Origin: Nitratireductor sp. XY-223
GTDB taxonomy: Bacteria > Pseudomonadota > Alphaproteobacteria > Rhizobiales > Rhizobiaceae
Length of the DNA: 64,000 nt
Reading direction: 5' to 3'
Assembly: GCF_004959855.1 (NCBI RefSeq)
Contig: NZ_SPNT01000005.1
Span: 310,001-374,000, forward strand
A model generated the notes under the pieces. It saw only the letters and a program-made list of their open reading frames with translations. It was not told where the DNA came from and did not search any database. Below are positions 1 through 64,000 of this stretch, one piece after another. The stretch's first letter is position 1. The number at the start of each line of letters is the position of its first letter. The position numbers were made by a program, and so were the translations under genes.

Positions 1-25
1 GTTCACACCGCAGGGAACATGTGGA

Positions 26-868
26 TTGTGGGTGACTGCGCCGCACCTTATTCCCAGCAGAATTAGAAACAAATATGAGAGCGGGAAGATCTCACGCCGT
101 CAAGAATTAACACAATCAGCCAGGCTCTTCCGACCATCCTGGATTCTGCAGTGGTTTTCGACCGACCACGATCCGCTAAGAGGACTGGAAACTGATCCAA
201 AAATTGCTGGTTATGGAGCGGCGGAGAATTTACTTGGATTGGCCGGTTTTAGAGAAGGATCACCAGAACAACGGTTCATTAAAGCAGGATCCGCCCTTGC
301 ACTGGCGGTCGCTAGACAATCGAAAACGAATGAGCCGGCAATACATGATGTTATTTCCAAAAACCCAGAGATCCTTGTGATTGACTATGAATCATTCTAC
401 TCGAAAAAGAAGCTCCGCTTCACAGAAAATGTCAAGAACGAGGACGGAACGCTAACTCCGGAAATACGAACGATAGTACCAGATTTCGTATACGTTACAC
501 ACGACCAGAAAATTGTCTGTGTTGAAATCGAAGCGTATGGCAAGCGGCTATTTACAACGGGCGTGGAAACAAATTTTGCTGTGCCTTCCGCTGCAACCAA
601 TAGAGCCTCCTATCAGATCGAGAACTACAAAACCATCATTGACGGTTACGGCGGAAACGAAATCAGGGAGCAGTTAGGTTGTCCATCGGTCGCTCCGGCA
701 AGCTTTTTGTTGGTTGTGGGCAGCAAGGATCAAAAAGATTTTGATGAGCGGAGTTGGATGCATCGGCAGACACAACTGGCTAAAGCGGGAATTGAGTTAC
801 AAAGTTGGGACTATTATCTGGACAGGTTGAGCAGACTCGCAAAGGCATCCGCGTTCTCTGTCTTGTAG
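26..868 (+). CDS. Shedu-like (DUF4263-type) nuclease-fold protein, N-terminus uncertain
   Basis: The C-terminal half resembles the DUF4263/SduA family of PD-(D/E)XK-fold proteins found in Shedu anti-phage defence. It has a 'NPEIL' segment at residues 113-117, a PDF motif at 152-154, then VEIEAYGK (166-173) where the family usually has an E-x-K, and a helix with QIENY near 197-201. The metal-binding Asp and Glu are present, but the lysine expected two residues after the Glu is Glu, with a Lys four residues further on. The frame starts at TTG but stays open to the left edge, so the true start may lie outside the window. Base composition is clearly more AT-rich than the genes after 9.8 kb, which suggests transfer. 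The family call is from motif pattern only; a plain restriction-like or hypothetical protein is possible. Confidence 0.5.
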   Translation: MWVTAPHLIPSRIRNKYESGKISRRQELTQSARLFRPSWILQWFSTDHDPLRGLETDPKIAGYGAAENLLGLAGFREGSPEQRFIKAGSALALAVARQSKTNEPAIHDVISKNPEILVIDYESFYSKKKLRFTENVKNEDGTLTPEIRTIVPDFVYVTHDQKIVCVEIEAYGKRLFTTGVETNFAVPSAATNRASYQIENYKTIIDGYGGNEIREQLGCPSVAPASFLLVVGSKDQKDFDERSWMHRQTQLAKAGIELQSWDYYLDRLSRLAKASAFSVL

Positions 869-1192
869 AACGCGAGTTCAATCCATTCAGCTGCTTCGTC
901 TATTCGCTAGAGATTAATCACACCTTCCCAATTTCGCCGACCCCAATAAATCGCCACACAGCACCGCTTGCCAGCTCTGACGGCCGCGGCTACGTTGAAA
1001 CGGCCAAACGCGCGTCCTGCCCCATTTGAAACCCCTTTAATTTTGATTTGGGTTTGATCGGGCGACCCCGATTTTCGCGACTTTGGCGTCCACCCTTCAA
1101 ATCCTGCTCCATCGGACCTGTGTCCGACTGTTTTGACAGGTGCCCGCTGGCCCACATTGGCCATGACAACGCGGCTTGCTAAAAGCCAAGTC
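869..1192. other. intergenic stretch with no recognised gene
   Basis: This stretch lies between the Shedu-like gene and the left repeat of the copper island. Only short open frames of atypical composition occur, and none has a convincing ribosome site or recognisable motif. It is probably an insertion scar or degraded mobile DNA, but nothing specific supports a name. Confidence 0.4.
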
Positions 1193-1496
1193 CACTCTCA
1201 TTAAACGGTTGATAGCGCCAACCGGACGCTTAGTTTCACGCGGCGACTCTGACAAGAGTTGTGCAGTTGCTTTAAGATTCAATCATCCCGGGATACGTGA
1301 ACTCCATAACCATAGGGAGGGGATATGCAGGCACTGCAAGACCTTTTCGGCCTTATCGAATTTCTGACATGGGGATAGGCGCTGATCCCGCTCCTCGTGA
1401 TCTTCGGCGTCTTTATCACCGCCCTCACCAGTTTCGTGCAGTTCCAGTTCTTCAGGCGCATGTTCCGGGTTCTGTCGGGCGCCAACCAGACGGGCG
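1193..1496 (+). repeat. left copy of a 304-bp imperfect direct repeat (agcS 5' end)
   Basis: This segment matches 9678-9981 over its whole length with about 19 differences by eye (roughly 94% identity), including two single-base indels. It contains the upstream region, ribosome site and first codons of the AGCS symporter gene. Similarity starts and stops abruptly at both edges. The two copies bracket the copper island, so it was probably left by the recombination that brought the island in. The divergence argues against a simple target-site duplication. Confidence 0.9.
1325..1496 (+). pseudogene. truncated, stop-interrupted 5' fragment of the AGCS symporter gene
   Basis: The ATG and the following codons copy the intact symporter gene that begins at 9810. 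The 18th codon is TAG where the intact gene has TGG, so translation would give only 17 residues. Similarity ends about 57 codons in, where island DNA begins. The preceding GGGAGGGG ribosome site is preserved. Many differences from the intact copy are G-to-A or C-to-T, as expected of a decaying fragment. It cannot encode a transporter. Confidence 0.85.
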
Positions 1497-1528
1497 GTTC
1501 GTTCCCGATAACTCATGTGGTTTCCACC

Positions 1529-1559
1529 TTGACCTTCCCCTTGGTGGAAACGCTATCTC
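1529..1559 (+). promoter_or_regulatory. CueR-type copper-responsive promoter 1
   Basis: A -35 element TTGACC (1529-1534) is separated by 19 bp from TATCTC (1554-1559). The long spacer holds the MerR-family dyad ACCTTCC, 7 bp, then GGAAAC. This is the layout of known CueR-controlled copA promoters. It should drive the cytochrome c gene starting at 1666, leaving a leader of about 100 nt. Confidence 0.75.
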
Positions 1560-1665
1560 CCGTTGGAAAGCTGTCACAATGCCCCTGTTCAATGGCGTTG
1601 ATGCCAAACCGGAGCACATCTGGTGACACAGTCTGCGCCCGCACCATTTCTGCCTGAGTTCAAGG

Positions 1666-2079
1666 ATGTCTATTTTGTCCAATTTACCCAGATATGCCGT
1701 CGTCGGGATCCTCATTGTGGGTGGCGTTTTCACAATCAATAAGCTGATCGGCCGGAGCGATGGCCAGATGCCTGTGAACATAACGGTTCCCGAATTGTCT
1801 TCAGCCGCCGCAGCCGGCAAATCCCTGTTCGATGAAAATTGCGCAGCCTGCCATGGAAACAATGCCGCCGGCTCCCCGGATGGGCCGCCGCTGGTTCATA
1901 TTATCTACGAGCCAGGGCACCATTCCGATGCCTCGTTCTATCTGGCCGTCAGTCAGGGAGTGCGCCAGCACCACTGGACTTTCGGAAACATGCCGGCGCA
2001 ACCGCATGTGTCCGAGAAAGACGTGGCACTGATCATCGAGTATGTGCGGGAACTGCAGGCCGCCAACGGAATCCGATAA
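1666..2079 (+). CDS. membrane-anchored class I cytochrome c
   Basis: A 137-residue protein with one N-terminal membrane anchor (residues about 9-28) and a periplasmic class I cytochrome c domain. The haem site is CAACH at 59-63, and M109 in 'GNMP' is the likely distal ligand. A short His/Gly-rich loop (GHH near 84-86, QHH near 101-103) is unusual and might touch metal. It is first in a rightward copper-island transcript behind a CueR-type promoter, followed by a multi-pass membrane protein and a Met-rich peptide. The inferred role is electron transfer linked to the island's multicopper oxidase. The start ATG has a modest AAGG ribosome site. Confidence 0.85.
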   Translation: MSILSNLPRYAVVGILIVGGVFTINKLIGRSDGQMPVNITVPELSSAAAAGKSLFDENCAACHGNNAAGSPDGPPLVHIIYEPGHHSDASFYLAVSQGVRQHHWTFGNMPAQPHVSEKDVALIIEYVRELQAANGIR

Positions 2080-2130
2080 CGCTCACCTGAACCGAATTTC
2101 CGTGCCCGGTATCGTCACAAAGGTTTGATG

Positions 2131-2161
2131 TTGACCTTCCATCGTTGGAAGGTTGTAGGGC
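2131..2161 (+). promoter_or_regulatory. CueR-type promoter 2, probably giving a leaderless transcript
   Basis: TTGACC (2131-2136) is followed by a perfect dyad ACCTTCC/GGAAGGT whose arms are 6 bp apart, one less than at the other three sites. The -10 is poor (TAGGGC at 19-bp spacing or GTAGGG at 18). The ATG of the next gene is at 2168, so transcription would start at or next to the start codon. Confidence 0.7.
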
Positions 2162-2167
2162 TGACTC

Positions 2168-2629
2168 ATGAGAACCCTTATTAATATGCCGGAATTCGGT
2201 GTGGCAGTATTCTCGTTCCTGCTGCACTTTGTCTGGGAATACCTTCAGGCGCCGACCTATGCAGGCATGATCGAACTGAACCACTGGGACGGCATTAAGT
2301 TATGTACGTCCGCGACATTCGGGGATGTCGGGTTCGCTCTCACCGCCTTCTGGGCGACCAGCGCGGCAGCGCGAACCCGGTACTGGTTCGTCAAACCGGC
2401 CGCCTGGCAGATGCTGCTCTACATCGCAATCGGCATAGGACTGACCATGGGCTTTGAGTATTACTACACCAACATCAGTCTGCGCTGGACTTATTCGGAC
2501 CTGATGCCAAGGGTCCCGCCGTTCGGGACCGGATTAAGCCCGTTGTTGCAGTGGCTGATCATTCCACCGCTTGTCCTGTGGTTTACCGGCCGCCACATTG
2601 CCCCGGAACATCGGGATGGCCACACATGA
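2168..2629 (+). CDS. multi-pass membrane protein of unknown function in the copper island
   Basis: A 153-residue hydrophobic protein with about four predicted membrane segments (near residues 10-25, 45-65, 80-100 and 125-142). Loops are aromatic-rich, including 'HFVWEY' near 20-25 and 'RWTYSDLMPR' before the last helix. I do not recognise the family. It lies behind its own CueR-type promoter and overlaps the next gene by an ATGA, so it belongs to the copper response. A part in copper export or in anchoring the periplasmic cytochromes is possible, but nothing in the sequence proves it. There is no room for a leader or ribosome site between the predicted transcription start and the ATG. Confidence 0.65.
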   Translation: MRTLINMPEFGVAVFSFLLHFVWEYLQAPTYAGMIELNHWDGIKLCTSATFGDVGFALTAFWATSAAARTRYWFVKPAAWQMLLYIAIGIGLTMGFEYYYTNISLRWTYSDLMPRVPPFGTGLSPLLQWLIIPPLVLWFTGRHIAPEHRDGHT

Positions 2630-2748
2630 TGTCGGGTTCGGGAGACATGATGTTCGGCATGTGGTTCGGCTGGCTTGGTATGGTCGGACTGACGATCGTG
2701 TTAATCGTTCTTGTTTTTTGGCTGGTCAGATTTTTGATGAGGCAGTGA
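2626..2748 (+). CDS. 40-residue Met-rich single-pass membrane peptide
   Basis: Translation would start at the ATG overlapping the previous stop (ATGA at 2626-2629), so it is probably translationally coupled. The N-terminus is rich in methionine, glycine and aromatic residues (MMSGSGDMMFGMWFGWLGM). A strongly hydrophobic helix follows, ending in basic residues. Methionine clusters are a common Cu(I)-binding device in copper proteins, so this peptide may bind copper at the membrane or act as a small subunit of its neighbour. It is short, but position, coupling and composition all favour a real gene. Confidence 0.6.
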   Translation: MMSGSGDMMFGMWFGWLGMVGLTIVLIVLVFWLVRFLMRQ

Positions 2749-2778
2749 GACGGTCAGCGTTGGGCCCGGGCGATACGG

Positions 2779-3246
2779 TCAGTTTACGCGTTGGCGGTTC
2801 ATCTGGTCGTGGCGCTGACGAATATCCTGCGGCCATTGCGCCTTGATGTAGGACAGCACGGCAACAATCTCTTCATCGGACAGCACGTCCTCATAAATCG
2901 GCATGTCGGTCTCGTAATTCTCGAGACCGGCGAATTTCGCAGCGCCGAATTTGGTGAGCCCAAAGAGAACCTCGTCGGTGTGATGCCACGTGTGTCCGGT
3001 CGCATCATGCGGCGGCGCCGGCAGGCGGCCATTGGCGCCGGGCGTTTTCCAGTTCGGCTGGCCTTCGAGATTTGCGCCATGGCAGCTGGCACAGCTTTCC
3101 GCATAAATCTGCTTTCCCTGCGCAACGATCCGTTCATCGCCGGGTTTAAGCAGAAACACCGCCTGATCATCCGTCGACCAGGTGATGGCTGTATAAAGAA
3201 CAGCTGCAGCGGCCATGCAGATGGCTAGGAAAAAGACATATCGCAT
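2779..3246 (-). CDS. membrane-anchored or secreted cytochrome c
   Basis: A 155-residue mono-haem cytochrome c with an N-terminal hydrophobic segment (residues 3-23, possibly uncleaved) and the haem motif CASCH at 52-56. A later Met in 'ETDMPIYED' is the likely distal ligand. The middle carries a His pair (WHHTDEV). It is last in the leftward copper-island operon, 39 bp after the multicopper oxidase, and converges on the Met-rich peptide gene. The inferred role is to pass electrons between the oxidase or dihaem cytochrome and the respiratory chain. The family is secure from the haem motif; the partner is not known. Confidence 0.85.
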   Translation of the reverse strand: MRYVFFLAICMAAAAVLYTAITWSTDDQAVFLLKPGDERIVAQGKQIYAESCASCHGANLEGQPNWKTPGANGRLPAPPHDATGHTWHHTDEVLFGLTKFGAAKFAGLENYETDMPIYEDVLSDEEIVAVLSYIKAQWPQDIRQRHDQMNRQRVN

Positions 3247-3285
3247 TGCTTTCCTTCCTGGTCCGATGGTTGCCCGCCGTCACCC

Positions 3286-4689
3286 TCATACGACATCAAA
3301 CCATGTCGTCATGCCGGCAGCCGCGTGTTCAAGCATGTGACAGTGAAACAGCCACTTTCCTGGATTGTCGGCGACAAATGCGATCGTCGTGATCTGATTG
3401 GGGCCAACGAGAAATGTGTCACGCCAGGGGCTGTCTTCCTTCACGCTGCTGCCGCTGCGCTCGATGATCCTAAAATGGTGGCCATGAACGTGCATGGCGT
3501 GAACGAAGGCGGTTCGGTTCACGGTTTCGATAATCACGGTTTCACCGCGCGAGCAGCGGAAGGACGGCTCCGCAGCAAAATTCGCGATCCCGTTGAATGC
3601 CCAAACCTGACCAGTCTTGCTGAAGTCCGATCCCTTGAGTTTCCTACCCTGATAGACAGTCTCAACCACCGTGCCCATGGCGCCGCCCGTCATATCGAGC
3701 CGGAAACGCATGGCTCTGTTCAAATTCGGCTCCGGCAGGCTGTTGGGTTCAAGTCCCGCCGGTTCCGGTTTCAATTCGCCGCCTGCGACCGGTCGCAGGC
3801 TGGCAAAAGGAAACGGTCGATCTCCCGACATTTCTTCAATAAGGATCGGGTTCGTATTTTTGGGCACTATCAGGAAATCCACACGCTGTGCCGGACCAAT
3901 CAGCAAAGGCTCGTAGTTCAGGATTTCCGGTTGAGCAAGCGGCTGTCCGTCATAGGCGATCACCCTGGCGTCAAACCGGTTGGGATCGATCTCCAATATC
4001 CGCGCATTTGATACATTGATCAGACGAAGCCGGTAGGCTTCGCCCGCATTCAGTTTGAACTCTGGCTGACTCCTGCCGTTGACGGTCAGCCAGTTGCCCA
4101 ACCGGCCGCCATGGCTCCATTCCATAGGCGAACCCAGACTAGCGACATCCAGCACCCCGTTGCGATCCAGCAGCCAGTCGTCGGCCATCAGCGTCAGATC
4201 GTGCTCCCGGTCAAAGACCGGATCGTCCTCCTCAATAATCAGGGCGCCGTACAGCCCCCTTGCCACCTGGTTCCAGCTCCTGTTGTGCGCGTGATACCAG
4301 TAGGTTCCGGCGTCCGGTGCGACGAATTCGTAGACGAATTCCTCACCCGGCATGACGGCATCCTGCGTAAGTCCGGAAACGCCGTCCATGGCATTGTCGA
4401 TGCGAATGCCGTGCCAATGGATGGACGTCGGTTCCTCGAGGCCGTTCGTAAATCGAACACGCACGCGCTGGCCGCGCTTCACTCTGATTTCAGGGCCCGG
4501 AGCGCTTCCGTTATAGGTCCAAAGATCGGATGGCGGATAATCCGGCCGGTAAAGCCGCTGTTTCGACGATCCTGCTGTGATCTCCAGCACGTCCTCCGAT
4601 GCAGGCGAGGCATCCACCCTCAACGGGACTGTCGCGAAAACAGCCGTGGCCGCAGAGGAACCGAGAAAATCGCGTCGTGTCAGCTTCAT
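3286..4689 (-). CDS. Tat-exported multicopper oxidase
   Basis: A 467-residue periplasmic multicopper oxidase, the class that oxidises Cu(I) to the less harmful Cu(II) using O2. A twin-arginine signal (TRRDF, residues 4-8) comes first, then three cupredoxin domains. All copper-binding motifs are visible: HWHG and YHAH in domain 1, HVHGHHF and FHCHMLEH near the C-terminus. The final Cys-His-x3-His plus downstream Met fits a type 1 copper site. Its ATG overlaps the stop of the dihaem cytochrome gene (ATGA at 4686-4689), so the two are coupled. It lacks the long Met-rich loop of CueO. That role may be taken by the Met-rich cytochrome encoded two genes upstream. Confidence 0.9.
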   Translation of the reverse strand: MKLTRRDFLGSSAATAVFATVPLRVDASPASEDVLEITAGSSKQRLYRPDYPPSDLWTYNGSAPGPEIRVKRGQRVRVRFTNGLEEPTSIHWHGIRIDNAMDGVSGLTQDAVMPGEEFVYEFVAPDAGTYWYHAHNRSWNQVARGLYGALIIEEDDPVFDREHDLTLMADDWLLDRNGVLDVASLGSPMEWSHGGRLGNWLTVNGRSQPEFKLNAGEAYRLRLINVSNARILEIDPNRFDARVIAYDGQPLAQPEILNYEPLLIGPAQRVDFLIVPKNTNPILIEEMSGDRPFPFASLRPVAGGELKPEPAGLEPNSLPEPNLNRAMRFRLDMTGGAMGTVVETVYQGRKLKGSDFSKTGQVWAFNGIANFAAEPSFRCSRGETVIIETVNRTAFVHAMHVHGHHFRIIERSGSSVKEDSPWRDTFLVGPNQITTIAFVADNPGKWLFHCHMLEHAAAGMTTWFDVV

Positions 4690-5582
4690 TGTGCTTGATT
4701 CCGCTCGAGCAGGTAGGTGGCAATGGCGGTGAGGTCTTCATCGCTCAGAAAGGACGTGCCGTCCCGGACGACTTCTCCCATGGCGCCGCCAAACGCGTCG
4801 CCATCCGGCAGAATACCGGTTCTGAGAGCATATTTGAGATTGTTGACCGTCCATCCGTTCCGGGCAAGCTCGGCACTGGTAATGGGCGGCGCCTCGCCGC
4901 CATCCGGCAATCCGTCCGCTCCATGCAGTTCGAGTTCGGCCTGCCGTGCACCGGCAAAATTCCGAGGTGTATGGCAGGCACCGCAATGCGCCGGCCCCTC
5001 GACGATGAACTTGCCGCGGTTCCAGGCCTCACTCTTCCCTTCAACGGGCTCGAATGGATCGGTGTCGAGAAAAATGGCGCGCCATAGTTTCAAACCGGCA
5101 CGGAAATTGTATGGAAACGACATGTCCTGCGGCGCAGATGGCTGATCGATCGGGGGGACTGTTTGGAACGCCGCCCACAAGTCTGCGATATCCTGATCCG
5201 ACAGCTTGGAATAGAACGGATAGGGAAATGCCGGATAGTAGGGTTTACCCGACGGGCTGATGCCCTTGCGGACAGCGGTTGCGAATTCCCCAACCGTCCA
5301 GCTTCCGATTCCGTACTGTTTGTTCGTCGTCAGGTTAGGCGAATAGAACGTGCCGAAATCTGTTTTGAGCGCGAGACCGCCCGCAAGCGGCGCGCCACCC
5401 TGATCGGAATTCGTGTGACAGGCAATGCAACCGGACATGCGCGCGAGATATGCACCACGGGATGCGTTTCCATCCGGAAAATCCACGTTGTCTTTCTGAC
5501 CGAGCGGCCAAACCGTTAGGGTTGCCGCCCCGGCCCCTGCGAACGCCAGGGCCAGGACAAGCAAAGTCAAAATTCTCCGCAT
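4686..5582 (-). CDS. dihaem cytochrome c
   Basis: A 298-residue exported protein with a cleavable-looking signal (residues 1-20) and two cytochrome c domains. The haem motifs are CIACH at 52-56 and CGACH at 200-204. The layout resembles the dihaem cytochrome subunits of periplasmic dehydrogenases and oxidases. It sits 3 bp downstream of the Met-rich cytochrome gene and overlaps the multicopper oxidase by 4 bp, so all are made from one transcript. It probably shuttles electrons to or from the oxidase. A dehydrogenase partner is not present nearby. Confidence 0.88.
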   Translation of the reverse strand: MRRILTLLVLALAFAGAGAATLTVWPLGQKDNVDFPDGNASRGAYLARMSGCIACHTNSDQGGAPLAGGLALKTDFGTFYSPNLTTNKQYGIGSWTVGEFATAVRKGISPSGKPYYPAFPYPFYSKLSDQDIADLWAAFQTVPPIDQPSAPQDMSFPYNFRAGLKLWRAIFLDTDPFEPVEGKSEAWNRGKFIVEGPAHCGACHTPRNFAGARQAELELHGADGLPDGGEAPPITSAELARNGWTVNNLKYALRTGILPDGDAFGGAMGEVVRDGTSFLSDEDLTAIATYLLERNQAQ

Positions 5583-5585
5583 GGA

Positions 5586-6209
5586 CTATTTTTTCTCGAT
5601 ACGGAATTTCGTGTGGCAGGACGAGCACGTCTGGGCGAGCATATTGAACACACCGTCCGCCGGCATCCGGGCAAGCACGGCCGGATCGAGCATCATATCT
5701 CGTCCACCACCCATCATGTTGCCCGAGCCGCTCATCATCCCCGAGGCGCCGTCTCCCATCATGGAGCCGCCACCCATCATGTTTGCCCCGCCTTCGCCCA
5801 TCATGTGGCCCTCGGCATTTCCGCCGGCCATCATGGGACCGTTGTCGGCCGCCGCTTCAAGACCATCGGCGAGAACCCCCAACCGATCGGCCAGGGAAAC
5901 GAATTCGTCCCAGTTGGTCCATATCTCGGGTTTTGCAACCGACGGCTTTTGCAGGCTGCCTTCCGGAAACTGGCTGGTCATGGCTTCGCCGGCGTGGTTC
6001 TTTATCAAGGCGGCACCCTGTTTGACGACATCCGCGTCATAGGGCGTCTCGCCCATCATCATCTTGGAGATCGACTTCACCGCCTTGCTCATCACGCTCA
6101 TGGCGTCCATGCGTTCCTTCACGATGCCGGTCGCGCCGGTATGGGCATAGGCGGCCGCGGATATCGCTGTAACGACCGATGCGGCAATCAGGTAACTCTG
6201 TCTTTTCAT
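5586..6209 (-). CDS. cytochrome c'/c556-like protein with Met-rich insertion
   Basis: A 207-residue periplasmic protein with a signal peptide (1-22). Its first helix (GIVKERMDAM, 28-37) and C-terminal CSSCH haem motif (195-199) are typical of the four-helix cytochrome c'/c556 family. Between the last two helices, residues 126-173 form an insertion with seven Met-Met pairs separated by Gly, Asn and Ser. A haem protein with this Met-rich loop would be well placed to bind Cu(I) and take its electron. The start was set at 6209, where an AAGAGG ribosome site precedes the ATG and the signal peptide begins. A longer frame upstream adds only non-signal residues. Confidence 0.85.
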   Translation of the reverse strand: MKRQSYLIAASVVTAISAAAYAHTGATGIVKERMDAMSVMSKAVKSISKMMMGETPYDADVVKQGAALIKNHAGEAMTSQFPEGSLQKPSVAKPEIWTNWDEFVSLADRLGVLADGLEAAADNGPMMAGGNAEGHMMGEGGANMMGGGSMMGDGASGMMSGSGNMMGGGRDMMLDPAVLARMPADGVFNMLAQTCSSCHTKFRIEKK

Positions 6210-6271
6210 TTTCAAACCTCTTGAACTTCTTGCAAAGCAATTGCGCCATCCGCAATTGCACTTCGGTGTGT

Positions 6272-6646
6272 TCAAGAGACCGATCGTGGCGGCGGTGGAT
6301 CGCATCCGGACCGGATCAAGTGTCGAGTGATGTCATTTCCATTGGGACCATTTGTCATCGTCCGATGCCAATTGACCGCTCGCACGCCGCCTTGGGACAG
6401 CAAATCAGCACCGCAATGCACCACAGAAGTTGGTAATTGCAGATCAGGCCGGCCTGTATCGAGATGTGTGTGGGTGTCGTCTGTATGCTGTCCGTTTGCC
6501 GATCTCTCGTGCGTGTGAAAAGCCGCAGCCTCATCAAGATGCGACATCACTCCTCCGGCCACCAGCAAACCAGCCACCGCCAGTAAGGTCAGGCTGCGAC
6601 AGAGAACCGCCAGCCGGCTTCTTCCATTTATCATCCGCGATATCAT
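6272..6646 (-). CDS. small His-rich exported or membrane protein of the copper island
   Basis: About 124 residues: a basic N-terminus, one hydrophobic segment ending in Ala-rich residues (a signal peptide or anchor), then a hydrophilic His-rich tail with repeated H-x-H pairs and a single Cys in 'HCGADLL'. I do not recognise the family. His-rich small proteins of this kind are frequent in copper operons and may buffer the metal. It is first after CueR-type promoter 3 and precedes the cytochrome/oxidase genes. The start is uncertain: ATG 6646 gives a good signal peptide, ATG 6634 is also possible, and the frame can extend to a TTG at 6709. Confidence 0.55.
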   Translation of the reverse strand: MISRMINGRSRLAVLCRSLTLLAVAGLLVAGGVMSHLDEAAAFHTHERSANGQHTDDTHTHLDTGRPDLQLPTSVVHCGADLLSQGGVRAVNWHRTMTNGPNGNDITRHLIRSGCDPPPPRSVS

Positions 6647-6741
6647 TTTTTCTGCATCGCCGTTGTTTATGATTGCCCGGTGAATGTCCTGCCGCGTTGT
6701 TGCGATCAAGATAGGATTCCTGCCCTGACCCTTTCGTCATG

Positions 6742-6772
6742 ACTATAAAGCTTCCACCCAGTGGAAGCTCAA
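6742..6772 (-). promoter_or_regulatory. CueR-type copper-responsive promoter 3
   Basis: Read on the minus strand, TTGAGC (6772-6767) is followed after 19 bp by TATAGT (6747-6742). The spacer contains AGCTTCC, 7 bp, GGAAGCT, extended to near-perfect 9-bp arms. It lies just downstream of cueR and should drive the five-gene leftward operon from the His-rich protein to the cytochrome c gene ending at 2779. Confidence 0.75.
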
Positions 6773-6776
6773 GCCG

Positions 6777-7172
6777 TTATTGATCGTGCAACCCAGCCAG
6801 GTCATCGATAATGGGACAGTCGGGTTTGTCGTCGCCGTGGCATTTTTCGGCCAATGAAGACAAAGTCATCCGCAGGGACTGCAGTTCCGTGATCTTACGG
6901 TCGATTTCCCCGACTTTGTCGAGTGCCAGAGCCTTCACGTCGGAACTTGCCCGGTTCTTGTCCTGATAAAGCGACAGCAGCAATCTGCATTCTTCGATCG
7001 AAAACCCGAGACTGCGTGCCCTTTGCACAAATCTCAGCCGATGAATGTCCTTTTCCGAGTATTTGCGGTAGCCGTTGTCGCTGCGCTCGGGCGTCACCAG
7101 TTCAATGTCTTCATAGTAGCGAATGGTTTTTGCCGGCAGGTTCGACAGTTCGGCAGCTTGACCAATATTCAT
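6777..7172 (-). CDS. cueR: CueR, MerR-family Cu(I)-responsive activator
   Basis: A 131-residue MerR-family regulator. The N-terminal winged helix (TIRYYEDI, 16-23, and NGYRKYSE, 33-40) is followed by a dimerisation helix and a metal loop with C111 and C119 seven residues apart (CHGDDKPDC). This is the spacing of the Cu(I)/Ag(I)-sensing loop in CueR. It is encoded 24 bp downstream of the copper ATPase gene. The four dyads in this island are its likely operators, where it twists the over-long promoter spacer when copper is bound. A gold- or silver-responsive relative is the main alternative. Confidence 0.92.
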   Translation of the reverse strand: MNIGQAAELSNLPAKTIRYYEDIELVTPERSDNGYRKYSEKDIHRLRFVQRARSLGFSIEECRLLLSLYQDKNRASSDVKALALDKVGEIDRKITELQSLRMTLSSLAEKCHGDDKPDCPIIDDLAGLHDQ

Positions 7173-7196
7173 GTCGTTCTCCTGATGGTCATCCGT

Positions 7197-9578
7197 TCAA
7201 CGGGGGTCCAGCCCGACGCCTCTCAGCCTCAGCGCGTTGCCGATCACGGATACCGAAGACAGGCTCATGGCCGCGGCCGCAATCATCGGCGACAAAAGCA
7301 TGCCGGTGATCGGAAAGAGAATACCGGCAGCGATCGGTACGCCCGCCGAGTTGTACGCAAAGGCGAAAAATAGATTCTGCCGGATGTTCCGCAGTGTCGC
7401 CAAGGCCAGCCGCCTCGCCCTGACGATGCCGGTCAGATCGCCTTTCAACAGCGTTATACCAGCGCTTTCCACTGCAACATCAGCGCCTGTGCCCATGGCA
7501 ATGCCGACCTCGGCTGCCGCAAGCGCAGGGGCGTCGTTGACACCGTCACCGGCCATTGCAACCTTGTGTCCCTCGGCGTGCAATGCGTCAACCAGCAGCT
7601 TTTTGTCCTCGGGCAGAACGCCGGCCTTGACGTCGTCAATGCCGAGCTTTTCAGCAACAGCTCTCGCAGTGCGCTCATTGTCACCGGTGGCCATGATGAT
7701 CGTCAGGCCGGCTCGGTGCAACGCTTCGATCGCATCAGCGGTGGTTGCCTTGATAGGATCGGAGACCGCCACGATGCCGGACAGCATACCGTCAATGGCA
7801 ATGAACATTGCCGTTTTCCCGTCTTCGTTAAGGACGTTGGCCTGCTGATTGAGCGAGTTCGTATCCACCCCTTCCGCAGCCATCATGGCGCTGTTGCCAA
7901 GTGAAATAGATTTGCCGTTTGCCATGCCGCGGACACCCTTGCCTGTGACGGCTTCAAATGCGGATGTCTCTACAGCAGCCACACCACGGCTGGCAGCGCC
8001 TTCCACAATGGCTTCCGCCAAGGGGTGTTCGGAGCTTTTTTCCAGTGAAGCGGCGGCACCGAGTACCTGGCTTTCTGTCAATTCACCGACAGTCAGAACA
8101 TCGGTCAGAACAGGTCTGCCCTCTGTCAGAGTACCGGTTTTGTCGACCACAAGAACATCGACTTTGGCCATGCGTTCCAACGCTTCGGCGTCCTTGATGA
8201 GCACACCGGCCTGAGCGCCCCTTCCGGTTGCGGTCATGATCGACATCGGGGTCGCCAGACCGAGCGCGCAGGGACAGGCGATGATCAGCACCGACACGGC
8301 TGAGACGATGGCATAGGCGAACGCCGGGCTCGGACCGAACAGAAGCCAGACGACAAAGGCGACCACGGCGATTACAACGACCGTTGGAACGAAGTAGGAT
8401 GCAACTTTGTCGGCGAGCCCCTGTATCGGGGCACGTGAGCGCTGCGCAGATGCGACCATGGCGACGATCTGTGACAGGACCGTTTCGTCGCCGACCTTTT
8501 TGGCTTCGATGATAAGCGAACCGTTGCGGTTGATCGTGCCACCGGTGACCGGGTCGCCAGCGGATTTTTCGACCGGCACCGGTTCTCCCGTCAGCATGCT
8601 CTCGTCCACAGATGTGCTGCCTTCGATCACCACCGCATCCACCGGGACCGATTCACCCGGCCGGACGCGCAGGCGATCGCCTTCGATAATGTTTTCAAGC
8701 GGCGCATCATATTCGTCGCCATCGGGCGTGACCCGGCGTGCCGTTTTAGGCGCGAGATCCAGCAGAGCCTTGATCGCGTCGCCTGTGCGCTCCCGCGCCC
8801 TCAACTCCAACACCTGGCCCACAAACACCAACGCGACAATCACAACCGCAGCCTCGAAGTAGACCGGCACGTGTCCGCCTTCGGAACGGATACCGGCGGG
8901 GAAGATGCCCGGCACAAATGTTGCGATTGTGCTGTAAAGATACGCCGCGCCCACGCCGATCATGATCAGCGTCCACATGTTCAAGTTCCAGGTCCGGATC
9001 GAAGAGACGCCACGCTGGAAAAACGGCGCGGCGGCCCACAGGATGACGGGTGTTGCCAGCACAAACTCGATCCAGAGAGCGGTCCGTTCACCGATCAGAT
9101 CCCGAACCGGCAATCCGACCATTGGCGCCATAGTGAGGATGAGCAGCGGCACCGCTGCAAAGACACTCACCCAAAGCCGCCGCGTAAAGTCGATCAGTTC
9201 ATGGTTGGGCTCGTCCGAAACACCATCCAGCGGCTCGAGCGCCATACCGCATATCGGGCAGGAACCGGGCCCATCCTGAACGATTTCCGGATGCATCGGG
9301 CAGGTGTATTTCGTGTCCGCCGCGGCCGTCTCCCGCATTTGCCTGTTGTTGCCGGATACGAAGAAATAAGGATCTTCCTCGAACCGGTCGTGGCATTTCG
9401 AACTGCAGAAATTGTAGTCCCTACCCTTGTATGACAGCGACGGCTTGTCGGAATTGACATCTACCGTCATGCCACAGACAGGATCGACCACACCCCCGGA
9501 AACGGTCGGTAAATCATGCGCGTGGCCGCAAGCGGTGTGATCGTTGTCATGCTTTTTTACGGCAGTGTGATGGTCCAT
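7197..9578 (-). CDS. copA: copper-exporting P1B-type ATPase
   Basis: A heavy-metal P-type ATPase of about 793 residues that moves Cu(I) out of the cytoplasm. Instead of the usual CxxC HMA domains, its N-terminus has a His-rich stretch, a YHS-like domain ('DPVCGM', then paired Cys) and a second Cys/Met domain (CPMHPEI then CPICGM). The membrane CPC motif (IACPCALG), the phosphorylation site DKTGTLTEG and the hinge [10 protein letters not shown] are all present. It is preceded by CueR-type promoter 4 and followed by cueR. A GTG at 9587 is possible, but ATG 9578 has better ribosome-site spacing (ACGGG). The YHS plus CPMHP arrangement is typical of mobile copper islands. Confidence 0.93.
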
Positions 9579-9611
9579 TGGATACACCCGTCAGATATGT
9601 GATCTGACCGG

Positions 9612-9642
9612 GTTATAGGCCTTCCAGTAACTGGAAGGTCAA
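9612..9642 (-). promoter_or_regulatory. CueR-type copper-responsive promoter 4 (copA)
   Basis: On the minus strand TTGACC (9642-9637) precedes TATAAC (9617-9612) with 19 bp between. The spacer dyad is ACCTTCC, 7 bp, GGAAGGC, extended as CCTTCCAG/CTGGAAGG arms. It is the strongest of the four sites and would drive copA-cueR. Confidence 0.8.
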
Positions 9643-9677
9643 GGGCGGTGCACAAAGTATTCTTCTATCCCGATCCC

Positions 9678-9981
9678 CACCCTCATTAACGGTTGATAGC
9701 GCCATCCGGGCGCTTAGTTTCAGGCGGCGACTCTGATAAGAGTTGTGCAACTGCTTTGAGATTCAATCTTCCCGGGATACGTGAACTCCAGAACCATAGG
9801 GAGGGGGATATGCAGGCACTGCAGGACCTTTTCGGCCTTATCGAATTTCTGACATGGGGGTGGGCGCTGATCCCGCTCCTCGTGATCTTCGGCGTCTTCA
9901 TCACCGCCCTCACCGGTTTCGTGCAGTTCCAGTTCTTCAGGCGCATGTTCCGGGTGCTGTCGGGCGCCAACCAGACGGGCG
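9678..9981 (+). repeat. right copy of the 304-bp imperfect direct repeat
   Basis: This matches 1193-1496 (see that entry). Here the repeat runs from 132 bp upstream of the AGCS gene into codon 58 and continues seamlessly into the intact gene, so this is the functional copy and the left one the broken copy. Confidence 0.9.
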
Positions 9982-11264
9982 ATCCGAACGCGATCTCGGC
10001 GCGCGAGGCGCTGCTGATTTCCGTTGGCGGTCGCGTCGGCGGCGGCAACATCGCCGGGGTGGCGGTGGCCATCACGCTCGGCGGACCGGGCGCGGTGTTC
10101 TGGATGTGGGCCATCGCGCTCGTCGGCATGGCGACCAGCCTGGTCGAGTGCTCGCTGGCGCAGCTCTACAAGCGCCGCGAGCCGAACGGCGACTTCCGCG
10201 GCGGACCGGCGCGGTCGATCATCCACGGCCTCGGCGAGGAGTTCCACTGGCTCGCGGTGGTCTACGCGGTCTGCCTGATCGCGGCCTTCGCCCTCGGCTT
10301 CAACGCGTTTCAGGGCAACACCGTCGCCGGCGCCGTGCAGGACAGTCTCGGGATCGGCCGCCTGTGGACCGGCATACTGCTGGCCGTCGTCGCCGGCTTC
10401 ATCGTCTTCGGCGGCATCCACAGGATCGCCAAGGCCGCCGACGTGATCGTCCCGATCATGGCGCTCGGCTATATCCTGATGGCGCTGGTGGTGATCGTCC
10501 TCAATATCGGCTCGGTGCCGGGCGTGCTGATCAGCATCTTCAACAACGCCTTCGGCTTCGAGGAAGTGGTCGGCGGCGGCATGGGAGCGGCGATCGCGCA
10601 GGGGCTGCGGCGCGGCCTGTTCTCCAACGAGGCCGGCCTCGGCTCGGCGCCGAACGTCGCGGCGACGGCGGATGTGCGGCATCCGATCAGCCAGGGCATC
10701 ACGCAGGCGTTTTCGGTCTTTATCGACACGATCTTCATCTGCAGCTGCACGGCATTCATCATTCTGCTGGGCGACGTCTACGTGCCGGGCGCCGAAGGCA
10801 TCGACGGCATCGCGCTGACGCAGCAATCCCTCGTCTCGCATCTCGGCGGCTGGTCGCAGTACCTGCTGTCGCTGATGATCCTGCTCTTCGCGTTCAGCTC
10901 GATCATCTACAACTACTATCTGGGCGAGAACGCGCTGACGGTGATGACCAAGAATGCGCTCGCGACCAACGCGCTGCGCGTCATCGTGATCTGCATCGTC
11001 TTCCTCGGCGCGACCGCGCCGGGCGCGACCGCGGTGTTCTTCTTCTCCGATCCGCTGATGGGCGTGCTCGCGGTGGTGAACCTCGTGGTGATCATGATGC
11101 TGCTGCCCACCTGCCTGCGCATCCTCAAGGACTTCCGCCGGCAGCTCAACGAGGGGGTCCAGCGGCCGGTGCTCAACCCGGACGATTTTCCGGATCTCGA
11201 TCTCGACCGAACGGCCTGGACCGGGGTCGATCCCGAAAAGCAGGGCGAGAGCGCTTCGACCTGA
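9810..11264 (+). CDS. AGCS-family amino acid:cation symporter
   Basis: A 484-residue polytopic membrane protein of the alanine/glycine:cation symporter family, which takes up small amino acids with Na+ or H+. Family motifs include 'GGRVGGGNIAGVAVAI' near residue 72 and 'GLFSNEAGLGSAPN' near residue 270. About eleven hydrophobic segments follow the family pattern. The start at 9810 has a strong AGGGAGGGGG ribosome site. The frame is open further upstream, but that part lies in the untranslated region. A terminator follows. The 5' end is duplicated at 1193-1496, where the copper island joins. Substrate is inferred from family only. Confidence 0.9.
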   Translation: MQALQDLFGLIEFLTWGWALIPLLVIFGVFITALTGFVQFQFFRRMFRVLSGANQTGDPNAISAREALLISVGGRVGGGNIAGVAVAITLGGPGAVFWMWAIALVGMATSLVECSLAQLYKRREPNGDFRGGPARSIIHGLGEEFHWLAVVYAVCLIAAFALGFNAFQGNTVAGAVQDSLGIGRLWTGILLAVVAGFIVFGGIHRIAKAADVIVPIMALGYILMALVVIVLNIGSVPGVLISIFNNAFGFEEVVGGGMGAAIAQGLRRGLFSNEAGLGSAPNVAATADVRHPISQGITQAFSVFIDTIFICSCTAFIILLGDVYVPGAEGIDGIALTQQSLVSHLGGWSQYLLSLMILLFAFSSIIYNYYLGENALTVMTKNALATNALRVIVICIVFLGATAPGATAVFFFSDPLMGVLAVVNLVVIMMLLPTCLRILKDFRRQLNEGVQRPVLNPDDFPDLDLDRTAWTGVDPEKQGESAST

Positions 11265-11278
11265 CAACGACAAGGCGA

Positions 11279-11302
11279 CGCGGGGTCCCGGCCCCGCGTT
11301 TT
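11279..11302 (+). terminator. rho-independent terminator after the symporter gene
   Basis: Perfect 7-bp stem CGCGGGG/CCCCGCG with a 6-nt loop, followed by TTTT. It lies 14 bp after the symporter stop codon and before the convergent oxidoreductase gene. Confidence 0.85.
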
Positions 11303-11312
11303 GCCATGGAGT

Positions 11313-12320
11313 TCAAATCTCCAGAACGACGTTGCCGATGGCTTCGCCCGATTCAACGTGTTCATGGGCCTCGGCAATGCGTTCCAGCGGAAAACGCCGG
11401 GCAATGGCGACATGCAGCGCGCCGTTCGCCGCCATGTCGGAGATCAGCGCCTGCGCCGCGTCCACGACATCCGGCGTCAAAAGGAACCCCTGGATGAAGC
11501 GCAGCGTGGCGCCTCGAAAGGCGAAATCGTAATAGGGCAGGACCGGCTCCGGCACCGCCGTGGACGAATAGGCGGCAATCACCGCATGGGGCCTGATGAT
11601 CCGCCGCGTCTGTTCGAGATTGGCGCCGAAGTCCACTTCGACAACGCGGTCGACGCCCTCTCCGCCCGTCAATTCCATGACCCGCCCGGCGACATCCTCG
11701 TCATGCCGCAGGACGATGTCCCGGACACCGACGGCCCTCACGTGGGCGGCCTTTTCGGCGCTGCTCACGGTGGCGATGACACGCGCGCCACCAGCGCGGG
11801 CGAACTGCGCGGCAAAGTGGCCGACGGCGCCGGCGGCGCCGGTGACCAGTACGGTCCTGTCCTCTACGGACCCGTCCGCGAACACAGCGTGGAACGCCGT
11901 CAGCGCCGGAATGCCGAGGCACGCGCCTTCTGCGAAGCCGAGCGGCTCCGGCAGCTCGAAAACCTGCGCCGCGGGAAGCGATATCCATTCGGACGCGGTG
12001 CCGTACGCCCTGCCGGCCTCGCCATAGCCGCCCTGGGCATTGCGCATCCAGACCCGCTTGCCGAGCCACGAAGGCGGCACATCCGCGCCGACGGCCTCGA
12101 CGATGCCGGCGCCGTCGGCGTGCGGCACAATCAAATCATGCTCCAGGGAAAGGCCGCCCCAGCCGGCGCGGCGCTTGACGTCGGCCGGGTTGATCCCGGA
12201 GGTGCGGACCCGCACCCGCACGTCACCGGGCTTTAAAGGTCCGCCGGGATCATCGGGCAGCGCGCCGGTCTCCAGAACCTCGGAGGCCGGCCCGGTCCGC
12301 CTGTACCAGGCCGCCCGCAT
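11313..12320 (-). CDS. MDR-superfamily zinc-independent quinone-type oxidoreductase
   Basis: A 335-residue NAD(P)H-dependent oxidoreductase of the medium-chain family (quinone oxidoreductase/crotonyl-type). The N-terminal GroES-like domain has 'SGINPADVKRR' and lacks the structural-zinc cysteines. The Rossmann motif is 'VTGAAGAVGHFAAQ' near residue 150. It starts 4 bp after the stop of the M28 peptidase gene, so the two form one transcript probably governed by the IclR regulator upstream. Substrate unknown; the context suggests it acts on a product of peptide or amino acid breakdown, or on a reactive carbonyl. Confidence 0.82.
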   Translation of the reverse strand: MRAAWYRRTGPASEVLETGALPDDPGGPLKPGDVRVRVRTSGINPADVKRRAGWGGLSLEHDLIVPHADGAGIVEAVGADVPPSWLGKRVWMRNAQGGYGEAGRAYGTASEWISLPAAQVFELPEPLGFAEGACLGIPALTAFHAVFADGSVEDRTVLVTGAAGAVGHFAAQFARAGGARVIATVSSAEKAAHVRAVGVRDIVLRHDEDVAGRVMELTGGEGVDRVVEVDFGANLEQTRRIIRPHAVIAAYSSTAVPEPVLPYYDFAFRGATLRFIQGFLLTPDVVDAAQALISDMAANGALHVAIARRFPLERIAEAHEHVESGEAIGNVVLEI

Positions 12321-12324
12321 CGGT

Positions 12325-14055
12325 TCAGGCGTGGCTCAGCCGCTCGACCTGCCGCTTGGCCTGGCGCATGGCCGAGACCAGACGGTTCTGGCCGCGGGTG
12401 AGCTGCGTCAGCGCGAAGCCCTCGGTGCCGTTGGTGTACTGATCGAGCTCACTTGCCACCGAAATCGTCGGAAGCGGCGGCACCGTCAGCGCCGGATCGT
12501 GCCGGAAACGGGCTTCGCGGGTGAAGTTGATCGGCACCAGGATCCTGGCGAGTTCCTGAATGACCGTGTTGGCCTCACCCGCGGCAACGGCGCCAGAGGA
12601 GACACCGCCGTAGAAACTCTCGAGCGCGGCGTGCAACTCCTCGACGGCGGCCCTTGACGGGCCAAGGTCGAAGCGGTCCCCGGCGCGCTGCTGGTATGTG
12701 CCGATGGTGGCGAGGAACTCGCGCGTCGTCTCGCGCCAGTCGAACGGCAGGATTTCGGCGTTGGCATTGCGGTAGACGGCAAGCAGGTAGAGCTTGATGT
12801 CGCGCAGCAGAATGTCCCTGTCGGCAATTTCAAGCGTGTCGTTCTCCGTGTGCCAAGCAATGTTGCCGCCGCAACCGCCGACGGCGTAGTAGCCTTTTTC
12901 CTCGCGCATCGCCTCGGTCATTGTCGAGGACAGCATGAAATAGCTGGAGATGCCGATATTGTTGAACGAATAGTCGCCGGCCCGGTGCGGCCGCTCGCCG
13001 AATGTCGGCTTGCCGGCCACGTCCTCGATCGCCCTGGCGACGAAGGCGTCGGTCTCGGACATGCGCGAAAGATTGAGGAATTCCGTCGCCCAGCGGCAGC
13101 CGGGGCTGTCGCAATTGACCTGCGCGACGCAGTTCTCCTCAAGATCGATGGCGAATTCGTCGGCGAACCAGGTGGAGCCGGCATAGCGGCCGGTGGAGTG
13201 GCCGGGCCACCAGGCGATGCGCACCGAGCGATCCAGCTTGTCGCGGTTCTTCCACAGGACGCGTGCCACCTCCATGAGGGTCGCATCGCCCGTCGCATTG
13301 TCGCCGACACCGACATCCCAACTGTCGAGGTGGCCGTGCAGGAGCACGTATTTTTCCGGCTCCTTCGAACCGCGGATGAAGACTTCCGGGAGTTTCGAGC
13401 GGAACCAGCCCTCTTCCATCTCGGTGAAGAGCTTCACCGTGCCGCCCGCCTTGGCAATCTCTATCAGCGCCTGGCCGTCGGGATTGTTGACGGCGACGGA
13501 GACGACATTCGGCTTGCGCGGCAGGTCATCGAGGTCCGGCGTTCCCCACACGGTGGTGCAAATGCCCCAGTGTATGTCGACGCCCGGATTGATGCCGATA
13601 ACGCCGATCGCACCCAGTTCCTCGAACTGGGCGATCATGCCGGGGCTGGCGAAACCCTCCGAAATGACGATCTTGCCGTCGATCAGCGCGCGCACGTCGC
13701 GGGTCGGGTCGAGCTTCTTGTCGAAGATCGTGTCGATGTCGTCGGCCTGGTTGGCGCCGATATAGACCAGCTCGCCTTCGAGCCCGTTGCGGGCGTCGAG
13801 ACTGTAGGCCGGCGGCTTGGCCCGGAAGGTCTGGCCGCCCGCCTCGACGCGGGCTTCGCCCGGAAGGCTGAGAAACAGGTTCGGCTGGTGAACCGTGACT
13901 TCAACGCCGTGATTGCGCAGCCGCGAGACGACTTCCTCCATGCCGCGGTCAACGTCGGCGGGATGCTCCCGCTTGAAGGTCGAAAAACTCTCCACCAGGC
14001 CCCACGGCTCATCGAGACTGACGTCGGACAGGAGTGCTTTTTCAGTTTCATTCAT
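12325..14055 (-). CDS. M28-family peptidase homologue with altered active site
   Basis: A 576-residue protein with the zinc aminopeptidase/glutamate-carboxypeptidase fold and an inserted PA-like domain (about 90-210). Expected metal ligands are visible: H242 and D244 in GHLDSWDVG, D252 in GDNATG, D316 and H402 in WHTENDT. The usual Glu-Glu pair (general base plus zinc ligand, in GEExGLxGS) is replaced by H286-S287 in 'WWPGHSTGRYAGS'. No signal peptide is seen, so it is probably cytoplasmic. The start at 14055 has a GAGGAG ribosome site; a longer frame runs through the operator. It is divergent from a peptide-type ABC importer under a shared operator, so its substrate may be the imported compound. 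Activity on a peptide is not assured. Confidence 0.82.
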   Translation of the reverse strand: MNETEKALLSDVSLDEPWGLVESFSTFKREHPADVDRGMEEVVSRLRNHGVEVTVHQPNLFLSLPGEARVEAGGQTFRAKPPAYSLDARNGLEGELVYIGANQADDIDTIFDKKLDPTRDVRALIDGKIVISEGFASPGMIAQFEELGAIGVIGINPGVDIHWGICTTVWGTPDLDDLPRKPNVVSVAVNNPDGQALIEIAKAGGTVKLFTEMEEGWFRSKLPEVFIRGSKEPEKYVLLHGHLDSWDVGVGDNATGDATLMEVARVLWKNRDKLDRSVRIAWWPGHSTGRYAGSTWFADEFAIDLEENCVAQVNCDSPGCRWATEFLNLSRMSETDAFVARAIEDVAGKPTFGERPHRAGDYSFNNIGISSYFMLSSTMTEAMREEKGYYAVGGCGGNIAWHTENDTLEIADRDILLRDIKLYLLAVYRNANAEILPFDWRETTREFLATIGTYQQRAGDRFDLGPSRAAVEELHAALESFYGGVSSGAVAAGEANTVIQELARILVPINFTREARFRHDPALTVPPLPTISVASELDQYTNGTEGFALTQLTRGQNRLVSAMRQAKRQVERLSHA

Positions 14056-14124
14056 CGGGGGTCTCCTCACTGGACGCGGCGGCACTTCACCGCCGGTGCC
14101 CGGCCGGCCCCGGCGAATGCCTGT

Positions 14125-14150
14125 TGTTTCATTCAATAAAACACTGTTTT
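14125..14150. promoter_or_regulatory. probable IclR operator in front of the peptidase gene
   Basis: Contains the 13-bp palindrome AAAACACTGTTTT (14138-14150) preceded by TGTTTCA. The 26-bp block matches the reverse complement of 15147-15172 at about 23 positions. The two blocks have the same orientation relative to the gene they precede, which points to one regulator controlling both promoters. Confidence 0.7.
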
Positions 14151-14295
14151 GTTTTAGGAATACCAAGCTTACGGCGGCAAATCAAGTGCCGATGCGCCAG
14201 GAACGGGTTGCAGACGGAGATTTATTGACGCGAAAGGTGCCGAACAGACCGGGCCGCGATGGCATGCGCGGCGTCGCCGGACGCCTGCGCGGCGG

Positions 14296-15087
14296 CTATT
14301 CCGCGGCCACGCCGGGCATGCCGGCAGGGGCGCCCAGACCAACCGATATGACCGCCGCGGACGCGAGCACGTCCTTCAAAATGCGGCTCTGAAGATCCTT
14401 GTCGAGCCGCGCCACCGGGCCGGCCACGGAAATGGCGGCCACGACATCGCGGCCGGGACCGTATATGGGCGCGGCAATGGAAAACGCGCCTTCGTCGAGA
14501 TCGTTGCGGGTGACGTGGAAACCGTCCAAGGCGATACGCGCCAGTTTCCTTTGCAGCTCGACGGGATCAGTGATGGTCTTCGACGCAAAGTGGGTCAGCG
14601 GTCCCGACAGCATCTCGGCCTGCACTTCCGCCGGCGCAAATGCCAGCAGGACCATGGAGCCGCCGCCGGCATGCAGCGGGCCGTGCCGCCCCGGCGCCGC
14701 ATAAAGGCGCATGGAATGGCGGCTTTCGCGCGTGGTGACCACCAGCGCGTTCAGGCCGTCGCGAACAATCAGGTTTACGTTCTCGTTGAACCGGTCCCTC
14801 AGCGCGTCCATCTGCGGTTCGGCGACAAGCAGAAGGCCGCGCTTCTTGGCCGCCTCGTCGCCGAGATGCCAGGCCCGGTAACCCAGCCCGTAATGCGAAC
14901 TCGTCTCGTTCTTGGCGACATAGCCGCGGGCCTCGAGGGTATGCAGAATGCGGAACACGAGGCTCTTCGTCATGCCCAGTTCGGCCGCCATCTCGGTGAC
15001 GCCGAGTTCGCCCTTTTCGCTGAGGATCTCCAAAACACTTAGCGCCCGGTCAACGGCGGCAATCCGGTAATCCCTTGAATCACTCAT
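14296..15087 (-). CDS. IclR-family transcriptional regulator
   Basis: A 263-residue IclR-type regulator: N-terminal winged helix-turn-helix (residues 8-70, 'VTEMAAELGMTKSLVFRIL') and a C-terminal GAF-like effector domain (about 85-250). It lies between the peptidase/oxidoreductase operon and the divergent racemase-ABC importer operon. Matching palindromes sit at both promoters, including its own, so it probably controls all three units and itself. The effector is unknown, most likely the imported compound or a breakdown product. The start ATG begins directly with the family-typical 'AVDRALSVLEIL' segment. Confidence 0.88.
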   Translation of the reverse strand: MSDSRDYRIAAVDRALSVLEILSEKGELGVTEMAAELGMTKSLVFRILHTLEARGYVAKNETSSHYGLGYRAWHLGDEAAKKRGLLLVAEPQMDALRDRFNENVNLIVRDGLNALVVTTRESRHSMRLYAAPGRHGPLHAGGGSMVLLAFAPAEVQAEMLSGPLTHFASKTITDPVELQRKLARIALDGFHVTRNDLDEGAFSIAAPIYGPGRDVVAAISVAGPVARLDKDLQSRILKDVLASAAVISVGLGAPAGMPGVAAE

Positions 15088-15146
15088 TTCATACCTTTCG
15101 CGCCGGGACTTGCATGAACCAGCTGTTTCACGTAGTCTAAAAAACT

Positions 15147-15172
15147 AAAACAGTGTTTTACTCATTGAAACA
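15147..15172. promoter_or_regulatory. probable IclR operator in the iclR-racemase divergent promoter
   Basis: The palindrome AAAACAGTGTTTT (15147-15159) is followed by TTGAAACA. A further TGTTTCA at 15124-15130 mirrors that end, giving a larger inverted repeat across the intergenic region. The block matches the operator at 14125-14150 in inverted orientation. Confidence 0.7.
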
Positions 15173-15199
15173 ACAACCGTCAACTCTGGATTGATGATC

Positions 15200-15955
15200 A
15201 TGCGCATCGCCTATGCCGTTCCAGGACCAATGTCAAAGGGCCCGATGGGTGCCGCCGAGGTCACACGCCGCGAAAAACTGCTTAACAGCTGGGCTTTCGA
15301 GGGCACGAAGGTGGAGGTCAGGGATGTGCCGACCGGACCCGCATCGATTGAATCGGCCTACGAGGAAGCGCTCTCGATTCCCCCGACACTCGATTTGCTG
15401 ATGCGGCTGGAGGACGAGGGTTTCGATGCGGCGATCATCGGCTGTTTCGGCGACCCGGGGCTCGAGGCGGCCCGCGAACTCGTCTCCATGCCCGTCGTGG
15501 GCCCGTGCGAATCCTCCATGCTGCTTGCCGCCGCGCTCGGCCACAAGTTCAGCGTCCTGACGATTTTCGATTCGCTCATCGCGGGCCAGGAATACCTGGC
15601 CGTCAAAGCCGGCGTGCGCGAAAAGCTGGCCTCCGTGCGGGCGACGGGAATTCCCGTACTTGAGCTAATGACCGATTTCGAGGCGACGAAATCGCGGCTT
15701 GTGGACGTCGCCACGCAATGCGTCGAGCAGGACCGCGCCGACGCCGTCATCTTCGGATGCATGACCATGTCCTTCCTGGACATGTCGGATGAGATATCGG
15801 CCTCGGTCGGCGTGCCGTTCCTCAACGCCGGCAAGGCGGCGCTGAAGCAGGCCGAGACACTCGTTTCAATGGGGATCGCCCATTCGAAAACCGCCTTCGC
15901 GACACCGCCAAAGGTGTCCGAGGGACAAACGGTCGCCGACCTCAAGGTCGGATAA
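15200..15955 (+). CDS. Asp/Glu/hydantoin racemase family protein
   Basis: About 251 residues of the aspartate/glutamate/hydantoin racemase superfamily. The two catalytic cysteines typical of the cofactor-free racemases appear in 'IIGCFGDPG' (near residue 79) and 'IFGCMTMS' (near residue 186). It is first in an operon with a Dpp/Opp-type ABC importer and is controlled from the IclR operator. The inferred role is epimerising an imported hydantoin, amino acid or peptide-derived acid. ATG codons at 15194 and 15200 are both possible; 15200 has better spacing to the TGGA ribosome site. Confidence 0.82.
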   Translation: MRIAYAVPGPMSKGPMGAAEVTRREKLLNSWAFEGTKVEVRDVPTGPASIESAYEEALSIPPTLDLLMRLEDEGFDAAIIGCFGDPGLEAARELVSMPVVGPCESSMLLAAALGHKFSVLTIFDSLIAGQEYLAVKAGVREKLASVRATGIPVLELMTDFEATKSRLVDVATQCVEQDRADAVIFGCMTMSFLDMSDEISASVGVPFLNAGKAALKQAETLVSMGIAHSKTAFATPPKVSEGQTVADLKVG

Positions 15956-15993
15956 CGGCCGCAAAAACGAAAACTCACCAGGGAGATTGGAAC

Positions 15994-17640
15994 ATGAGGA
16001 AGTTACTGACCATGGCCGTCCTGCTCGCGGGAACGGCTGCCGCCACACAGGCCTTCGCGGCGGGCGACAAGATTCGGGAAATCACACTCACCACGCGCCC
16101 GCAGGCGGCGCAGCCTCAGGAATTCCAGTTCGTGCAGCTGATCGCGCAGGAATGGCGCAAGCTCGGGCTCGACGTCAAGGTCGACGTCATGCCGTGGGAG
16201 CAGATGGCGGACCTTGTCTGGTACAACCGCGACAAGTGGGACACGACCGGCTGGCAGATGGTGGGCCGCCCGGAACGCTCGGACCCGGACGAACTGATCT
16301 ACAACCTGTTTCATTCGTCAACGGCCCCGAAGGGCTACAATTTCATCGGCTACAACAATCCCGAACTCGACGCGACCGTCGAGGCACAGCGCATCGAAAC
16401 CGATCCCGACAAGCGCAAGGAACTGCTCTACAAGGCGCAGTCGATCCTCGCGGAAGACCAGCCGAACCTGATGCTGGTGCACCCGAAATCGACCTTTGCG
16501 TTCGACAAGACCGTGTGGAATCCGGCGACCGTGATCGACCAGGGCGGCATCGGAATCAAGAACACATGGACCTTCATCTCGATGGAGCCGGCCGGCGATC
16601 AGAAGGACATCATCCTCAACTCGTCCGACAATATCCAGGGCATCAACCCGCTGTGGATCTCCGGCGGAACCGACAGCTGGATCACCGAGCTCATCTGGGA
16701 CCGCCTGTTGCGCATCGGGCCGGACGGCCTGCCGCAGCCATGGGCGGCCGAAAGCTACGAGTGGCTTGACGACAAGACCATCGAGCTGACGCTGCGCGAC
16801 GGCATGAAGTGGCACGACGGTCAGCCGGTCACCGTGGACGACGTCAAGTTCTCGTTCGAAGCGGCGATGGGCGACGAGGCGCCGATGTACAAGCCGTTTG
16901 TCGGCAATATCGAGGCCATCGAGACCAACGGCAACAAGATCACGTTCAAGCTGGTCAATCCGACCGCAGCGTTCCTGACCGCGAGCCTCGCCAAACTCAA
17001 TATCATCCCCAAGCACGTGTGGGAGCCGGTTCTGGCCGATCTCGCCACCAAGGAAGAGAACGCCGAGGACTACCAGGAAGAAACACCGATCGGCTCGGGT
17101 CCGTTCAAGTTCTCAAGCTGGACGACCAACGAGGAAGTCGTGCTTGAGGCCAACAAGGATCACTTCTCGCCTCCCAAGGCTGAGCGCTGGATCCTTCGGA
17201 TCGTCCCCAATACGGAAGCTGCCATCGGCATGCTGCGCTCCGGCGAGATCAACTTCCTCGCCGATTTCTCGGGCGATCCGAAGATCCTGCTCGACCTGAT
17301 GGAGCAGGACGGCGACCTTGAAGTGGTATCGACCGTCGACATGGGCTTCCGCTACGTGGCCTTCAATCACCGACGTCCGCCCTTCGACGATGCGGAATTC
17401 CGCAAGGCCCTGTCCTATGCGATCAACCGGGACCTTATCGTCGGCGCGGCGTTCCGCGGTTTTGCCGTGAAGTCGAATTCGGTGATTTCTCCGGCGCTCG
17501 GATTCTGGCACAATCAGGCCGTCAACGATTTCTCAACCGGAACGGATGTGGCGAAATCGATCCTCGAAAACGCGGGATACGAGATCAAGGGCGGCGCCCT
17601 CCACTACCCGGAAGGCGTGAAGGAAACCCTGGCGCAATAG
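15994..17640 (+). CDS. peptide-type ABC binding protein (SBP family 5), apparently circularly permuted
   Basis: A 548-residue periplasmic binding protein with a signal peptide (1-23). The usual domain order is swapped. Residues 27-200 resemble the C-terminal part of family 5 proteins ('QEWRKLGLDVKVD', a D/P-rich 'RSDPDEL', 'RKELLYKAQSILAEDQP'). Residues 201-548 resemble the N-terminal part ('INPLWISGGTD', 'LRDGMKWHDGQPVTVDDV', then 'FRKALSYAINRD'). The chain stops after 'YPEGVKETL', where ordinary members would run into the segment found here at the N-terminus. The frame is unbroken. It precedes two permeases and two ATPases of the Dpp/Opp type and should feed them with peptides or similar ligands. 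Confidence 0.88.
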   Translation: MRKLLTMAVLLAGTAAATQAFAAGDKIREITLTTRPQAAQPQEFQFVQLIAQEWRKLGLDVKVDVMPWEQMADLVWYNRDKWDTTGWQMVGRPERSDPDELIYNLFHSSTAPKGYNFIGYNNPELDATVEAQRIETDPDKRKELLYKAQSILAEDQPNLMLVHPKSTFAFDKTVWNPATVIDQGGIGIKNTWTFISMEPAGDQKDIILNSSDNIQGINPLWISGGTDSWITELIWDRLLRIGPDGLPQPWAAESYEWLDDKTIELTLRDGMKWHDGQPVTVDDVKFSFEAAMGDEAPMYKPFVGNIEAIETNGNKITFKLVNPTAAFLTASLAKLNIIPKHVWEPVLADLATKEENAEDYQEETPIGSGPFKFSSWTTNEEVVLEANKDHFSPPKAERWILRIVPNTEAAIGMLRSGEINFLADFSGDPKILLDLMEQDGDLEVVSTVDMGFRYVAFNHRRPPFDDAEFRKALSYAINRDLIVGAAFRGFAVKSNSVISPALGFWHNQAVNDFSTGTDVAKSILENAGYEIKGGALHYPEGVKETLAQ

Positions 17641-17667
17641 AACGCGCCGGCTCGGAGGTACCGAACC

Positions 17668-18645
17668 ATTCTCGGGTTTAAGCAAATAGGCGGCCGCCTG
17701 GCGCAACTGGTCTTTGTGCTCTGGGCGGTCGCCACGATCCTTTTCCTGATGTTCCGGCTGATGCCGACCAATCCCCTGGCAGCCTATATCGATCCGACGT
17801 TCACCGAAGAACAGCAACAGCTGCTGATGGCGAAATTCGGTCTCGACCGGCCGCTGTGGGAGCAGTATTTCATCTACCTGAAAAACCTCCTGCAGGGCGA
17901 ATTGGGCGACAGTTTCTTCTACCGCCAGCCGGTCGGCGAGCGGGTGATGGAACTGCTGCCCAATACGCTGGTCCTCACCTTCAGCTCGCTGATCATCGCC
18001 TATGTGTTCGGCATCATCGTCGGCGCATGGCTCGCATGGAAACGCGACAGCGTCGCCGAGCGCGCGGCCATTCCGCTGGTGCTGACGACGCGGGCGATGC
18101 CGGAGTTCTGGCTCGGCATGCTGCTGCTTGCGGTGTTCAGCTTCACGCTGGGCTGGTTCCCGGCGGGCGGCACGCGCAGCCCGGGCTCCGAATATGACGG
18201 CTATCTCGCCCTTTACACATCACGGGATTTCCTCGCCCACCTGGTGCTGCCGGCGATGACACTGGCCATCTACAGCCAGGGACTGCCGTTGCTTTTGATG
18301 CGCTCCAACATGCTGGAGGTCATGAACGAGGATTTCGTCACCATGGCCCGCATCAAGGGGCTTTCCAACTGGACGGTCGTCGTGCGCCACGCGGCGCGCA
18401 ACGCCCTGTTGCCGGTGATGACCTCGTTCGCCATCGCGGTCGGCTACCAGATCCAGGGCAATGTGGTGGTCGAGACCGTGTTCTCGTGGCCGGGCCTCGG
18501 GCGGGAGCTGGTCAACGCCGTTTCGGCGAGCGACTATCCGCTGGCCCAGGGCGCCTTCCTCATGATCGCCGTCGTGGTGGTGCTGATGAACCTTCTGGCC
18601 GACCTGCTCTACAGCCTGCTCGACCCGAGGATCTCCCATGCATAG
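17668..18645 (+). CDS. Dpp/Opp-type ABC permease 1, probable ATT start
   Basis: An inner-membrane permease of the DppB/OppB type with about six membrane helices and the EAA-type loop ('MARIKGLSNWTVVVRHAARNALLPV') near the C-terminal third. No ATG, GTG or TTG is placed sensibly. GTG 17716 would cut off the start of the first helix and has no ribosome site. At 17668 an in-frame ATT lies 9 nt after a GGAGG (17654-17658) and gives the expected basic N-terminus (LGFKQIGGRLAQ) before helix 1. ATT is a rare but known initiator. It overlaps the second permease by 8 bp. Confidence 0.85.
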   Translation: MLGFKQIGGRLAQLVFVLWAVATILFLMFRLMPTNPLAAYIDPTFTEEQQQLLMAKFGLDRPLWEQYFIYLKNLLQGELGDSFFYRQPVGERVMELLPNTLVLTFSSLIIAYVFGIIVGAWLAWKRDSVAERAAIPLVLTTRAMPEFWLGMLLLAVFSFTLGWFPAGGTRSPGSEYDGYLALYTSRDFLAHLVLPAMTLAIYSQGLPLLLMRSNMLEVMNEDFVTMARIKGLSNWTVVVRHAARNALLPVMTSFAIAVGYQIQGNVVVETVFSWPGLGRELVNAVSASDYPLAQGAFLMIAVVVVLMNLLADLLYSLLDPRISHA

Positions 18646-19546
18646 CGATTCGGCCAGCGCGGAACCGATCCGGGGCGGCAGCGTGCTGCGGTGGATCCGG
18701 CGCATACACCTGCCGCTGGACGATCCCTTCGCTATTGCCGGCCTGCTCATCTACGCGGTGTTCATACTGGTCGCCGTCTTTGCCGACCAGCTCGCCACCC
18801 ACGACCCGCTGGAGATCCTGTTCACGCAGGACTATCAGCTCGCCGCCGACCTCAGGCCCGGCGAGGACGGCTTTGTCCTCGGCACGACCAGCCTTGGCCG
18901 CGACATCTATTCCCAGCTCGTCTACGGCTCGCGCAGCGCGCTGCTGATCGGCATCACCGCGGCGTTCATGGTCGCCGTCATCGGCACCGTGGTGGGGCTG
19001 CTGGCCGGCTATTTCCGCGGCTGGACGGACATCGTGCTGATGCGCGCCGCGGACATCGCCTTCGGCATCCCGTTCCTGCCCTTCGTCATCGTCCTTGCGG
19101 CCTTTCTCGAGCCGTCCATCTGGAACGTGGTTTTCGCCATGGCGCTGATCCTGTGGCGCGACACCGGCCGGGTCATACGCAGCCAGGTGCTGACGCTGCG
19201 CACGCGCGCCTATATCGACGCGGCGCGGGTTTCCGGTTCGTCGGATCTCAAGATCGTGTTTCGCCACATCGCCCCGAACATCCTGCCGCTCAGCTTCCTC
19301 TACGGCTCCATCGCCATCGGTTGGGCCATCCTGACGGAAGCGGCCATCAGCTTTCTCGGTTTCGGCGATCCGGAAACGATATCCTGGGGATACATGCTGC
19401 AGGACGCCTATGCCAGCCAGGCGCTGTCGACGGGCGGCTACTACTGGTTCGTGCCGCCCGGCATCTGCATCGTGCTGGTGGTCGTCGCCGGTTTCTTCAT
19501 CAGCCGCGGCTATGAGGAAATCCTGTTTCCGAAGTTGAAGGAGTAG
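18638..19546 (+). CDS. Dpp/Opp-type ABC permease 2
   Basis: A 302-residue permease of the DppC/OppC type. A cytoplasmic N-terminus is followed by one membrane helix (about 33-52), a periplasmic region with the family motif 'LGTTSLGRDIYSQLVYGSR', and five further helices with the EAA loop ('YIDAARVSGSSDLKIVFRHI'). It pairs with permease 1 to form the channel for the binding protein at 15994. The start overlaps the preceding gene by 8 bp and an ATPase gene follows 6 bp later, so the five transporter genes form one transcript. Confidence 0.9.
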   Translation: MHSDSASAEPIRGGSVLRWIRRIHLPLDDPFAIAGLLIYAVFILVAVFADQLATHDPLEILFTQDYQLAADLRPGEDGFVLGTTSLGRDIYSQLVYGSRSALLIGITAAFMVAVIGTVVGLLAGYFRGWTDIVLMRAADIAFGIPFLPFVIVLAAFLEPSIWNVVFAMALILWRDTGRVIRSQVLTLRTRAYIDAARVSGSSDLKIVFRHIAPNILPLSFLYGSIAIGWAILTEAAISFLGFGDPETISWGYMLQDAYASQALSTGGYYWFVPPGICIVLVVVAGFFISRGYEEILFPKLKE

Positions 19547-19552
19547 GCGCGG

Positions 19553-20572
19553 ATGGGCGATGACATTCTTCGCGTCAACGGTCTGAAGATCTCCTACGCG
19601 GTGGGGGACGCCAAGGTGCGCGCGGTGGACGACGCGACCTTTTCGATTCCAAGCGGCTCCATCGTCGGCCTGGTGGGTGAATCGGGCTGCGGCAAGACGA
19701 CCGTGGCGCGCGGGCTGACGCGCGTCATGGCCAAGAGCGCGATCATCGAGGGCGGCGAAGCGATCTTTGACGGGACCGACCTGATGAAAATGAGCGAAGC
19801 GGAGATGAACCGGCTTCGCTGGCGCGACATCGCCTTCGTTCCGCAAAGTGCCATGAACTCGCTCGACCCGGTCTACCGGATCGAGCACCAGCTCAACGAG
19901 GTGCTGATCCAGCGCGGCGGCCACAGCAAGTCCGAAGCCCGGCAACGCTCCGAGGAACTCTTCGACATGGTCGGCATCGAGCCGAGGCGGCTCAAGGACT
20001 ACCCGCACCAGTTTTCCGGCGGCATGCGCCAGCGCGTGGCGATCGCACTCGCCCTGGCGCTCAACCCGAAGCTCGTCATCGCCGACGAGCCGGTGACCGC
20101 GCTTGACGTGATCGTGCAGCGGCAGATCCTCGACACGCTCAAGGACCTGCAGGAAAAGCTCGGCATCTCGGTCATACTGGTCACGCACGACATATCGGTG
20201 GTCGCCTATGTCTGCGACCGGATCGTCGTCATGTATGCCGGGCAGGTGGTCGAATCGGGCGACACCGAGACCGTGCTGACCCGGCCCTACCACCCCTATA
20301 CGATGGGCCTCTACAATGCCTTCCCGGACCTGCAGTCGAGCGCCGGTCTGCTGACCCCGATCGAGGGGCATCCGCCGGACCTGAGACATCCGCCCACCGG
20401 CTGCCGCTTCGCACAGCGCTGCCCGTTCGCACAGAGCCGCTGCACGACGAGCGGCGACATTGAACTCGCCGATGTCGGCGGCGGGCACTATGCGGCCTGC
20501 CTGCGGTCCGGCGAAGCGGCAACGCTGCGCGGGGACGCGGCGAAATCCGAGACATGGGCGGCCATGGCATGA
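19553..20572 (+). CDS. Dpp/Opp-type ABC ATPase 1
   Basis: A 339-residue ATP-binding subunit of the DppD/OppD type. Walker A is GESGCGKTT (near residue 41), the signature is FSGGMRQR, Walker B with its catalytic Glu is [12 protein letters not shown], and the H-loop His is in [10 protein letters not shown]. The C-terminus carries the oligopeptide-transporter extension with Cys residues ([11 protein letters not shown]), which binds an iron-sulfur cluster in relatives. It overlaps the next ATPase by an ATGA. Confidence 0.92.
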
Positions 20573-21582
20573 CGCAGCTGCAATCCGGACCCGCCGCACC
20601 GAACGGCGAACCTATGATCAAGGTCGGCAACGTGCGCAAGCATTTCGCGGTGGGCAATCCGCTGCTGGCGGCGATGCGCGGCACGACGACCCTGGTCAAG
20701 GCCGTCGACGGGGTCGATTTCACGCTGAACCGGGGCGAGAGCGTCGGGCTTCTCGGAGAATCCGGCTGCGGCAAGACAACCATGGGCCGACTGCTCCTGA
20801 AGCTCGAGGACGCGACGGAAGGGCAGATCCTGTTCGAAGGCGAAGACCTCGCCGACTGCCAGGGCGAGCGGCTGAAACGCTTCCGCACCCGCGCGCAAAT
20901 GGTCTTCCAGAACCCGTTCGAGGCCCTCAATCCGCGTTTCACGATCGCCCAGTCCCTGGCTGAGCCGCTGGACAATGCCGGCATCGGCAAGGCGGAGCAG
21001 GGAGAGCGGATCCGCGCGGCGATGGAACTCGTCCACCTGCCAAATCCCGAGCAGTTTCTTTCACGCTACCCGCACCAGATGTCGGGCGGCCAGCTGCAGC
21101 GCGTGGTCATGGCCCGGGCGCTTATCCTCGAGCCATCCTTCGTCGTCGCCGACGAGCCGGTCTCGATGCTCGATGTCAGCGTGCGGGCGGGCATCCTCAA
21201 CCTCTTCCGCGAGGTGCGGGAAAACCTCGGTCTGACGGCGATCTATATCAGCCACGACCTGGCGCTGGTGCGCTACGTGTGCGAGCGCACGATCGTCATG
21301 TATCTCGGCCGTATCGTCGAGGACGGCCCCACCGAGGACATCGTGCGTGAGCCGATGCACCCCTATACGAAAGCCCTGGTCGCGGCCGTTCCCGTGCCGC
21401 ATCCCGACCAGTCGCACGATGCATTGCCAATCAAGGCCGGCGCGCCGGATGCGCGCAACCCGCCGTCCGGCTGCCGGCTGCGCGACCGCTGCCCGCATGC
21501 CTTCGAGCGCTGCGCGCTCGAAGAACCGAAGGCCACGAAGGTGGGCGACCGGAAAGTGCATTGCCACCTGTTCGACGAGTAG
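20569..21582 (+). CDS. Dpp/Opp-type ABC ATPase 2
   Basis: A 337-residue DppF/OppF-type ATP-binding subunit. Walker [10 protein letters not shown], signature MSGGQLQR, Walker [12 protein letters not shown] and the H-loop [10 protein letters not shown] are all intact. The Cys-bearing C-terminal extension ([11 protein letters not shown]) is present. The start was set at the ATG overlapping the previous stop (ATGA at 20569-20572), not at the upstream in-frame ATG. It ends the importer operon, 14 bp before a convergent hypothetical gene. Confidence 0.92.
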
Positions 21583-21596
21583 GAACCCCTATCACA

Positions 21597-22100
21597 TCAG
21601 CCGGCTTCGTCCGGCTTCGGCGGCGGGCGGTGATAGCCCGGGCCGATCACCATGGGCTCATCCGGCACCACGTCGTCGTCGATGTTCGAACTGATGGTAA
21701 AGGCGTGGTTCCAGAACGGTTCGCCCGTTCCGGTCTTTCGCAGTTCCAGCGATACCTTGTAGGGCACCTGCGCCCTGACGCCGCGCATGGAGGGGCTGCG
21801 CACGGAAATCGAACGATCCGGCAGTCCGATCTGCCGGATGACGACAAACGGCGCACCGCCCGACGGGTTTTCAAAGGTGACAACCAGCATGGTGCCGACC
21901 GGGATGGGCTTTTCCGGAACCGCCGTGAAACCCATGTAAATATCGGCGACGCGGTAGTTGAAGATAAAGCTTCCGCCAAGGATCTTGAGATAAGGCCTGT
22001 CGGCCGGGTCTTCCCTCAGCAGAAGCAGAACGGCAAGCAGCACAAGGCAGAACGCCGTCGCCGCCACCGCCACCCATCCCATCCTGATCTCACCGCGCAT
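21597..22100 (-). CDS. hypothetical single-pass membrane protein
   Basis: A 167-residue protein with one N-terminal membrane helix (about residues 8-28) and a periplasmic domain rich in beta-type sequence, ending in a Pro/acidic tail. Conserved-looking segments include 'ILGGSFIFNYRVADIYMGF' and 'YKVSLELRKTGTGEPFW'. I do not recognise the family. The frame is open far upstream into the GntR gene, but that part has no signal or ribosome site. ATG 22100 and ATG 22082 are the plausible starts. It lies downstream of the GntR regulator on the same strand with a gap of 94 bp and converges on the importer operon. Confidence 0.6.
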   Translation of the reverse strand: MRGEIRMGWVAVAATAFCLVLLAVLLLLREDPADRPYLKILGGSFIFNYRVADIYMGFTAVPEKPIPVGTMLVVTFENPSGGAPFVVIRQIGLPDRSISVRSPSMRGVRAQVPYKVSLELRKTGTGEPFWNHAFTISSNIDDDVVPDEPMVIGPGYHRPPPKPDEAG

Positions 22101-22194
22101 GGTTCGCCGCCATTGCCAAAACGGCCCCACGGGCCGCAACGCCGGCGATCCTACGCCAAATGACGGGCCGGAAAAACAGCCGGTGCCGCAGCGA

Positions 22195-22953
22195 TCAGCG
22201 GGGCTTTTGCGTGTAGGCGTCGAGAATGTCGAAGGAACGCGAGATATCGGCGACGAGCGCCTGCCTGGCCGCCCCGGAATCGCCGTCACGGGCGGCGGCG
22301 ATGATGCGGCGATGGTCCTTGTGGCTGCCGCGGATATTGGGGTCGATGGTGTAGTGGATCAGGTTGAGGAACGGACCGTATTGCAGCCACAGGCTCTCGA
22401 TGATGCGAAACAGCGTCGGCGATCCGCCGATCCCGTATAGCGTGAAATGGAACTTGCGGTTCGACGTCAGTTCGTCGATCGGCGATTTCGGGCTTTTCGA
22501 TACGGCCTCGTCCAGTATGGCCTCGAGCTTGTCGAGATCCTGCGGCCTCGCCCGCTGGACGGCCATTTCGGTGACCATCGATTCGATGCCGATACGCGCC
22601 TGCCTGAGGTCGATGAGGCGGGAGCGTCGAAGCGGCGGGACTCGCAGCGCCCGCCCCGGGGCGTCAATCAACGCACCCTCCGCTACGAGCCGCCTGACCG
22701 CTTCGCGCACCGGCGTAATGCTGGTTTCGAAGCGGTCCGCCAGCTCACGCAGGTTCAAATAGTCTCCGGGTGCGAAATAGCCCACCATGAAGGCGTCCTT
22801 GAGCTGGTCGTATACCAGCTCGCGCAGGTTCACCGGCCGCGCGGGCCCGAGGCCCGGCATGCCGCCACCCGGCTCCGCATCCGGCCGCGCCGATCCCATG
22901 CCCGCATCGCCAAACGATGCTTCCGGAAACTCGATGGCGTTTTCCTGGCTCAC
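22195..22953 (-). CDS. GntR-family (FadR/FCD) transcriptional regulator
   Basis: A 252-residue regulator. A low-complexity N-terminal tail is followed by a winged helix-turn-helix (about 42-108, 'LNLRELADRFETSITPVREAVRRL') and an all-helical FCD domain whose metal-binding His residues are suggested by 'FHFTLY' and 'HKDHRRII'. It is divergent from the TIGR04076/aldo-keto reductase/Liv importer operon and is its most likely regulator. Direct repeats at 23050-23073 lie in the shared intergenic region. Confidence 0.88.
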   Translation of the reverse strand: MSQENAIEFPEASFGDAGMGSARPDAEPGGGMPGLGPARPVNLRELVYDQLKDAFMVGYFAPGDYLNLRELADRFETSITPVREAVRRLVAEGALIDAPGRALRVPPLRRSRLIDLRQARIGIESMVTEMAVQRARPQDLDKLEAILDEAVSKSPKSPIDELTSNRKFHFTLYGIGGSPTLFRIIESLWLQYGPFLNLIHYTIDPNIRGSHKDHRRIIAAARDGDSGAARQALVADISRSFDILDAYTQKPR

Positions 22954-23049
22954 ATGGTTCTCCCGCTGCTCAAGAGCACTCTGCCGGAGAACCCGGCAAG
23001 GCGTGCAAACTTGACTTTTCGGCCGGTGCGGCGCACCCTTTCGTATAAA

Positions 23050-23073
23050 ATATCACAAATAACATATCACAAA
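23050..23073 (+). promoter_or_regulatory. tandem ATATCACAAA direct repeats upstream of the TIGR04076 gene
   Basis: ATATCACAAA occurs twice, at 23050-23059 and 23064-23073, spaced 14 bp apart in an otherwise AT-rich stretch just before the ribosome site. It may be a binding site for the divergent GntR regulator. It is a direct repeat, not the palindrome usual for that family, so the link is only positional. Confidence 0.35.
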
Positions 23074-23088
23074 AAGACGAGGTTGCCA

Positions 23089-23460
23089 GTGGAGGAAAAA
23101 CCTTTTGAGCTTTTTGACCTCAAGGTGGAGGTGGTAGCCGGCGAAAAGCCGATGGTCTGCAACCATCCGGAAGGCGCCTATTTCCTCGTCGAAGGCGAGA
23201 ACCTCGTCTTCCCCGACGTCAACAGCTTTCCGATGTATCCGATGGCGGCGCTTTTGCCGTTCCTGCCCGCCAAGCAGCGCGTCACCGACGACAACGACTG
23301 GATGAGCACGGATGCCGACATCGCCTGTCCGGACCCCCATTGCGGCGGGCGCTTCCGCATCACACGGCTGAAGAAGCGACGCTTCACCCATGCCGAAACC
23401 TCGGGCCTGCCGGATGCGCGCGGCACGCCCTACTGGCAAAAGGCCGATGGCGATGGCTGA
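23089..23460 (+). CDS. TIGR04076-family small protein
   Basis: A 123-residue protein matching the TIGR04076 pattern: 'FDLKVEVVAGEKPMVCNH' at the start, 'PAKQRVTDDNDWMSTDADI' in the middle and a CPDPHCG motif near the C-terminus. The three conserved Cys plus His suggest a metal or redox role, but the function of the family is not known. The GTG start at 23089 is 6 nt after a GAGG ribosome site. It is the first gene of the operon and overlaps the aldo/keto reductase by 8 bp. Members of this family often lie beside aldo/keto reductases, as here. Confidence 0.78.
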   Translation: MEEKPFELFDLKVEVVAGEKPMVCNHPEGAYFLVEGENLVFPDVNSFPMYPMAALLPFLPAKQRVTDDNDWMSTDADIACPDPHCGGRFRITRLKKRRFTHAETSGLPDARGTPYWQKADGDG

Positions 23461-24502
23461 GCTGACCACGCTGCGACCCGGCTATACGTATTCGCGCGTC
23501 ATCAAGGGCGGATGGCAGCTCGCCGGCGACCACGGTCCCGTCGACCCGCAGCGCGCCATCGCCGACATGGAGCGCTTCTTCGACGCCGGCATCAATGCCT
23601 TCGACTGCGCCGACATCTATACCGGCGTCGAGGAGATGATCGGCGCCTTTGTCGGCCACATGCGGGAAAGCCGCGGCGAGGAGGCCGTCGACCGGATCAA
23701 GGTCCACACCAAGCTCGTGCCCGATTTCGACCGTTTGCCGACGGTCACGCCGGCCGACATCGAGGCGATCGTCGACAGGTCGCTGCGCCGGCTGCGGCTG
23801 GAGCGCCTGCCGCTCGTGCAGTTCTACTGGTGGGACCTGTCGGTCGGCCGCCCCTACGAGGTGCTGTCGCGCCTGAAAGACATCCAGGCCAAGGGAAAGA
23901 TCCAGTATCTCGGCGCCACAAACTGGGGCGAGGCGGCCATGCAGCCGTTCCTCGATGCCGGTCTCGAACTGGTGTCCTCGCAGGTTCAATACTCTCTGCT
24001 CGACCAGCGGCCGGCCGGCGCTTTTTCCGACTGGTGCGCGAAGAACCGGATGCAGATCCTCGCCTACGGTACGCTTGCAGGGGGGTTCCTGACCGAACGC
24101 TGGCTCGGCGCCGGCGATCCGGGCTTTGCATTCGAGAACAGGTCGCTCGTCAAATACCGGCTGATCATCGACGAGTTCGGCGGCTGGCCGCTGTTTCAGG
24201 ACCTGCTGAACGTGCTCAAATCTGTCGCCGACCGGCACGGGGTCACGATCGGCGCCGTGGCCAGCCGCTGGGTTCTGGACCAGCCGCAGGTCGGCGCCGC
24301 CATCATCGGCGCGCGCACCGCCGACCATCTCGGTGAGACCGAGGCGATCTTCGAACTGCGCCTCGACGACCAGGACCGCGAGGCGATCGCCGCCGTTCTC
24401 GAGCGCCGCGCGGGTCCGAGCGGCGATATCTACGGCCTGGAAAGCGACAAGACGGGCCGGCACGGGCGGATCATGAAATACAATCTGGGAGGCGTACAGT
24501 GA
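23453..24502 (+). CDS. aldo/keto reductase with unusual catalytic position
   Basis: A 349-residue (beta/alpha)8 NADPH-dependent reductase. The catalytic Asp and Tyr (FDCADIYTG) and Lys (VHTKLV) are recognisable. The position normally holding the tetrad His is Tyr, in 'VQFYWWDLS'. The paralogue at 29228 keeps His there. Two close ATGs exist (23447, 23453); 23453 is better spaced from AAAAGG. Its stop overlaps the GTG of the first Liv ATPase gene, tying reduction to import of the unknown substrate. Confidence 0.85.
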   Translation: MAELTTLRPGYTYSRVIKGGWQLAGDHGPVDPQRAIADMERFFDAGINAFDCADIYTGVEEMIGAFVGHMRESRGEEAVDRIKVHTKLVPDFDRLPTVTPADIEAIVDRSLRRLRLERLPLVQFYWWDLSVGRPYEVLSRLKDIQAKGKIQYLGATNWGEAAMQPFLDAGLELVSSQVQYSLLDQRPAGAFSDWCAKNRMQILAYGTLAGGFLTERWLGAGDPGFAFENRSLVKYRLIIDEFGGWPLFQDLLNVLKSVADRHGVTIGAVASRWVLDQPQVGAAIIGARTADHLGETEAIFELRLDDQDREAIAAVLERRAGPSGDIYGLESDKTGRHGRIMKYNLGGVQ

Positions 24503-25275
24503 CTGCCGCCGGTCTGCTCGAGACGCGCGACGTGAGCGTTTCGTTCGGCGGCTTCCAGGCCGTCGACCAAGTCTCGCTCGATATCCGGGAGGGCTCGATC
24601 ACCGGGCTCATCGGGCCGAACGGCGCCGGCAAATCAACCCTGTTCAACGCCATCGTCGGCGAACAGGCCTGCGACAGCGGCACGATCCGCTTCAACGGCC
24701 GGGCGATCGGCGATCTGCCGCCGAACGCGGTCTACGACAGCGGACTGGCACGGACCTTCCAGATTCCAAGGCCGTTCGCCGCCATGTCGGTCTTCGAGAA
24801 CCTGATGCTCGCCGCCCCGAACCAGCCGGGCGAGCGTTTCTGGGTTCCGGTCATCGCGCGGCGCGGCATCGACGCAAGGGAGCGGCAGATCGCCGAGCGG
24901 GCGCGCGAGATCCTCGCCTTCACGACGCTGGACGGTGTCGCCGACGAAGCCGCCGGCCGGCTGTCCGGCGGACAGCAGAAACTGCTGGAACTTGCCCGGG
25001 TGCTGATGAGCACGCCGAAGATGATCATGCTCGACGAGCCGGCGGCGGGGGTCAATCCGACGCTGACGCGCGTCCTCATCGAGAAGATCGAGCAGCTCAA
25101 TTCAGAGGGCTGCACATTTCTCATCATCGAGCACGACATGGACCTCGTCATGCGCCACTGCCACGCCATTGTCGCCATGTCGAACGGCCGCATCATCTAC
25201 GAGGGCGACGCGGCCGGCGCGCAGTCCAACGAGACATTGCTGAACGCCTATCTGGGAGCGAGCGTCGATGCCTGA
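24499..25275 (+). CDS. Liv-type ABC ATPase (LivG-like)
   Basis: A 258-residue ATP-binding subunit of the branched-chain amino acid/amide class importers. Walker A GPNGAGKST (near 34), signature LSGGQQKL, Walker B IIMLDEPAAGVNP and H-loop IIEHDMDLVM are intact. The family-typical 'ARTFQIPRPF' Q-loop is present. It starts at GTG overlapping the aldo/keto reductase stop by 4 bp and overlaps the second ATPase by 8 bp. It works with the permeases and binding protein encoded downstream. Confidence 0.92.
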   Translation: MTAAGLLETRDVSVSFGGFQAVDQVSLDIREGSITGLIGPNGAGKSTLFNAIVGEQACDSGTIRFNGRAIGDLPPNAVYDSGLARTFQIPRPFAAMSVFENLMLAAPNQPGERFWVPVIARRGIDARERQIAERAREILAFTTLDGVADEAAGRLSGGQQKLLELARVLMSTPKMIMLDEPAAGVNPTLTRVLIEKIEQLNSEGCTFLIIEHDMDLVMRHCHAIVAMSNGRIIYEGDAAGAQSNETLLNAYLGASVDA

Positions 25276-26005
25276 CACCGCAGCGTTCCTGGAAGTGACG
25301 GACCTGACGGCCGGATACCGGCGCGGACTACCGATCCTGCACGGTGTATCGATGGCGGTGAATACCGGCGAGATCGTCACGGTCATCGGCCCGAACGGCG
25401 CCGGCAAATCGACATTGATCAAGGCCGTCGCCGGTCTTGTCATCGTCGAAGGCGGCAGCATAAACCTCGGATCGAAGGACCTCATCGGCGTCGCGCCCGA
25501 TCGCCTCGGTTCCTTCGGGCTCTCCTATGTGCCGCAGACGGCCAACATTTTCACCACACTCAGCGTCGCGCAGAACCTGGCGCTTGCCGCACGACGCTGC
25601 CGATCGGAGCCCGAGGTGCGCATTGCCGCCATGCTGGACCTTTTTCCCGCGCTGGCGGAACGGCGCGCGGTGCGCGGCAGCGGGCTTTCCGGCGGCCAGC
25701 GCCAGGTGCTTGCCATCGCCATGGCACTGATCGCACAGCCGCGGATCATCCTGATGGACGAGCCGACCGCCGGGCTGTCGCCAAGGGCGAGCCAGGACGT
25801 GCTCGAACTGATCGGCAAGATCGCCAGCGACGGCGTCTCCGTTCTGCTTGTCGAGCAGAATGCCAGAATGGCGCTCGGCGTCTCCGACAGGGCCTATATC
25901 CTCGCCGACGGCCAGAACCAGATGGACGGCCCGGCCGCCGATATCCTCGACGACCCGGCCGTGGCGGAGATCTATCTCGGCGGCAGGCGAAAGGGGGCGG
26001 CATGA
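25268..26005 (+). CDS. Liv-type ABC ATPase (LivF-like)
   Basis: A 245-residue ATP-binding subunit paired with the LivG-like protein. Walker A GPNGAGKST, 'YVPQTANIF' Q-loop, signature LSGGQRQV, Walker B IILMDEPTAGLSP and H-loop VEQNARMAL are visible; the H-loop His is Gln, as is common in LivF. It overlaps the LivH-like permease gene by an ATGA (26002-26005). Confidence 0.92.
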   Translation: MPDTAAFLEVTDLTAGYRRGLPILHGVSMAVNTGEIVTVIGPNGAGKSTLIKAVAGLVIVEGGSINLGSKDLIGVAPDRLGSFGLSYVPQTANIFTTLSVAQNLALAARRCRSEPEVRIAAMLDLFPALAERRAVRGSGLSGGQRQVLAIAMALIAQPRIILMDEPTAGLSPRASQDVLELIGKIASDGVSVLLVEQNARMALGVSDRAYILADGQNQMDGPAADILDDPAVAEIYLGGRRKGAA

Positions 26006-26913
26006 TCCAGGCCCTGTTCGACGGCGTACTGGTCGGCTCGATCCTGTCGCTGGGAGCGATCGGCCTGACCCTGGTGATGCACATCCTGCGGTTCGCCAAT
26101 TTCTCGCATGCGGAGCTGCTCTCCGTCGGCGCCTATTGCGCGCTCACCTTCGACGCCGCGCTCTCCGGCATTGCGCCGGTGCTTGCCGAACTGATCGGGC
26201 CGTTCTCCATGTCCGCGGCCCTGGCGCTGGCAACGCTCGCCGCAGCCGTGGTGACCGGCCTGACAGCGGTTTTGATCGACCGGCTCGTCTTTCGCCGGCT
26301 GCGCGATACGGCCGGACCGCTGACCATGGTCTTCGCCTCGTTCGGCGTGGCGCTGATCATGCGCAACCTAATCGCCCTCGTCTTCGGCCTGCAGACGGAA
26401 CGCTTCACCGACGCGATCTCCTTCGCCACCATGATCAGCAGCGACCCGCTGCTGCTCATCAAGCCGGACCAGGTGGGCATCCTCGTCATCGCGCTTGCGG
26501 CGATGGGCGCGCTGCATCTCGTGCTGACCCGGACAACACTCGGCTTCGCGCTGCGCGCGGTCGCCGAGAACCCGACGCTCGCGCAGGTCAACGGCATCGC
26601 CCTGCCCTCCATGATCAGGCTGACCTGGATCATCGGGGGCGGGCTCGCCGCTGTTGCCGGCGTGCTCTACGGCATCGACAATCAGCTCAGCCCGGTCATG
26701 GGCCGTGATCTCGTCCTGTCGCTCTTCGCCGCCGCGATCGTCGGCGGGCTCGGCAGCGTCACCGGCGCCATGCTCGGCGGCTTCATCGTCGGACTCGCCT
26801 CCTCCTTCGCCATCCTGCTGTTGCCCGCCGGATACAAGCCGGCCATTCCCTTCCTCGTCATCCTGGCGACCCTTTACGTGCGCCCCAACGGCCTGTTCGG
26901 AGAGGCGCGATGA
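26002..26913 (+). CDS. Liv-type ABC permease (LivH-like)
   Basis: A 303-residue inner-membrane permease with about eight hydrophobic segments and the LivH pattern ('GLTLVMHILRFANFSHAEL' near the start; the cytoplasmic coupling loop 'LGFALRAVAENPTLAQVNGI'). It overlaps both neighbours by 4 bp. Together with the LivM-like protein it forms the channel; the ligand is unknown. Confidence 0.92.
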   Translation: MIQALFDGVLVGSILSLGAIGLTLVMHILRFANFSHAELLSVGAYCALTFDAALSGIAPVLAELIGPFSMSAALALATLAAAVVTGLTAVLIDRLVFRRLRDTAGPLTMVFASFGVALIMRNLIALVFGLQTERFTDAISFATMISSDPLLLIKPDQVGILVIALAAMGALHLVLTRTTLGFALRAVAENPTLAQVNGIALPSMIRLTWIIGGGLAAVAGVLYGIDNQLSPVMGRDLVLSLFAAAIVGGLGSVTGAMLGGFIVGLASSFAILLLPAGYKPAIPFLVILATLYVRPNGLFGEAR

Positions 26914-27902
26914 TCGGGCTCATCTCCTATCTCGTGTTCTTCCTGACGATCTCGGCCATCCTCGCCATCGCCGTACTGGGGCTCAACCTGCAATGGGGCA
27001 ATGCCGGCATCTTCAACGGCGGCGTCGTCGCCTTCTTCGGAACCGGCGCCTACCTGATGATCATTCTCGGCGGGCCGGAACGGGCCGGCGAACTCGGCGG
27101 CTTCGGCCTGCCCTGGCCGATCGCCCTTGCCGGCGGCGCAGCGGCGGCCGGTCTGCTGGCCGTCGTCGTCGGCCTGGCGACGACCCGGCTGCGGCACGAC
27201 TACCTGGCGATCGCCACATTCGGCATCGCGGTCGCGATCGAGGCCTTCGTGCGCAACGCCACCTACCTAAGCGGCGGCGCCAAGGGTATCCGCGGCTTCG
27301 AGCGCCCGCTGGAAGCGCTGGTCGACAATCCTTTCCTTTACAGCCTGCTTTACCTGGCGCTGACGGTGGCGTTCCTGGCGATCGTCTATGCGGGCCTCTC
27401 AAGGCTTGTTTCCTCGCCCTACGGGCGGCTGTTGCGCGCCATTCGCGAGGACGAGACCGCGGCCCGCTCGCTGGGCAAGAACCCAGCCCGCGCGCGCCTC
27501 GAGGCCTTCGTCATCGGCGCGGTGATCATGGGGTTCGCCGGCGGGCTCTACGCGACATTCTACGCCTTCATCAGCCCGCAGGACCTGGCGCCCATCCTGA
27601 CGTTCCAGATCTGGGCGATGCTGATCGTCGGCGGCGCCGGAAACAATCTTGGTGCCGTTGTCGGCACATTCGTCGTCTGGGGATGCTGGGTCGCCAGCGG
27701 CAATGCGTTGTCGAGCCTCGCACCCCAGGAGCTGCAGCTTTATGCCGGCACGCTCCAATACATCCTTATCGGCCTGATCATCGTTGTCACGCTGCTGGTC
27801 AGGCCGCGCGGGCTTTTGCCCGAAAGGCTGCAGGTCACCAAACGGCCGGGCCCACAGAACACCGGCGTCGTCAGCAGCGCCGGCGAGCAATATCAGAGCT
27901 GA
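26910..27902 (+). CDS. Liv-type ABC permease (LivM-like)
   Basis: A 330-residue inner-membrane permease with about nine hydrophobic segments and the LivM hallmark 'LGLNLQWGNAGIFNGG' near residue 25, followed by the coupling loop 'GRLLRAIREDETAARSLGKN'. It ends 17 bp before the binding protein gene. The family is clear; substrate specificity lies with the binding protein. Confidence 0.92.
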   Translation: MIGLISYLVFFLTISAILAIAVLGLNLQWGNAGIFNGGVVAFFGTGAYLMIILGGPERAGELGGFGLPWPIALAGGAAAAGLLAVVVGLATTRLRHDYLAIATFGIAVAIEAFVRNATYLSGGAKGIRGFERPLEALVDNPFLYSLLYLALTVAFLAIVYAGLSRLVSSPYGRLLRAIREDETAARSLGKNPARARLEAFVIGAVIMGFAGGLYATFYAFISPQDLAPILTFQIWAMLIVGGAGNNLGAVVGTFVVWGCWVASGNALSSLAPQELQLYAGTLQYILIGLIIVVTLLVRPRGLLPERLQVTKRPGPQNTGVVSSAGEQYQS

Positions 27903-27919
27903 ACAGAGGGAGAATGACT

Positions 27920-29179
27920 ATGCATTCCGGACTGAAAACCACAATCGGCGCGGCGGTGGTCACCGCCGGCCTGTCGGCCGTTCCGGCCATGGCACAGGAC
28001 TGCACGACCAAGATCGGCGCCGTCCTGCCGACATCGGTGGACTGGGGCCGACCCATCGCCGAGACCGCCGCCTTCGCGGTCGACCTCTTCAACGTCGCCG
28101 GCGGCGTCAAGGGCTGCAAGGTTGAGATGATCCTGCGCGACACGCAGACCGACCCGAAGGTCGGTGTCGACGCGGCGAAGGCGCTGGTCGACCTCGAAAA
28201 GGTGCCGGTGCTGCTCGGCGCCGTCTCGTCCGGCGTTTCCATGCCGATCCTGACATCGGTAACGGTGCCGTCAAAGGTCATGCAGATGTCGTGCTGCTCG
28301 TCATCGACGGCATTCACGAGCGTCGCCAGCGAGGGAAAGACCGACGGGCTGTGGTTCCGCACCTTCGCGACCACGCGCAACCAGTCGGCGGTGGCCGCCC
28401 TGCTCGTCAAGGAGCGCGGCTACAAGAATGTCGCCATCTTCTACAAGAACGACGACTGGGGCCAGGACATCGGCCGCCTCGTCAAGGCGGACCTCGAGGC
28501 CATGGGCGTGACCGTGCCGGCATCCATCGCCATCACCGACGGCCAGTCCTCCTACCGGTCCGAGGTCACCGAAGTGCTCAAGAGCCAGCCGGAGGCGATC
28601 TACATGGCGCTCTACCCGGCCGAGGGCGCGCTGGTGACGCGCGAATGGATATCGCTTGGCGGAACGCAAAAAATGGTCGTCGCCAACTCGCTGAAATCCG
28701 AGGAGTACCGCGACAGCGTCGGCCTGCAGTATCTGGGCGAAACCGTCGGCCATGACAGTGCCCAGCCGCGCACCGAAAGCGCCCGCGGCTTTGTCGAACT
28801 CTACAAGGAACAGTTCGATGCCGAACCCAGCGGCCCGGGCCTGCCGAACAGCTTCGACGCGGCGATGATCGCGTTGCTTGCCATGGAGGCGGCACCGGAT
28901 GCGAGCGGACCCGCAATCGCCGCTTCCGTCGCCAAGGTGACGGACCCCGCGGGCGAGCCGATCTTCCCGAACGCGGAAGGGCTGAAGAAGGCCAAGGAAC
29001 TGCTCGGCGCCGGCAAGTCCATCTCCTACCAGGGCGGAACCGGACCGGTGAAGTTCGACGCCAACGGCGACGTCTCGGCGCCGGCCGTTGCCTGGAAGTT
29101 CGATGAATCGGGCACCCAGGAGGTCCAGTACTTCACGCTCGACGAGGTGGATTCCTTCATTGCCTCGCTGGAGAACTGA
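27920..29179 (+). CDS. Liv-type ABC substrate-binding protein
   Basis: A 419-residue periplasmic binding protein of the branched-chain amino acid/amide class (type I fold). A signal peptide ends at AMA-Q near residue 26. The ligand-fold segment 'GAVLPTSVDWGRPIAETAAFAVDLFNVAGG' pattern and the hinge region 'WFRTFATTRNQS' follow the LivK family. Two adjacent Cys (MSCCSSSTAF) near the ligand pocket are unusual. The start was taken at 27920, 7 nt after GGGAG; an ATG at 27914 is too close. A terminator follows before the aldo/keto reductase-RidA gene. Confidence 0.88.
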   Translation: MHSGLKTTIGAAVVTAGLSAVPAMAQDCTTKIGAVLPTSVDWGRPIAETAAFAVDLFNVAGGVKGCKVEMILRDTQTDPKVGVDAAKALVDLEKVPVLLGAVSSGVSMPILTSVTVPSKVMQMSCCSSSTAFTSVASEGKTDGLWFRTFATTRNQSAVAALLVKERGYKNVAIFYKNDDWGQDIGRLVKADLEAMGVTVPASIAITDGQSSYRSEVTEVLKSQPEAIYMALYPAEGALVTREWISLGGTQKMVVANSLKSEEYRDSVGLQYLGETVGHDSAQPRTESARGFVELYKEQFDAEPSGPGLPNSFDAAMIALLAMEAAPDASGPAIAASVAKVTDPAGEPIFPNAEGLKKAKELLGAGKSISYQGGTGPVKFDANGDVSAPAVAWKFDESGTQEVQYFTLDEVDSFIASLEN

Positions 29180-29185
29180 CACGGA

Positions 29186-29212
29186 CGCCCGGCCAACGGC
29201 CGGGCGCCTTTT
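29186..29212 (+). terminator. rho-independent terminator or attenuator after the binding protein gene
   Basis: A perfect 9-bp stem CGCCCGGCC/GGCCGGGCG with AAC loop is followed by CCTTTT. It lies between the Liv binding protein and the fusion gene, so the latter may be read at a lower level through it. Confidence 0.8.
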
Positions 29213-29227
29213 CGGAGCCGAAAACCG

Positions 29228-30694
29228 ATGACGGGCAAGCCCGAACGCACGGAACTGGCACCGGGCCTTGAGGCAAGCCGGATCATCACCGGCCTGTGGC
29301 AGGTCGCGGACATGGAACGCGGCGGCAAACCGCTCGACCGCGTTCCGGCCGCCCGCGTGCTCGTCGACTACGCGGAAAGCGGCTTCGACACGTTCGACAT
29401 GGCCGACCACTATGGCTCGGCGGAACTGATTTCCGGCGAAGCCCGCCGGATGCTGCTTCAGAAAAACGGCGGCACCGACGCGAAATTTTTGACCAAGTGG
29501 TGTCCCGAACCACACCAGACGACACCGGAAGCAGTGCGCGCCGGCATCGCGGAACGCTGCGACAGGCTCGGCGTCGAGACGATCGATCTGCTCCAGCTGC
29601 ACTGGTGGTCGTTCGAATATCCCGGATATCTTGACGTGATGGACACGCTGATGCGCCTCAAGCAGGACGGCGTTATCGGGCATATCGGGGTGACGAATTT
29701 CGACACCGATCACCTTTACCTGCTGCTGCAGCAGGGCTACGAGATCGCCACCAACCAGGTCTCCTGCTCGTTGCTCGACCGCAGGGCGCTGGCCGGCCTG
29801 AGCGACCTGTGCCTTGAGCGCGGCGTCAGGCTGCTGGCCTACGGAACGCTGGCCGGCGGCTTCATGTCGGAAAAGTGGCTTGGCAAACCCGAGCCTTCGG
29901 TCACCGACTGGAGCAAGATGAAATATTCGAGATTCATCGGCACCATCGGCGGCTGGCCGGTCTTCCAGGACCTGCTTTCCTGCCTCGACGGAATCGCGCG
30001 GCGCCACGGCGTGTCGATCGCCAATGTCGCGACGCGCTGGATCCTGGACCAGCCGGCCGTCGGCGCCGCGGTCATCGGCGCGCGGCTGACCCGGTCGGAG
30101 CACCGCGCCTCCAACACCGACGCGTTCTCCTTCGCGCTGGATCAGCAGGACCATAATGCCATCGCGGCCTTTACCGGGCAGATGAAATCCGTTCCCGGCG
30201 ACTGCGGCGACGAATACCGCCGGCCGCCCTATCTCACCGCCTCGGGCGACCTGACAGATCACCTGAGCGAACTGCCGCCGGTCTTCGAGGTGGTCGAGAA
30301 CAACGGCCGCCGCCAGGCCCTGTCGGGCAGCGAATGGGAGCCGGTCGCCGGTTACTGCCGCGCTTTGCGTAAGGGCAACCGGATCCTGGTCAGCGGCACG
30401 ACCGCGACGCATGGCGAAAGCCGGGTCGTTTGCCCCGGCGACGTGCGCGGCCAGACGATCTACATCCTCGACAAGATCCTCGGCGCGATCACGTCGCTGG
30501 GCGGGACGCGCGAAGACGTCATACGCACGCGCATCTATCTGCGCGACGCCGATCAGTGGGAACCCGCCTCCCGCGTCCACGGCCGGTATTTCGGCACGGT
30601 CAGGCCGGCCAACACGCTCCTCGAGATCGGCCGGCTGGTCGGCGACTACGCGGTCGAAATCGAAGCGGAAGCCGAGGTGACCAAAAGCCGCTGA
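29228..30694 (+). CDS. aldo/keto reductase-RidA fusion protein
   Basis: A 488-residue two-domain protein. Residues 1-340 form an aldo/keto reductase with a full tetrad (Asp and Tyr in MADHYGS, Lys in FLTKWCPE, His in LLQLHWWS). Residues 370-488 are RidA/YjgF-like ('RILVSGTTATHG', 'DVIRTRIYL', 'RPANTLLEIGRL', 'VEIEAEAEV'). In RidA enamine/imine deaminases the Arg of P-A-R binds the substrate carboxylate; here the triplet reads PAN. The domain may thus bind a different ligand. The gene ends the Liv importer operon, and its reductase half is a paralogue of the enzyme at 23453. Confidence 0.88.
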   Translation: MTGKPERTELAPGLEASRIITGLWQVADMERGGKPLDRVPAARVLVDYAESGFDTFDMADHYGSAELISGEARRMLLQKNGGTDAKFLTKWCPEPHQTTPEAVRAGIAERCDRLGVETIDLLQLHWWSFEYPGYLDVMDTLMRLKQDGVIGHIGVTNFDTDHLYLLLQQGYEIATNQVSCSLLDRRALAGLSDLCLERGVRLLAYGTLAGGFMSEKWLGKPEPSVTDWSKMKYSRFIGTIGGWPVFQDLLSCLDGIARRHGVSIANVATRWILDQPAVGAAVIGARLTRSEHRASNTDAFSFALDQQDHNAIAAFTGQMKSVPGDCGDEYRRPPYLTASGDLTDHLSELPPVFEVVENNGRRQALSGSEWEPVAGYCRALRKGNRILVSGTTATHGESRVVCPGDVRGQTIYILDKILGAITSLGGTREDVIRTRIYLRDADQWEPASRVHGRYFGTVRPANTLLEIGRLVGDYAVEIEAEAEVTKSR

Positions 30695-30747
30695 GAAATG
30701 CCTGGGTCGGCCAAATCCGCGTACGCATTAATGGGCTTCGGGCCTGT

Positions 30748-31890
30748 TTACCGGTCCGGCCGTTCGGCCAGGCTGTTGCGCATGGCGAGCCGGTCGAGGT
30801 TGACAATCGTCGACAGCATGATGCGATCCTGGCTCCAGTCATTCGGCTTCTGGATGGCGACGGTCGCGAGCGCCACCATCGCTACCAGCGGCACCAGCAG
30901 GCTGACGAGCGCCGAATTGCGGTTGCGCGTGGCGCCACCCTCGAAGAGCGAGACCAGACGCCGGCGCAATATCGCCGCCGGGCTGTTGCCGAACAGGGAG
31001 CTGTCCGACTTGACCAGGGCAACCCCGGGGACCGAGATTGAGAAAAGCCGGTCCCTGCGGAGGCTGTTCTGGCAGACACGCAACAGGCATTCGCAATAGG
31101 CCTCGATGTCGTAGTGCTTGCGGGCGAGGACACGCTGGTCACAGGACAGTTCACGAAGGTACTCGATCTGGCGCTTCCACAGGTAGAACACCGGGTTCCA
31201 GAAGAACAGCGGCTTGAGAAATTCGAGCGCCAACTCCCACTCGATGTCGTATTGCCTGATATGCTGGAATTCGTGGCAAAGCGCAATTTTCACATCTTCG
31301 CCGTCGCCAAGCATGCTCGACGGTATTACGACAAATCTTCTGCGCAGCGTGCGCGTGGAGAACGGAACGCGCGCCGTGTCCGACAGGAGCAGGTGCACAT
31401 TGCCGAAACGACGCCACGTGAAGCTGTTGCGGATGATCCTGCGAAGCTGAATCATGCTGAGTAGAAGGCGCGCCGCAAACAACAGGAAGCCGCCGGCCAG
31501 AACCGCCGAAATGACGATGCCGATCTGGCTGTTGATATTGACGAGGTCGCTCGTCAGGCTGTTGCGCATGACGAGATAGACTTCGAGCTGCGAGGCGTTC
31601 ATCTCAAACCGACCCTGCAGATACTGGGCAAGTATGATGTCGGAAAGAGTCATGGAAAAATCGGGCGACAGCACACCGGCTCTCGCGAAAAGTGCGAAAC
31701 AGGCAACGAGAACGGGGCTCGCGCAGACAGCCAGAAACAGGCCGTTCAGGAGCTTGAGTTGGGTCACATAGGCATGTTTCATGCCGGCGCGATTGAGACA
31801 GAGACGGGCGAGCAGCCACAGGCCGAAGGCAAAGGCCATCAGGATGTTGATGTTGAGATATGCGTCAAGGACGGCGCTAATCGGAATCAT
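30748..31890 (-). CDS. BlaR1/MecR1-type M56 membrane metallopeptidase without sensor domain
   Basis: A 380-residue protein with N-terminal membrane helices (about 8-28, 45-65, 120-145) and a zinc peptidase domain with HEFQH near residue 206, followed by the downstream 'RELSCDQRVL' segment that supplies the third ligand. Another helix lies near 335-352. The penicillin-binding sensor domain of BlaR1 is absent and no beta-lactamase gene is nearby. It overlaps the BlaI-like repressor gene by 14 bp. The inferred role is proteolytic release of that repressor in response to an unknown envelope signal. Confidence 0.87.
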   Translation of the reverse strand: MIPISAVLDAYLNINILMAFAFGLWLLARLCLNRAGMKHAYVTQLKLLNGLFLAVCASPVLVACFALFARAGVLSPDFSMTLSDIILAQYLQGRFEMNASQLEVYLVMRNSLTSDLVNINSQIGIVISAVLAGGFLLFAARLLLSMIQLRRIIRNSFTWRRFGNVHLLLSDTARVPFSTRTLRRRFVVIPSSMLGDGEDVKIALCHEFQHIRQYDIEWELALEFLKPLFFWNPVFYLWKRQIEYLRELSCDQRVLARKHYDIEAYCECLLRVCQNSLRRDRLFSISVPGVALVKSDSSLFGNSPAAILRRRLVSLFEGGATRNRNSALVSLLVPLVAMVALATVAIQKPNDWSQDRIMLSTIVNLDRLAMRNSLAERPDR

Positions 31891-32275
31891 TTTTCATCCT
31901 CCTATCCAGCAGCTCGCTGATTTCGTTCAGCGCGTCCTTCGACAGGTCATTGTCATCGACCAGGCGGGCCACCAGCGTGGCCGGCGTATTGTCGAAAAGC
32001 TTCTCGGACAGGTCCTTCAGGGAGCGCGTCTGATACGCGTCCTTGCTCAGCAGTGCCCTGTAGAGGAAGGTCTTTCCCTGTTTCGTGCTGGTAACGAACC
32101 CCTTTTGCTCCAGGATCCTCATGATCGTCGCCGCAGACGTGTACGCAAGATCGCGGTCCGGAGCCAGGTTGGCCAGGACATCACGAACCGTTCCCTCCCC
32201 GAGTTCCCAAAGACGGGTCATGAATTCGAGCTCGACCTCTGTCAGAAATTCGGCCTTCTTCTTTTGTCGCACCAT
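31877..32275 (-). CDS. BlaI/MecI-family repressor
   Basis: A 132-residue winged-helix repressor of the penicillinase family ('LTEVELEFMTRLWELGEGTVRDVL', 'YTSAATIMRILEQKGFVTSTKQGKTFLYRALL'). The region near residues 100-105 matches where such repressors are cleaved or dimerise. ATG 32275 was chosen because it gives the usual family length; upstream in-frame ATGs would add an unrelated basic tail and cover a possible operator at 32314-32323. It is co-transcribed with the overlapping M56 peptidase gene. Target genes other than its own operon are unknown. Confidence 0.85.
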   Translation of the reverse strand: MVRQKKKAEFLTEVELEFMTRLWELGEGTVRDVLANLAPDRDLAYTSAATIMRILEQKGFVTSTKQGKTFLYRALLSKDAYQTRSLKDLSEKLFDNTPATLVARLVDDNDLSKDALNEISELLDRRMKNDSD

Positions 32276-32313
32276 GGTCCCGTCCAAAGACACCTCGCCT
32301 CGTTCCGCGCGAC

Positions 32314-32323
32314 AGTACATACT
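32314..32323. promoter_or_regulatory. possible BlaI-type operator
   Basis: AGTA-CA-TACT forms a short inverted repeat 39 bp upstream of the repressor start. BlaI/MecI operators contain TACA/TGTA half-sites, which it resembles. The element is short, so chance is possible. Confidence 0.35.
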
Positions 32324-32400
32324 AAAACTTTCGTTTTTCCAAGCGAATTTTTCGTGCCCCCGCGATCGGGACCGGACTGGATCGCACCGAATCCCCTTTG

Positions 32401-32679
32401 TCAGACTTTCCAGAAGCAGAAGGCACCCCAGGCAACGCTCAAGAAAAGCGGCGCCCAAAGCGGCAGGCCGAACAGTCCGAGCCAGGCAAGAAAGATATAG
32501 ACGGCGCCCAGAAGCGACATGAACAGCCGGTCGCCGCGGGTGGTCACCAGACCGAATATGCCCCGGCGTTCTGCGCCGCCGGGATAGCGGATTTCAAGGG
32601 CGGTGAGCACGGCCATCGCCGAAAAAATGCCGATGAACACCAGCGCGGTCGGCCAGGTCCAGGCCATCCAGCTCAGCAT
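32401..32679 (-). CDS. glpU: DUF2160 membrane protein of the glycerol ABC importer (GlpU-like)
   Basis: A 92-residue small membrane protein with two or three helices. It matches DUF2160 by 'WMAWTWPTALVFIGIF', 'YPGGAERRGIFGLVTTRGDR' and the aromatic-rich end. Genes of this family accompany the rhizobial glpSTPQ glycerol importers. The ATG shares one base with the stop of the GlpQ-like gene (TGATG at 32677-32681). Its biochemical role in transport is not known. Confidence 0.8.
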   Translation of the reverse strand: MLSWMAWTWPTALVFIGIFSAMAVLTALEIRYPGGAERRGIFGLVTTRGDRLFMSLLGAVYIFLAWLGLFGLPLWAPLFLSVAWGAFCFWKV

Positions 32680-33476
32680 CACACCCTCCCCAGGGCAAAG
32701 CCCTTGGCAATGTAGTTGCGGACGAAATAGATGACGATCGCGCCCGGAATGATGGTCAGCGTTCCGGCCGCGGCCAGCAGGCCAAGCTCGTAGCCGGCGC
32801 TCGACGCGGTCTTCGTCATCGTCGCGGCAATCGGCTTGGCGGCCACCGCCGTCAGTGTCTTGGCGAGCAGCAGCTCGACCCATGAGAACATGAAGCAGAA
32901 GAAGGCGGCCACGCCGACGCCCGAACTGATCGTCGGCAGGAAAATTGTGATGAAGAAGCGGGGAAAGGAATAGCCGTCGACATAGGCGGTCTCGTCCAGC
33001 TCCACCGGTACGCCGCTCATGAAACCCTCGAGGATCCAGACGGCAAGCGGAATGTTGAACAGACAATGCGCCAGCGCCACGGCCCAATAGGTGTCGAACA
33101 GGCCGACGGCCGAATAGAGCTGGAAGAAGGGCAGTGCGAAGACGGCGGCCGGCGCCATCCGGTTGGTCAGCAGCCAGAAGAAGAGCTGCTTGTCTCCCAG
33201 GAACCTGTAGCGCGAGAACGCATAGGCCGCAGGCAACGCCACGGCGATCGAGATCACCGTGTTGAGCGACACATAGGCGATCGAGTTGATATAGCCCCAG
33301 TACCAGGAAGGGTCGGTGAAGATCACCCGGTAATTATCGAAGGTCCAGGTCTGCGGGAACAGCGAGAAGCCCGACAGGATCTCGCCCGTTGTCTTGAAGC
33401 TCATCGCCACCAGCCAGTAGATCGGCAGGAGCAGGAACAGGATATAGATGATGACGATCCAGTTTCTCTTGCGCAT
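32679..33476 (-). CDS. glpQ: glycerol ABC importer permease (GlpQ-like)
   Basis: A 265-residue MalG-type permease with six predicted helices. It has the EAA loop ('DETAYVDGYSFPRFFITIFLPTISSG' pattern near residue 160) that contacts the ATPases. Gene order (binding protein, two ATPases, two permeases, DUF2160) matches the rhizobial glycerol transporter. A 16-bp gap separates it from the upstream permease gene. The glycerol assignment rests on that context plus DUF2160. Confidence 0.82.
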   Translation of the reverse strand: MRKRNWIVIIYILFLLLPIYWLVAMSFKTTGEILSGFSLFPQTWTFDNYRVIFTDPSWYWGYINSIAYVSLNTVISIAVALPAAYAFSRYRFLGDKQLFFWLLTNRMAPAAVFALPFFQLYSAVGLFDTYWAVALAHCLFNIPLAVWILEGFMSGVPVELDETAYVDGYSFPRFFITIFLPTISSGVGVAAFFCFMFSWVELLLAKTLTAVAAKPIAATMTKTASSAGYELGLLAAAGTLTIIPGAIVIYFVRNYIAKGFALGRV

Positions 33477-33492
33477 TTGGTCTTTCCTGCCG

Positions 33493-34350
33493 CTAGTTGT
33501 TGCGGGTCATCAGCGTGTAGAACAGCCACGAGGCCAGAAGCGTGATCGCGAAATAGATAAGCGACATGGCCGCTGCGGGACCGAGGTCGAACTGACCGAG
33601 CGCCATCTTCTCCAGATCGATCGACAGCAGCGTGGTGGAGTTTCCGGGGCCGCCGCCTGTCAGCACGAAGGGTTCGGTGTAGATGTTGAAGCTGTCCATG
33701 AAGCGCAGCAGCACAGCGATGATCAGCACCTGCTTCATCTTCGGCAACTGGATGAAGCGGAACACCGACCAGGCCGAGGCCCCGTCGATCTTCGCCGCCT
33801 GGTAATAGGCGTCCGGGATCGATACCAGTCCTGCGTAGGACAGCAGCGCCACCAGCGACGTCCAATGCCACACATCCATCACGATAATGGTGATCCAGGC
33901 GGCCAGCGGATCCTGGGTCATGTTGTAGTTGATGCCCAGCGTGTGGTTCATGACATAGCCAAGCAGGCCGATATCGGGCAGCGTGAAGATGTTCCACATG
34001 GCGCCGACGACATTCCACGGAATGAGCATCGGCAGCGCCATGGTGACGAGGCACACCGGCACCCAGAAGCCCTTGCGCGGCATGGCCAGCGCTATGATGA
34101 CGCCGAGCGGCACCTCGATCGCCAGGATTGTGCCGGTGAACAGGAACTGCCTGCCGAGCGCGGCGTGGAAACGTTCCGAACGCAGCAGCTTCTCGAACCA
34201 GTCGAGCCCCTGCCAGAAGAAGAGGTTGTCGCCGAATGTCTCCTGCACCGAGTAATTGACGACGGTCATCATCGGGATCAGCGCGTTGAATGCCACTAGC
34301 AAAAGCACGGGCATGACGAAATACCAGGCTTTCTGATTTTCGACCTTCAT
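33493..34350 (-). CDS. glpP: glycerol ABC importer permease (GlpP-like)
   Basis: A 285-residue MalF-type permease with six predicted helices and an EAA loop ('YYQAAKIDGASAWSVFRFIQLPKM' pattern near residue 190). It overlaps the upstream ATPase gene by an ATGA (34347-34350). It forms the membrane channel with the GlpQ-like permease. Confidence 0.82.
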   Translation of the reverse strand: MKVENQKAWYFVMPVLLLVAFNALIPMMTVVNYSVQETFGDNLFFWQGLDWFEKLLRSERFHAALGRQFLFTGTILAIEVPLGVIIALAMPRKGFWVPVCLVTMALPMLIPWNVVGAMWNIFTLPDIGLLGYVMNHTLGINYNMTQDPLAAWITIIVMDVWHWTSLVALLSYAGLVSIPDAYYQAAKIDGASAWSVFRFIQLPKMKQVLIIAVLLRFMDSFNIYTEPFVLTGGGPGNSTTLLSIDLEKMALGQFDLGPAAAMSLIYFAITLLASWLFYTLMTRNN

Positions 34351-35429
34351 GCGGCCATCTCCCCCGGAACGCTGGCGATCCAGCCGTCGCGATACAGGCG
34401 CGTCTGCGCCGGCTCGAACTGCAGATGCACGGTTTCGCCCTGTTCAGGCACCGAGTGCTCGACAATGGCATTGACGCGGGTGTCGCCGAGCATCGCCTCG
34501 ACCACGAAATGGCGCCCGACATCGGCCACCTTGCGCACCGTTGCCGCCAGGCCCTTACCAGCGATCGAGACGAATTCCGGCCGCACACCGATCTGGGTTG
34601 CGCCGGTGCCATCAGCGACCGCGCCCTCGAGGGCGATGCGATCATCCCCGACATAGGCGGCGCCGCCGCGCACTTCGCATGGCAGAACGTTCATACCGGG
34701 CGATCCGATGAAATGGCCGACGAATGTGTGGGCGGGTCGATCGAACAGCTCGACCGGAGTTCCGATCTGCACCACCTCGCCCTCCTGCATGACCACCACC
34801 TGATCGGCGAAGGTCAAGGCCTCGGTCTGGTCGTGGGTGACATAGATCATCGTCGCCCGCACCCGCTGGTGCAGTTCCTTGAGCTTGGAGCGCAGCTTCC
34901 ATTTCAGATGCGGGTCGATAACCGTCAGCGGTTCGTCGAACATCACCACATTGACGTCGTCGCGCACCAGGCCGCGGCCCATGGAGATCTTCTGCTTGTT
35001 GTCGGGCGAAAGGCCGGCGGCGCGTGTCTGCAGCATGTCCGTGACCTCCAGCATGCCGGCAATCTCGCGGACGCGCGCATCCACCTTGTCTTTCGCGACG
35101 CCGCGGTTGCGCAGCGGGAAGGCCAGATTGTCGTAGACGGTCATCGTGTCGTAGATCACCGGGAACTGGAAGACCTGTGCGATGTTGCGCTCGACCGGCG
35201 GCAGGGCCGTGACATCGCGTCCGTCGAACAGGATGCTGCCTTCGGAGGGCGTCAGCAGGCCGGAAATAATGTTGAGCAGGGTCGACTTTCCGCAGCCGGA
35301 AGGACCGAGCAGCGCATAGGCGCCGCCATCCTGCCAGTCGATGTCGATCTGCTTGAGCGCATAATCCTCCGGGCCGGCCGGGTTTGCGAGATAGCTGTGG
35401 CGCAGCCTGGACAGGGTGATTTTTGCCAT
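34347..35429 (-). CDS. glpT: glycerol ABC importer ATPase with degenerate signature (GlpT-like)
   Basis: A 360-residue MalK-type ATP-binding subunit. Walker A (GPSGCGKST), Q-loop (VFQFPVIYD), Walker B with Glu (VVMFDEPLTVID) and the H-loop His (YVTHDQTEAL) are intact. The ABC signature LSGGQ is replaced by LSPDNKQ. The C-terminal TOBE domain follows (about 240-360). The start at 35429 has an AGGAG ribosome site; a longer frame runs into the upstream ATPase gene. It partners the GlpS-like ATPase, whose own defects complement it (see findings). Confidence 0.85.
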   Translation of the reverse strand: MAKITLSRLRHSYLANPAGPEDYALKQIDIDWQDGGAYALLGPSGCGKSTLLNIISGLLTPSEGSILFDGRDVTALPPVERNIAQVFQFPVIYDTMTVYDNLAFPLRNRGVAKDKVDARVREIAGMLEVTDMLQTRAAGLSPDNKQKISMGRGLVRDDVNVVMFDEPLTVIDPHLKWKLRSKLKELHQRVRATMIYVTHDQTEALTFADQVVVMQEGEVVQIGTPVELFDRPAHTFVGHFIGSPGMNVLPCEVRGGAAYVGDDRIALEGAVADGTGATQIGVRPEFVSIAGKGLAATVRKVADVGRHFVVEAMLGDTRVNAIVEHSVPEQGETVHLQFEPAQTRLYRDGWIASVPGEMAA

Positions 35430-35440
35430 CGTTGCCGCTC

Positions 35441-36505
35441 CTAAGCCGCCAACGTTCCGTCGGGGCCGAAGTAAAAGCACTTCGACGCGTCCATGAAGAA
35501 CCGGTGATCCTCGCCGACGCGGTAGGGATGCACGCCTGCCGCCAGCGACACCCAGCTGTCATTGCCGAGGAGGAAATGCGCGCTGCTCTCGGAGCCGTTC
35601 AGCTCGGTCACCTGCACGGTGCCCATCATCGGCACGGCGTCGTCAGTGCTCTTCACGGGCGAGACATGGTGGGGACGCACCGCAACCGTGTAGGGACCGT
35701 CCGTCAGGTCGGCAGCCTGTCCCGTCAGCGTCCATTTGACATTGGCGTTGAGCCGCGCCTCGCTGCCCTGCTTCTGGATCTGCGCCGCGTTGATCGGCGG
35801 ATCGGAGAATACCTCGGCGGAGATCAAATCGCGCGGATTGCGATAGATTTCGGCCGTCGGCCCGAACTGCGTGACACGCCCGTCGTGCATCAGTCCGGTG
35901 CGGCCGCCGAGTAGCAGCGCCTCTTCGGGCTCGGAGGTCGCATAGACGACGACGGCACCGCGTCCCGCGAACAGATCGGGAAGCTGATCGCGCAGTTCCT
36001 CGCGCAGCTTGTAATCGAGGTTGGCGAGCGGTTCGTCGAGGAATACGGCATTGCTTTCCTTGGCGATCGCCCGGGCCAGGGCCGTGCGCTGCTGCTGGCC
36101 GCCGGAAAGTTCGTGCGGCCTGCGCCGCAGCATTGGCTTCAGCTGCAGCAGGTCCGCCGCCTCTTCGACCCTTGCCTCGACCTCCGAACGCGCCATGCCA
36201 GCAACACGGAGCGGCGAGGCGATGTTGTCGAAAACACTCATGTGCGGGTAGTTGACGAAGAACTGGTGTACGAGGCTGATGTTTCGCTTCTGGGTACTCA
36301 GCGCCGTAACGTCACGGCCGTCCATCATGATCTGGCCGGTGGCGCACCGGTCGAGGCCGGCCATCAGTTTGATGAGCGAGGTCTTGCCCGCCCCGGTCTC
36401 GCCGAGAAGCACGTTGAAGTGGCCGGGCTCGAGGCGCAGATTGACCGGCTTGATGTGCTGGATGCCGCCGATGCGCTTGGTGACGCTTCTGAGTTCAAGA
36501 GCCAT
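35441..36505 (-). CDS. glpS: glycerol ABC importer ATPase lacking the H-loop His (GlpS-like)
   Basis: A 354-residue MalK-type ATP-binding subunit. Walker A reads GETGAGKTS, the signature LSGGQQQR is canonical, and Walker B (AVFLDEPLANLD) keeps its Glu. The switch His is Ser (YATSEPEEAL). A TOBE-type C-terminal domain follows. It is 104 bp downstream of the binding protein gene, with a strong stem-loop in the gap, and 11 bp upstream of the second ATPase gene. Confidence 0.85.
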   Translation of the reverse strand: MALELRSVTKRIGGIQHIKPVNLRLEPGHFNVLLGETGAGKTSLIKLMAGLDRCATGQIMMDGRDVTALSTQKRNISLVHQFFVNYPHMSVFDNIASPLRVAGMARSEVEARVEEAADLLQLKPMLRRRPHELSGGQQQRTALARAIAKESNAVFLDEPLANLDYKLREELRDQLPDLFAGRGAVVVYATSEPEEALLLGGRTGLMHDGRVTQFGPTAEIYRNPRDLISAEVFSDPPINAAQIQKQGSEARLNANVKWTLTGQAADLTDGPYTVAVRPHHVSPVKSTDDAVPMMGTVQVTELNGSESSAHFLLGNDSWVSLAAGVHPYRVGEDHRFFMDASKCFYFGPDGTLAA

Positions 36506-36548
36506 GGTGGAAAATTTCCCGTAATCGATGCCCGTTTTCGCAGTAACA

Positions 36549-36570
36549 GCCGGGACCCGCAGGTCCCGGC
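36549..36570 (-). terminator. strong stem-loop between binding protein and ATPase genes
   Basis: A perfect 9-bp stem GCCGGGACC/GGTCCCGGC with a 4-nt loop and no T-run on the transcribed strand. This is typical of processing or stabilising hairpins that follow binding-protein genes and keep their mRNA more abundant than the rest of the operon. Confidence 0.65.
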
Positions 36571-36609
36571 CAGGTCCGCCCGGAGGATGTTGGCGTGACG
36601 GAAAGGGCT

Positions 36610-38346
36610 TTACTGGGATGCCCAGCGGGCAACGAGATCGTCGTAATTGACCGTCTTGCCCTGCGGCTTCTCGTTGTCCAGCGGCGGTTTGGCGCCACCG
36701 TTGGCGTACCAGTAGGCCGCGTCCTTCGGCTCATTGAGGCGCGGGCCGCAGCCGCCGTAGACATTGGCCTGCTCGTCGGCAGCCTGCATGCGGGCCATGG
36801 TGACGTCCATTTCCTCGGCCAGCCGGTCCATGGCTTCCTGCGGCGTGAAGGCGCCGGAATTCACGTCACCGATCTGCTGCCACCAGATCTGGGCGAGCTT
36901 CGGATAGTCCGGCACGTTGATGCCGGTCGGCGACCATGCCACCCGGTCAGGCGAGCGGTAGAACTCGACCAGGCCGCCCAGCTTCGACGCGCGCTCGGTA
37001 AAGGACTCATGGTTGACGGTGCTGTCGCGGATGAAGGTCAGCCCGACATGCGACTTTTTGGTGTCGACCGTCTTGGAGACAACGAACTGGGCGTAGAGCC
37101 AGGCGGCCTTGGCGCGGTCGACCGGGGTCGACTTGAGGATCGTCCAGGAGCCGACGTCCTGGTAACCGACCTTCTGGCCTTCTTCCCAGTAGGGGCCGTG
37201 CGGTGACGGTGCCATGCGCCACAGCGGATTGCCTTCGGCATCGACGGTGTTGTTGCCTTCCGAATTCGGCTTCACCATGTCGGCGGTAAAGGCCGTATAC
37301 CAGAAGATCTGCTGCGCCACGTTGCCCTGGCTGAGCGCCGGTAACGACTGGTAGAAGTCGAAGGACGCGGCGCCGGGAGGCGCGTAGTTGCGCAGCCATT
37401 CGTCCCATTTGCGGATGGCGTAGACGGCGGCCGGGCCGTTGGCTGCACCGCCGCGCGATACGGAGGCGCCGACCGGGTTGCAGCTGCCTTCCTCCATGCG
37501 GATGCCCCACTCGTCGATCGGAATGCCGTTCGGCTCGCCCTTCGAGCCGGCACCGGCCATCGAAAGCCAGGCGTCGGTCATGCGCCAGCCAAGGTCGGGG
37601 GCGCGCTTGCCATAGTCCATATGGCCGTAGATGCGCACTCCGTCGATCTCCTCGACGTCATTGGAAAAGAACTCGGCGATATCCTCATAGGCCGACCAGT
37701 TGACGGGCACACCGAGGTCGTAACCGTATTTCGCCTTGAAGGCCTCCTGAAGATCCGGACGGTCGAACCAGTCCTTGCGGAACCAGTAGAGATTGGCGAA
37801 CTGCTGATCGGGCAGCTGGTAGAGGTCGCCGTCGGGGCCGGTGGTGAACTGGGTGCCCATGAAATCGCCGAGATCGAGGCCCGGATTGGTCACGTCCTTG
37901 CCCTCGCCCTCCATCCAGTCGCTGAGGTTGTAGGCCAACTGCAGGCGCGAATGGGTGCCGATCAGATCGGAATCATTGACATAGGCGTCGTAGAGGTTCC
38001 GCTTGGTCTGCATCTGGGTCTGCACGGCCTGCACGACCTCGCCCTCACCGAGGATCTGGTGATTGACCTTGATGCCGGTAATGTCCTCGAACGCCTTGGT
38101 CAGCACCTCCGACTCGTAGGAGTGCGTCGGAATACCTTCGGACAGGACGTTGATCTCCATTCCGCGGAACGGTTCCGCGGCCTCGATGAACCATGCCATT
38201 TCGGCCATCTGCTCATCCTTCGTGAGCACCGAGGGCTGAAACTCCTGATCAATCCATTTCTTTGCCGCGGCGGCGTCAGCATGGGCCGCCGACGTTCCGG
38301 CAACGACCGCCGCGACCGCTACTGCGGATAGCAGATACTTGCGCAT
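36610..38346 (-). CDS. glpV: glycerol-type ABC substrate-binding protein (GlpV-like)
   Basis: A 578-residue periplasmic binding protein of the type II/MalE-like class, unusually long as is typical of rhizobial glycerol-binding GlpV. The signal peptide (about 1-24, ending AHA-D) is followed by 'INVLSEGIPTHSYE' and a Trp/Tyr-rich ligand region. The start at 38346 has a GGAGGAG ribosome site. It is first in the leftward operon. The glycerol ligand is inferred from length, gene order and the DUF2160 partner. No glpD, glpK or regulator is in the window. Confidence 0.83.
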   Translation of the reverse strand: MRKYLLSAVAVAAVVAGTSAAHADAAAAKKWIDQEFQPSVLTKDEQMAEMAWFIEAAEPFRGMEINVLSEGIPTHSYESEVLTKAFEDITGIKVNHQILGEGEVVQAVQTQMQTKRNLYDAYVNDSDLIGTHSRLQLAYNLSDWMEGEGKDVTNPGLDLGDFMGTQFTTGPDGDLYQLPDQQFANLYWFRKDWFDRPDLQEAFKAKYGYDLGVPVNWSAYEDIAEFFSNDVEEIDGVRIYGHMDYGKRAPDLGWRMTDAWLSMAGAGSKGEPNGIPIDEWGIRMEEGSCNPVGASVSRGGAANGPAAVYAIRKWDEWLRNYAPPGAASFDFYQSLPALSQGNVAQQIFWYTAFTADMVKPNSEGNNTVDAEGNPLWRMAPSPHGPYWEEGQKVGYQDVGSWTILKSTPVDRAKAAWLYAQFVVSKTVDTKKSHVGLTFIRDSTVNHESFTERASKLGGLVEFYRSPDRVAWSPTGINVPDYPKLAQIWWQQIGDVNSGAFTPQEAMDRLAEEMDVTMARMQAADEQANVYGGCGPRLNEPKDAAYWYANGGAKPPLDNEKPQGKTVNYDDLVARWASQ

Positions 38347-38882
38347 CTCTTCTCCTCCCGAGATTTCATTTGACCAGCAAATCCTGGCTGACAAATTCTC
38401 TGAACAACGGTGACAAAAAGTCAAACTAAAAATTTAGTAGATGAGAATCTTTTTTACAATCCATTGATTTTAGTATGAAATTTTTTTCATCGGGTTGGCC
38501 TATAGCGTGCTTGCGAGGCGATTGCGATCCCTGTCTTCCTTTCCGGCATCTCATCGTCCGGTCGAATTCCCGTCCTTTGCCCGGACAATTTTCCGGCGAT
38601 GAATTCAGCTGCCATGCAACCTGTGCGACGGCGCAACGAAGCCGGCCGTTGTCGCAGTCCAATCGATCTTGTCGCACTGCCATGGCACGCCTTGAGCAGT
38701 CGCCGCCAAAACCTGCCTGAGTGTGGCAACGGCCACAGTCGCCCCATCGTGAACCGACTAAACTCACGAAGACTTTACTGGACGGGCCACTCGCGCGCGG
38801 CTCTATGCTCTGCGACGCGCACAACCGTTGTTTTAGTGAGGGATCAAGAATTTTTTGCGGGGACACGATAAAGGATTTCGAA
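38347..38882. other. intergenic region between the glycerol operon and a small ORF
   Basis: Divergent spacer of 536 bp. The part next to the glycerol operon (about 38400-38495) is AT-rich and holds the inverted repeat ATGAAA, 4 bp, TTTCAT (38475-38490), which might be an operator. The rest is normal in composition with no convincing gene on either strand. Confidence 0.4.
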
Positions 38883-39170
38883 ATGTTGCCCAGGACGACT
38901 CCGCAAATTGCACTCCTGCTCTTCCATAATGCCATCGGCCACGCCTATGGCGAGGTTACCACGCTCGGCTGGCAGGGCTGGCTGACGGAGGGTGAAATCA
39001 GGCGCATCGAGGAGGATGCGATCGCGATGATCCGCGACGGCGAGGCTTTGCCCGAAACGCTGCACGATTTCGACCCGGGCCCGGCGATCGAGGACGCCGA
39101 GGTGCTGGCAAGGGAGTTCTTCACCATCATCCGCACCTCGCGGACACGGCAGCCGATCAATTTCCAGTAG
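38883..39170 (+). CDS. small conserved-looking hypothetical protein
   Basis: A 95-residue, mainly helical, acidic cytoplasmic protein with segments 'IALLLFHNAIGHAYGEVTTLGW' and 'LTEGEIRRIEEDAIAMI'. I do not recognise the family. ATG 38883 was chosen because the sequence looks protein-like only from there on. It converges on the LysR regulator gene 21 bp away. Confidence 0.5.
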   Translation: MLPRTTPQIALLLFHNAIGHAYGEVTTLGWQGWLTEGEIRRIEEDAIAMIRDGEALPETLHDFDPGPAIEDAEVLAREFFTIIRTSRTRQPINFQ

Positions 39171-39191
39171 CGGCCGGCGCACCCGTCCTCC

Positions 39192-40118
39192 CTAGTCCCG
39201 TGCCACGCCGAACGACTGGTCCGAGCCGATCGCCAGATGCATGAAGTCGATGAAGGCGCGGGTCGCCGGGCTCAGCTCAGCAGAATTTGACCACGCAAGG
39301 CCGACATCCATGGTGGGAACCGGGTCCGCCACCGGCATCACCTCGACGCGCCTGCCCTCGAGTGACCAGGGCCGGTAGACCATGTCCGACAAAATGGCGA
39401 CGCCCATGCCATTGGCGACCATGGAACGCACCGCCTCCACGGACGAGGTGCGGAAGATGACGTTCGGGCTATAGGGGCTGCGATTCCAGTAGCGCTGCGC
39501 CGTGTTGCTCGCCTCGTCGACCGTCAGCATGATGTAGGGTTCGGCGGCGATGTCCTGCAGCGACACGCTCGGCCGCTCGAGAAACCGGTGCTGCGCATCG
39601 ACCCACAGGCGGCGCCGCGACCGCAACAGCGTGTCGTAGGAAATGTCTTCCTGGTTGATGATGTTGGAGGTCAGCATGACGGCGAGGTCAAAGGTCCCGG
39701 CGATCAGGCCTTCCTCGATATCGGGGCGGTCGGCCTCGCTCATCTGCACTTCGACATTCGGGAACCCACGGGTGAAACGCGCCAGGTGCGAGGGCAGGAA
39801 ATACCCGAGGACCGTGTAGCTGACAGCCAGCTTGACGTGGCCGCGCACATCGTCGCGAATGCGGCGCGGCAGTCTCACGGCCTCGTCCACGGTGGCGACG
39901 ATATGGCGGGCATGATCGAGAAACAGGTTGCCCTCATAGGTCAGGCTGACGCCGCCGGAGTGGCGTTCGAACAACGGCGCGCCGATCGATTCCTCCAGCG
40001 ATTTGATGGCAGCGGTCACCGCGGACTGGGAGACATTGATGTCCATCGCCGCCCGTGAAACCTGCCCGGCATTGGCCGTGGCGATGAAGTAGCGGATCTG
40101 CTTCAGGGAAATTTCCAT
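39192..40118 (-). CDS. LysR-family transcriptional regulator
   Basis: A 308-residue LysR-type regulator. The N-terminal helix-turn-helix is at about 5-64 ('QVSRAAMDINVSQSAVTAAIKSLEESIGAPLFER') and the periplasmic-binding-like effector domain spans about 92-300. It is divergent from the TorT-like/ABC/oxoprolinase operon with 368 bp between, and is the obvious candidate regulator of that operon. A TTTGA-N11-TCAAA box lies just upstream of its start. Confidence 0.88.
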   Translation of the reverse strand: MEISLKQIRYFIATANAGQVSRAAMDINVSQSAVTAAIKSLEESIGAPLFERHSGGVSLTYEGNLFLDHARHIVATVDEAVRLPRRIRDDVRGHVKLAVSYTVLGYFLPSHLARFTRGFPNVEVQMSEADRPDIEEGLIAGTFDLAVMLTSNIINQEDISYDTLLRSRRRLWVDAQHRFLERPSVSLQDIAAEPYIMLTVDEASNTAQRYWNRSPYSPNVIFRTSSVEAVRSMVANGMGVAILSDMVYRPWSLEGRRVEVMPVADPVPTMDVGLAWSNSAELSPATRAFIDFMHLAIGSDQSFGVARD

Positions 40119-40486
40119 CTCAATTTCCGATTCGGTTTACAATTTGAATCAATATTCCTCAAAAGGTGTTTTCGCGGTATTGACAGCTCCCGGTTGAGAA
40201 TTTGCCCGGAATCCCTCCAGCAACTTGCTCTTACGCTTTTGTTTTTTAACCACTATCTTTGACTTCTTTTGTGTTGGAAGCAGCAGGATGGCCGAATTCC
40301 GGACATGCGACGCGAACATCGCTATAAATCTGTTTTTCAGATTTTATACAGTCTAAAATCATATTTTACAATAATAGCGATCCGGTCCAACCTTGTGTGC
40401 GCCAATGGGAGCGGACGGCGATCCGGGAGACAATGCCGTTCAGGCACAGCCGGAAATGTCCGCCACGGAATTCGGGAGCACACAGA
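40119..40486. other. AT-rich divergent promoter region
   Basis: This separates the LysR gene from the TorT-like binding protein gene. It is AT-rich around 40230-40385 and includes several TATA-like runs, but no promoter could be fixed with confidence. No gene is seen. Confidence 0.5.
40143..40163. promoter_or_regulatory. LysR-type T-N11-A box
   Basis: TTTGA (40143-40147) and TCAAA (40159-40163) are inverted with 11 bp between, the core form of LysR-family binding sites. It lies 25 bp upstream of the lysR start codon, fitting an autoregulatory or recognition site. Confidence 0.5.
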
Positions 40487-41560
40487 ATGACGAAGACAAT
40501 TCAGAAACTACTGATATCGGCTGCCATCACGACAAGCCTCTCGGCCGTCGCAGCGGCGGAGAACTGGTATCCCTACCCGGTGGAGGTCTGGGACCCGCCG
40601 TTCAACATGGAAAGCCCGCGATCGACCCTGGACTACCAGCCGTTGCCCGCGTCGTCGAAGCCGTGGGAAATCTGCGTTTCCTTCCCCCACATGAAGGACG
40701 CGTACTGGCTGGGCGTCGACTACGGCGTCGCACAGGAGGCCGAGCGGCTCGGGGTCAAGATGCAGCTCGTCGAGGCCGGCGGGTACACGGAGCTCAACAA
40801 CCAGATCTCGCAGATCGAGGATTGCGTCGCCGCAGGCGCCGACGCCGTCATCATCGGAGCGATCTCGTTCGACGGCCTCAACAACATCGTCAAGGAGATC
40901 GCCGACAAGGGCGTTCCCGTGATCGACGTGATCAACGGCATGTCCTCGCCAGACCTTTCGGCCAAATCGCTGGTGTCCTTCGGCGAGATGGGCGGCAAGG
41001 CGGGCGCCTTCCTGGCCGAATTGCACCCGTCGGGCGGCGAGAAGGCCAAGGTCGCCTGGTTCCCCGGACCGGCGGGCGCCGGCTGGGTCGAAGCCGGCAA
41101 TACCGGGTTCACCGGCGCCATTGACGGATCGTCCGTCGATCTCGTCGAAACCAAATACGGCGACACCGGCAAGGAGGCGCAGGCCAAGCTTGTCGAAGAC
41201 ACGCTGGAGGCCCATCCGGATCTCGATTATGTCGTCGGCACCGCCGTGACGGCGGAGGCGGCCATTCCCATCCTGCGGGCGCGCGGCCTGACCGACAAGG
41301 TGAAGGTCATCTCCTACTACTACACGCCGGGCGTCGACCAGGGCATCCGCCGCAAGCAGATCCTCGCCGCGCCGACGGATTCGCCGGTCATCCAGGGCCG
41401 CATCGCGGTCGACCAGGCGGTACGCATCCTCGAGGGCGAGCCCTACCAGAAGCATGTCGGCCCGGCGCTGCGGATCGTAACGCAGGACAATCTTGCCGAC
41501 TTCGACCCGTCCTCGACGCTCGCGCCGAGCGGCTTCAAACCGGTCTTCCGGGTCAACTGA
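40487..41560 (+). CDS. TorT-like periplasmic binding protein of an ABC importer
   Basis: A 357-residue type I periplasmic binding protein with a signal peptide (about 1-25). It has the TorT-like hallmarks 'NWYPYPVEVWDPPF' right after the signal and 'ICVSFPHMKDAYWLGVDYG'. TorT proper binds trimethylamine N-oxide and signals to the TorS kinase. Here no TorS or reductase is present, and the gene is followed by a sugar-type ABC ATPase and permease, so it serves as the importer's receptor. The start at 40487 has a GGGAG ribosome site. The ligand is unknown; the lactamase and aminotransferase genes downstream suggest a lactam or amide. Confidence 0.86.
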   Translation: MTKTIQKLLISAAITTSLSAVAAAENWYPYPVEVWDPPFNMESPRSTLDYQPLPASSKPWEICVSFPHMKDAYWLGVDYGVAQEAERLGVKMQLVEAGGYTELNNQISQIEDCVAAGADAVIIGAISFDGLNNIVKEIADKGVPVIDVINGMSSPDLSAKSLVSFGEMGGKAGAFLAELHPSGGEKAKVAWFPGPAGAGWVEAGNTGFTGAIDGSSVDLVETKYGDTGKEAQAKLVEDTLEAHPDLDYVVGTAVTAEAAIPILRARGLTDKVKVISYYYTPGVDQGIRRKQILAAPTDSPVIQGRIAVDQAVRILEGEPYQKHVGPALRIVTQDNLADFDPSSTLAPSGFKPVFRVN

Positions 41561-41582
41561 CCCTCTCGGAAGGTCAACGATC

Positions 41583-43121
41583 ATGTCCTCCCAAGACAGA
41601 GAAGGTGCGCGTCGGGCCGATGCGCATCTCCTTCTCGAGGCCATCAACGTCACCAAGCAGTTTCCCGGCGTCAAGGCGCTGGACGGCGTCAATTTCGAAT
41701 TGCGCCACGGCGAGGTGCATATCCTTTTCGGCGAGAACGGCGCCGGGAAATCGACGCTGATTTCGATGATTGCCGGCGCGGCGCGGCCGACCACGGGCGA
41801 ATTCCGGTTCAACGGATCGCCGGTACACCTCGATTCCGTGCATGAGGCGCGCGCGCTCGGCATCAGCGCCGTCTTCCAGGAGTTCTCGCTGATCCCGCAG
41901 ATGAGCGTCGAGGAAAACCTCTTCCTCGGAGCGGAGGAGACCCGCTCCGGCATCCTGCAGAAGAAAGCCCTGCACCGGCGCGCAACGGAAATCCTCGAGG
42001 ACCTAGACTTCCACCTGCCGGTCAATCTGCCTGTCTCGCGCCTCACCCGCGCAGAGCAGCAGATGGTTGAGATTGCCAAGGCGTTCCGCTCGGAACCCTC
42101 CATCCTCATCCTGGACGAGCCGACCGCGTCGCTGACCCAGCACGAGACCGAGCAGCTGTTCCGGCTGATCGCCCGCCTCAAGGCGAAGGGCGTCGGCATC
42201 ATCTACATCACCCACCGCATGTCGGAGATCCGCGAGATCGGCGACCGCATCACGATATTGCGCGACGGCCATTACATCGACACGGTGGACGCCAAGACCA
42301 CCTCCGAAGACGAACTTGTCCGGCTGATGACCGGCCGCGTCGTCGGACAGGTCTTTCCGAAGATTGAATTCAACCCGCAACAGACGCTGCTTGTGGTCTC
42401 CGATCTGGCCACAGCCGACAACGGCGTGCGTGGCGCATCCGTGACCGTGCGCCGCGGCGAGATCGTCGGGCTCGCAGGGCTCGTCGGATCCGGCAAGTCG
42501 CGATTCGCGCAGGCCTGCTTCGGAGCCCGCGACATCGTTTCCGGCACGATTACGTTCAAGGATGCAGACGTTACCGGGCTTTCGACACGCAGGATGCTCG
42601 ACCGCGGTTTCCTCTATCTTCCGTCCGACCGCAAGAATGACGGCCTGATGATGATGCGGCCGGTGCGCGAGAATATGAGCCTGGCGTCCCTGACCCGAAA
42701 ACCGGTCTCCAACGGGCTTTTCCTCAGCGCCGGCGGCGAAGCGCGCATGGCGGCCGAGCTTGCCGAGCGGCTGCACCTGGCGCCCATGCGCGTCGAGCGC
42801 ACCGTCGAGCACTTTTCCGGCGGCAACCAGCAAAAGGCGATGCTGGCGCGCAGCCTGACGCGCGAATTCGACCTCATCGCCTTTGACGAGCCGACGGTCG
42901 GCGTCGACGTCGGCACCCGCGCGGCCATCTACCGGTTCATCGCAGAGCTGTGCGAAAACGGCGCGGCGATCCTGCTGATCTCGTCGGACCTGCCGGAAAT
43001 CCTTCACCTGTCGAACCGCGCCTATGTGTTCTACCGCGGGCAGATCCAGGCGGAGCTCGAAGGCGCGGAAATCACCGAGGAAAATGTCCTCAAGCACTTT
43101 TTCGAACGGGAGGCCGCGTAA
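41583..43121 (+). CDS. double-domain sugar-type ABC ATPase (RbsA/MglA-like)
   Basis: A 512-residue ATPase with two fused nucleotide-binding domains. Domain 1 has Walker A GENGAGKST and H-loop YITHRMSEI, but its signature is the weak LTRAEQQM. Domain 2 has Walker A GLVGSGKSR, signature FSGGNQQK and Walker B IAFDEPTVGVD, with Ser at the switch position. This asymmetry is usual for the class. The stop shares a base with the permease ATG (TAATG). Confidence 0.9.
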   Translation: MSSQDREGARRADAHLLLEAINVTKQFPGVKALDGVNFELRHGEVHILFGENGAGKSTLISMIAGAARPTTGEFRFNGSPVHLDSVHEARALGISAVFQEFSLIPQMSVEENLFLGAEETRSGILQKKALHRRATEILEDLDFHLPVNLPVSRLTRAEQQMVEIAKAFRSEPSILILDEPTASLTQHETEQLFRLIARLKAKGVGIIYITHRMSEIREIGDRITILRDGHYIDTVDAKTTSEDELVRLMTGRVVGQVFPKIEFNPQQTLLVVSDLATADNGVRGASVTVRRGEIVGLAGLVGSGKSRFAQACFGARDIVSGTITFKDADVTGLSTRRMLDRGFLYLPSDRKNDGLMMMRPVRENMSLASLTRKPVSNGLFLSAGGEARMAAELAERLHLAPMRVERTVEHFSGGNQQKAMLARSLTREFDLIAFDEPTVGVDVGTRAAIYRFIAELCENGAAILLISSDLPEILHLSNRAYVFYRGQIQAELEGAEITEENVLKHFFEREAA

Positions 43122-44149
43122 TGGCGAGCGAGGCTAGCATGAGCGCCGAAAGCACCATCAATCTGTCGGACCGGCTCAAACGCCTGTTCATCCGCCTCGG
43201 CATCCTGCCGTTCCTGCTGGTGATCGCGGTCATCGTGTTTTCGCTGATGTCGGACAATTTCCTGACCGGCCGCAACCTGATGAACGTGCTGCGCCAGTCG
43301 GTGTACCTGACCATCGTGTCGCTCGGCCAGATGCTGGCGCTCTTGACCGGCGGCTTCGACCTTTCGGTGGGCACGATCGTCGCGCTGTCCTCGGTCGTCG
43401 GCGCGCTGGCGATGGCGACGGCCTTCGCGGCCATGCCGGAGCTGGTGTGGCTGGCCATCATCATCGGCTGCGTCGCCGGCATCCTCGCCGGAACCATGAT
43501 CGGCGTCGTCAACGGCATCGGCGTGTCGCTGTTCAACGTTTCGCCCTTCATGATGTCGCTCGGCATGGCCTCGGTCGGCTTCGGCATCGCGCTTTATCTC
43601 ACCGGCGGCGTTCCGGTCTACGGCATGCCGCAGCAATTCGGCGACATCTTCGGCTTCGGCGCGCTTTTCGGCATACCCGTGCCGGTCTATGTCGCGGCGA
43701 TCATCATCCTGTGCCTTTACCTTTTCCTCAACTGGACGCCGTTCGGGCGCTACTTCTACGCGGTCGGCGGCAATATCAAGGCGGCGGGCCTGTCGGGCAT
43801 CAGCACCCGCGCCACGCTGTTCTGGACCTATGTGTTCTGCGCGGCGCTGGCGGCTGTTGCCGGCATGCTGCTCACGGCGCGGCTGGACACGGGCGAGGCC
43901 AACATCGGCGCGTCGATGCCGCTTGAATCGATTGCCGCCTGTGTGATCGCCGGCGTCAGCCTGCGCGGCGGTGTCGGGCGGGTCGAGAATGTCGTCCTCG
44001 GCGCGCTGTTCATCGGTCTGGTGCAGAACGGCATGAACCTGGCACGCATCGAATCCTACCTGCAGACGGTCGTCCTCGGGGCGCTCCTGATCCTGGCGGT
44101 CATCGCCGACCAGATCAGGCTGCGCTACGTGGCGTCCCTCAAGCGCTGA
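43121..44149 (+). CDS. sugar-type ABC permease (RbsC-like)
   Basis: A 342-residue inner-membrane permease with about nine hydrophobic segments. It matches the RbsC family by 'LLTGGFDLSVGTIVALSSVV' and 'GRYFYAVGGNIKAAGLSGI'. It probably acts as a homodimer with the double ATPase and the TorT-like receptor. The start was taken at 43121, overlapping the ATPase stop by one base; an earlier frame covers the ATPase C-terminus only. Confidence 0.9.
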   Translation: MASEASMSAESTINLSDRLKRLFIRLGILPFLLVIAVIVFSLMSDNFLTGRNLMNVLRQSVYLTIVSLGQMLALLTGGFDLSVGTIVALSSVVGALAMATAFAAMPELVWLAIIIGCVAGILAGTMIGVVNGIGVSLFNVSPFMMSLGMASVGFGIALYLTGGVPVYGMPQQFGDIFGFGALFGIPVPVYVAAIIILCLYLFLNWTPFGRYFYAVGGNIKAAGLSGISTRATLFWTYVFCAALAAVAGMLLTARLDTGEANIGASMPLESIAACVIAGVSLRGGVGRVENVVLGALFIGLVQNGMNLARIESYLQTVVLGALLILAVIADQIRLRYVASLKR

Positions 44150-44163
44150 ACCGGAGGCACTTT

Positions 44164-44892
44164 ATGTCGGTCGATATCAACTGCGACATGGGCGAGAGCT
44201 TCGGCATCTACCGGGTGGGTGACGACGAGGCGATCATGCCGCACATCACCCAGGCGAACATCGCCTGCGGCTTCCACGGTTCCGATCCCAACCACATGCG
44301 CGCCTCGATCGAGCTGGCGCGGCGGCACGGGGTCAAGATCGGGGCGCATTTCTCGCTGCCGGATCTAGCAGGCTTCGGCCGTCGCGAGATGACGATCGAG
44401 CGCGGAGAGATGGCCAATATCATCATCTACCAGATCGGCGCGCTCAAGGGGTTCCTCGATGTCGCGGGCATCCCGCTCAGCCACCTGAAGCCGCACGGCG
44501 CGCTCTACGGAATGGCGGCGAGCCGGGAGCATATCGCCCACGCCGTCGCCGACGCCGCGGAGCATTTCAGGGTGCCGCTGCTCGGCCTTGCCGGCACGCT
44601 GCACGAGGAGATCTACACCGCGCGCGGGCTTGAGTTCCGGGCGGAATTCTTTTCCGATCTCGAATATGACGATGAGGGCCGGCTGATCATCACCCGCCAG
44701 CACGAGGCCGTGGACCCGGACTTCGCCGCGCAACGGACCGTGCGGGCCGTGACGGAAGGCCAGGTGCGTTCCGTCAACGGCACGGACCTTCCGGTGCGGG
44801 TGCAGACCGTCTGCGTCCACTCCGACACGCCGAATGCCGCGGCGGTGGCACGCGCCGTCCGCGTGGCGCTCGAACCCTTTCTTGCCGCCTGA
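44164..44892 (+). CDS. pxpA: 5-oxoprolinase subunit A / LamB-YcsF family protein
   Basis: A 242-residue LamB/YcsF-family protein ('DINCDMGESFGIY' at the start, 'ANIACGFHGSDP', 'LKPHGALYG'). In other bacteria it acts with PxpB and PxpC as an ATP-dependent 5-oxoprolinase, opening pyroglutamate to glutamate. A GGAGG ribosome site precedes the ATG. The gene follows the importer and precedes biotin-enzyme subunits, so the real substrate may be another lactam. Confidence 0.9.
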   Translation: MSVDINCDMGESFGIYRVGDDEAIMPHITQANIACGFHGSDPNHMRASIELARRHGVKIGAHFSLPDLAGFGRREMTIERGEMANIIIYQIGALKGFLDVAGIPLSHLKPHGALYGMAASREHIAHAVADAAEHFRVPLLGLAGTLHEEIYTARGLEFRAEFFSDLEYDDEGRLIITRQHEAVDPDFAAQRTVRAVTEGQVRSVNGTDLPVRVQTVCVHSDTPNAAAVARAVRVALEPFLAA

Positions 44893-44923
44893 CCGGCAAG
44901 CCGAAACAGGACTGGAGAATTTC

Positions 44924-45166
44924 ATGGCAAAACAGGAAATCCGCTCACCGCTTCCCGGCACGTTCTACCGCAAGCCGGCGCCAGACCAGCCGGAATTCAA
45001 GGCGCCGGGCGACCCTGTCGCCAAGGGCGACGTGATCGGGCTCGTGGAGGTGATGAAGTCCTTCCATGAAATCCGGTCCGACTTCGAGGGCACCCTGGCG
45101 GGCTTCCTGGTGGACAATGAGGACGCTGTCACGCCCGGACAGGTTCTGGCCGAGATCGAAAGCTGA
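44924..45166 (+). CDS. small biotin carboxyl carrier protein
   Basis: An 80-residue stand-alone biotinyl domain. The biotin-accepting Lys is K45 in 'EVMKSF', a variant of the common AMKM motif, and the hammerhead-fold Pro/Gly turns are present. It lacks the N-terminal linker of fatty-acid AccB, so it is a dedicated carrier for the adjacent biotin carboxylase. It ends 10 bp before that gene. Confidence 0.88.
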   Translation: MAKQEIRSPLPGTFYRKPAPDQPEFKAPGDPVAKGDVIGLVEVMKSFHEIRSDFEGTLAGFLVDNEDAVTPGQVLAEIES

Positions 45167-45176
45167 GGATGCCGCC

Positions 45177-46565
45177 ATGCCGATCGGAAAACTGCTGATT
45201 GCCAATCGCGGCGAGATCGCCGTACGGATCAACCGGGCCGCCCGCGAACTCGGCATCCGCACCGTCCAGGTGCACAGTGCCGCCGACGCGGATTCGCTGG
45301 CCGTGGAGATGGCCGACGAGGCCGTCGACATCGGCCCGCCGGCGGCGGCGAAATCCTACCTGAATGTCGCGGCCATTCTCGAGGCCGCACGCAAGACAGG
45401 CGCCGATGCCGTTCACCCCGGCTACGGCTTCCTTGCAGAAAACGCCGAATTCGCCGACGCGGTCGAAACCGCCGGCATGGTCTTCGTCGGTCCGCGTGGC
45501 GAGACCATCCGCCGCATGGGCGACAAGGCCAGCGCCAGGCAGGCGGCGAAGGAGGCGGGCGTTCCGACCGTGCCCGGCAGCGACGGCCTGTTGAGCGATC
45601 CCGGCGCCGCCAGGACGGTCGCCGACCGTATCGGCTACCCGGTGATGATCAAGGCGACGGCCGGCGGCGGCGGCCGCGGCATCCGTATCGCGCAAAACGG
45701 CGATGAGCTCGACACGCTTGCCCCGCAGGCGGCGTCCGAGGCCAGCGCCGCCTTCGGCGATGGCGGGCTCTATCTCGAAAAGGTCATCGAGCGGGCGCGC
45801 CACATCGAGGTCCAGATCCTCGGCGACGGCAACAATGTCGTGCATCTGTTCGAGCGCGAATGCTCGCTGCAGCGCCGGCGCCAGAAGGTCTGGGAGGAAG
45901 CGCCCTCCCCGGCCCTGGATGCCGAGACGCGGCAGGCCCTTTGCGACTCCGCTGTGCGGCTGGCGCAATCCGTCGGTTACCGCGGCGCCGGCACCATCGA
46001 ATATCTCTACGACGATGTGAGCGGCGCTTTCTATTTCATCGAGATGAACACCCGCATCCAGGTCGAGCATCCGGTGACCGAGGAGATCACCGGCGTCGAC
46101 CTGGTCGCCGAAATGATCCGCATCGCCGGCGGCGCGCCGCTCTCGATTGCCCAGGCGGATCTCGCCATCAGCGGCCACGCGATCGAGGTGCGGATCAATG
46201 CCGAGGACCCGGCCAACAACTTCATGCCGTTTCCGGGCGTTGTCGCCGATTTCCGCTTTCCAGGCGGTCCGGGCGTGCGCTTCGATCACATGCTCTATCC
46301 CGGCTACCAGATCCCGCCCTTCTACGATTCGCTGCTCGGCAAGCTGATCGTGCGGGGCGAGAGCCGCGAACAGGCGATCGCCCGCCTTCAGCGTGCCGTG
46401 TCCGAGTTCCGCATCGACGGGCTGAAGACGACGGCGCCGCTGTTTTCGGCGCTCGCCGGGGATGCCGCGGTCCGGTCCGGTGCCGTCCATACCGGATGGC
46501 TGGAGCCGTGGCTTGAGGAAAACGGCGCCGGACTGGCGCAGAACGAAGGAGGCCTGGCGGCATGA
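45177..46565 (+). CDS. biotin carboxylase subunit (AccC-like)
   Basis: A 462-residue ATP-grasp biotin carboxylase. The order is the usual 'LLIANRGEIAVR' at the N-terminus, Gly-rich loop 'KATAGGGGRGIR' near residue 160, and 'NTRIQVEHPVTEEITG' near residue 290. It charges the small carrier protein with CO2 from bicarbonate using ATP. It is followed (4-bp overlap) by PxpB- and PxpC-like subunits, which are related to the carboxyltransferase part of urea carboxylase. The set may form a split biotin-dependent carboxylase distinct from acetyl-CoA carboxylase. Confidence 0.88.
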   Translation: MPIGKLLIANRGEIAVRINRAARELGIRTVQVHSAADADSLAVEMADEAVDIGPPAAAKSYLNVAAILEAARKTGADAVHPGYGFLAENAEFADAVETAGMVFVGPRGETIRRMGDKASARQAAKEAGVPTVPGSDGLLSDPGAARTVADRIGYPVMIKATAGGGGRGIRIAQNGDELDTLAPQAASEASAAFGDGGLYLEKVIERARHIEVQILGDGNNVVHLFERECSLQRRRQKVWEEAPSPALDAETRQALCDSAVRLAQSVGYRGAGTIEYLYDDVSGAFYFIEMNTRIQVEHPVTEEITGVDLVAEMIRIAGGAPLSIAQADLAISGHAIEVRINAEDPANNFMPFPGVVADFRFPGGPGVRFDHMLYPGYQIPPFYDSLLGKLIVRGESREQAIARLQRAVSEFRIDGLKTTAPLFSALAGDAAVRSGAVHTGWLEPWLEENGAGLAQNEGGLAA

Positions 46566-47437
46566 CATCGCGATATTCATTCGGCGGCGACGAGCACATC
46601 TTCGTGGAGGTCAGCGAGGACATGTCGCTGGAGGCCTTCTTCAAGAGCCTGTCGATCACCAATTCGGTGCGCGAGGCGCAGATCAGGGGCGTCACCGAAA
46701 TCTGCCCCGCCAACGCCTCGTTCCAGATCAAGTTCGATCCGGACGTCATCCATCCCGACGACCTGATGACCGAATTGAAGCGGATCGAAGAGACGGCGGA
46801 GCACGCCGAGGCCGTGCTGGCGACCCGCATTATCGAGATTCCCGTCCACTACCAGGACCCGTGGACCAACGAGACCCTGATGCGGTTCCGCGAACGGCAC
46901 CAGGATCCGGAATCCACCGATATCGAATACGCGGCACGGATCAACGGCTTTGCCGATGTCAGCGAATTCATCGCCGCGCATTCCGGCTCGCCCTGGTTCG
47001 TTTCCATGGTCGGCTTCGTCGCCGGCCTGCCGTTCCTCTACCAGATGGTCGACCGGCCGCGGCAAATCCAGGTGCCGAAATATCTGCGCCCGCGCACCGA
47101 CACGCCGAAACTGACGGTCGGCTACGGCGGCTGTTTCTCCTGCATCTATTCGGTGCGCGGCGCCGGCGGCTACCAGATGTTCGGGATCACGCCCATGCCG
47201 ATCTACGATCCGGCGCAAAAGGTCTCGTATCTCAAGGACTTCATGGTGTTCTTCAAACCCGGCGACATCGTCAAATGGAAGCCGATCAGCCGCGAGGAAT
47301 ACGACCGGGACGTCGCCGATGTCGAGGCGGGGCGCTTCATGCCGCGCATGAAAGACGTCGTCTTTTCCCTCGAAGCGTTCAACCGGGATATCGACGGAAC
47401 CAACGCAAAACTGCTGGAGGCGCTCAATGTCCGTTAA
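46562..47437 (+). CDS. pxpB: 5-oxoprolinase subunit B / KipI-like (AHS1) protein
   Basis: A 291-residue protein of the KipI/AHS1 family ('FGGDEHIFVEVSEDMSLEA' pattern; the cyclophilin-like core 'YGGCFSCIYSVRGAGGYQMFGITPMPIYD'). AHS1 and AHS2 domains form the PxpB/PxpC pair of 5-oxoprolinase and also the carboxyltransferase half of urea carboxylase. It is longer than B. subtilis KipI by an N-terminal extension. It overlaps the biotin carboxylase by 4 bp and PxpC by 11 bp, implying a stoichiometric complex. Confidence 0.88.
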   Translation: MTSRYSFGGDEHIFVEVSEDMSLEAFFKSLSITNSVREAQIRGVTEICPANASFQIKFDPDVIHPDDLMTELKRIEETAEHAEAVLATRIIEIPVHYQDPWTNETLMRFRERHQDPESTDIEYAARINGFADVSEFIAAHSGSPWFVSMVGFVAGLPFLYQMVDRPRQIQVPKYLRPRTDTPKLTVGYGGCFSCIYSVRGAGGYQMFGITPMPIYDPAQKVSYLKDFMVFFKPGDIVKWKPISREEYDRDVADVEAGRFMPRMKDVVFSLEAFNRDIDGTNAKLLEALNVR

Positions 47438-48401
47438 AGTCCTTTCCCCCGGGCTCATGACCACCATCCAGGACATGGGGCGGCCCGGCTACTATCATCT
47501 CGGTATCCCAATCGGCGGCGCCATGGACCGGATGGCCCTCAGGACCGCCAACCTGCTGGTCGGCAATGACGAGGGCGCTGCCGGGCTCGAAGCGGTGTTC
47601 ACCGGGCCGGAGCTGGAATTCACCGGCGATGCCGTCGTCGCCGTGACCGGCGCCGACCTGCCACCGAAACTGGACGGCGAGACCATGGAGTGCTGGACAT
47701 CCTTTGCGGTGAAGTCCGGCCAGGTGCTTTCGTTCGACTATCTGCGCTCGGGCGCGCGCGCCTATATCGCGATCTCCGGCGGCATCGACACGCCGCCGGC
47801 GCTCGGCAGCCGCTCCACCTACGCCATCGGGGCGCTGGGCGGCGTCGACGGCCGCGCGCTGCAGGCCGACGACGTGCTGCCGCTCGGTCCGTCAGCGGGA
47901 TCCGCCGCGGGACGCTCCGTTCCGCAAGACCTGCGCCGCACGCCAGGCAACCCGGCCGAGCTGCGGGTGCTGCCGGGGCTCTACTGGCATCGCATCACCG
48001 AGGATTCGGGCCAGCGCTTCTTCGACGAGACCTGGAAGGTCGCCGGCGAGGCCGACCGCATGGGCTACCGTTTCCAGGGCGGAACGCCCCTCGATTTCAT
48101 CGGGCGCGAACCGCCCTTCGGCGCCGGCTCCGACCCGTCGAACATCACCGACGCCTGCTATCCCTACGGTTCGATCCAGGTGCCCGGCGGCACCGAGCCC
48201 ATCGTGCTGCACCGGGACGCCGTCTCCGGCGGCGGCTATTTCATGATCGGCACCGTGATTTCCGCCGACATGGACCTGATCGGCCAGTTGCAGCCGAACA
48301 CGCCAGCGCGGTTCGTGCGCACCGACATGCACGGCGCCCTCGCCGCGCGGCAGGACCGGGCGCGCATGCTCGCATCCGTCAGGGAGGTTCTCGCACCGTG
48401 A
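47427..48401 (+). CDS. pxpC: 5-oxoprolinase subunit C / KipA-like (AHS2) protein
   Basis: A 324-residue AHS2/KipA family protein ('GLMTTIQDMGRPGYYHLGIP', 'AYIAISGGIDTPPALGSRSTY'), annotated in databases as a biotin-dependent carboxyltransferase-like protein. It pairs with PxpB. The presence of a carrier protein and a biotin carboxylase in the same operon makes a true carboxyltransferase role possible here. Its stop overlaps the aminotransferase GTG by 4 bp. Confidence 0.88.
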   Translation: MSVKVLSPGLMTTIQDMGRPGYYHLGIPIGGAMDRMALRTANLLVGNDEGAAGLEAVFTGPELEFTGDAVVAVTGADLPPKLDGETMECWTSFAVKSGQVLSFDYLRSGARAYIAISGGIDTPPALGSRSTYAIGALGGVDGRALQADDVLPLGPSAGSAAGRSVPQDLRRTPGNPAELRVLPGLYWHRITEDSGQRFFDETWKVAGEADRMGYRFQGGTPLDFIGREPPFGAGSDPSNITDACYPYGSIQVPGGTEPIVLHRDAVSGGGYFMIGTVISADMDLIGQLQPNTPARFVRTDMHGALAARQDRARMLASVREVLAP

Positions 48402-49714
48402 CCGCCGCATTGAACTCCAGGCTCGCTGAGCGACGTAGCGCGGCCCTGTCCCGCGGTGTCGGCACCATGACCGGCGTCTATGCCGAGCGTGCCAGCAACG
48501 CCGAGATATGGGACGTCGAGGGGCGCCGCTATATCGACTTCGCCTCAGGGATCGCGGTGGTCAATACCGGCCATTGCCATCCGCGCATCGTCGAGGCGGC
48601 GCGCGCGCAGCTCGAACGGTTCACCCATACCTGCCACCAGGTGGTGCCTTACGAGAACTACGTGGCGCTCGCCGAACGGCTGAACGCGCTCGTTCCAGGA
48701 CCGGGCGAGAAAAAGACCGTCTTTCTCACAACCGGCGCCGAGGCTGTGGAAAATGCCGTCAAGATCGCCCGCGCGGCCACCGGCCGTTCAGCCGTCATCG
48801 CCTTCAGCGGCGGTTTTCACGGGCGCACCTTCATGGGCATGTCGCTGACCGGAAAGGTGTTTCCCTACAAGGCCGGTTTCGGCGCCATGTCCGGCGACGT
48901 TTTCCACGCGCCCTTCCCGATCCCGCTGCACGGCATTACGGCCGAAGATTCACTTGCCGCGCTCGAGCAGATCTTCAAGAGCGATGTCGATCCGGGACGT
49001 GTCGCGGCGATCATCCTGGAGCCGGTGCAGGGCGAAGGCGGATTCTACCCCGCGCCACCGGAATTCATGACGGCGCTGCGCGAATTGTGCGACCGGCACA
49101 GCATCCTGCTGATCGCCGACGAGGTGCAGACCGGCTTTGCCCGCACGGGCCGCCTGTTCGCCATGGAGCACCACGACGTCGCCCCGGACCTGACGACCAT
49201 GGCCAAGAGTCTTGCCGGCGGCTTCCCGCTGGCCGCGGTCACCGGCCGCGCCGAACTCATGGATGCGCCGCACGCGGGCGGTCTCGGCGGCACCTATGGC
49301 GGCAATCCGCTCGGCATCGCGGCCGCGCATGCCGTCCTCGACATTATCGAGGAAGAAGGTCTGTGCGAACGCGCGGAGCGCCTCGGCGCCTGCCTCAAGC
49401 AGCGCATCGGCGGTCTTCGCGACGTCGTGCCGGAGATCGTCGACATTCGCGGCCCCGGATTCATGAACGCGGTGGAATTCAACGTTCCGGGCAGCGGTGC
49501 GCCCGATCCGGAATTCGCCAACACCGTGCGCGCCAAGGCACTGGAAAACGGGCTTATCCTGCTGACCTGCGGGGTGCGGGCCAATGTCATCCGCTTCCTG
49601 GCGCCGATTACGATCGAGGAGTCGGTGTTCGCACAAGCCCTCGACATTCTCGAAGACGCCCTTCTCGCCAGCCGCGAGGCCCATCAGGGCAAAGAGGCCG
49701 CACTGGCCTCATAG
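48398..49714 (+). CDS. gabT: class III 4-aminobutyrate-type aminotransferase
   Basis: A 438-residue PLP enzyme of the omega-amino-acid aminotransferase family. It shows 'DFASGIAVVNTGHCHP' near the start, 'LLIADEVQTGFARTGR' around the cofactor Asp, and the Schiff-base Lys in 'TTMAKSLAGGFPL'. GABA transaminases convert GABA and 2-oxoglutarate to succinate semialdehyde and glutamate. It starts at GTG overlapping pxpC by 4 bp, so it belongs to the lactam/amide operon. That would fit a ring-opened omega-amino acid as its substrate. Confidence 0.88.
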   Translation: MTAALNSRLAERRSAALSRGVGTMTGVYAERASNAEIWDVEGRRYIDFASGIAVVNTGHCHPRIVEAARAQLERFTHTCHQVVPYENYVALAERLNALVPGPGEKKTVFLTTGAEAVENAVKIARAATGRSAVIAFSGGFHGRTFMGMSLTGKVFPYKAGFGAMSGDVFHAPFPIPLHGITAEDSLAALEQIFKSDVDPGRVAAIILEPVQGEGGFYPAPPEFMTALRELCDRHSILLIADEVQTGFARTGRLFAMEHHDVAPDLTTMAKSLAGGFPLAAVTGRAELMDAPHAGGLGGTYGGNPLGIAAAHAVLDIIEEEGLCERAERLGACLKQRIGGLRDVVPEIVDIRGPGFMNAVEFNVPGSGAPDPEFANTVRAKALENGLILLTCGVRANVIRFLAPITIEESVFAQALDILEDALLASREAHQGKEAALAS

Positions 49715-49735
49715 CATTTGCGACAAAAAGGAGCG

Positions 49736-49758
49736 GGTGCTAAACGGGAGCACCTTTT
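49736..49758 (+). terminator. probable terminator between gabT and bioB
   Basis: Stem GGTGCT/AGCACC with a 7-nt loop followed directly by TTTT. It separates the lactam operon from the biotin operon, though read-through is possible because only 66 bp lie between the genes. No BioR-type palindrome was seen here. Confidence 0.6.
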
Positions 49759-49779
49759 GCAACAAGGCGATACGACCCA

Positions 49780-50772
49780 ATGAGTGAAACAGCCGCAAAA
49801 ACATGGTCTCGCGAGGAAGCGGAGGCGATCTACCACCTGCCGTTCAACGACCTGATCTTCCAGGCGCAGACGGTGCATCGCCAGCATTTCGACCCGAACC
49901 GGGTTCAAAAGAGCCAGCTTTTGAGCATTAAGACCGGCGGCTGCCCGGAAGACTGCGGTTATTGCAGCCAGTCGGCGCATCACAAGACCGGATTGACGGC
50001 GTCGAAGCTGATCGAGGTCGAACGGGTGCTGGCGGAGGCGCGCCGCGCCAGGGATGCCGGCTCCACCCGCTACTGCATGGGCGCCGCCTGGCGCAACCCG
50101 AAACCGCGCGACATGCCGGCGCTGGTGGCCATGATCGAGGGCGTCAAGGCCATGGGCATGGAAACCTGCATGACGCTCGGCATGCTGACGCCGGAACAGG
50201 CGCTTGAACTGAAGGGCGCGGGGCTCGACTACTACAACCACAATCTCGACACGTCCGAGCGCCACTACAGCGAGATCATCACCACCCGGACCTATGCGGA
50301 CCGGCTCGACACGCTCGCCAATGTGCGCGATGCCGGCATGAAGATCTGTTCGGGCGGCATTTTGGGCATGGGCGAGAAGGCGCAGGATCGCATCGACATG
50401 CTGGTAACGCTCGCCAACCTGCCGGAACCGCCGGAAAGCGTTCCGATCAACATGCTGATCCCCATCGAGGGCACGCCGCTGGAAAACGCCGAGCCGATCG
50501 ATCCGCTGGAATTCGTCCGCACCATCGCGCTTGCCCGCATCATGATGCCGCAAAGCCATGTGCGGCTTTCGGCCGGCCGCACGGAAATGTCCGACGAGAC
50601 CCAGGCGCTGTGCTTCCTTGCCGGCGCCAACTCGATCTTCAGCGGCGACACGCTGCTGACGGCGGACAATCCGGAAGACGACGCGGATACGGTGCTGTTC
50701 CGCAAGCTCGGCCTTCAGCCGGAGGCCGCGCAGGTGCAGGAGGAACCCGTCAGCAATGTTGCAGCGGAATGA
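49780..50772 (+). CDS. bioB: biotin synthase
   Basis: A 330-residue radical SAM enzyme that inserts sulfur into dethiobiotin to make biotin. The SAM-binding [4Fe-4S] motif is the Cys-x3-Cys-x2-Cys of '[11 protein letters not shown]' near residue 53. The other conserved segments, 'YYNHNLDTS' and 'RLSAGRTEM' (the Arg ligand of the [2Fe-2S] cluster), are present. It is first of five biotin genes and its end overlaps bioF by 17 bp. The ribosome site is weak. Confidence 0.95.
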
Positions 50773-51913
50773 AGATGCCGGCCACCTGACGCGCTACGAG
50801 ACCACGCTGCGGCGCCTGGCCGGGCGCGGACGGCTTCGCGGCCTTTCCGAAAGCGGCGGCATCGATTTCTCCTCGAACGACTATCTCGGGCTTGCCGGCG
50901 ACGGCCGCGTTGCCGAAGCCCTGCAGGCGGCGATCGCGCGGGGCGTACCAATTGGCGCAGGAGGTTCGCGCCTTCTGCGCGGCAACGATCCGGAGCACCT
51001 GGCGCTCGAAGCGGAGGCCGCGGCGTTTTTCGGCGCGCAAAGGGCGCTCTATTTCGGCAGCGGCTTCGTGGCCAATTACGCACTGCTCGCCTGCCTGCCG
51101 CATCGAGCCGATCTCGTCGTCCTTGACGACCTTGTCCATGCCAGCTGTCACGACGGTGCGGGCGCAACCCGCGCGGAAGTGGCCTTTGCCCGGCACAACG
51201 ATGCGAACGCATTCGAGGACGCGATCCTTGCATGGCGCAAGCGCGGCGGCACCGGGTGCCCATGGCTCGTGGTCGAGAGCCTCTACAGCATGGATGGCGA
51301 CCGCGCGCCGCTGGATGCGCTGATTGACGTTGCCGACAGGCATGACGGCTTCCTCATTGTCGACGAGGCCCATGCCACCGGCGTCTTCGGGCCGGACGGG
51401 CGCGGCCTTGCGGCCGATTTCGAAGGCCGGGACAATGTCGTCGTCGTTCATACCTGCGGCAAGGCTCTGGGTGCCTCCGGGGCGCTTGTGTGCCTGTCGC
51501 CAGTGCTTGCCGACTATCTCGTCAACCGAAGCCGGCCCTTCATCTACGCAACCGCGCCCTCACCGCTGATGGCCGCGGCGGTGCGCGAAGCACTGCAGGT
51601 CCTGAAAGACGAACCGCAGCGCCGGGACAGGCTGAACGGGATGATGTCGCAGATGGCCCAAGGGCTCGCCGCACTCGGGCGTCCGTCAACCGGATCGCAA
51701 ATCCAGCCGGTGATCATCGGCGATGCAGAGGCGACGATGGGCTGCGCCGCCGCATTGCAGGCACGCGGTTACGACATTCGCGGCATCCGGCCGCCCACCG
51801 TTCCGGAGGGCACGTCGCGGCTGCGCATCTCGCTGACCCTGAATGCGGACGAGGCGGCGGTCGCCGGCCTGCTTTCGGCGCTTGCCGAAACTCTTGACGG
51901 GCCGGGCCGATGA
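50756..51913 (+). CDS. bioF: 8-amino-7-oxononanoate synthase
   Basis: A 385-residue PLP-dependent alpha-oxoamine synthase joining pimeloyl thioester and alanine. Visible are '[12 protein letters not shown]' at the N-terminus, '[13 protein letters not shown]', '[16 protein letters not shown]' and the Schiff-base Lys in '[12 protein letters not shown]'. It overlaps bioB by 17 bp and bioD by 4 bp. Confidence 0.94.
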
Positions 51914-52536
51914 CCAGGATCGTCGTCCTCGGAACCGACACGGATATCGGCAAGACGGTGTTTGCCGCCGGGCTGACAGCGGCGCTCGGCGCCTCCTACT
52001 GGAAACCGGTCCAGTCCGGCCTCGACGGCGATACGGATGCGCAGACCGTGCAGCGGCTCGCCGAACTGCCCGCTGAACGCGTGTTACCGGAAACCTACCG
52101 GCTGAACAGCCCACTCTCCCCGCACCGCTCGGCGGAGATAGACGGCGTTGAAATCGATCCGGAGAGGCTGACACCGCCGGATATCGAAGGACCGCTTGTG
52201 ATCGAGGGCGCCGGCGGCGTGCTGGTTCCGCTCACACGTGAAACGCTTTACGCGGATGTCATTGCCCGGTGGAACCTGCCGGCCGTGCTTGTCGGGCGCA
52301 CCGCGCTCGGCGCGATCAACCACGCGCTCTTGTCCATCGAAGCGCTGCGCGCGCGCGGCGTTTCCCTCCTGGGGATCGCCTTTGTGGGCGAAGAGATCGC
52401 CGACACGCAGGCGACAATCGCCGAGATGGGCAGGATCCGCCAGCTCGGCCGGCTGCCGGTGCTCGATCCGCTGGCTCCCGACACGCTGCAATCGGCCTTT
52501 GCGCAGGCATTCAACGCGGATGATTTCCGCGCCTGA
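51910..52536 (+). CDS. bioD: dethiobiotin synthetase
   Basis: A 208-residue ATP-dependent enzyme closing the ureido ring of biotin. The P-loop GTDTDIGKT (residues 8-16), 'YWKPVQSG' and '[10 protein letters not shown]' are family hallmarks. It overlaps bioF by an ATGA and precedes bioA by 31 bp. Confidence 0.94.
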
Positions 52537-52567
52537 TCGCAGCAGCGAACGCGCATGAGGAAGACCC

Positions 52568-53836
52568 ATGAACGCTGAGAAGAACTTTCCGATCTGGCAT
52601 CCCTTCACCCAGCACGCCGTACTGCCGGATATGGCCCACATCACCGAGGGCAAAGGCGCCTATCTGACGGCGAAGGACGGACGGCGGATATTCGACGGCG
52701 TGTCGAGCTGGTGGGTGACGACCCACGGGCACTGCGAGCCGCGCATCATCGAGGCGATCCGCGAGCAGGCGGGCAAGCTGGACCAGGTCATCTTCGCCGG
52801 CCACACGCACGACCCGGCCGAGGCGCTCGCCGAGCGGCTGCTTGAGGTTACGCCATCGACGCTCAACCACGTGTTCTTCTCCGACAGCGGGTCGACCTCG
52901 GTCGAGGTGGCGCTGAAGATGGCGCTCGGCTACTGGCGCAATATCGGCAAGACCGACCGCACCCGCATCGTCGTCATGGAAAACGGCTATCACGGCGACA
53001 CGATCGGCACGATGTCGGTGGGCGAGCGCGGCGTCTTCAACGCCGCCTACGAGCCGCTGATGTTCGACGTCACCTCGGTTCCCTTTCCGCAGCCGCATGA
53101 CGACGCGGCGACGATCGCGGCGCTCGAAGAAGCCTGCCGCGCCGGCGATGTGGCGGCCTTCATCACCGAGCCCCTGGTGCTGGGCGCCGGCGGCATGCTG
53201 ATGTACCCGCCCGATACGCTGGGGCAGATGAAGGCCGTATGCGAGGCCCATGACGTCCTTTTCATCGCCGACGAGGTGATGACCGGCTGGGGCCGCACGG
53301 GCTCCATGTTCGCCTGCGAGATCGCCGGTATCGAGCCGGACATCGCCTGCTATTCCAAGGGCATCACCGGCGGATCACTGCCGCTTGCGGTCACGCTGTG
53401 CCGCTCGGAGATCTTCGAGGCCCACTATTCGACCGACCGGTCGAAGACCTTCTTCCATTCGAGCTCCTACACCGCCAATCCGATCGCCTGCGCGGCCGCC
53501 GTCGCCAATCTGAAGATCTGGCATGACGAGCCGGTGCTCGACACGATCGCCAACCTTGCCGGCATGCAGCACGAGCGGCTGACCCGCTTTGCCGAGGATG
53601 AGCGCTTCGAGAACGTGCGCCAGTGCGGCACCATCACGGCCATGGACCTGAAAGCACGCGACGACGGCTATCTGTCCAATGTCGGCCCCAAGCTCTATGC
53701 CTTCTTCCAGGAACGCAACCTGCTGCTGCGGCCGCTCGGCAACACCGTCTATGTGCTGCCGCCCTACTGCACCACGGCCGACGATCTCGATACGGTCTAC
53801 GGCGCCATCGCGGATGCCGCGGAGGCCTTCGCGTAA
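52568..53836 (+). CDS. bioA: adenosylmethionine-8-amino-7-oxononanoate aminotransferase
   Basis: A 422-residue PLP enzyme transferring the amino group of SAM to the bioF product. 'WHPFTQH' near the start is typical of BioA, 'FIADEVMTGWGRTG' holds the cofactor Asp, and the Lys is in 'CYSKGITGG'. The GAGGAAG ribosome site and gene order bioB-F-D-A-Z support the call. Its stop shares a base with bioZ (TAATG). Confidence 0.94.
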   Translation: MNAEKNFPIWHPFTQHAVLPDMAHITEGKGAYLTAKDGRRIFDGVSSWWVTTHGHCEPRIIEAIREQAGKLDQVIFAGHTHDPAEALAERLLEVTPSTLNHVFFSDSGSTSVEVALKMALGYWRNIGKTDRTRIVVMENGYHGDTIGTMSVGERGVFNAAYEPLMFDVTSVPFPQPHDDAATIAALEEACRAGDVAAFITEPLVLGAGGMLMYPPDTLGQMKAVCEAHDVLFIADEVMTGWGRTGSMFACEIAGIEPDIACYSKGITGGSLPLAVTLCRSEIFEAHYSTDRSKTFFHSSSYTANPIACAAAVANLKIWHDEPVLDTIANLAGMQHERLTRFAEDERFENVRQCGTITAMDLKARDDGYLSNVGPKLYAFFQERNLLLRPLGNTVYVLPPYCTTADDLDTVYGAIADAAEAFA

Positions 53837-54819
53837 TGCCGGCCGGGGTCGCTATCGCCGGCCTCGGCCACCATGCGCCCGAGCGCGTGGTGCCCAATGC
53901 CGAGATCGAGGCGCGCCTCGGCCTCGAGCACGGCTGGATCGCGCGACGGTCGGGCATCCACAGCCGGCGCTACGCGGCGCCTGACGAGGCGCTGACCGAC
54001 ATCGCCCTGCCGGCCGCCGAGATGGCCCTGCGCGACAGCGGGATCGAACCGGCGGATATCGGGCTGCTGTTGCTCGCCACCAGCACGCCGGACCACCTTT
54101 TACCGCCGTCCGCACCCCTGCTGGCACATCGGCTTGGCCTCGCCTCGCCCGGTGCCGTCGACATCACCGGCGCCTGCGGCGGTTTCCTCTATGCGCTGAG
54201 CTTTGCCGAGAATTTCGTGCGCTGCCAGCAGAAACCGGCCATCGTCGTTGCCGCCAATATCCTGAGCCGCCGCATCGACCCGCAGGAACGGGCGAGCGCA
54301 GTGCTTTTCGCCGATGCGGCAGGCGCAATCGTCCTTGAACCGCAGTCAGACGGCATCGGAGGCCTGCAATCGCTGGAACTGCGGTCCGACGGCGCGCAAT
54401 ACGACCGGATCCTCATCCCGATGGGCGGCTCGCGGCAGCCGTTCGCGCCGACCGCGAACCAGGCGGCGCTCAAGATGCATATCGACAACGGCAAGCGGGT
54501 GTTCTCGCACGCCGTCCACATGATGGCCGACAGCGCGCGAACGGCGCTGGACCGATCGGGCCTCGCCGCCGGCGATATCGACCGATTCATCCCGCACCAG
54601 GCCAATCGCCGCATGTTCGACGCGGTTGCCCACGCAATCGGGATTCCGGAGGACAGGATCCTGTCCTCCGTCGGTGAATATGGCAACAGCTCGGCGGCGA
54701 CGATCCCGTTGACCTTGTCGCTCGCCCACCGGACCGTGCCCCTGAGGCGTGGCGAAGTGTTGCTTTTCTCGGCCGCCGGCGCCGGCATGACCGGCGGATC
54801 CGCGGTGTGGCGGGTTTAG
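53836..54819 (+). CDS. bioZ: KAS III-like pimeloyl-precursor synthase
   Basis: A 327-residue 3-oxoacyl-ACP synthase III homologue with the full Cys-His-Asn triad: Cys in 'ITGACGGF', His in 'PHQANRRM', Asn in 'EYGNSSAA'. At the end of a bio operon in rhizobial relatives this is BioZ. It condenses glutaryl-CoA with malonyl-ACP to start pimelate synthesis and replaces BioC/BioH. The ATG overlaps the bioA stop by one base. It is convergent with the BKACE gene, 4 bp away. Confidence 0.9.
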   Translation: MPAGVAIAGLGHHAPERVVPNAEIEARLGLEHGWIARRSGIHSRRYAAPDEALTDIALPAAEMALRDSGIEPADIGLLLLATSTPDHLLPPSAPLLAHRLGLASPGAVDITGACGGFLYALSFAENFVRCQQKPAIVVAANILSRRIDPQERASAVLFADAAGAIVLEPQSDGIGGLQSLELRSDGAQYDRILIPMGGSRQPFAPTANQAALKMHIDNGKRVFSHAVHMMADSARTALDRSGLAAGDIDRFIPHQANRRMFDAVAHAIGIPEDRILSSVGEYGNSSAATIPLTLSLAHRTVPLRRGEVLLFSAAGAGMTGGSAVWRV

Positions 54820-54823
54820 GCCT

Positions 54824-55600
54824 CTAGCCCAGCACCCTGACCAGTTCGCGCACCCGCTCGGCATTGTCGGCGGCGATGAGGCCGTCGCGGTTCCACAGGC
54901 TGTTCTCGAAGCCGATGCGGGCGTGGCCGCCGCGCCGGACGGCCTCGGCGAGGCAGTCCGTTTCGTTGCGCCCGAAGGCGCAGAGACCCCATGCGACCGT
55001 GCCGTCCTCGTAATCCTGGAGCGCCAGCGCGCTGAGGAACGGATCCATGTCGGCGACCTCGCTCTGCTGGTCCTTGGCATACCGTCCGAGCACGAACAGG
55101 ATCTGCAGTTCGTCGGCCGGAATCACGCCGGACCCGATGCGGGCGAAGAGATCGGCAACCTCGCCGGCCTCGTAGAGAATGTGCTGCACGGCGATGTCCG
55201 CCTCGCGCGCCCAATGGTAGAAGTCCCTGGCCGCCTGGACCTCGCCGTCATCCGGCAGCATTTCACGCAGCGCAACCGACACCGCCTTGGGCATGACGTC
55301 GCGCACCACCCGCCGCTGCTCGCCGGGCGAATAGCGACCGACCGCCTCCGTGGTGATCTGAACGGCCATGTCCGGCACAGTGATGGCGAGCTGGGCGATC
55401 AATTCGCGGTAGAGACCGGCATCCAGGGAGTGTTCGCCGTTGCTGTCGCGCACGTGGGCGTGGATCGCCTCGGCACCTGCCGAGAAGCAGGATTTCGCCG
55501 TCTCCACGGTTTCGGCGATCGTCACCGGCAAGGCCGGGTGATCGGTTTTTCCGCGTCGCGCGCCGTTCGGGGCGACCATGATGCGGGCAAGGTTCTTCAA
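54824..55600 (-). CDS. BKACE-family (DUF849) beta-keto acid cleavage enzyme
   Basis: A 258-residue zinc enzyme of the 3-keto-5-aminohexanoate cleavage family, which splits beta-keto acids with acetyl-CoA. Metal ligands are suggested by 'IHAHVRDSNG' near residue 47 and 'GFENSLW' near residue 230. It is shorter than typical members. The likely start is TTG at 55600, 7 nt after AAGGGA; the first ATG is eight codons in. It converges on bioZ. No transporter or CoA-transferase partner is adjacent, so the substrate is unknown. Confidence 0.82.
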   Translation of the reverse strand: MKNLARIMVAPNGARRGKTDHPALPVTIAETVETAKSCFSAGAEAIHAHVRDSNGEHSLDAGLYRELIAQLAITVPDMAVQITTEAVGRYSPGEQRRVVRDVMPKAVSVALREMLPDDGEVQAARDFYHWAREADIAVQHILYEAGEVADLFARIGSGVIPADELQILFVLGRYAKDQQSEVADMDPFLSALALQDYEDGTVAWGLCAFGRNETDCLAEAVRRGGHARIGFENSLWNRDGLIAADNAERVRELVRVLG

Positions 55601-55858
55601 ATCAAAATTCCCTTAAATATCTCGAAAACTATTGCCGGTGTGCCAGGTGTCACAGGCGCCGCCGGCGCGCGGATGATACGTATGTTTCGCGCTTTGGCAA
55701 ATCATGTCGGTTTCGTTACGCGTAAAGCCGTCGATTCTCGTATTTCTGCTGATGGAACACCTCAGAAATAGTATTCGGCATGAGATAAGCTTTTCAAAAA
55801 GTTCGATTCGATTGCCGGTCAAATAAGTGATAGGAATTCGGTCGCGACATGGAGACAT

Positions 55859-56152
55859 ATGATGGCGATGGATCCTACCAAGATCTTCAAACTAGCCGAC
55901 AAAGCAACTTTTCGTTCGGTTGGAGACAGCGGCGTTATTCTGATGACCGATTCAGGTCAGATTTATTCTTGCAACAGCACGGCCGAGGCCTTTCTACGGC
56001 TGACCGACGGGAACAGGAGCCTCGGCGCGACGGCCGACGCCGTTTGCGAGGAGTTCGATGTCACGCGCGAGCAGCTTCTGTCGGATCTGGAGGAACTGCT
56101 CACCTATCTCCAATCGGAAGGCGTAATCGACAATATCGATGCAAACGCTTAG
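55859..56152 (+). CDS. PqqD-like peptide chaperone
   Basis: A 97-residue protein of the PqqD-like family, which bind leader peptides and present them to modifying enzymes. The pattern is the usual beta-rich N-terminal part ('GVILMTDSGQIYSCNSTAEAFLRL') and helical end with an acidic stretch ('SDLEELLTYLQSEGVID'). Two consecutive ATGs (55859, 55862) follow GGAGA; either could be used. It is first of three rightward genes with a B2-like protease and an HprK-like kinase. Its presence implies a peptide substrate, which was not found. Confidence 0.82.
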   Translation: MMAMDPTKIFKLADKATFRSVGDSGVILMTDSGQIYSCNSTAEAFLRLTDGNRSLGATADAVCEEFDVTREQLLSDLEELLTYLQSEGVIDNIDANA

Positions 56153-56579
56153 CGCAGACGGGGCCCCAGATCGGAGGCGAAAACCCAGGGAGCGGCTTTT
56201 TCAGGCCGAACTCTGGCTGACCGCGCGGCTGTTGCCCCTGGTCGTTGCGGGACGCGACCTTGAGGGCGCCTTGCGCCTGGCCGACGGCGGTGGAGCGGCA
56301 CGGTATGGGGGCCTGTCCGCCGAACTGATCTCGGATGCCGTCATCAAGGTCACGCGCCGGCCCTGGCTGATGCGAAGCCGCCGCTGTTTCCGCCAGGGAC
56401 TGCTGGGATACCGGTTTTTGAAAATGGCGGGCTACAGCCCGGAACTTCACTTCGCCATCGACCGGCAGAGCCTGTATGCGCCGACCATCGATGCCCACTG
56501 CTGGGTCGTCCTGGACGGCGAACCGGTCGTCAACGACATCATGGACGGCATGTTTCCGATCCATGTTCACAAGGCATGA
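56139..56579 (+). CDS. lasso-peptide B2-like transglutaminase-fold protease
   Basis: A 146-residue protein of the 'lasso peptide biosynthesis B2' family, which cleaves the leader from a precursor. The catalytic triad is visible: C83 in 'RRCFRQGLLGYRFLKMAGY', H120 in 'DAHCWVVLDG' and D126. It overlaps the PqqD-like gene by 14 bp and the kinase by 4 bp. The usual partner, an asparagine-synthetase-like macrolactam enzyme, is missing, so the product is not necessarily a lasso peptide. Confidence 0.82.
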   Translation: MQTLSADGAPDRRRKPRERLFQAELWLTARLLPLVVAGRDLEGALRLADGGGAARYGGLSAELISDAVIKVTRRPWLMRSRRCFRQGLLGYRFLKMAGYSPELHFAIDRQSLYAPTIDAHCWVVLDGEPVVNDIMDGMFPIHVHKA

Positions 56580-57562
56580 CAACACGCCAATTCGATCTTG
56601 CCGGACTGCGCCTCGCGGTGTCCACGGATACGCCGCGTGTTCTGGGGCCGCTGCTCAGTCTCATCGGCGAATGGGAAGTGACTGCGGATGTCGCGGTGGA
56701 ACCGCAATGCCGGCTGACGCTGGTGCGCGGTCCCGTGGAACAGTCAACGCCGCCCGGCGACGCTTTCTTCTCGGGAACGATCGGCGACGAAGGACCTTTC
56801 CATCTCTCGGGCGATGCCGCCAACTGGCAGTTGCTCCTGCCTGGCGAACTCCATGCCCGTTTCGACGGAAACCCGGGCACGGTCGCGTTCACCATCGCCC
56901 CGGCCTGCCGCGGCGAGACGCTGAGCATCGCAACGAGCTTTGCGCTCGACCATATATTGAGCGCCGCCGGCCATGTCTTGGTTCATGCCGCCTGCGTTGA
57001 AACGCCCGGCGGCGGCCGGCTGGTGCTGCACGCGCCCAGCGGCACCGGCAAGACGACAACCGCCCTTGCGCTGGTGGACAGGGGCTTCCGGCTGTGCACC
57101 GACGACGCGACGGTGCTCACGCCGACCGGCGACGGGCCGGTGGCGGTCCGTGGTGTGCCCCGCCCCATCAAGGTGCACCGAAAGACGGCGAAACTCTTCC
57201 CCTGGCTTGAAGGAATGCTGACGCAGGAGGGCTGGGACGAGAACGGCGAGCAATGGGTGCAACGCGATGACCTCGCGGCATCGGGGTGCCTTGCCGCCGC
57301 GGATCCGCGGCCGGTCATCGCCGTGATCGCGCTGCGGCGTTCCGGCAGGCCCATGCGGCTCAGAGCGGTGGACGGCGCGGAAGCGCTCACCGAGATGATC
57401 GCCGACAACATCAATCTCGGCTCGGCCGGCCTGTTCCCCGGCCACGACAGGCGGCTGGACGTCTACTCCCGGATGCTCGCCTCGTCGGCCCGCTTCGTGC
57501 TCGACATAAACGGCCCGCCCGACAAGGTCGCGGCGCTGATCGACACGGCGGTAAACGGCTGA
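56576..57562 (+). CDS. HPr kinase-related protein (HprK-rel-A type)
   Basis: A 328-residue protein whose C-terminal half is HPr-kinase-like: Walker A APSGTGKTT (153-161) and 'LCTDDATVL' (173-181) with paired Asp. The N-terminal half (1-130) is unlike HPr kinase. Such kinases in peptide clusters phosphorylate the precursor. In the PqqD-associated 'HprK-rel-A' systems the target is not known. It overlaps the protease gene by an ATGA and ends 7 bp before the convergent nucleotidyltransferase. Confidence 0.83.
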   Translation: MTTRQFDLAGLRLAVSTDTPRVLGPLLSLIGEWEVTADVAVEPQCRLTLVRGPVEQSTPPGDAFFSGTIGDEGPFHLSGDAANWQLLLPGELHARFDGNPGTVAFTIAPACRGETLSIATSFALDHILSAAGHVLVHAACVETPGGGRLVLHAPSGTGKTTTALALVDRGFRLCTDDATVLTPTGDGPVAVRGVPRPIKVHRKTAKLFPWLEGMLTQEGWDENGEQWVQRDDLAASGCLAAADPRPVIAVIALRRSGRPMRLRAVDGAEALTEMIADNINLGSAGLFPGHDRRLDVYSRMLASSARFVLDINGPPDKVAALIDTAVNG

Positions 57563-57569
57563 AGCGGCC

Positions 57570-58589
57570 TCAACGCCGCGGCGCGATACGCTGCACCCAG
57601 CGGAATGCGTGACGGCGCATACGCGAGCGATGACCGGCATCGTTCCAGGTGTCGATGACGGCGGCGGGCGTAACCAAACGCCGTCCGAAACGGTAATTTC
57701 GGCCGGACCCCAGGCTGTTACGCACATGTGCCGTCGCCTCGTCGCCGAACAGGGCGCAGACCAGATCGAGGCAGACAAGCACCTCAAGGCGCGCACGGAG
57801 GCCGTCGAGCGAGGCATTGAGGTGAGCGATATCCTCCTCGGTCAGCTTTCGCGCGGCCTGCATGACGTCGACAATGAGCTGCAGGCGGTGAAACTTGTGC
57901 CCCGCGGCCGCGTGAACAACCGCCGTCATGAAATAGGCCACATTGGGGAACGCGCCGTCGCCGGAGGCGGTCCGGTATTCATCGAAACCGAAGGAGACGC
58001 GCCATCTCAGACTGGCATAGTGAACGAGGTTCCCGTGCAGTTCGACCAGGATGTTGTGATTGTCCTTGCGGACCCATTTCTGCTCCATGTTGCGGGCGGA
58101 CTTGTCGAACATCCTTTTGCGGTACAGCAGGAAATCGCTGTCTTCGAGGATCTGCCCGACGGCGGGCACCGAGCGCGGATGCGCCAGGATGTCGACATCG
58201 GTGAATGGCCGGTCCGATGCGCGCTCGTAAAGCGCCTTGGCGAAGACCTGCCCCTTGACGATCACCGCATCCAGCCGCGCCGCATCGATGGCCGACATGA
58301 TCTGCAGCGCCAGCGCCTCAAGCACCAGGGCATGCGCGTTGGCCAGCAGCTGGCGTTCGCGAACCGCGTCGATCAGCCCGGTATAGGGTGGCTCATTCGG
58401 CAGGATGCCGGTCAGTTTCCTGAGCGCCACGGGCTCGATGCCGTGGTGCTGGATGGCGTCGAACAGGGGCTGCGCCGGCTGGGCAAGGCAGGCTTCTGCG
58501 GTCGGACCCTTCGCCTGCGGATCCGCAAGCTCGCAAAGAACCTGCCCGAAATTGCCGCCACCCGGCCTCTGACCGCCCGACTCGTTCAT
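57570..58589 (-). CDS. nucleotidyltransferase-family protein (NTP_transf_5 type)
   Basis: A 339-residue protein with the nucleotidyltransferase-fold pattern 'VIVKGQVFAKALYERASDRPFTDVDILAHP', in which the paired Asp of 'TDVDIL' would bind metal. Members of this family accompany PqqD/HprK/B2 genes in peptide and capsule clusters. The start at 58589 overlaps the carrier protein stop by an ATGA. It ends the leftward operon and faces the kinase gene, so both operons probably serve one pathway. The transferred nucleotide and acceptor are unknown. Confidence 0.78.
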   Translation of the reverse strand: MNESGGQRPGGGNFGQVLCELADPQAKGPTAEACLAQPAQPLFDAIQHHGIEPVALRKLTGILPNEPPYTGLIDAVRERQLLANAHALVLEALALQIMSAIDAARLDAVIVKGQVFAKALYERASDRPFTDVDILAHPRSVPAVGQILEDSDFLLYRKRMFDKSARNMEQKWVRKDNHNILVELHGNLVHYASLRWRVSFGFDEYRTASGDGAFPNVAYFMTAVVHAAAGHKFHRLQLIVDVMQAARKLTEEDIAHLNASLDGLRARLEVLVCLDLVCALFGDEATAHVRNSLGSGRNYRFGRRLVTPAAVIDTWNDAGHRSRMRRHAFRWVQRIAPRR

Positions 58590-58825
58590 GGCGCCGTGTT
58601 CTGTTCGGTCAGGAACTCGGCGATGGAGCGCACCGAGACAATGTCGACGATGGCTTCCGGCGTGAGCTGTTTTCCGGCCAGTTCCTCGACGGCCAGGATA
58701 ATGCCGATATGGGCGATGCTGTCCCATGCAGGCATGGACTGGATATCGGCCTCTTCGGGCAGTTGGTCCAGCGGCGTGCGTGTCGCCTCAGCCACGATCC
58801 GCCGGGCATTGTCCATAGCGCTCAT
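58586..58825 (-). CDS. acyl carrier protein
   Basis: A 79-residue phosphopantetheine carrier. The attachment Ser is S36 in 'PAWDSIAHIGII', with the surrounding hydrophobic helix and acidic surface of ACPs. It is not the fatty-acid ACP by sequence or context. It overlaps the GNAT gene upstream and the nucleotidyltransferase gene downstream, both by 4 bp. The neighbouring AMP ligase would be the natural enzyme to load it with an acyl or aminoacyl group. Confidence 0.87.
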   Translation of the reverse strand: MSAMDNARRIVAEATRTPLDQLPEEADIQSMPAWDSIAHIGIILAVEELAGKQLTPEAIVDIVSVRSIAEFLTEQNTAP

Positions 58826-59409
58826 GTTTCCGCTCCCAAGAGGTAGGGCGGGAAGTCCTCCTTCAGCAACTCAAACTGCAGATAGTCGACCGGAGCCTGG
58901 CTCTTGGTATTGAAATTGCAGCGATGCTGGGTGCCGCTGTGATTGAACCCCAGCTTCTTGTAGTTGAGAACCGAGGCAAAATTGCGCGCCTCGACGGAGC
59001 CCGTGAAGCGTTCCACGCCGGCATGGCGAACGAAGTGGGACATGATCGCGCTGCGCACCTCGACCGGAACGCCCTTGCCCCACCAGTCACGATCGAGAAT
59101 GACGACCCCGAGCGTCGCCGAAAGATAGGGTATGAGAAAGATCTCGTGATAACCGATGCAGGCGGTGCTGCCGGACGGAACGATTTCATGCATGAAGCGC
59201 GACCGGCCGTTCGGCAGCTTGTATTTCCGGATCAGCCGCCACCAGCCGGATTTTCTTTCGCTGTGCGAAAGCTGCAGCAGGATCTCGGGATCATCATTCA
59301 TCCGCCTGTAGAGGTTCAGGGCACGCCACCTGGTCGCCGGCCGCAGCAGAAAGCGTTCGGTCACGATGGTTTCTCCCAGTGCGGCGATCTTGCGCCGATG
59401 CCACTTCAT
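58822..59409 (-). CDS. GNAT-family N-acyltransferase
   Basis: A 195-residue acyltransferase of the RimJ/RimL-like GNAT group ('TERFLLRPATRWRALNLYRRM', acetyl-CoA region 'ILDRDWWGKGVPVEVRSAIM', 'SVEARNFASVLNYKKLGF'). It overlaps the ligase gene and the carrier gene by ATGA on each side. It may transfer the carrier-bound group to an amine, or simply acetylate an intermediate. Confidence 0.85.
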   Translation of the reverse strand: MKWHRRKIAALGETIVTERFLLRPATRWRALNLYRRMNDDPEILLQLSHSERKSGWWRLIRKYKLPNGRSRFMHEIVPSGSTACIGYHEIFLIPYLSATLGVVILDRDWWGKGVPVEVRSAIMSHFVRHAGVERFTGSVEARNFASVLNYKKLGFNHSGTQHRCNFNTKSQAPVDYLQFELLKEDFPPYLLGAET

Positions 59410-60848
59410 GACGATGGTTCCTGCCCTTGCGCGACAGCCCGGACCTTGCTTCGCACGATCTTGCCGCGATCGTTTCGGGGAATCTCCTCCAGTGGATAGA
59501 GAACAGCCGGAACCGCTTCGGACCGAACGCGCTCGCGGCACCACTGGCGTATCTCCTCCAGGTCCGCAGCCGCGTTTGTCGTCAACACGATCGCCGCAGC
59601 CACGACCTCGCCGCTGGCTGGATCGTCGATGCCGAAGGCGCAGGCCTCGTCGATCGCCGGATGGCGCTCGAGCAGCATGTCGATTTCTTCCGCCTGGATC
59701 TTGATGCCGGCACGGTTGATTTCGGACTTTATCCTGCCGACGAGCGTCAGCTCCCCGGATTCTTCGAGGACGCCGATATCGCCGGTGCGAAACCAGTCGC
59801 CGACAAATGCCTCGGCGGTCTTGTCCGGCGCGTTCAGATAGATCTGCATCGTGCTGGGCGATTGTACAAGCACTTCGCCCTTTCCCGCACCGCCGACACG
59901 TCCGTCCTCGCCGAGAACGGCGTAGCGGCCGCCCCAGATATTTCCGACATAGCCGTCCCGTCCGCCGGCCGCGGCGAGCGTGCCGCCGCCCATCCAGTTG
60001 GCGGTTTCGGTCATGCCGTACATGTTGAAGACATTGTCCGTTCCAACCCACTCTGCAACGGCCTGCCAGTGTTCGACCGACAAAGGCGCCGAGCCGATAT
60101 GGACCCGCTCCGGCGCGGATACGGGCCGCGACGACATGCGCATGGCCAGTTTCCAGAAAGACGGGACCGAACTCATGAAGGTGATCCGGTGCGTGTCGAT
60201 CCATTGGCCGAGAGCAGCCACTTCCGTGATGCCGGGACCGCACCACAGGCACAGGGTTCCGCCGGCGGCCAGCGGGGTCAGGCAGTTGCCGATGAGACCG
60301 TGACCGAAATGCATCGGCAGCACGCACAGGCTGTGCGCCAGCGGTCCCATGCCCATGTGGGCAATGTTGAGGGCGACGCGCGCATGAAGGCTGCGCAATG
60401 AGTGGACGATGCCCTTGGGCACGCCGGTCGTACCCGACGTCATCAATATCAGCGCCGGCCGATCGGGCCCGAGCGCGCGGTACCGCGCTTCCTGCGAGGG
60501 CGAAGGATTTGCAAAACCGCAGCGGATGTCGCCGAACCAGGCCACCGCTCCGGTGTAGGTCAGGACGTTCTGCTGCTCCTCGGCGCTCAATCCGGGATTG
60601 ACAACGATGGCGCAGCGGCCGGCGGCCCATGCCGCGAATATCATCGTCAGCATTTCGACGGAATCGGCTTCAGCGACCACCACCGGACCGTCCCGCCCAT
60701 CGGTCTGCGCCGCTATGCGCGCGGCAGCGCCGGTAATCATTTCTCTCAGCGCTTCGCGTTCGACGGATCGCTCGCCGCGAATGTCGACAACCCGGGCGGA
60801 CTGCGGAAAGGCGTCGAACAAGGGCACTGCAACGACACTGTCGGTCAT
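59406..60848 (-). CDS. AMP-dependent acyl/aryl ligase
   Basis: A 480-residue adenylate-forming enzyme. Motifs in order: A3 'LMTSGTTGVPKGIVHS', A5 'NMYGMTET', A7 'FRTGDIG', A8 hinge 'LVGRIKSEINRAGIKI' and the catalytic Lys in 'NDRGKIVRSKV'. It would activate an acid with ATP and pass it to the ACP encoded two genes downstream. It is first of four tightly overlapping leftward genes. A 19-codon frame overlaps its ATG and could be a coupled leader ORF. Confidence 0.87.
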   Translation of the reverse strand: MTDSVVAVPLFDAFPQSARVVDIRGERSVEREALREMITGAAARIAAQTDGRDGPVVVAEADSVEMLTMIFAAWAAGRCAIVVNPGLSAEEQQNVLTYTGAVAWFGDIRCGFANPSPSQEARYRALGPDRPALILMTSGTTGVPKGIVHSLRSLHARVALNIAHMGMGPLAHSLCVLPMHFGHGLIGNCLTPLAAGGTLCLWCGPGITEVAALGQWIDTHRITFMSSVPSFWKLAMRMSSRPVSAPERVHIGSAPLSVEHWQAVAEWVGTDNVFNMYGMTETANWMGGGTLAAAGGRDGYVGNIWGGRYAVLGEDGRVGGAGKGEVLVQSPSTMQIYLNAPDKTAEAFVGDWFRTGDIGVLEESGELTLVGRIKSEINRAGIKIQAEEIDMLLERHPAIDEACAFGIDDPASGEVVAAAIVLTTNAAADLEEIRQWCRERVRSEAVPAVLYPLEEIPRNDRGKIVRSKVRAVAQGQEPSS

Positions 60849-60904
60849 GACCGCCCCTTTCGACCGGCGGATCCGGCAAAGGCCATCAATTCAATACCAT
60901 TCAT
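60845..60904 (-). CDS. possible 19-residue leader ORF overlapping the ligase start
   Basis: ATG 60904 to TGA 60845 encodes MNGIELMAFAGSAGRKGRS and overlaps the ligase ATG as ATGA, the same coupling seen throughout this operon. A GGGAAAG lies 8 nt before the ATG. The frame is open further upstream to 60939 but only with TTG starts. It may be a translational leader or chance; I cannot assign a function. Confidence 0.25.
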   Translation of the reverse strand: MNGIELMAFAGSAGRKGRS

Positions 60905-61202
60905 CCGCAGAACTTTCCCAACATCGAATGCCCCCAAACCTTTAGGGTCCAATCGTGGGCGCTTCAAGCCGAAACGACAATCGGCGTGTGCTGCCGGTCA
61001 CAACGGGGGCCCGTACGCGTGAACCCGCGTACAATCACCGATAGGGCCGGGTGTCATATTTCAGCCATCTGTTGCGCGGAGTGTATTGCCCGGGAATCAG
61101 TGCCTGCCGTAAATTTGATGATACAAATGTTTCACTAATTGACAAAGTAGGATTTGTTTGAAACAGTCTGTTTCAGAACCGGACAACCGGCGGAGGAACG
61201 GG
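60849..61202. other. divergent promoter region between the AMP-ligase operon and the RpiR-type regulator
   Basis: 354 bp. The left part holds the possible leader ORF. The right part (61110-61180) is AT-rich and carries a 17-bp palindrome and an extra TGTTTCA half-site (61128-61134). No other gene is evident. Confidence 0.5.
61159..61175. promoter_or_regulatory. perfect palindrome upstream of the RpiR-type gene
   Basis: TGAAACAG-T-CTGTTTCA is a perfect 17-bp palindrome 27 bp before the chosen start codon. It overlaps an alternative TTG start at 61158, which argues against that start. It is probably the autoregulatory operator and may also control the TAXI transporter genes downstream. Confidence 0.6.
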
Positions 61203-62108
61203 TTGGAGAGCCGCATTTCGATCAACGACTTGATCGCGCTTCATTATGACGGCCTCAGCCCGCAGCTGAAGATAGCCGCAGACTATGTGGTCGACCACCA
61301 TGACGACGTTGCCAGCCGCTCGCTGCGGGCAACGGCCAGCAGCAGCAAACTCAATCCGCCGACATTCTCGCGACTCGCCCGGGCACTGGGCCTCGGCTCC
61401 TACGAGGAGATGCGCGAGCTTTGCCGCAACGAAATCAAGCACCGCAGCATCAGCTTTGCCGACAAGGCGACGCTTCTGCAACTGGAAGACGCCACCGACG
61501 GCGGCGAGGAGAAGGCGCCGTTCGCGCTGCGCCAGGCGGCCTCGGCCATGCGCAACATAGACCAGTTTGTCAATGAGCTCGACGTGACCCGGCTGCGGAC
61601 CGTCGCCGATAGGCTGGTTGAGTCAAAGAACGTGTTCGTCGCCGGCTCGCTCGCCTCGGTCGGATTTACACAGTATTTCGGCTACCTGGCCAATCTTGCC
61701 TTCACCAACTGGCAGGTGCTGGGACTCAACGGCGTTGCCCTGGCGACATCGCTGACCGGAATCTCCGGCAATGACGCGGTCATCATCATCATGAAGGACC
61801 CCTATGCGAAGCGATCGGTCGACGCGGCCCAGATCGCCCATGAATCGGGCGCGTTCGTCGTGGTCATTTCAGATTCCATGGCTTGTCCCGCATTCCCCTT
61901 TGCAACGCACCATTTCATTGTCCCGACGGACAGTCCGCAATTCTTCTCCTCCTACATAGCAACGCTCCTTCTGCTGGAATCGCTGATGGGAATGGTGATC
62001 CGCCGTTCCGGTCCGGAAACGAGCGAGCGCCTGAAGGAGGTGGAGACGAATAATCACCGGCTGGGAGAATACTGGCCGGTGACGCAATCAACATCTAACA
62101 GGGAGTAG
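61203..62108 (+). CDS. RpiR/MurR-family regulator with SIS domain
   Basis: A 301-residue regulator: an N-terminal helix-turn-helix of the RpiR type (about 1-75, 'LRATASSSKLNPPTFSRLARALGLGSYEEM') and a C-terminal SIS phosphosugar-binding domain (about 120-270, 'VFVAGSLASVGFTQYF', 'VVVISDSMACPAF'). The TTG at 61203 follows GGAGG by 6 nt and is a better start than TTG 61158, which lies in the palindrome. It precedes the TAXI binding protein gene by 5 bp, so it is co-transcribed with the transporter it probably controls. Confidence 0.85.
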   Translation: MESRISINDLIALHYDGLSPQLKIAADYVVDHHDDVASRSLRATASSSKLNPPTFSRLARALGLGSYEEMRELCRNEIKHRSISFADKATLLQLEDATDGGEEKAPFALRQAASAMRNIDQFVNELDVTRLRTVADRLVESKNVFVAGSLASVGFTQYFGYLANLAFTNWQVLGLNGVALATSLTGISGNDAVIIIMKDPYAKRSVDAAQIAHESGAFVVVISDSMACPAFPFATHHFIVPTDSPQFFSSYIATLLLLESLMGMVIRRSGPETSERLKEVETNNHRLGEYWPVTQSTSNRE

Positions 62109-62113
62109 TAAAG

Positions 62114-63085
62114 ATGTTATCACGACGCAACATGCTTGCCGGCACGGCCGTGGCGCTGTCCATGGGGCTTGCCGGGACGGCCATTGCGGAAGAGACCTTC
62201 GTCACCATCGGAACCGGCGGTCAGACGGGTGTCTACTATCAGGTCGGCGGCGCCATCTGCCGTCTCGTCAACCGCGGCACCAAGGATCACGAGATCAAGT
62301 GCACCCACACCACGGGCGGATCGGTTGCCAACATCAACGGCATCCGCACCGGCGACCTCGACCTCGGTGTCGCCCAGTCGGACTGGCAGTACCATGCCTA
62401 TAACGGAACCGCTCCGGACAAGTTCCCGGACGGAAAGTTCGACGGACTGCGTGCCGTGTTCTCGGTCCACCCGGAACCCTTTACCGTCGTTGCCCGTGCC
62501 GATTCCGGCATCAGCAGCATCGACGACCTGAAGGGCAAACGCGTCAATATCGGAAACCCGGGCTCCGGCCAGCGCGGCACCATGGAAGTGCTGATGGACA
62601 AGATGGGCTGGTCGATGGGTGATTTCGCGCTCGCATCGGAGCTGAAATCGGCCGAACAGGCCGCCGCCCTTTGCGACAACAAGGTCGACGCCATCGTGTT
62701 TACCGTCGGTCACCCGAACGGCTCGATCAAGGAGGCGACGACCTCGTGCGAATCGAAGCTGATCAATGTCGACAACGATGCCGCCAAGGCACTCGCCAGC
62801 GACAACGACTTCTACGCGATGGCGACGATTCCGGGCGGCATGTATACCGGCACAGACAGCGATGTCACGACGTTCGGTGTCGGAGCGACGTTCGTTTCGT
62901 CAACCAACACACCGGATGAGGTTGTCTACGAGATCACCAAGGCCGTCTTTGAGAATTTCGACCGGTTCAAGAAAATGCATCCGGCGTTTGCAAATCTCAA
63001 AGAAGAGGACATGATCAAGAACAACCTGTCCGCGCCGCTGCATGACGGCGCCGCCAAATACTACAAGGAGCGCGGCTGGATGTAG
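62114..63085 (+). CDS. TAXI-type TRAP transporter substrate-binding protein
   Basis: A 323-residue periplasmic binding protein of the TAXI family ('IGTGGQTGVYYQVGGAICRLV', 'GSVANINGIRTGDLDLGVAQSD', 'GNPGSGQRGTMEVLM'). The signal carries RR (MLSRRNMLAG) and ends AIA-E near residue 25. A GGGAG ribosome site precedes the ATG. It delivers ligand to the fused permease encoded next. TAXI ligands are mostly unknown; glutamate/glutamine-like compounds are one known case. Confidence 0.9.
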   Translation: MLSRRNMLAGTAVALSMGLAGTAIAEETFVTIGTGGQTGVYYQVGGAICRLVNRGTKDHEIKCTHTTGGSVANINGIRTGDLDLGVAQSDWQYHAYNGTAPDKFPDGKFDGLRAVFSVHPEPFTVVARADSGISSIDDLKGKRVNIGNPGSGQRGTMEVLMDKMGWSMGDFALASELKSAEQAAALCDNKVDAIVFTVGHPNGSIKEATTSCESKLINVDNDAAKALASDNDFYAMATIPGGMYTGTDSDVTTFGVGATFVSSTNTPDEVVYEITKAVFENFDRFKKMHPAFANLKEEDMIKNNLSAPLHDGAAKYYKERGWM

Positions 63086-63100
63086 TCTAGCACGCAAGCC

Positions 63101-63148
63101 GGGGGCGGAAGGCAATCCGCCCCCGATTGCCTTTTGAAGCTCAAAAGG
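63101..63148 (+). terminator. two tandem stem-loops between TAXI binding protein and permease genes
   Basis: GGGGGCGGA/TCCGCCCCC (63101-63124, 6-nt loop) is followed at once by CCTTTTGA/TCAAAAGG (63130-63148, 3-nt loop). The T-run is inside the second stem, so full termination is unlikely. They probably stabilise the upstream mRNA and lower permease expression. Confidence 0.6.
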
Positions 63149-63164
63149 GATAGCGGGGGAGATC

Positions 63165-64000
63165 ATGGCGCAGGAAGACACCGGGAAACTAAGCAGCGAG
63201 GAACTCGAAGACCTCGTCGCGTCAACGGACACAGGCGGACGAAAGCCCACCAATCATTCGGTTGCCCTGCTGATAGCAGGTACGGCACTCGCCTGGTCGC
63301 TCTTCCAGGTCTGGATCGCCTCGCCACTTCCCTACACGACCGGTTTCGGTGTCTTTTCCAGCGGCGAGGCGCGGCCCATCCACCTCGCCTTCGCGCTTTT
63401 CCTGGCCTATCTCGCCTATCCGGCCTTCCGATCCTCGCCGCGCCGGGTCATCCCGACGGCCGACTGGGTGCTGGCCATCGCGGCGGCCTGCTGTTCGCTG
63501 TATCTCTTTTTCTTCGACACGGAAATCATCAAGAGCATCATGGGAACGAGGCTGTCGGACCGGCCCAACAACCCGAACCAGCTCGATGTGATCGTGTCGG
63601 TGCTCGGCATCATCCTCTTGCTTGAAGCCACCCGCCGCGCGCTCGGACCGCCGCTGATGATCGTCGCAATGGTCTTCCTCGGCTACACGTTCCTCGGGCC
63701 CTACGCGCCGGGATTCCTCGCCTGGAAGGGTGCCAGCTTCAATGCCGTCGCCTACCATCAGTGGCTCTCGACGGAAGGCGTGTTCGGCATCGCGCTCGGC
63801 GTTTCAACCGATCTCGTCTTCCTGTTCGTGCTGTTCGGCGCGCTGCTCGACAAGGCAGGCGCGGGCAACTACTTCATCAAGGTCGCCTTCTCGCTGATGG
63901 GCCATCTGAGCGGCGGCCCCGCCAAAGCGGCCGTTGTCGCCTCCGGCATGACCGGCCTGATCTCCGGCTCGTCCATCGCCAACGTGGTGACGACCGGTAC
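63165..64000 (+). CDS. fused TRAP transporter permease (partial, runs off the window)
   Basis: The first 278 residues of a fused 4TM/12TM TRAP permease of the TAXI class. A hydrophilic start is followed by hydrophobic segments near 32-52, 71-88, 101-122, 142-160 and 165-185, and then the DctM-like 'VSTDLVFLFVLFGALLDKAG' and 'MTGLISGSSIANVVTTGT'. The ATG follows GGGGGAGAT. No stop occurs before the right edge, so the gene continues beyond the window. It uses an ion gradient to import the TAXI ligand. Confidence 0.9.
   Translation, partial: MAQEDTGKLSSEELEDLVASTDTGGRKPTNHSVALLIAGTALAWSLFQVWIASPLPYTTGFGVFSSGEARPIHLAFALFLAYLAYPAFRSSPRRVIPTADWVLAIAAACCSLYLFFFDTEIIKSIMGTRLSDRPNNPNQLDVIVSVLGIILLLEATRRALGPPLMIVAMVFLGYTFLGPYAPGFLAWKGASFNAVAYHQWLSTEGVFGIALGVSTDLVFLFVLFGALLDKAGAGNYFIKVAFSLMGHLSGGPAKAAVVASGMTGLISGSSIANVVTTG

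Follow-up and report, generated by a model that had tools for sequence, protein, structure and literature searches.

A very probable natural circular permutation in a family 5 (Dpp/Opp-type) solute-binding protein of Nitratireductor and its relatives

The stretch of DNA analysed here, called the window, is 64,000 nucleotides of the Nitratireductor sp. XY-223 genome (contig NZ_SPNT01000005.1, positions 310,001 to 374,000). At positions 15994–17640 of its forward strand lies the gene for a family 5 (Dpp/Opp-type) solute-binding protein. A first-pass annotation of the sequence proposed that the two parts of this protein stand in reverse order, with residues 27–200 resembling the C-terminal part of family 5 proteins and residues 201–548 the N-terminal part. 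The question is whether this is a genuine, inherited rearrangement of a working protein. The reading frame is intact, as had been proposed, running from ATG to TAG and encoding 548 residues.

SBP_bac_5 (PF00496) is the sole Pfam-A family on the protein, matched in two stretches (240.1 bits; cut-off 32.4). The better of the two places residues 247–535 on profile positions 2–284, and a scan of the whole genome with the same profile finds positions 286–365 upstream in the same ORF (27.6 bits, which alone is below the cut-off). When the parts were scanned separately, the N-terminal part matched profile positions 289–365 with 30.4 bits, just below the cut-off, and the remainder of the chain matched positions 2–284 with 219.7 bits. 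Both ends of the profile are present in one chain, and the canonical linear order is absent. The solved chains give a similar picture. Against 8efz_A, residues 206–541 align with 14–334 and residues 28–176 with 337–474, so that only two residues of 8efz_A lie between the two aligned pieces; against 1xoc_A, residues 249–532 align with 67–347 and residues 46–171 with 376–496. Judged from these alignments, the pieces tile an ordinary chain, hardly any of which is missing at the cut. Chance was considered as an explanation and rejected, since the pieces abut almost exactly and the N-terminal piece alone has E-values of 2.8e-7 (Pfam) and 4.8e-11 (solved chains). We class the protein, on its sequence, as a permuted variant of SBP_bac_5 and not as an ordinary member. 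The proposed identity of the two parts thus stands, and the boundary, which had been put near residue 200, is accurate to a few residues: the part that is N-terminal in ordinary members starts at about 202–206.

The gene can be divided into four features, all on the forward strand. Residues 1–23 (15994–16062; approximate, by eye) form a putative signal peptide on the new N-terminus. Residues 27–192 (16072–16569) form the segment that is C-terminal in ordinary members; scanned alone, it has matches in 29 distinct solved-chain sequences, none of the matches beginning before chain position 338. Residues 193–203 (16570–16602), between the two profile matches, are a linker from the canonical C-terminus to the canonical N-terminus. 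Residues 204–541 (16603–17616) form the segment that is N-terminal and middle in ordinary members. G185, G187 and W192, just before the linker, and P199 inside it are invariant in an alignment of 44 rows. As read from the sequence, a short linker connects the old C-terminus with the old N-terminus, the new cut separates the canonical 'AGY' helix region from the strand-helix-strand unit that follows it, and a signal-peptide-like sequence precedes the new N-terminus.

Exchanging the halves in silico gives a single full-length canonical match. Against a profile made from 28 ordinary relatives, the restored order scores as one domain (HMM 48–516 of 526, 352.7 bits), whereas the native order gives two pieces, the best with 262.1 bits; against Pfam, the restored order forms one stretch covering profile positions 2–365 of 368 (257.2 bits). 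The gain in whole-protein score is small (353.1 bits restored versus 345.5 native), because both pieces already score in the native order, and it is their collinearity that changes. Ten NCBIfam models match the protein; none reaches its cut-off, and the best stretches all lie within residues 201–537. In the best 60 of 107 solved-chain sequences matched by a profile of the permuted proteins, no best stretch runs in the permuted order across the junction. With both results in hand, we rejected the idea that this is an already known permuted family.

One scan of genome contigs returned 58 loci, which were used to look for homologues with the same order. In 51 of them a single ORF is collinear with the query in the permuted order to its end. 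The remaining seven are L059, collinear as far as the end of its contig at residue 507; L069, likewise cut by a contig end; L072, a fragment; L073 and L074 (Buttiauxella), which are distant and not permuted; L075, which gave no phmmer match at the threshold used; and L067. In the last, an Aquamicrobium MAG, the permuted gene (5896–7582) is split over two frames, by sequencing error or decay. This split gene is the one observation in favour of an assembly error near 16594, the artefact that the first-pass annotation had allowed for, or of a pseudogene made of two gene fragments. Against such an origin, the junction is conserved in independent genomes, recurring in the 51 collinear loci and on a circular plasmid record called complete (NZ_CP029209.1), and all four partner genes of the importer are present in the window. 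The gene is also under constraint: dN and dS are 0.016 and 0.512 against L018, 0.059 and 1.108 against L019, and 0.057 and 1.164 against L039, which gives ratios of 0.03–0.05, with both halves constrained. With a junction shared by homologues and such ratios, we rejected the artefact, to which we assign a vanishingly small probability. By sequence comparison, many genomes keep the permuted order, and purifying selection acts on it.

Homologues are found in Alphaproteobacteria, Bacillota, Chloroflexota and haloarchaea. Identity to the query is 97% in Hoeflea poritis (L018), 62–91% in other Alphaproteobacteria and one MAG labelled Trueperaceae, 53–55% in Brevibacillus and Halanaerobiales MAGs, and 41–47% in Chloroflexota MAGs. 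The Trueperaceae MAG (L040, Deinococcota) carries a copy 62% identical to that of the window, with IclR, racemase-like and M28 genes nearby as in Alphaproteobacteria; either transfer or mis-binning would account for it. A plasmid search gave 37 matching records, 36 of which span 80% or more of the query, and haloarchaea (Haladaptatus, Halalkalicoccus, Halostagnicola and others) appear at 27–31% identity among the 30 plasmid matches listed. The homologues start with a signal-peptide-like sequence at the new N-terminus (simple pattern and inspection by eye). A lipobox-like motif was found by simple pattern in several Bacillota and haloarchaeal homologues, at least one match to this pattern (L065) lying upstream of the likely start.

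A larger set of homologues was compared with a profile of 46 ordinary proteins. Each of the 80 collinear permuted homologues matches it in exactly two pieces, which are out of order; none of the 54 ordinary relatives does so. The 80 are what remains of 88 permuted matches after the window's own gene, genes obtained twice and near-copies were dropped (L013, L017, L076, L039, L046, L106, L111 and L077), and they are not independent, with 78 distinct at 99.5% identity, 64 at 95% and 55 at 90%. Against the query itself, 20 ordinary proteins, hand-picked and not strictly the 20 nearest, are all canonical, several of the second matches being weak (5–10 bits).

The family is sparse within the taxa where it occurs; all the genome counts are lower bounds, mostly with only the top few candidates per genome scored. 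End-to-end matches are present in 12 of 297 genomes of the order, our own included (L076–L087); the other 29 matching genomes in that tally have the canonical N-terminal part alone, among the matches listed. The class gives 12 of 289 genomes at E 1e-42, again with our own included and with one (G1266) partial at a contig end, and the phylum sample gives 1 of 398, which is our own genome alone. The phylum of a Chloroflexi genome yields 2 of 201 and that of a Brevibacillus genome 7 of 299, each count including the genome named, and three of the seven have two copies. This widespread yet patchy occurrence fits horizontal transfer or frequent loss. Family 5 itself is abundant: SBP_bac_5 matches number 12 to 46 per genome in eight genomes that hold a permuted locus, and 17 in our own, where two of them are the two pieces of the permuted gene.

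A chain in this order could also be a fusion, in which a C-terminal fragment of one binding protein was joined to an N-terminal fragment of a different one; this would give the observed order too. To weigh this against a single permutation, trees were made from 30 permuted rows (the window included), thinned at 72% identity and with their halves restored, and from 46 of the 54 ordinary rows, named outliers and lengths outside 480–640 being omitted. L117, L059 and L069 were barred as partial. All four trees come from one alignment, in which the order was restored at our own cut. In the whole-protein quick tree a branch separates the permuted proteins from the ordinary ones (SH-aLRT 97), and in the careful tree their clade has UFBoot 99 and SH-aLRT 93 and is present in 200 of 200 bootstrap trees. 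The halves taken separately also give one permuted clade each, with support of 97 for the N-terminal part and 92 for the C-terminal part. In all trees the same six ordinary family 5 proteins of canonical order (L159, L169, L171, L161, L010 and L015) join this clade, with support, as unrooted splits, of 94 for the N-terminal part, 88 for the C-terminal part, 89 for the whole quick tree and 99/96 for the whole careful tree. Because the half trees agree on both the clade and its six neighbours out of 46, one permutation is favoured over fusion. The near-perfect tiling of the canonical chain, of which hardly anything is missing or covered twice (8efz 14–334 and 337–474), also counts against two unrelated fragments, and we consider a fusion very unlikely. 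On these trees, in which the support from the C-terminal part is moderate, both parts descend from one ancestral protein.

The same trees bear on whether the permuted order arose several times, the break point and the closeness of the termini making permutation easy. Some permuted members have long branches (CP_L124 and CP_L084, as does the ordinary can_L161), some rows have an odd composition, and the branches that place single neighbours of the clade are partly weak. These features leave room for several origins, but all four trees, and all 200 bootstrap trees, recover the permuted proteins as one clade. The break point is also similar in all 80 permuted homologues: the N-terminal part ends at profile positions 341–377 (median 370) and the C-terminal part starts at 342–395 (median 378.5) of 532. 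We regard repeated origins as very unlikely. A permutation of this kind is usually explained by an in-frame tandem duplication of a gene, followed by loss of the outer parts, and by this general model the permutation would have arisen once.

Two of the ordinary proteins in the neighbouring group, L169 and L171, are encoded on contigs that also carry a permuted gene (G655:C2 and G656:C12), about 11–12 kb away from it. This ordinary binding protein has its own permease matches and M24-like genes (L179 on G655:C2 and L178 on G656:C12), and in L178 a D-aminoacylase-like gene also lies near it. The presence of an ordinary relative close to the permuted gene is a suggestive hint of duplication, which a clustering of related uptake operons explains equally well.

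A structure prediction had been proposed as a further check. AlphaFold2, run on an alignment (A1) of 44 rows consisting of the query and 43 permuted homologues, generated a confident model, with mean pLDDT 92.3, pTM 0.88 and no residue below 50. Foldseek comparison of the model gave, in the best 50 of 165 matches at E 0.001, structures of Dpp/Opp/Nik-type and related sugar- or opine-binding proteins, including AppA, NikZ, DppA, OppA and a sialic-acid-binding protein; no solved permuted relative was found by fold within the same 50. These matches span 319–386 columns of the 525-residue model, about two thirds, with TMq 0.39–0.53. The aligner follows sequence order and so covers one block only; such partial cover fits what would be expected of a permuted chain, and the remaining third of the model lies outside the match. 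In the mature chain, the elements predicted before the cut are a C-terminal helix and short strands (H494–503, E507–509 and E512–514), and those now opening the chain are a strand-helix-strand unit (E7–11, H18–32 and E38–42). In cluster C proteins both canonical termini generally lie in the same lobe. The permuted chain would be expected to fold to the usual two-lobed shape.

The segment that has moved carries part of the ligand site. According to PMC12136057, R383 and D436 of E. coli DppA hold the dipeptide. The Yersinia DppA chain is matched over 386–506, the same range as the E. coli chain, and by counting along its alignment position 436, the first Asp of GDNGDPD, stands opposite Glu94 of the permuted protein (Glu71 of the mature chain). 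This Glu lies within GRPERSDPDE and is invariant in the 44-row alignment; DppA R383 is just outside the aligned stretch. By this alignment, at least the acidic ligand contact sits in the segment moved to the N-terminus.

The importer operon that had been described around the gene is confirmed, and in the window the Dpp/Opp-type set is complete. Downstream of the binding protein, on the forward strand, are permease 1 (DppB/OppB type; 17668–18645; Pfam BPD_transp_1 and BPD_transp_1_N), permease 2 (DppC/OppC type; 18638–19546; BPD_transp_1, with OppC_N just below the cut-off), ATPase 1 (DppD/OppD type; 19553–20572) and ATPase 2 (DppF/OppF type; 20554–21582), both ATPases having ABC_tran and an oligo_HPY tail. 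The start of permease 1 is probably the ATT at 17668 and not the listed GTG at 17716. The frame is open from the stop codon of the binding protein, contains no ATG, GTG or TTG before GTG 17716, and has GGAGG preceding the ATT; the ATT (17668–17670) is kept in L018, L019, L039 and L026, and its position is taken by ATG in L020. Conservation of an AUU start could be a means of tuning the permease level.

We propose that the permuted protein is the ordinary capture subunit of this ABC importer, with the other four subunits encoded after it in the operon, and that it would capture its ligand by lobe closure and dock on the cognate pair of permeases. It might instead have left the importer to serve as a sensor or a free scavenger, given that the new N-terminus could alter docking and that one locus (L048) has no permease match despite 6 kb downstream. 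Yet a permease match accompanies the gene in 85 of 95 permuted-type loci, and in most of the other ten the flank is short or the contig ends; flanks generally reach no further than about 6 kb, and the loci cannot be counted as independent. All of the 31 alphaproteobacterial loci (the window, L018–L039, L041, L042, L046, L047, L067 and L118–L120) and all 9 distant loci with long flanks have such a match. A role apart from the importer is in our view highly improbable. The organisation of the importer genes varies among relatives. Among the Chloroflexota loci L049–L071, 17 have a match to the importer ATPase: in 15 it is one long ORF of about 660–790 residues, probably two ATPases fused, and in two it is a short piece. 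Two distant permuted members, L080 and L123, have the order binding protein, ATPase, permease, followed in L123 by a second permease, a second ATPase and a gamma-glutamylcyclotransferase-like gene.

The genes on the other side of the binding protein provide clues as to the cargo. Directly upstream is an Asp/Glu/hydantoin-racemase-like enzyme (15191–15955, forward strand; Pfam Asp_Glu_race), preceded on the reverse strand by an IclR-family regulator (14296–15087; IclR_C and HTH_IclR), an M28-family peptidase (12325–14166; Peptidase_M28) and a zinc-binding, quinone-reductase-type dehydrogenase (11313–12320; ADH_zinc_N and ADH_N). Matches to M28 occur in 31 of the 31 alphaproteobacterial loci, to IclR in 30, to the quinone reductase in 26, to hydantoinase B in 23, to the racemase-like enzyme in 20 and to hydantoinase A in 8; the first 40 kb of the window gave no hydantoinase match. 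Permuted loci of Bacillota have racemase-like genes in 4 of 4, M28 in 1 of 4 and permeases in 4 of 4, and those of Chloroflexota have them in 20, 16 and 19 of 23, respectively. Neighbours annotated on plasmids are hydantoinase A/B, M20 hydrolases, creatininase, D-aminoacylase and dipeptide epimerase, and distant permuted members have varied neighbours.

Because M28 and racemase-like genes adjoin the importer here, and hydantoinase genes do so in many relatives, the cargo may belong to an amide, hydantoin or D-amino-acid-derived substrate class, an assignment from gene neighbours that we hold tentatively. Candidates would be small amino-acid-derived amides such as a hydantoin, an N-carbamoyl or N-acyl amino acid, or a peptide with a D-residue, which may be processed by M28 or M20 hydrolases, by the Asp/Glu-racemase-like enzyme and, in many relatives, by hydantoinase. 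From the same neighbours we infer that the most likely job of the importer is the import of small amide-type amino-acid derivatives as a nitrogen or carbon source. Elsewhere in the window, one ORF (29228–30694) combines an aldo/keto reductase with a RidA-type (Ribonuc_L-PSP) domain. A second importer type is represented by a 604-residue SBP_bac_1 binding protein (36610–38424, reverse strand), with ATPase-like matches nearby at about 34.3 and 35.4 kb.

It is useful to compare the protein with known systems. With DppA, OppA, AppA and NikA (family 5/cluster C, PF00496) it shares the sequence family over the whole chain and the operon partners; the difference is that the order of the two parts is swapped. 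According to PMC4990184, TpMglB-2 (Tp0684) of Treponema pallidum is likewise a naturally permuted binding protein, for which the authors proposed a 'c' subclass ('Type Ic / Cluster Bc'); it binds its sugar in vitro, and relatives with the same order exist. By the same account, TpMglB-2 has a cluster B glucose-binding fold, whereas the present protein is of family 5, and in TpMglB-2 the first strands of the N-lobe were moved to the C-terminus, whereas here the last third of the canonical chain comes first. With SBP_bac_5 as its only Pfam family, Dpp/Opp/Nik-type and related structures as its best 50 fold matches, and a different part moved, the protein falls outside 'Cluster Bc'. A search of open-access PubMed Central (titles and openings of abstracts, among the matches listed) found no report of a permuted family 5 or cluster C protein, and a term search of a permutation-mining preprint (PMC12667903) matched no binding-protein term except 'carbohydrate-binding proteins'. 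For cluster B, TpMglB-2 (PMC4990184) already provides a permuted binding protein; for family 5 a permutation is new as far as we have searched.

Taken together, the observations make it very probable that this is a family 5 (cluster C, Dpp/Opp-type) solute-binding protein whose circular permutation is natural and inherited, and our trees group the permuted proteins as one clade. A wider reading, on which we are evenly balanced, is that this is an old, single-origin and so far unnamed clade of permuted cluster C proteins, which might be called 'cluster Cc', spread over Alphaproteobacteria, Bacillota, Chloroflexota and haloarchaea. Its members would carry the C-terminal ligand-contact segment at the N-terminus and the signal or lipid anchor on the C-lobe, with altered tethering to, and docking on, a Dpp/Opp-type permease, and would share a role in import of amides, hydantoins or D-amino acids. 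The agreement of the half trees makes the claim of one origin directly testable.

Family 5 is a large family of binding proteins in these organisms, and in ten annotated plasmid regions the permuted clade is labelled plainly as 'ABC transporter substrate-binding protein'. The permuted order breaks rules that assume one linear order, with consequences for Pfam matches that fall in two pieces, for the choice of templates and for residue-by-residue transfer of specificity. It also suggests a tolerated cut site for sensor design, and offers a natural experiment to see whether a Venus-flytrap protein depends on its chain order, folding route and tethering point.
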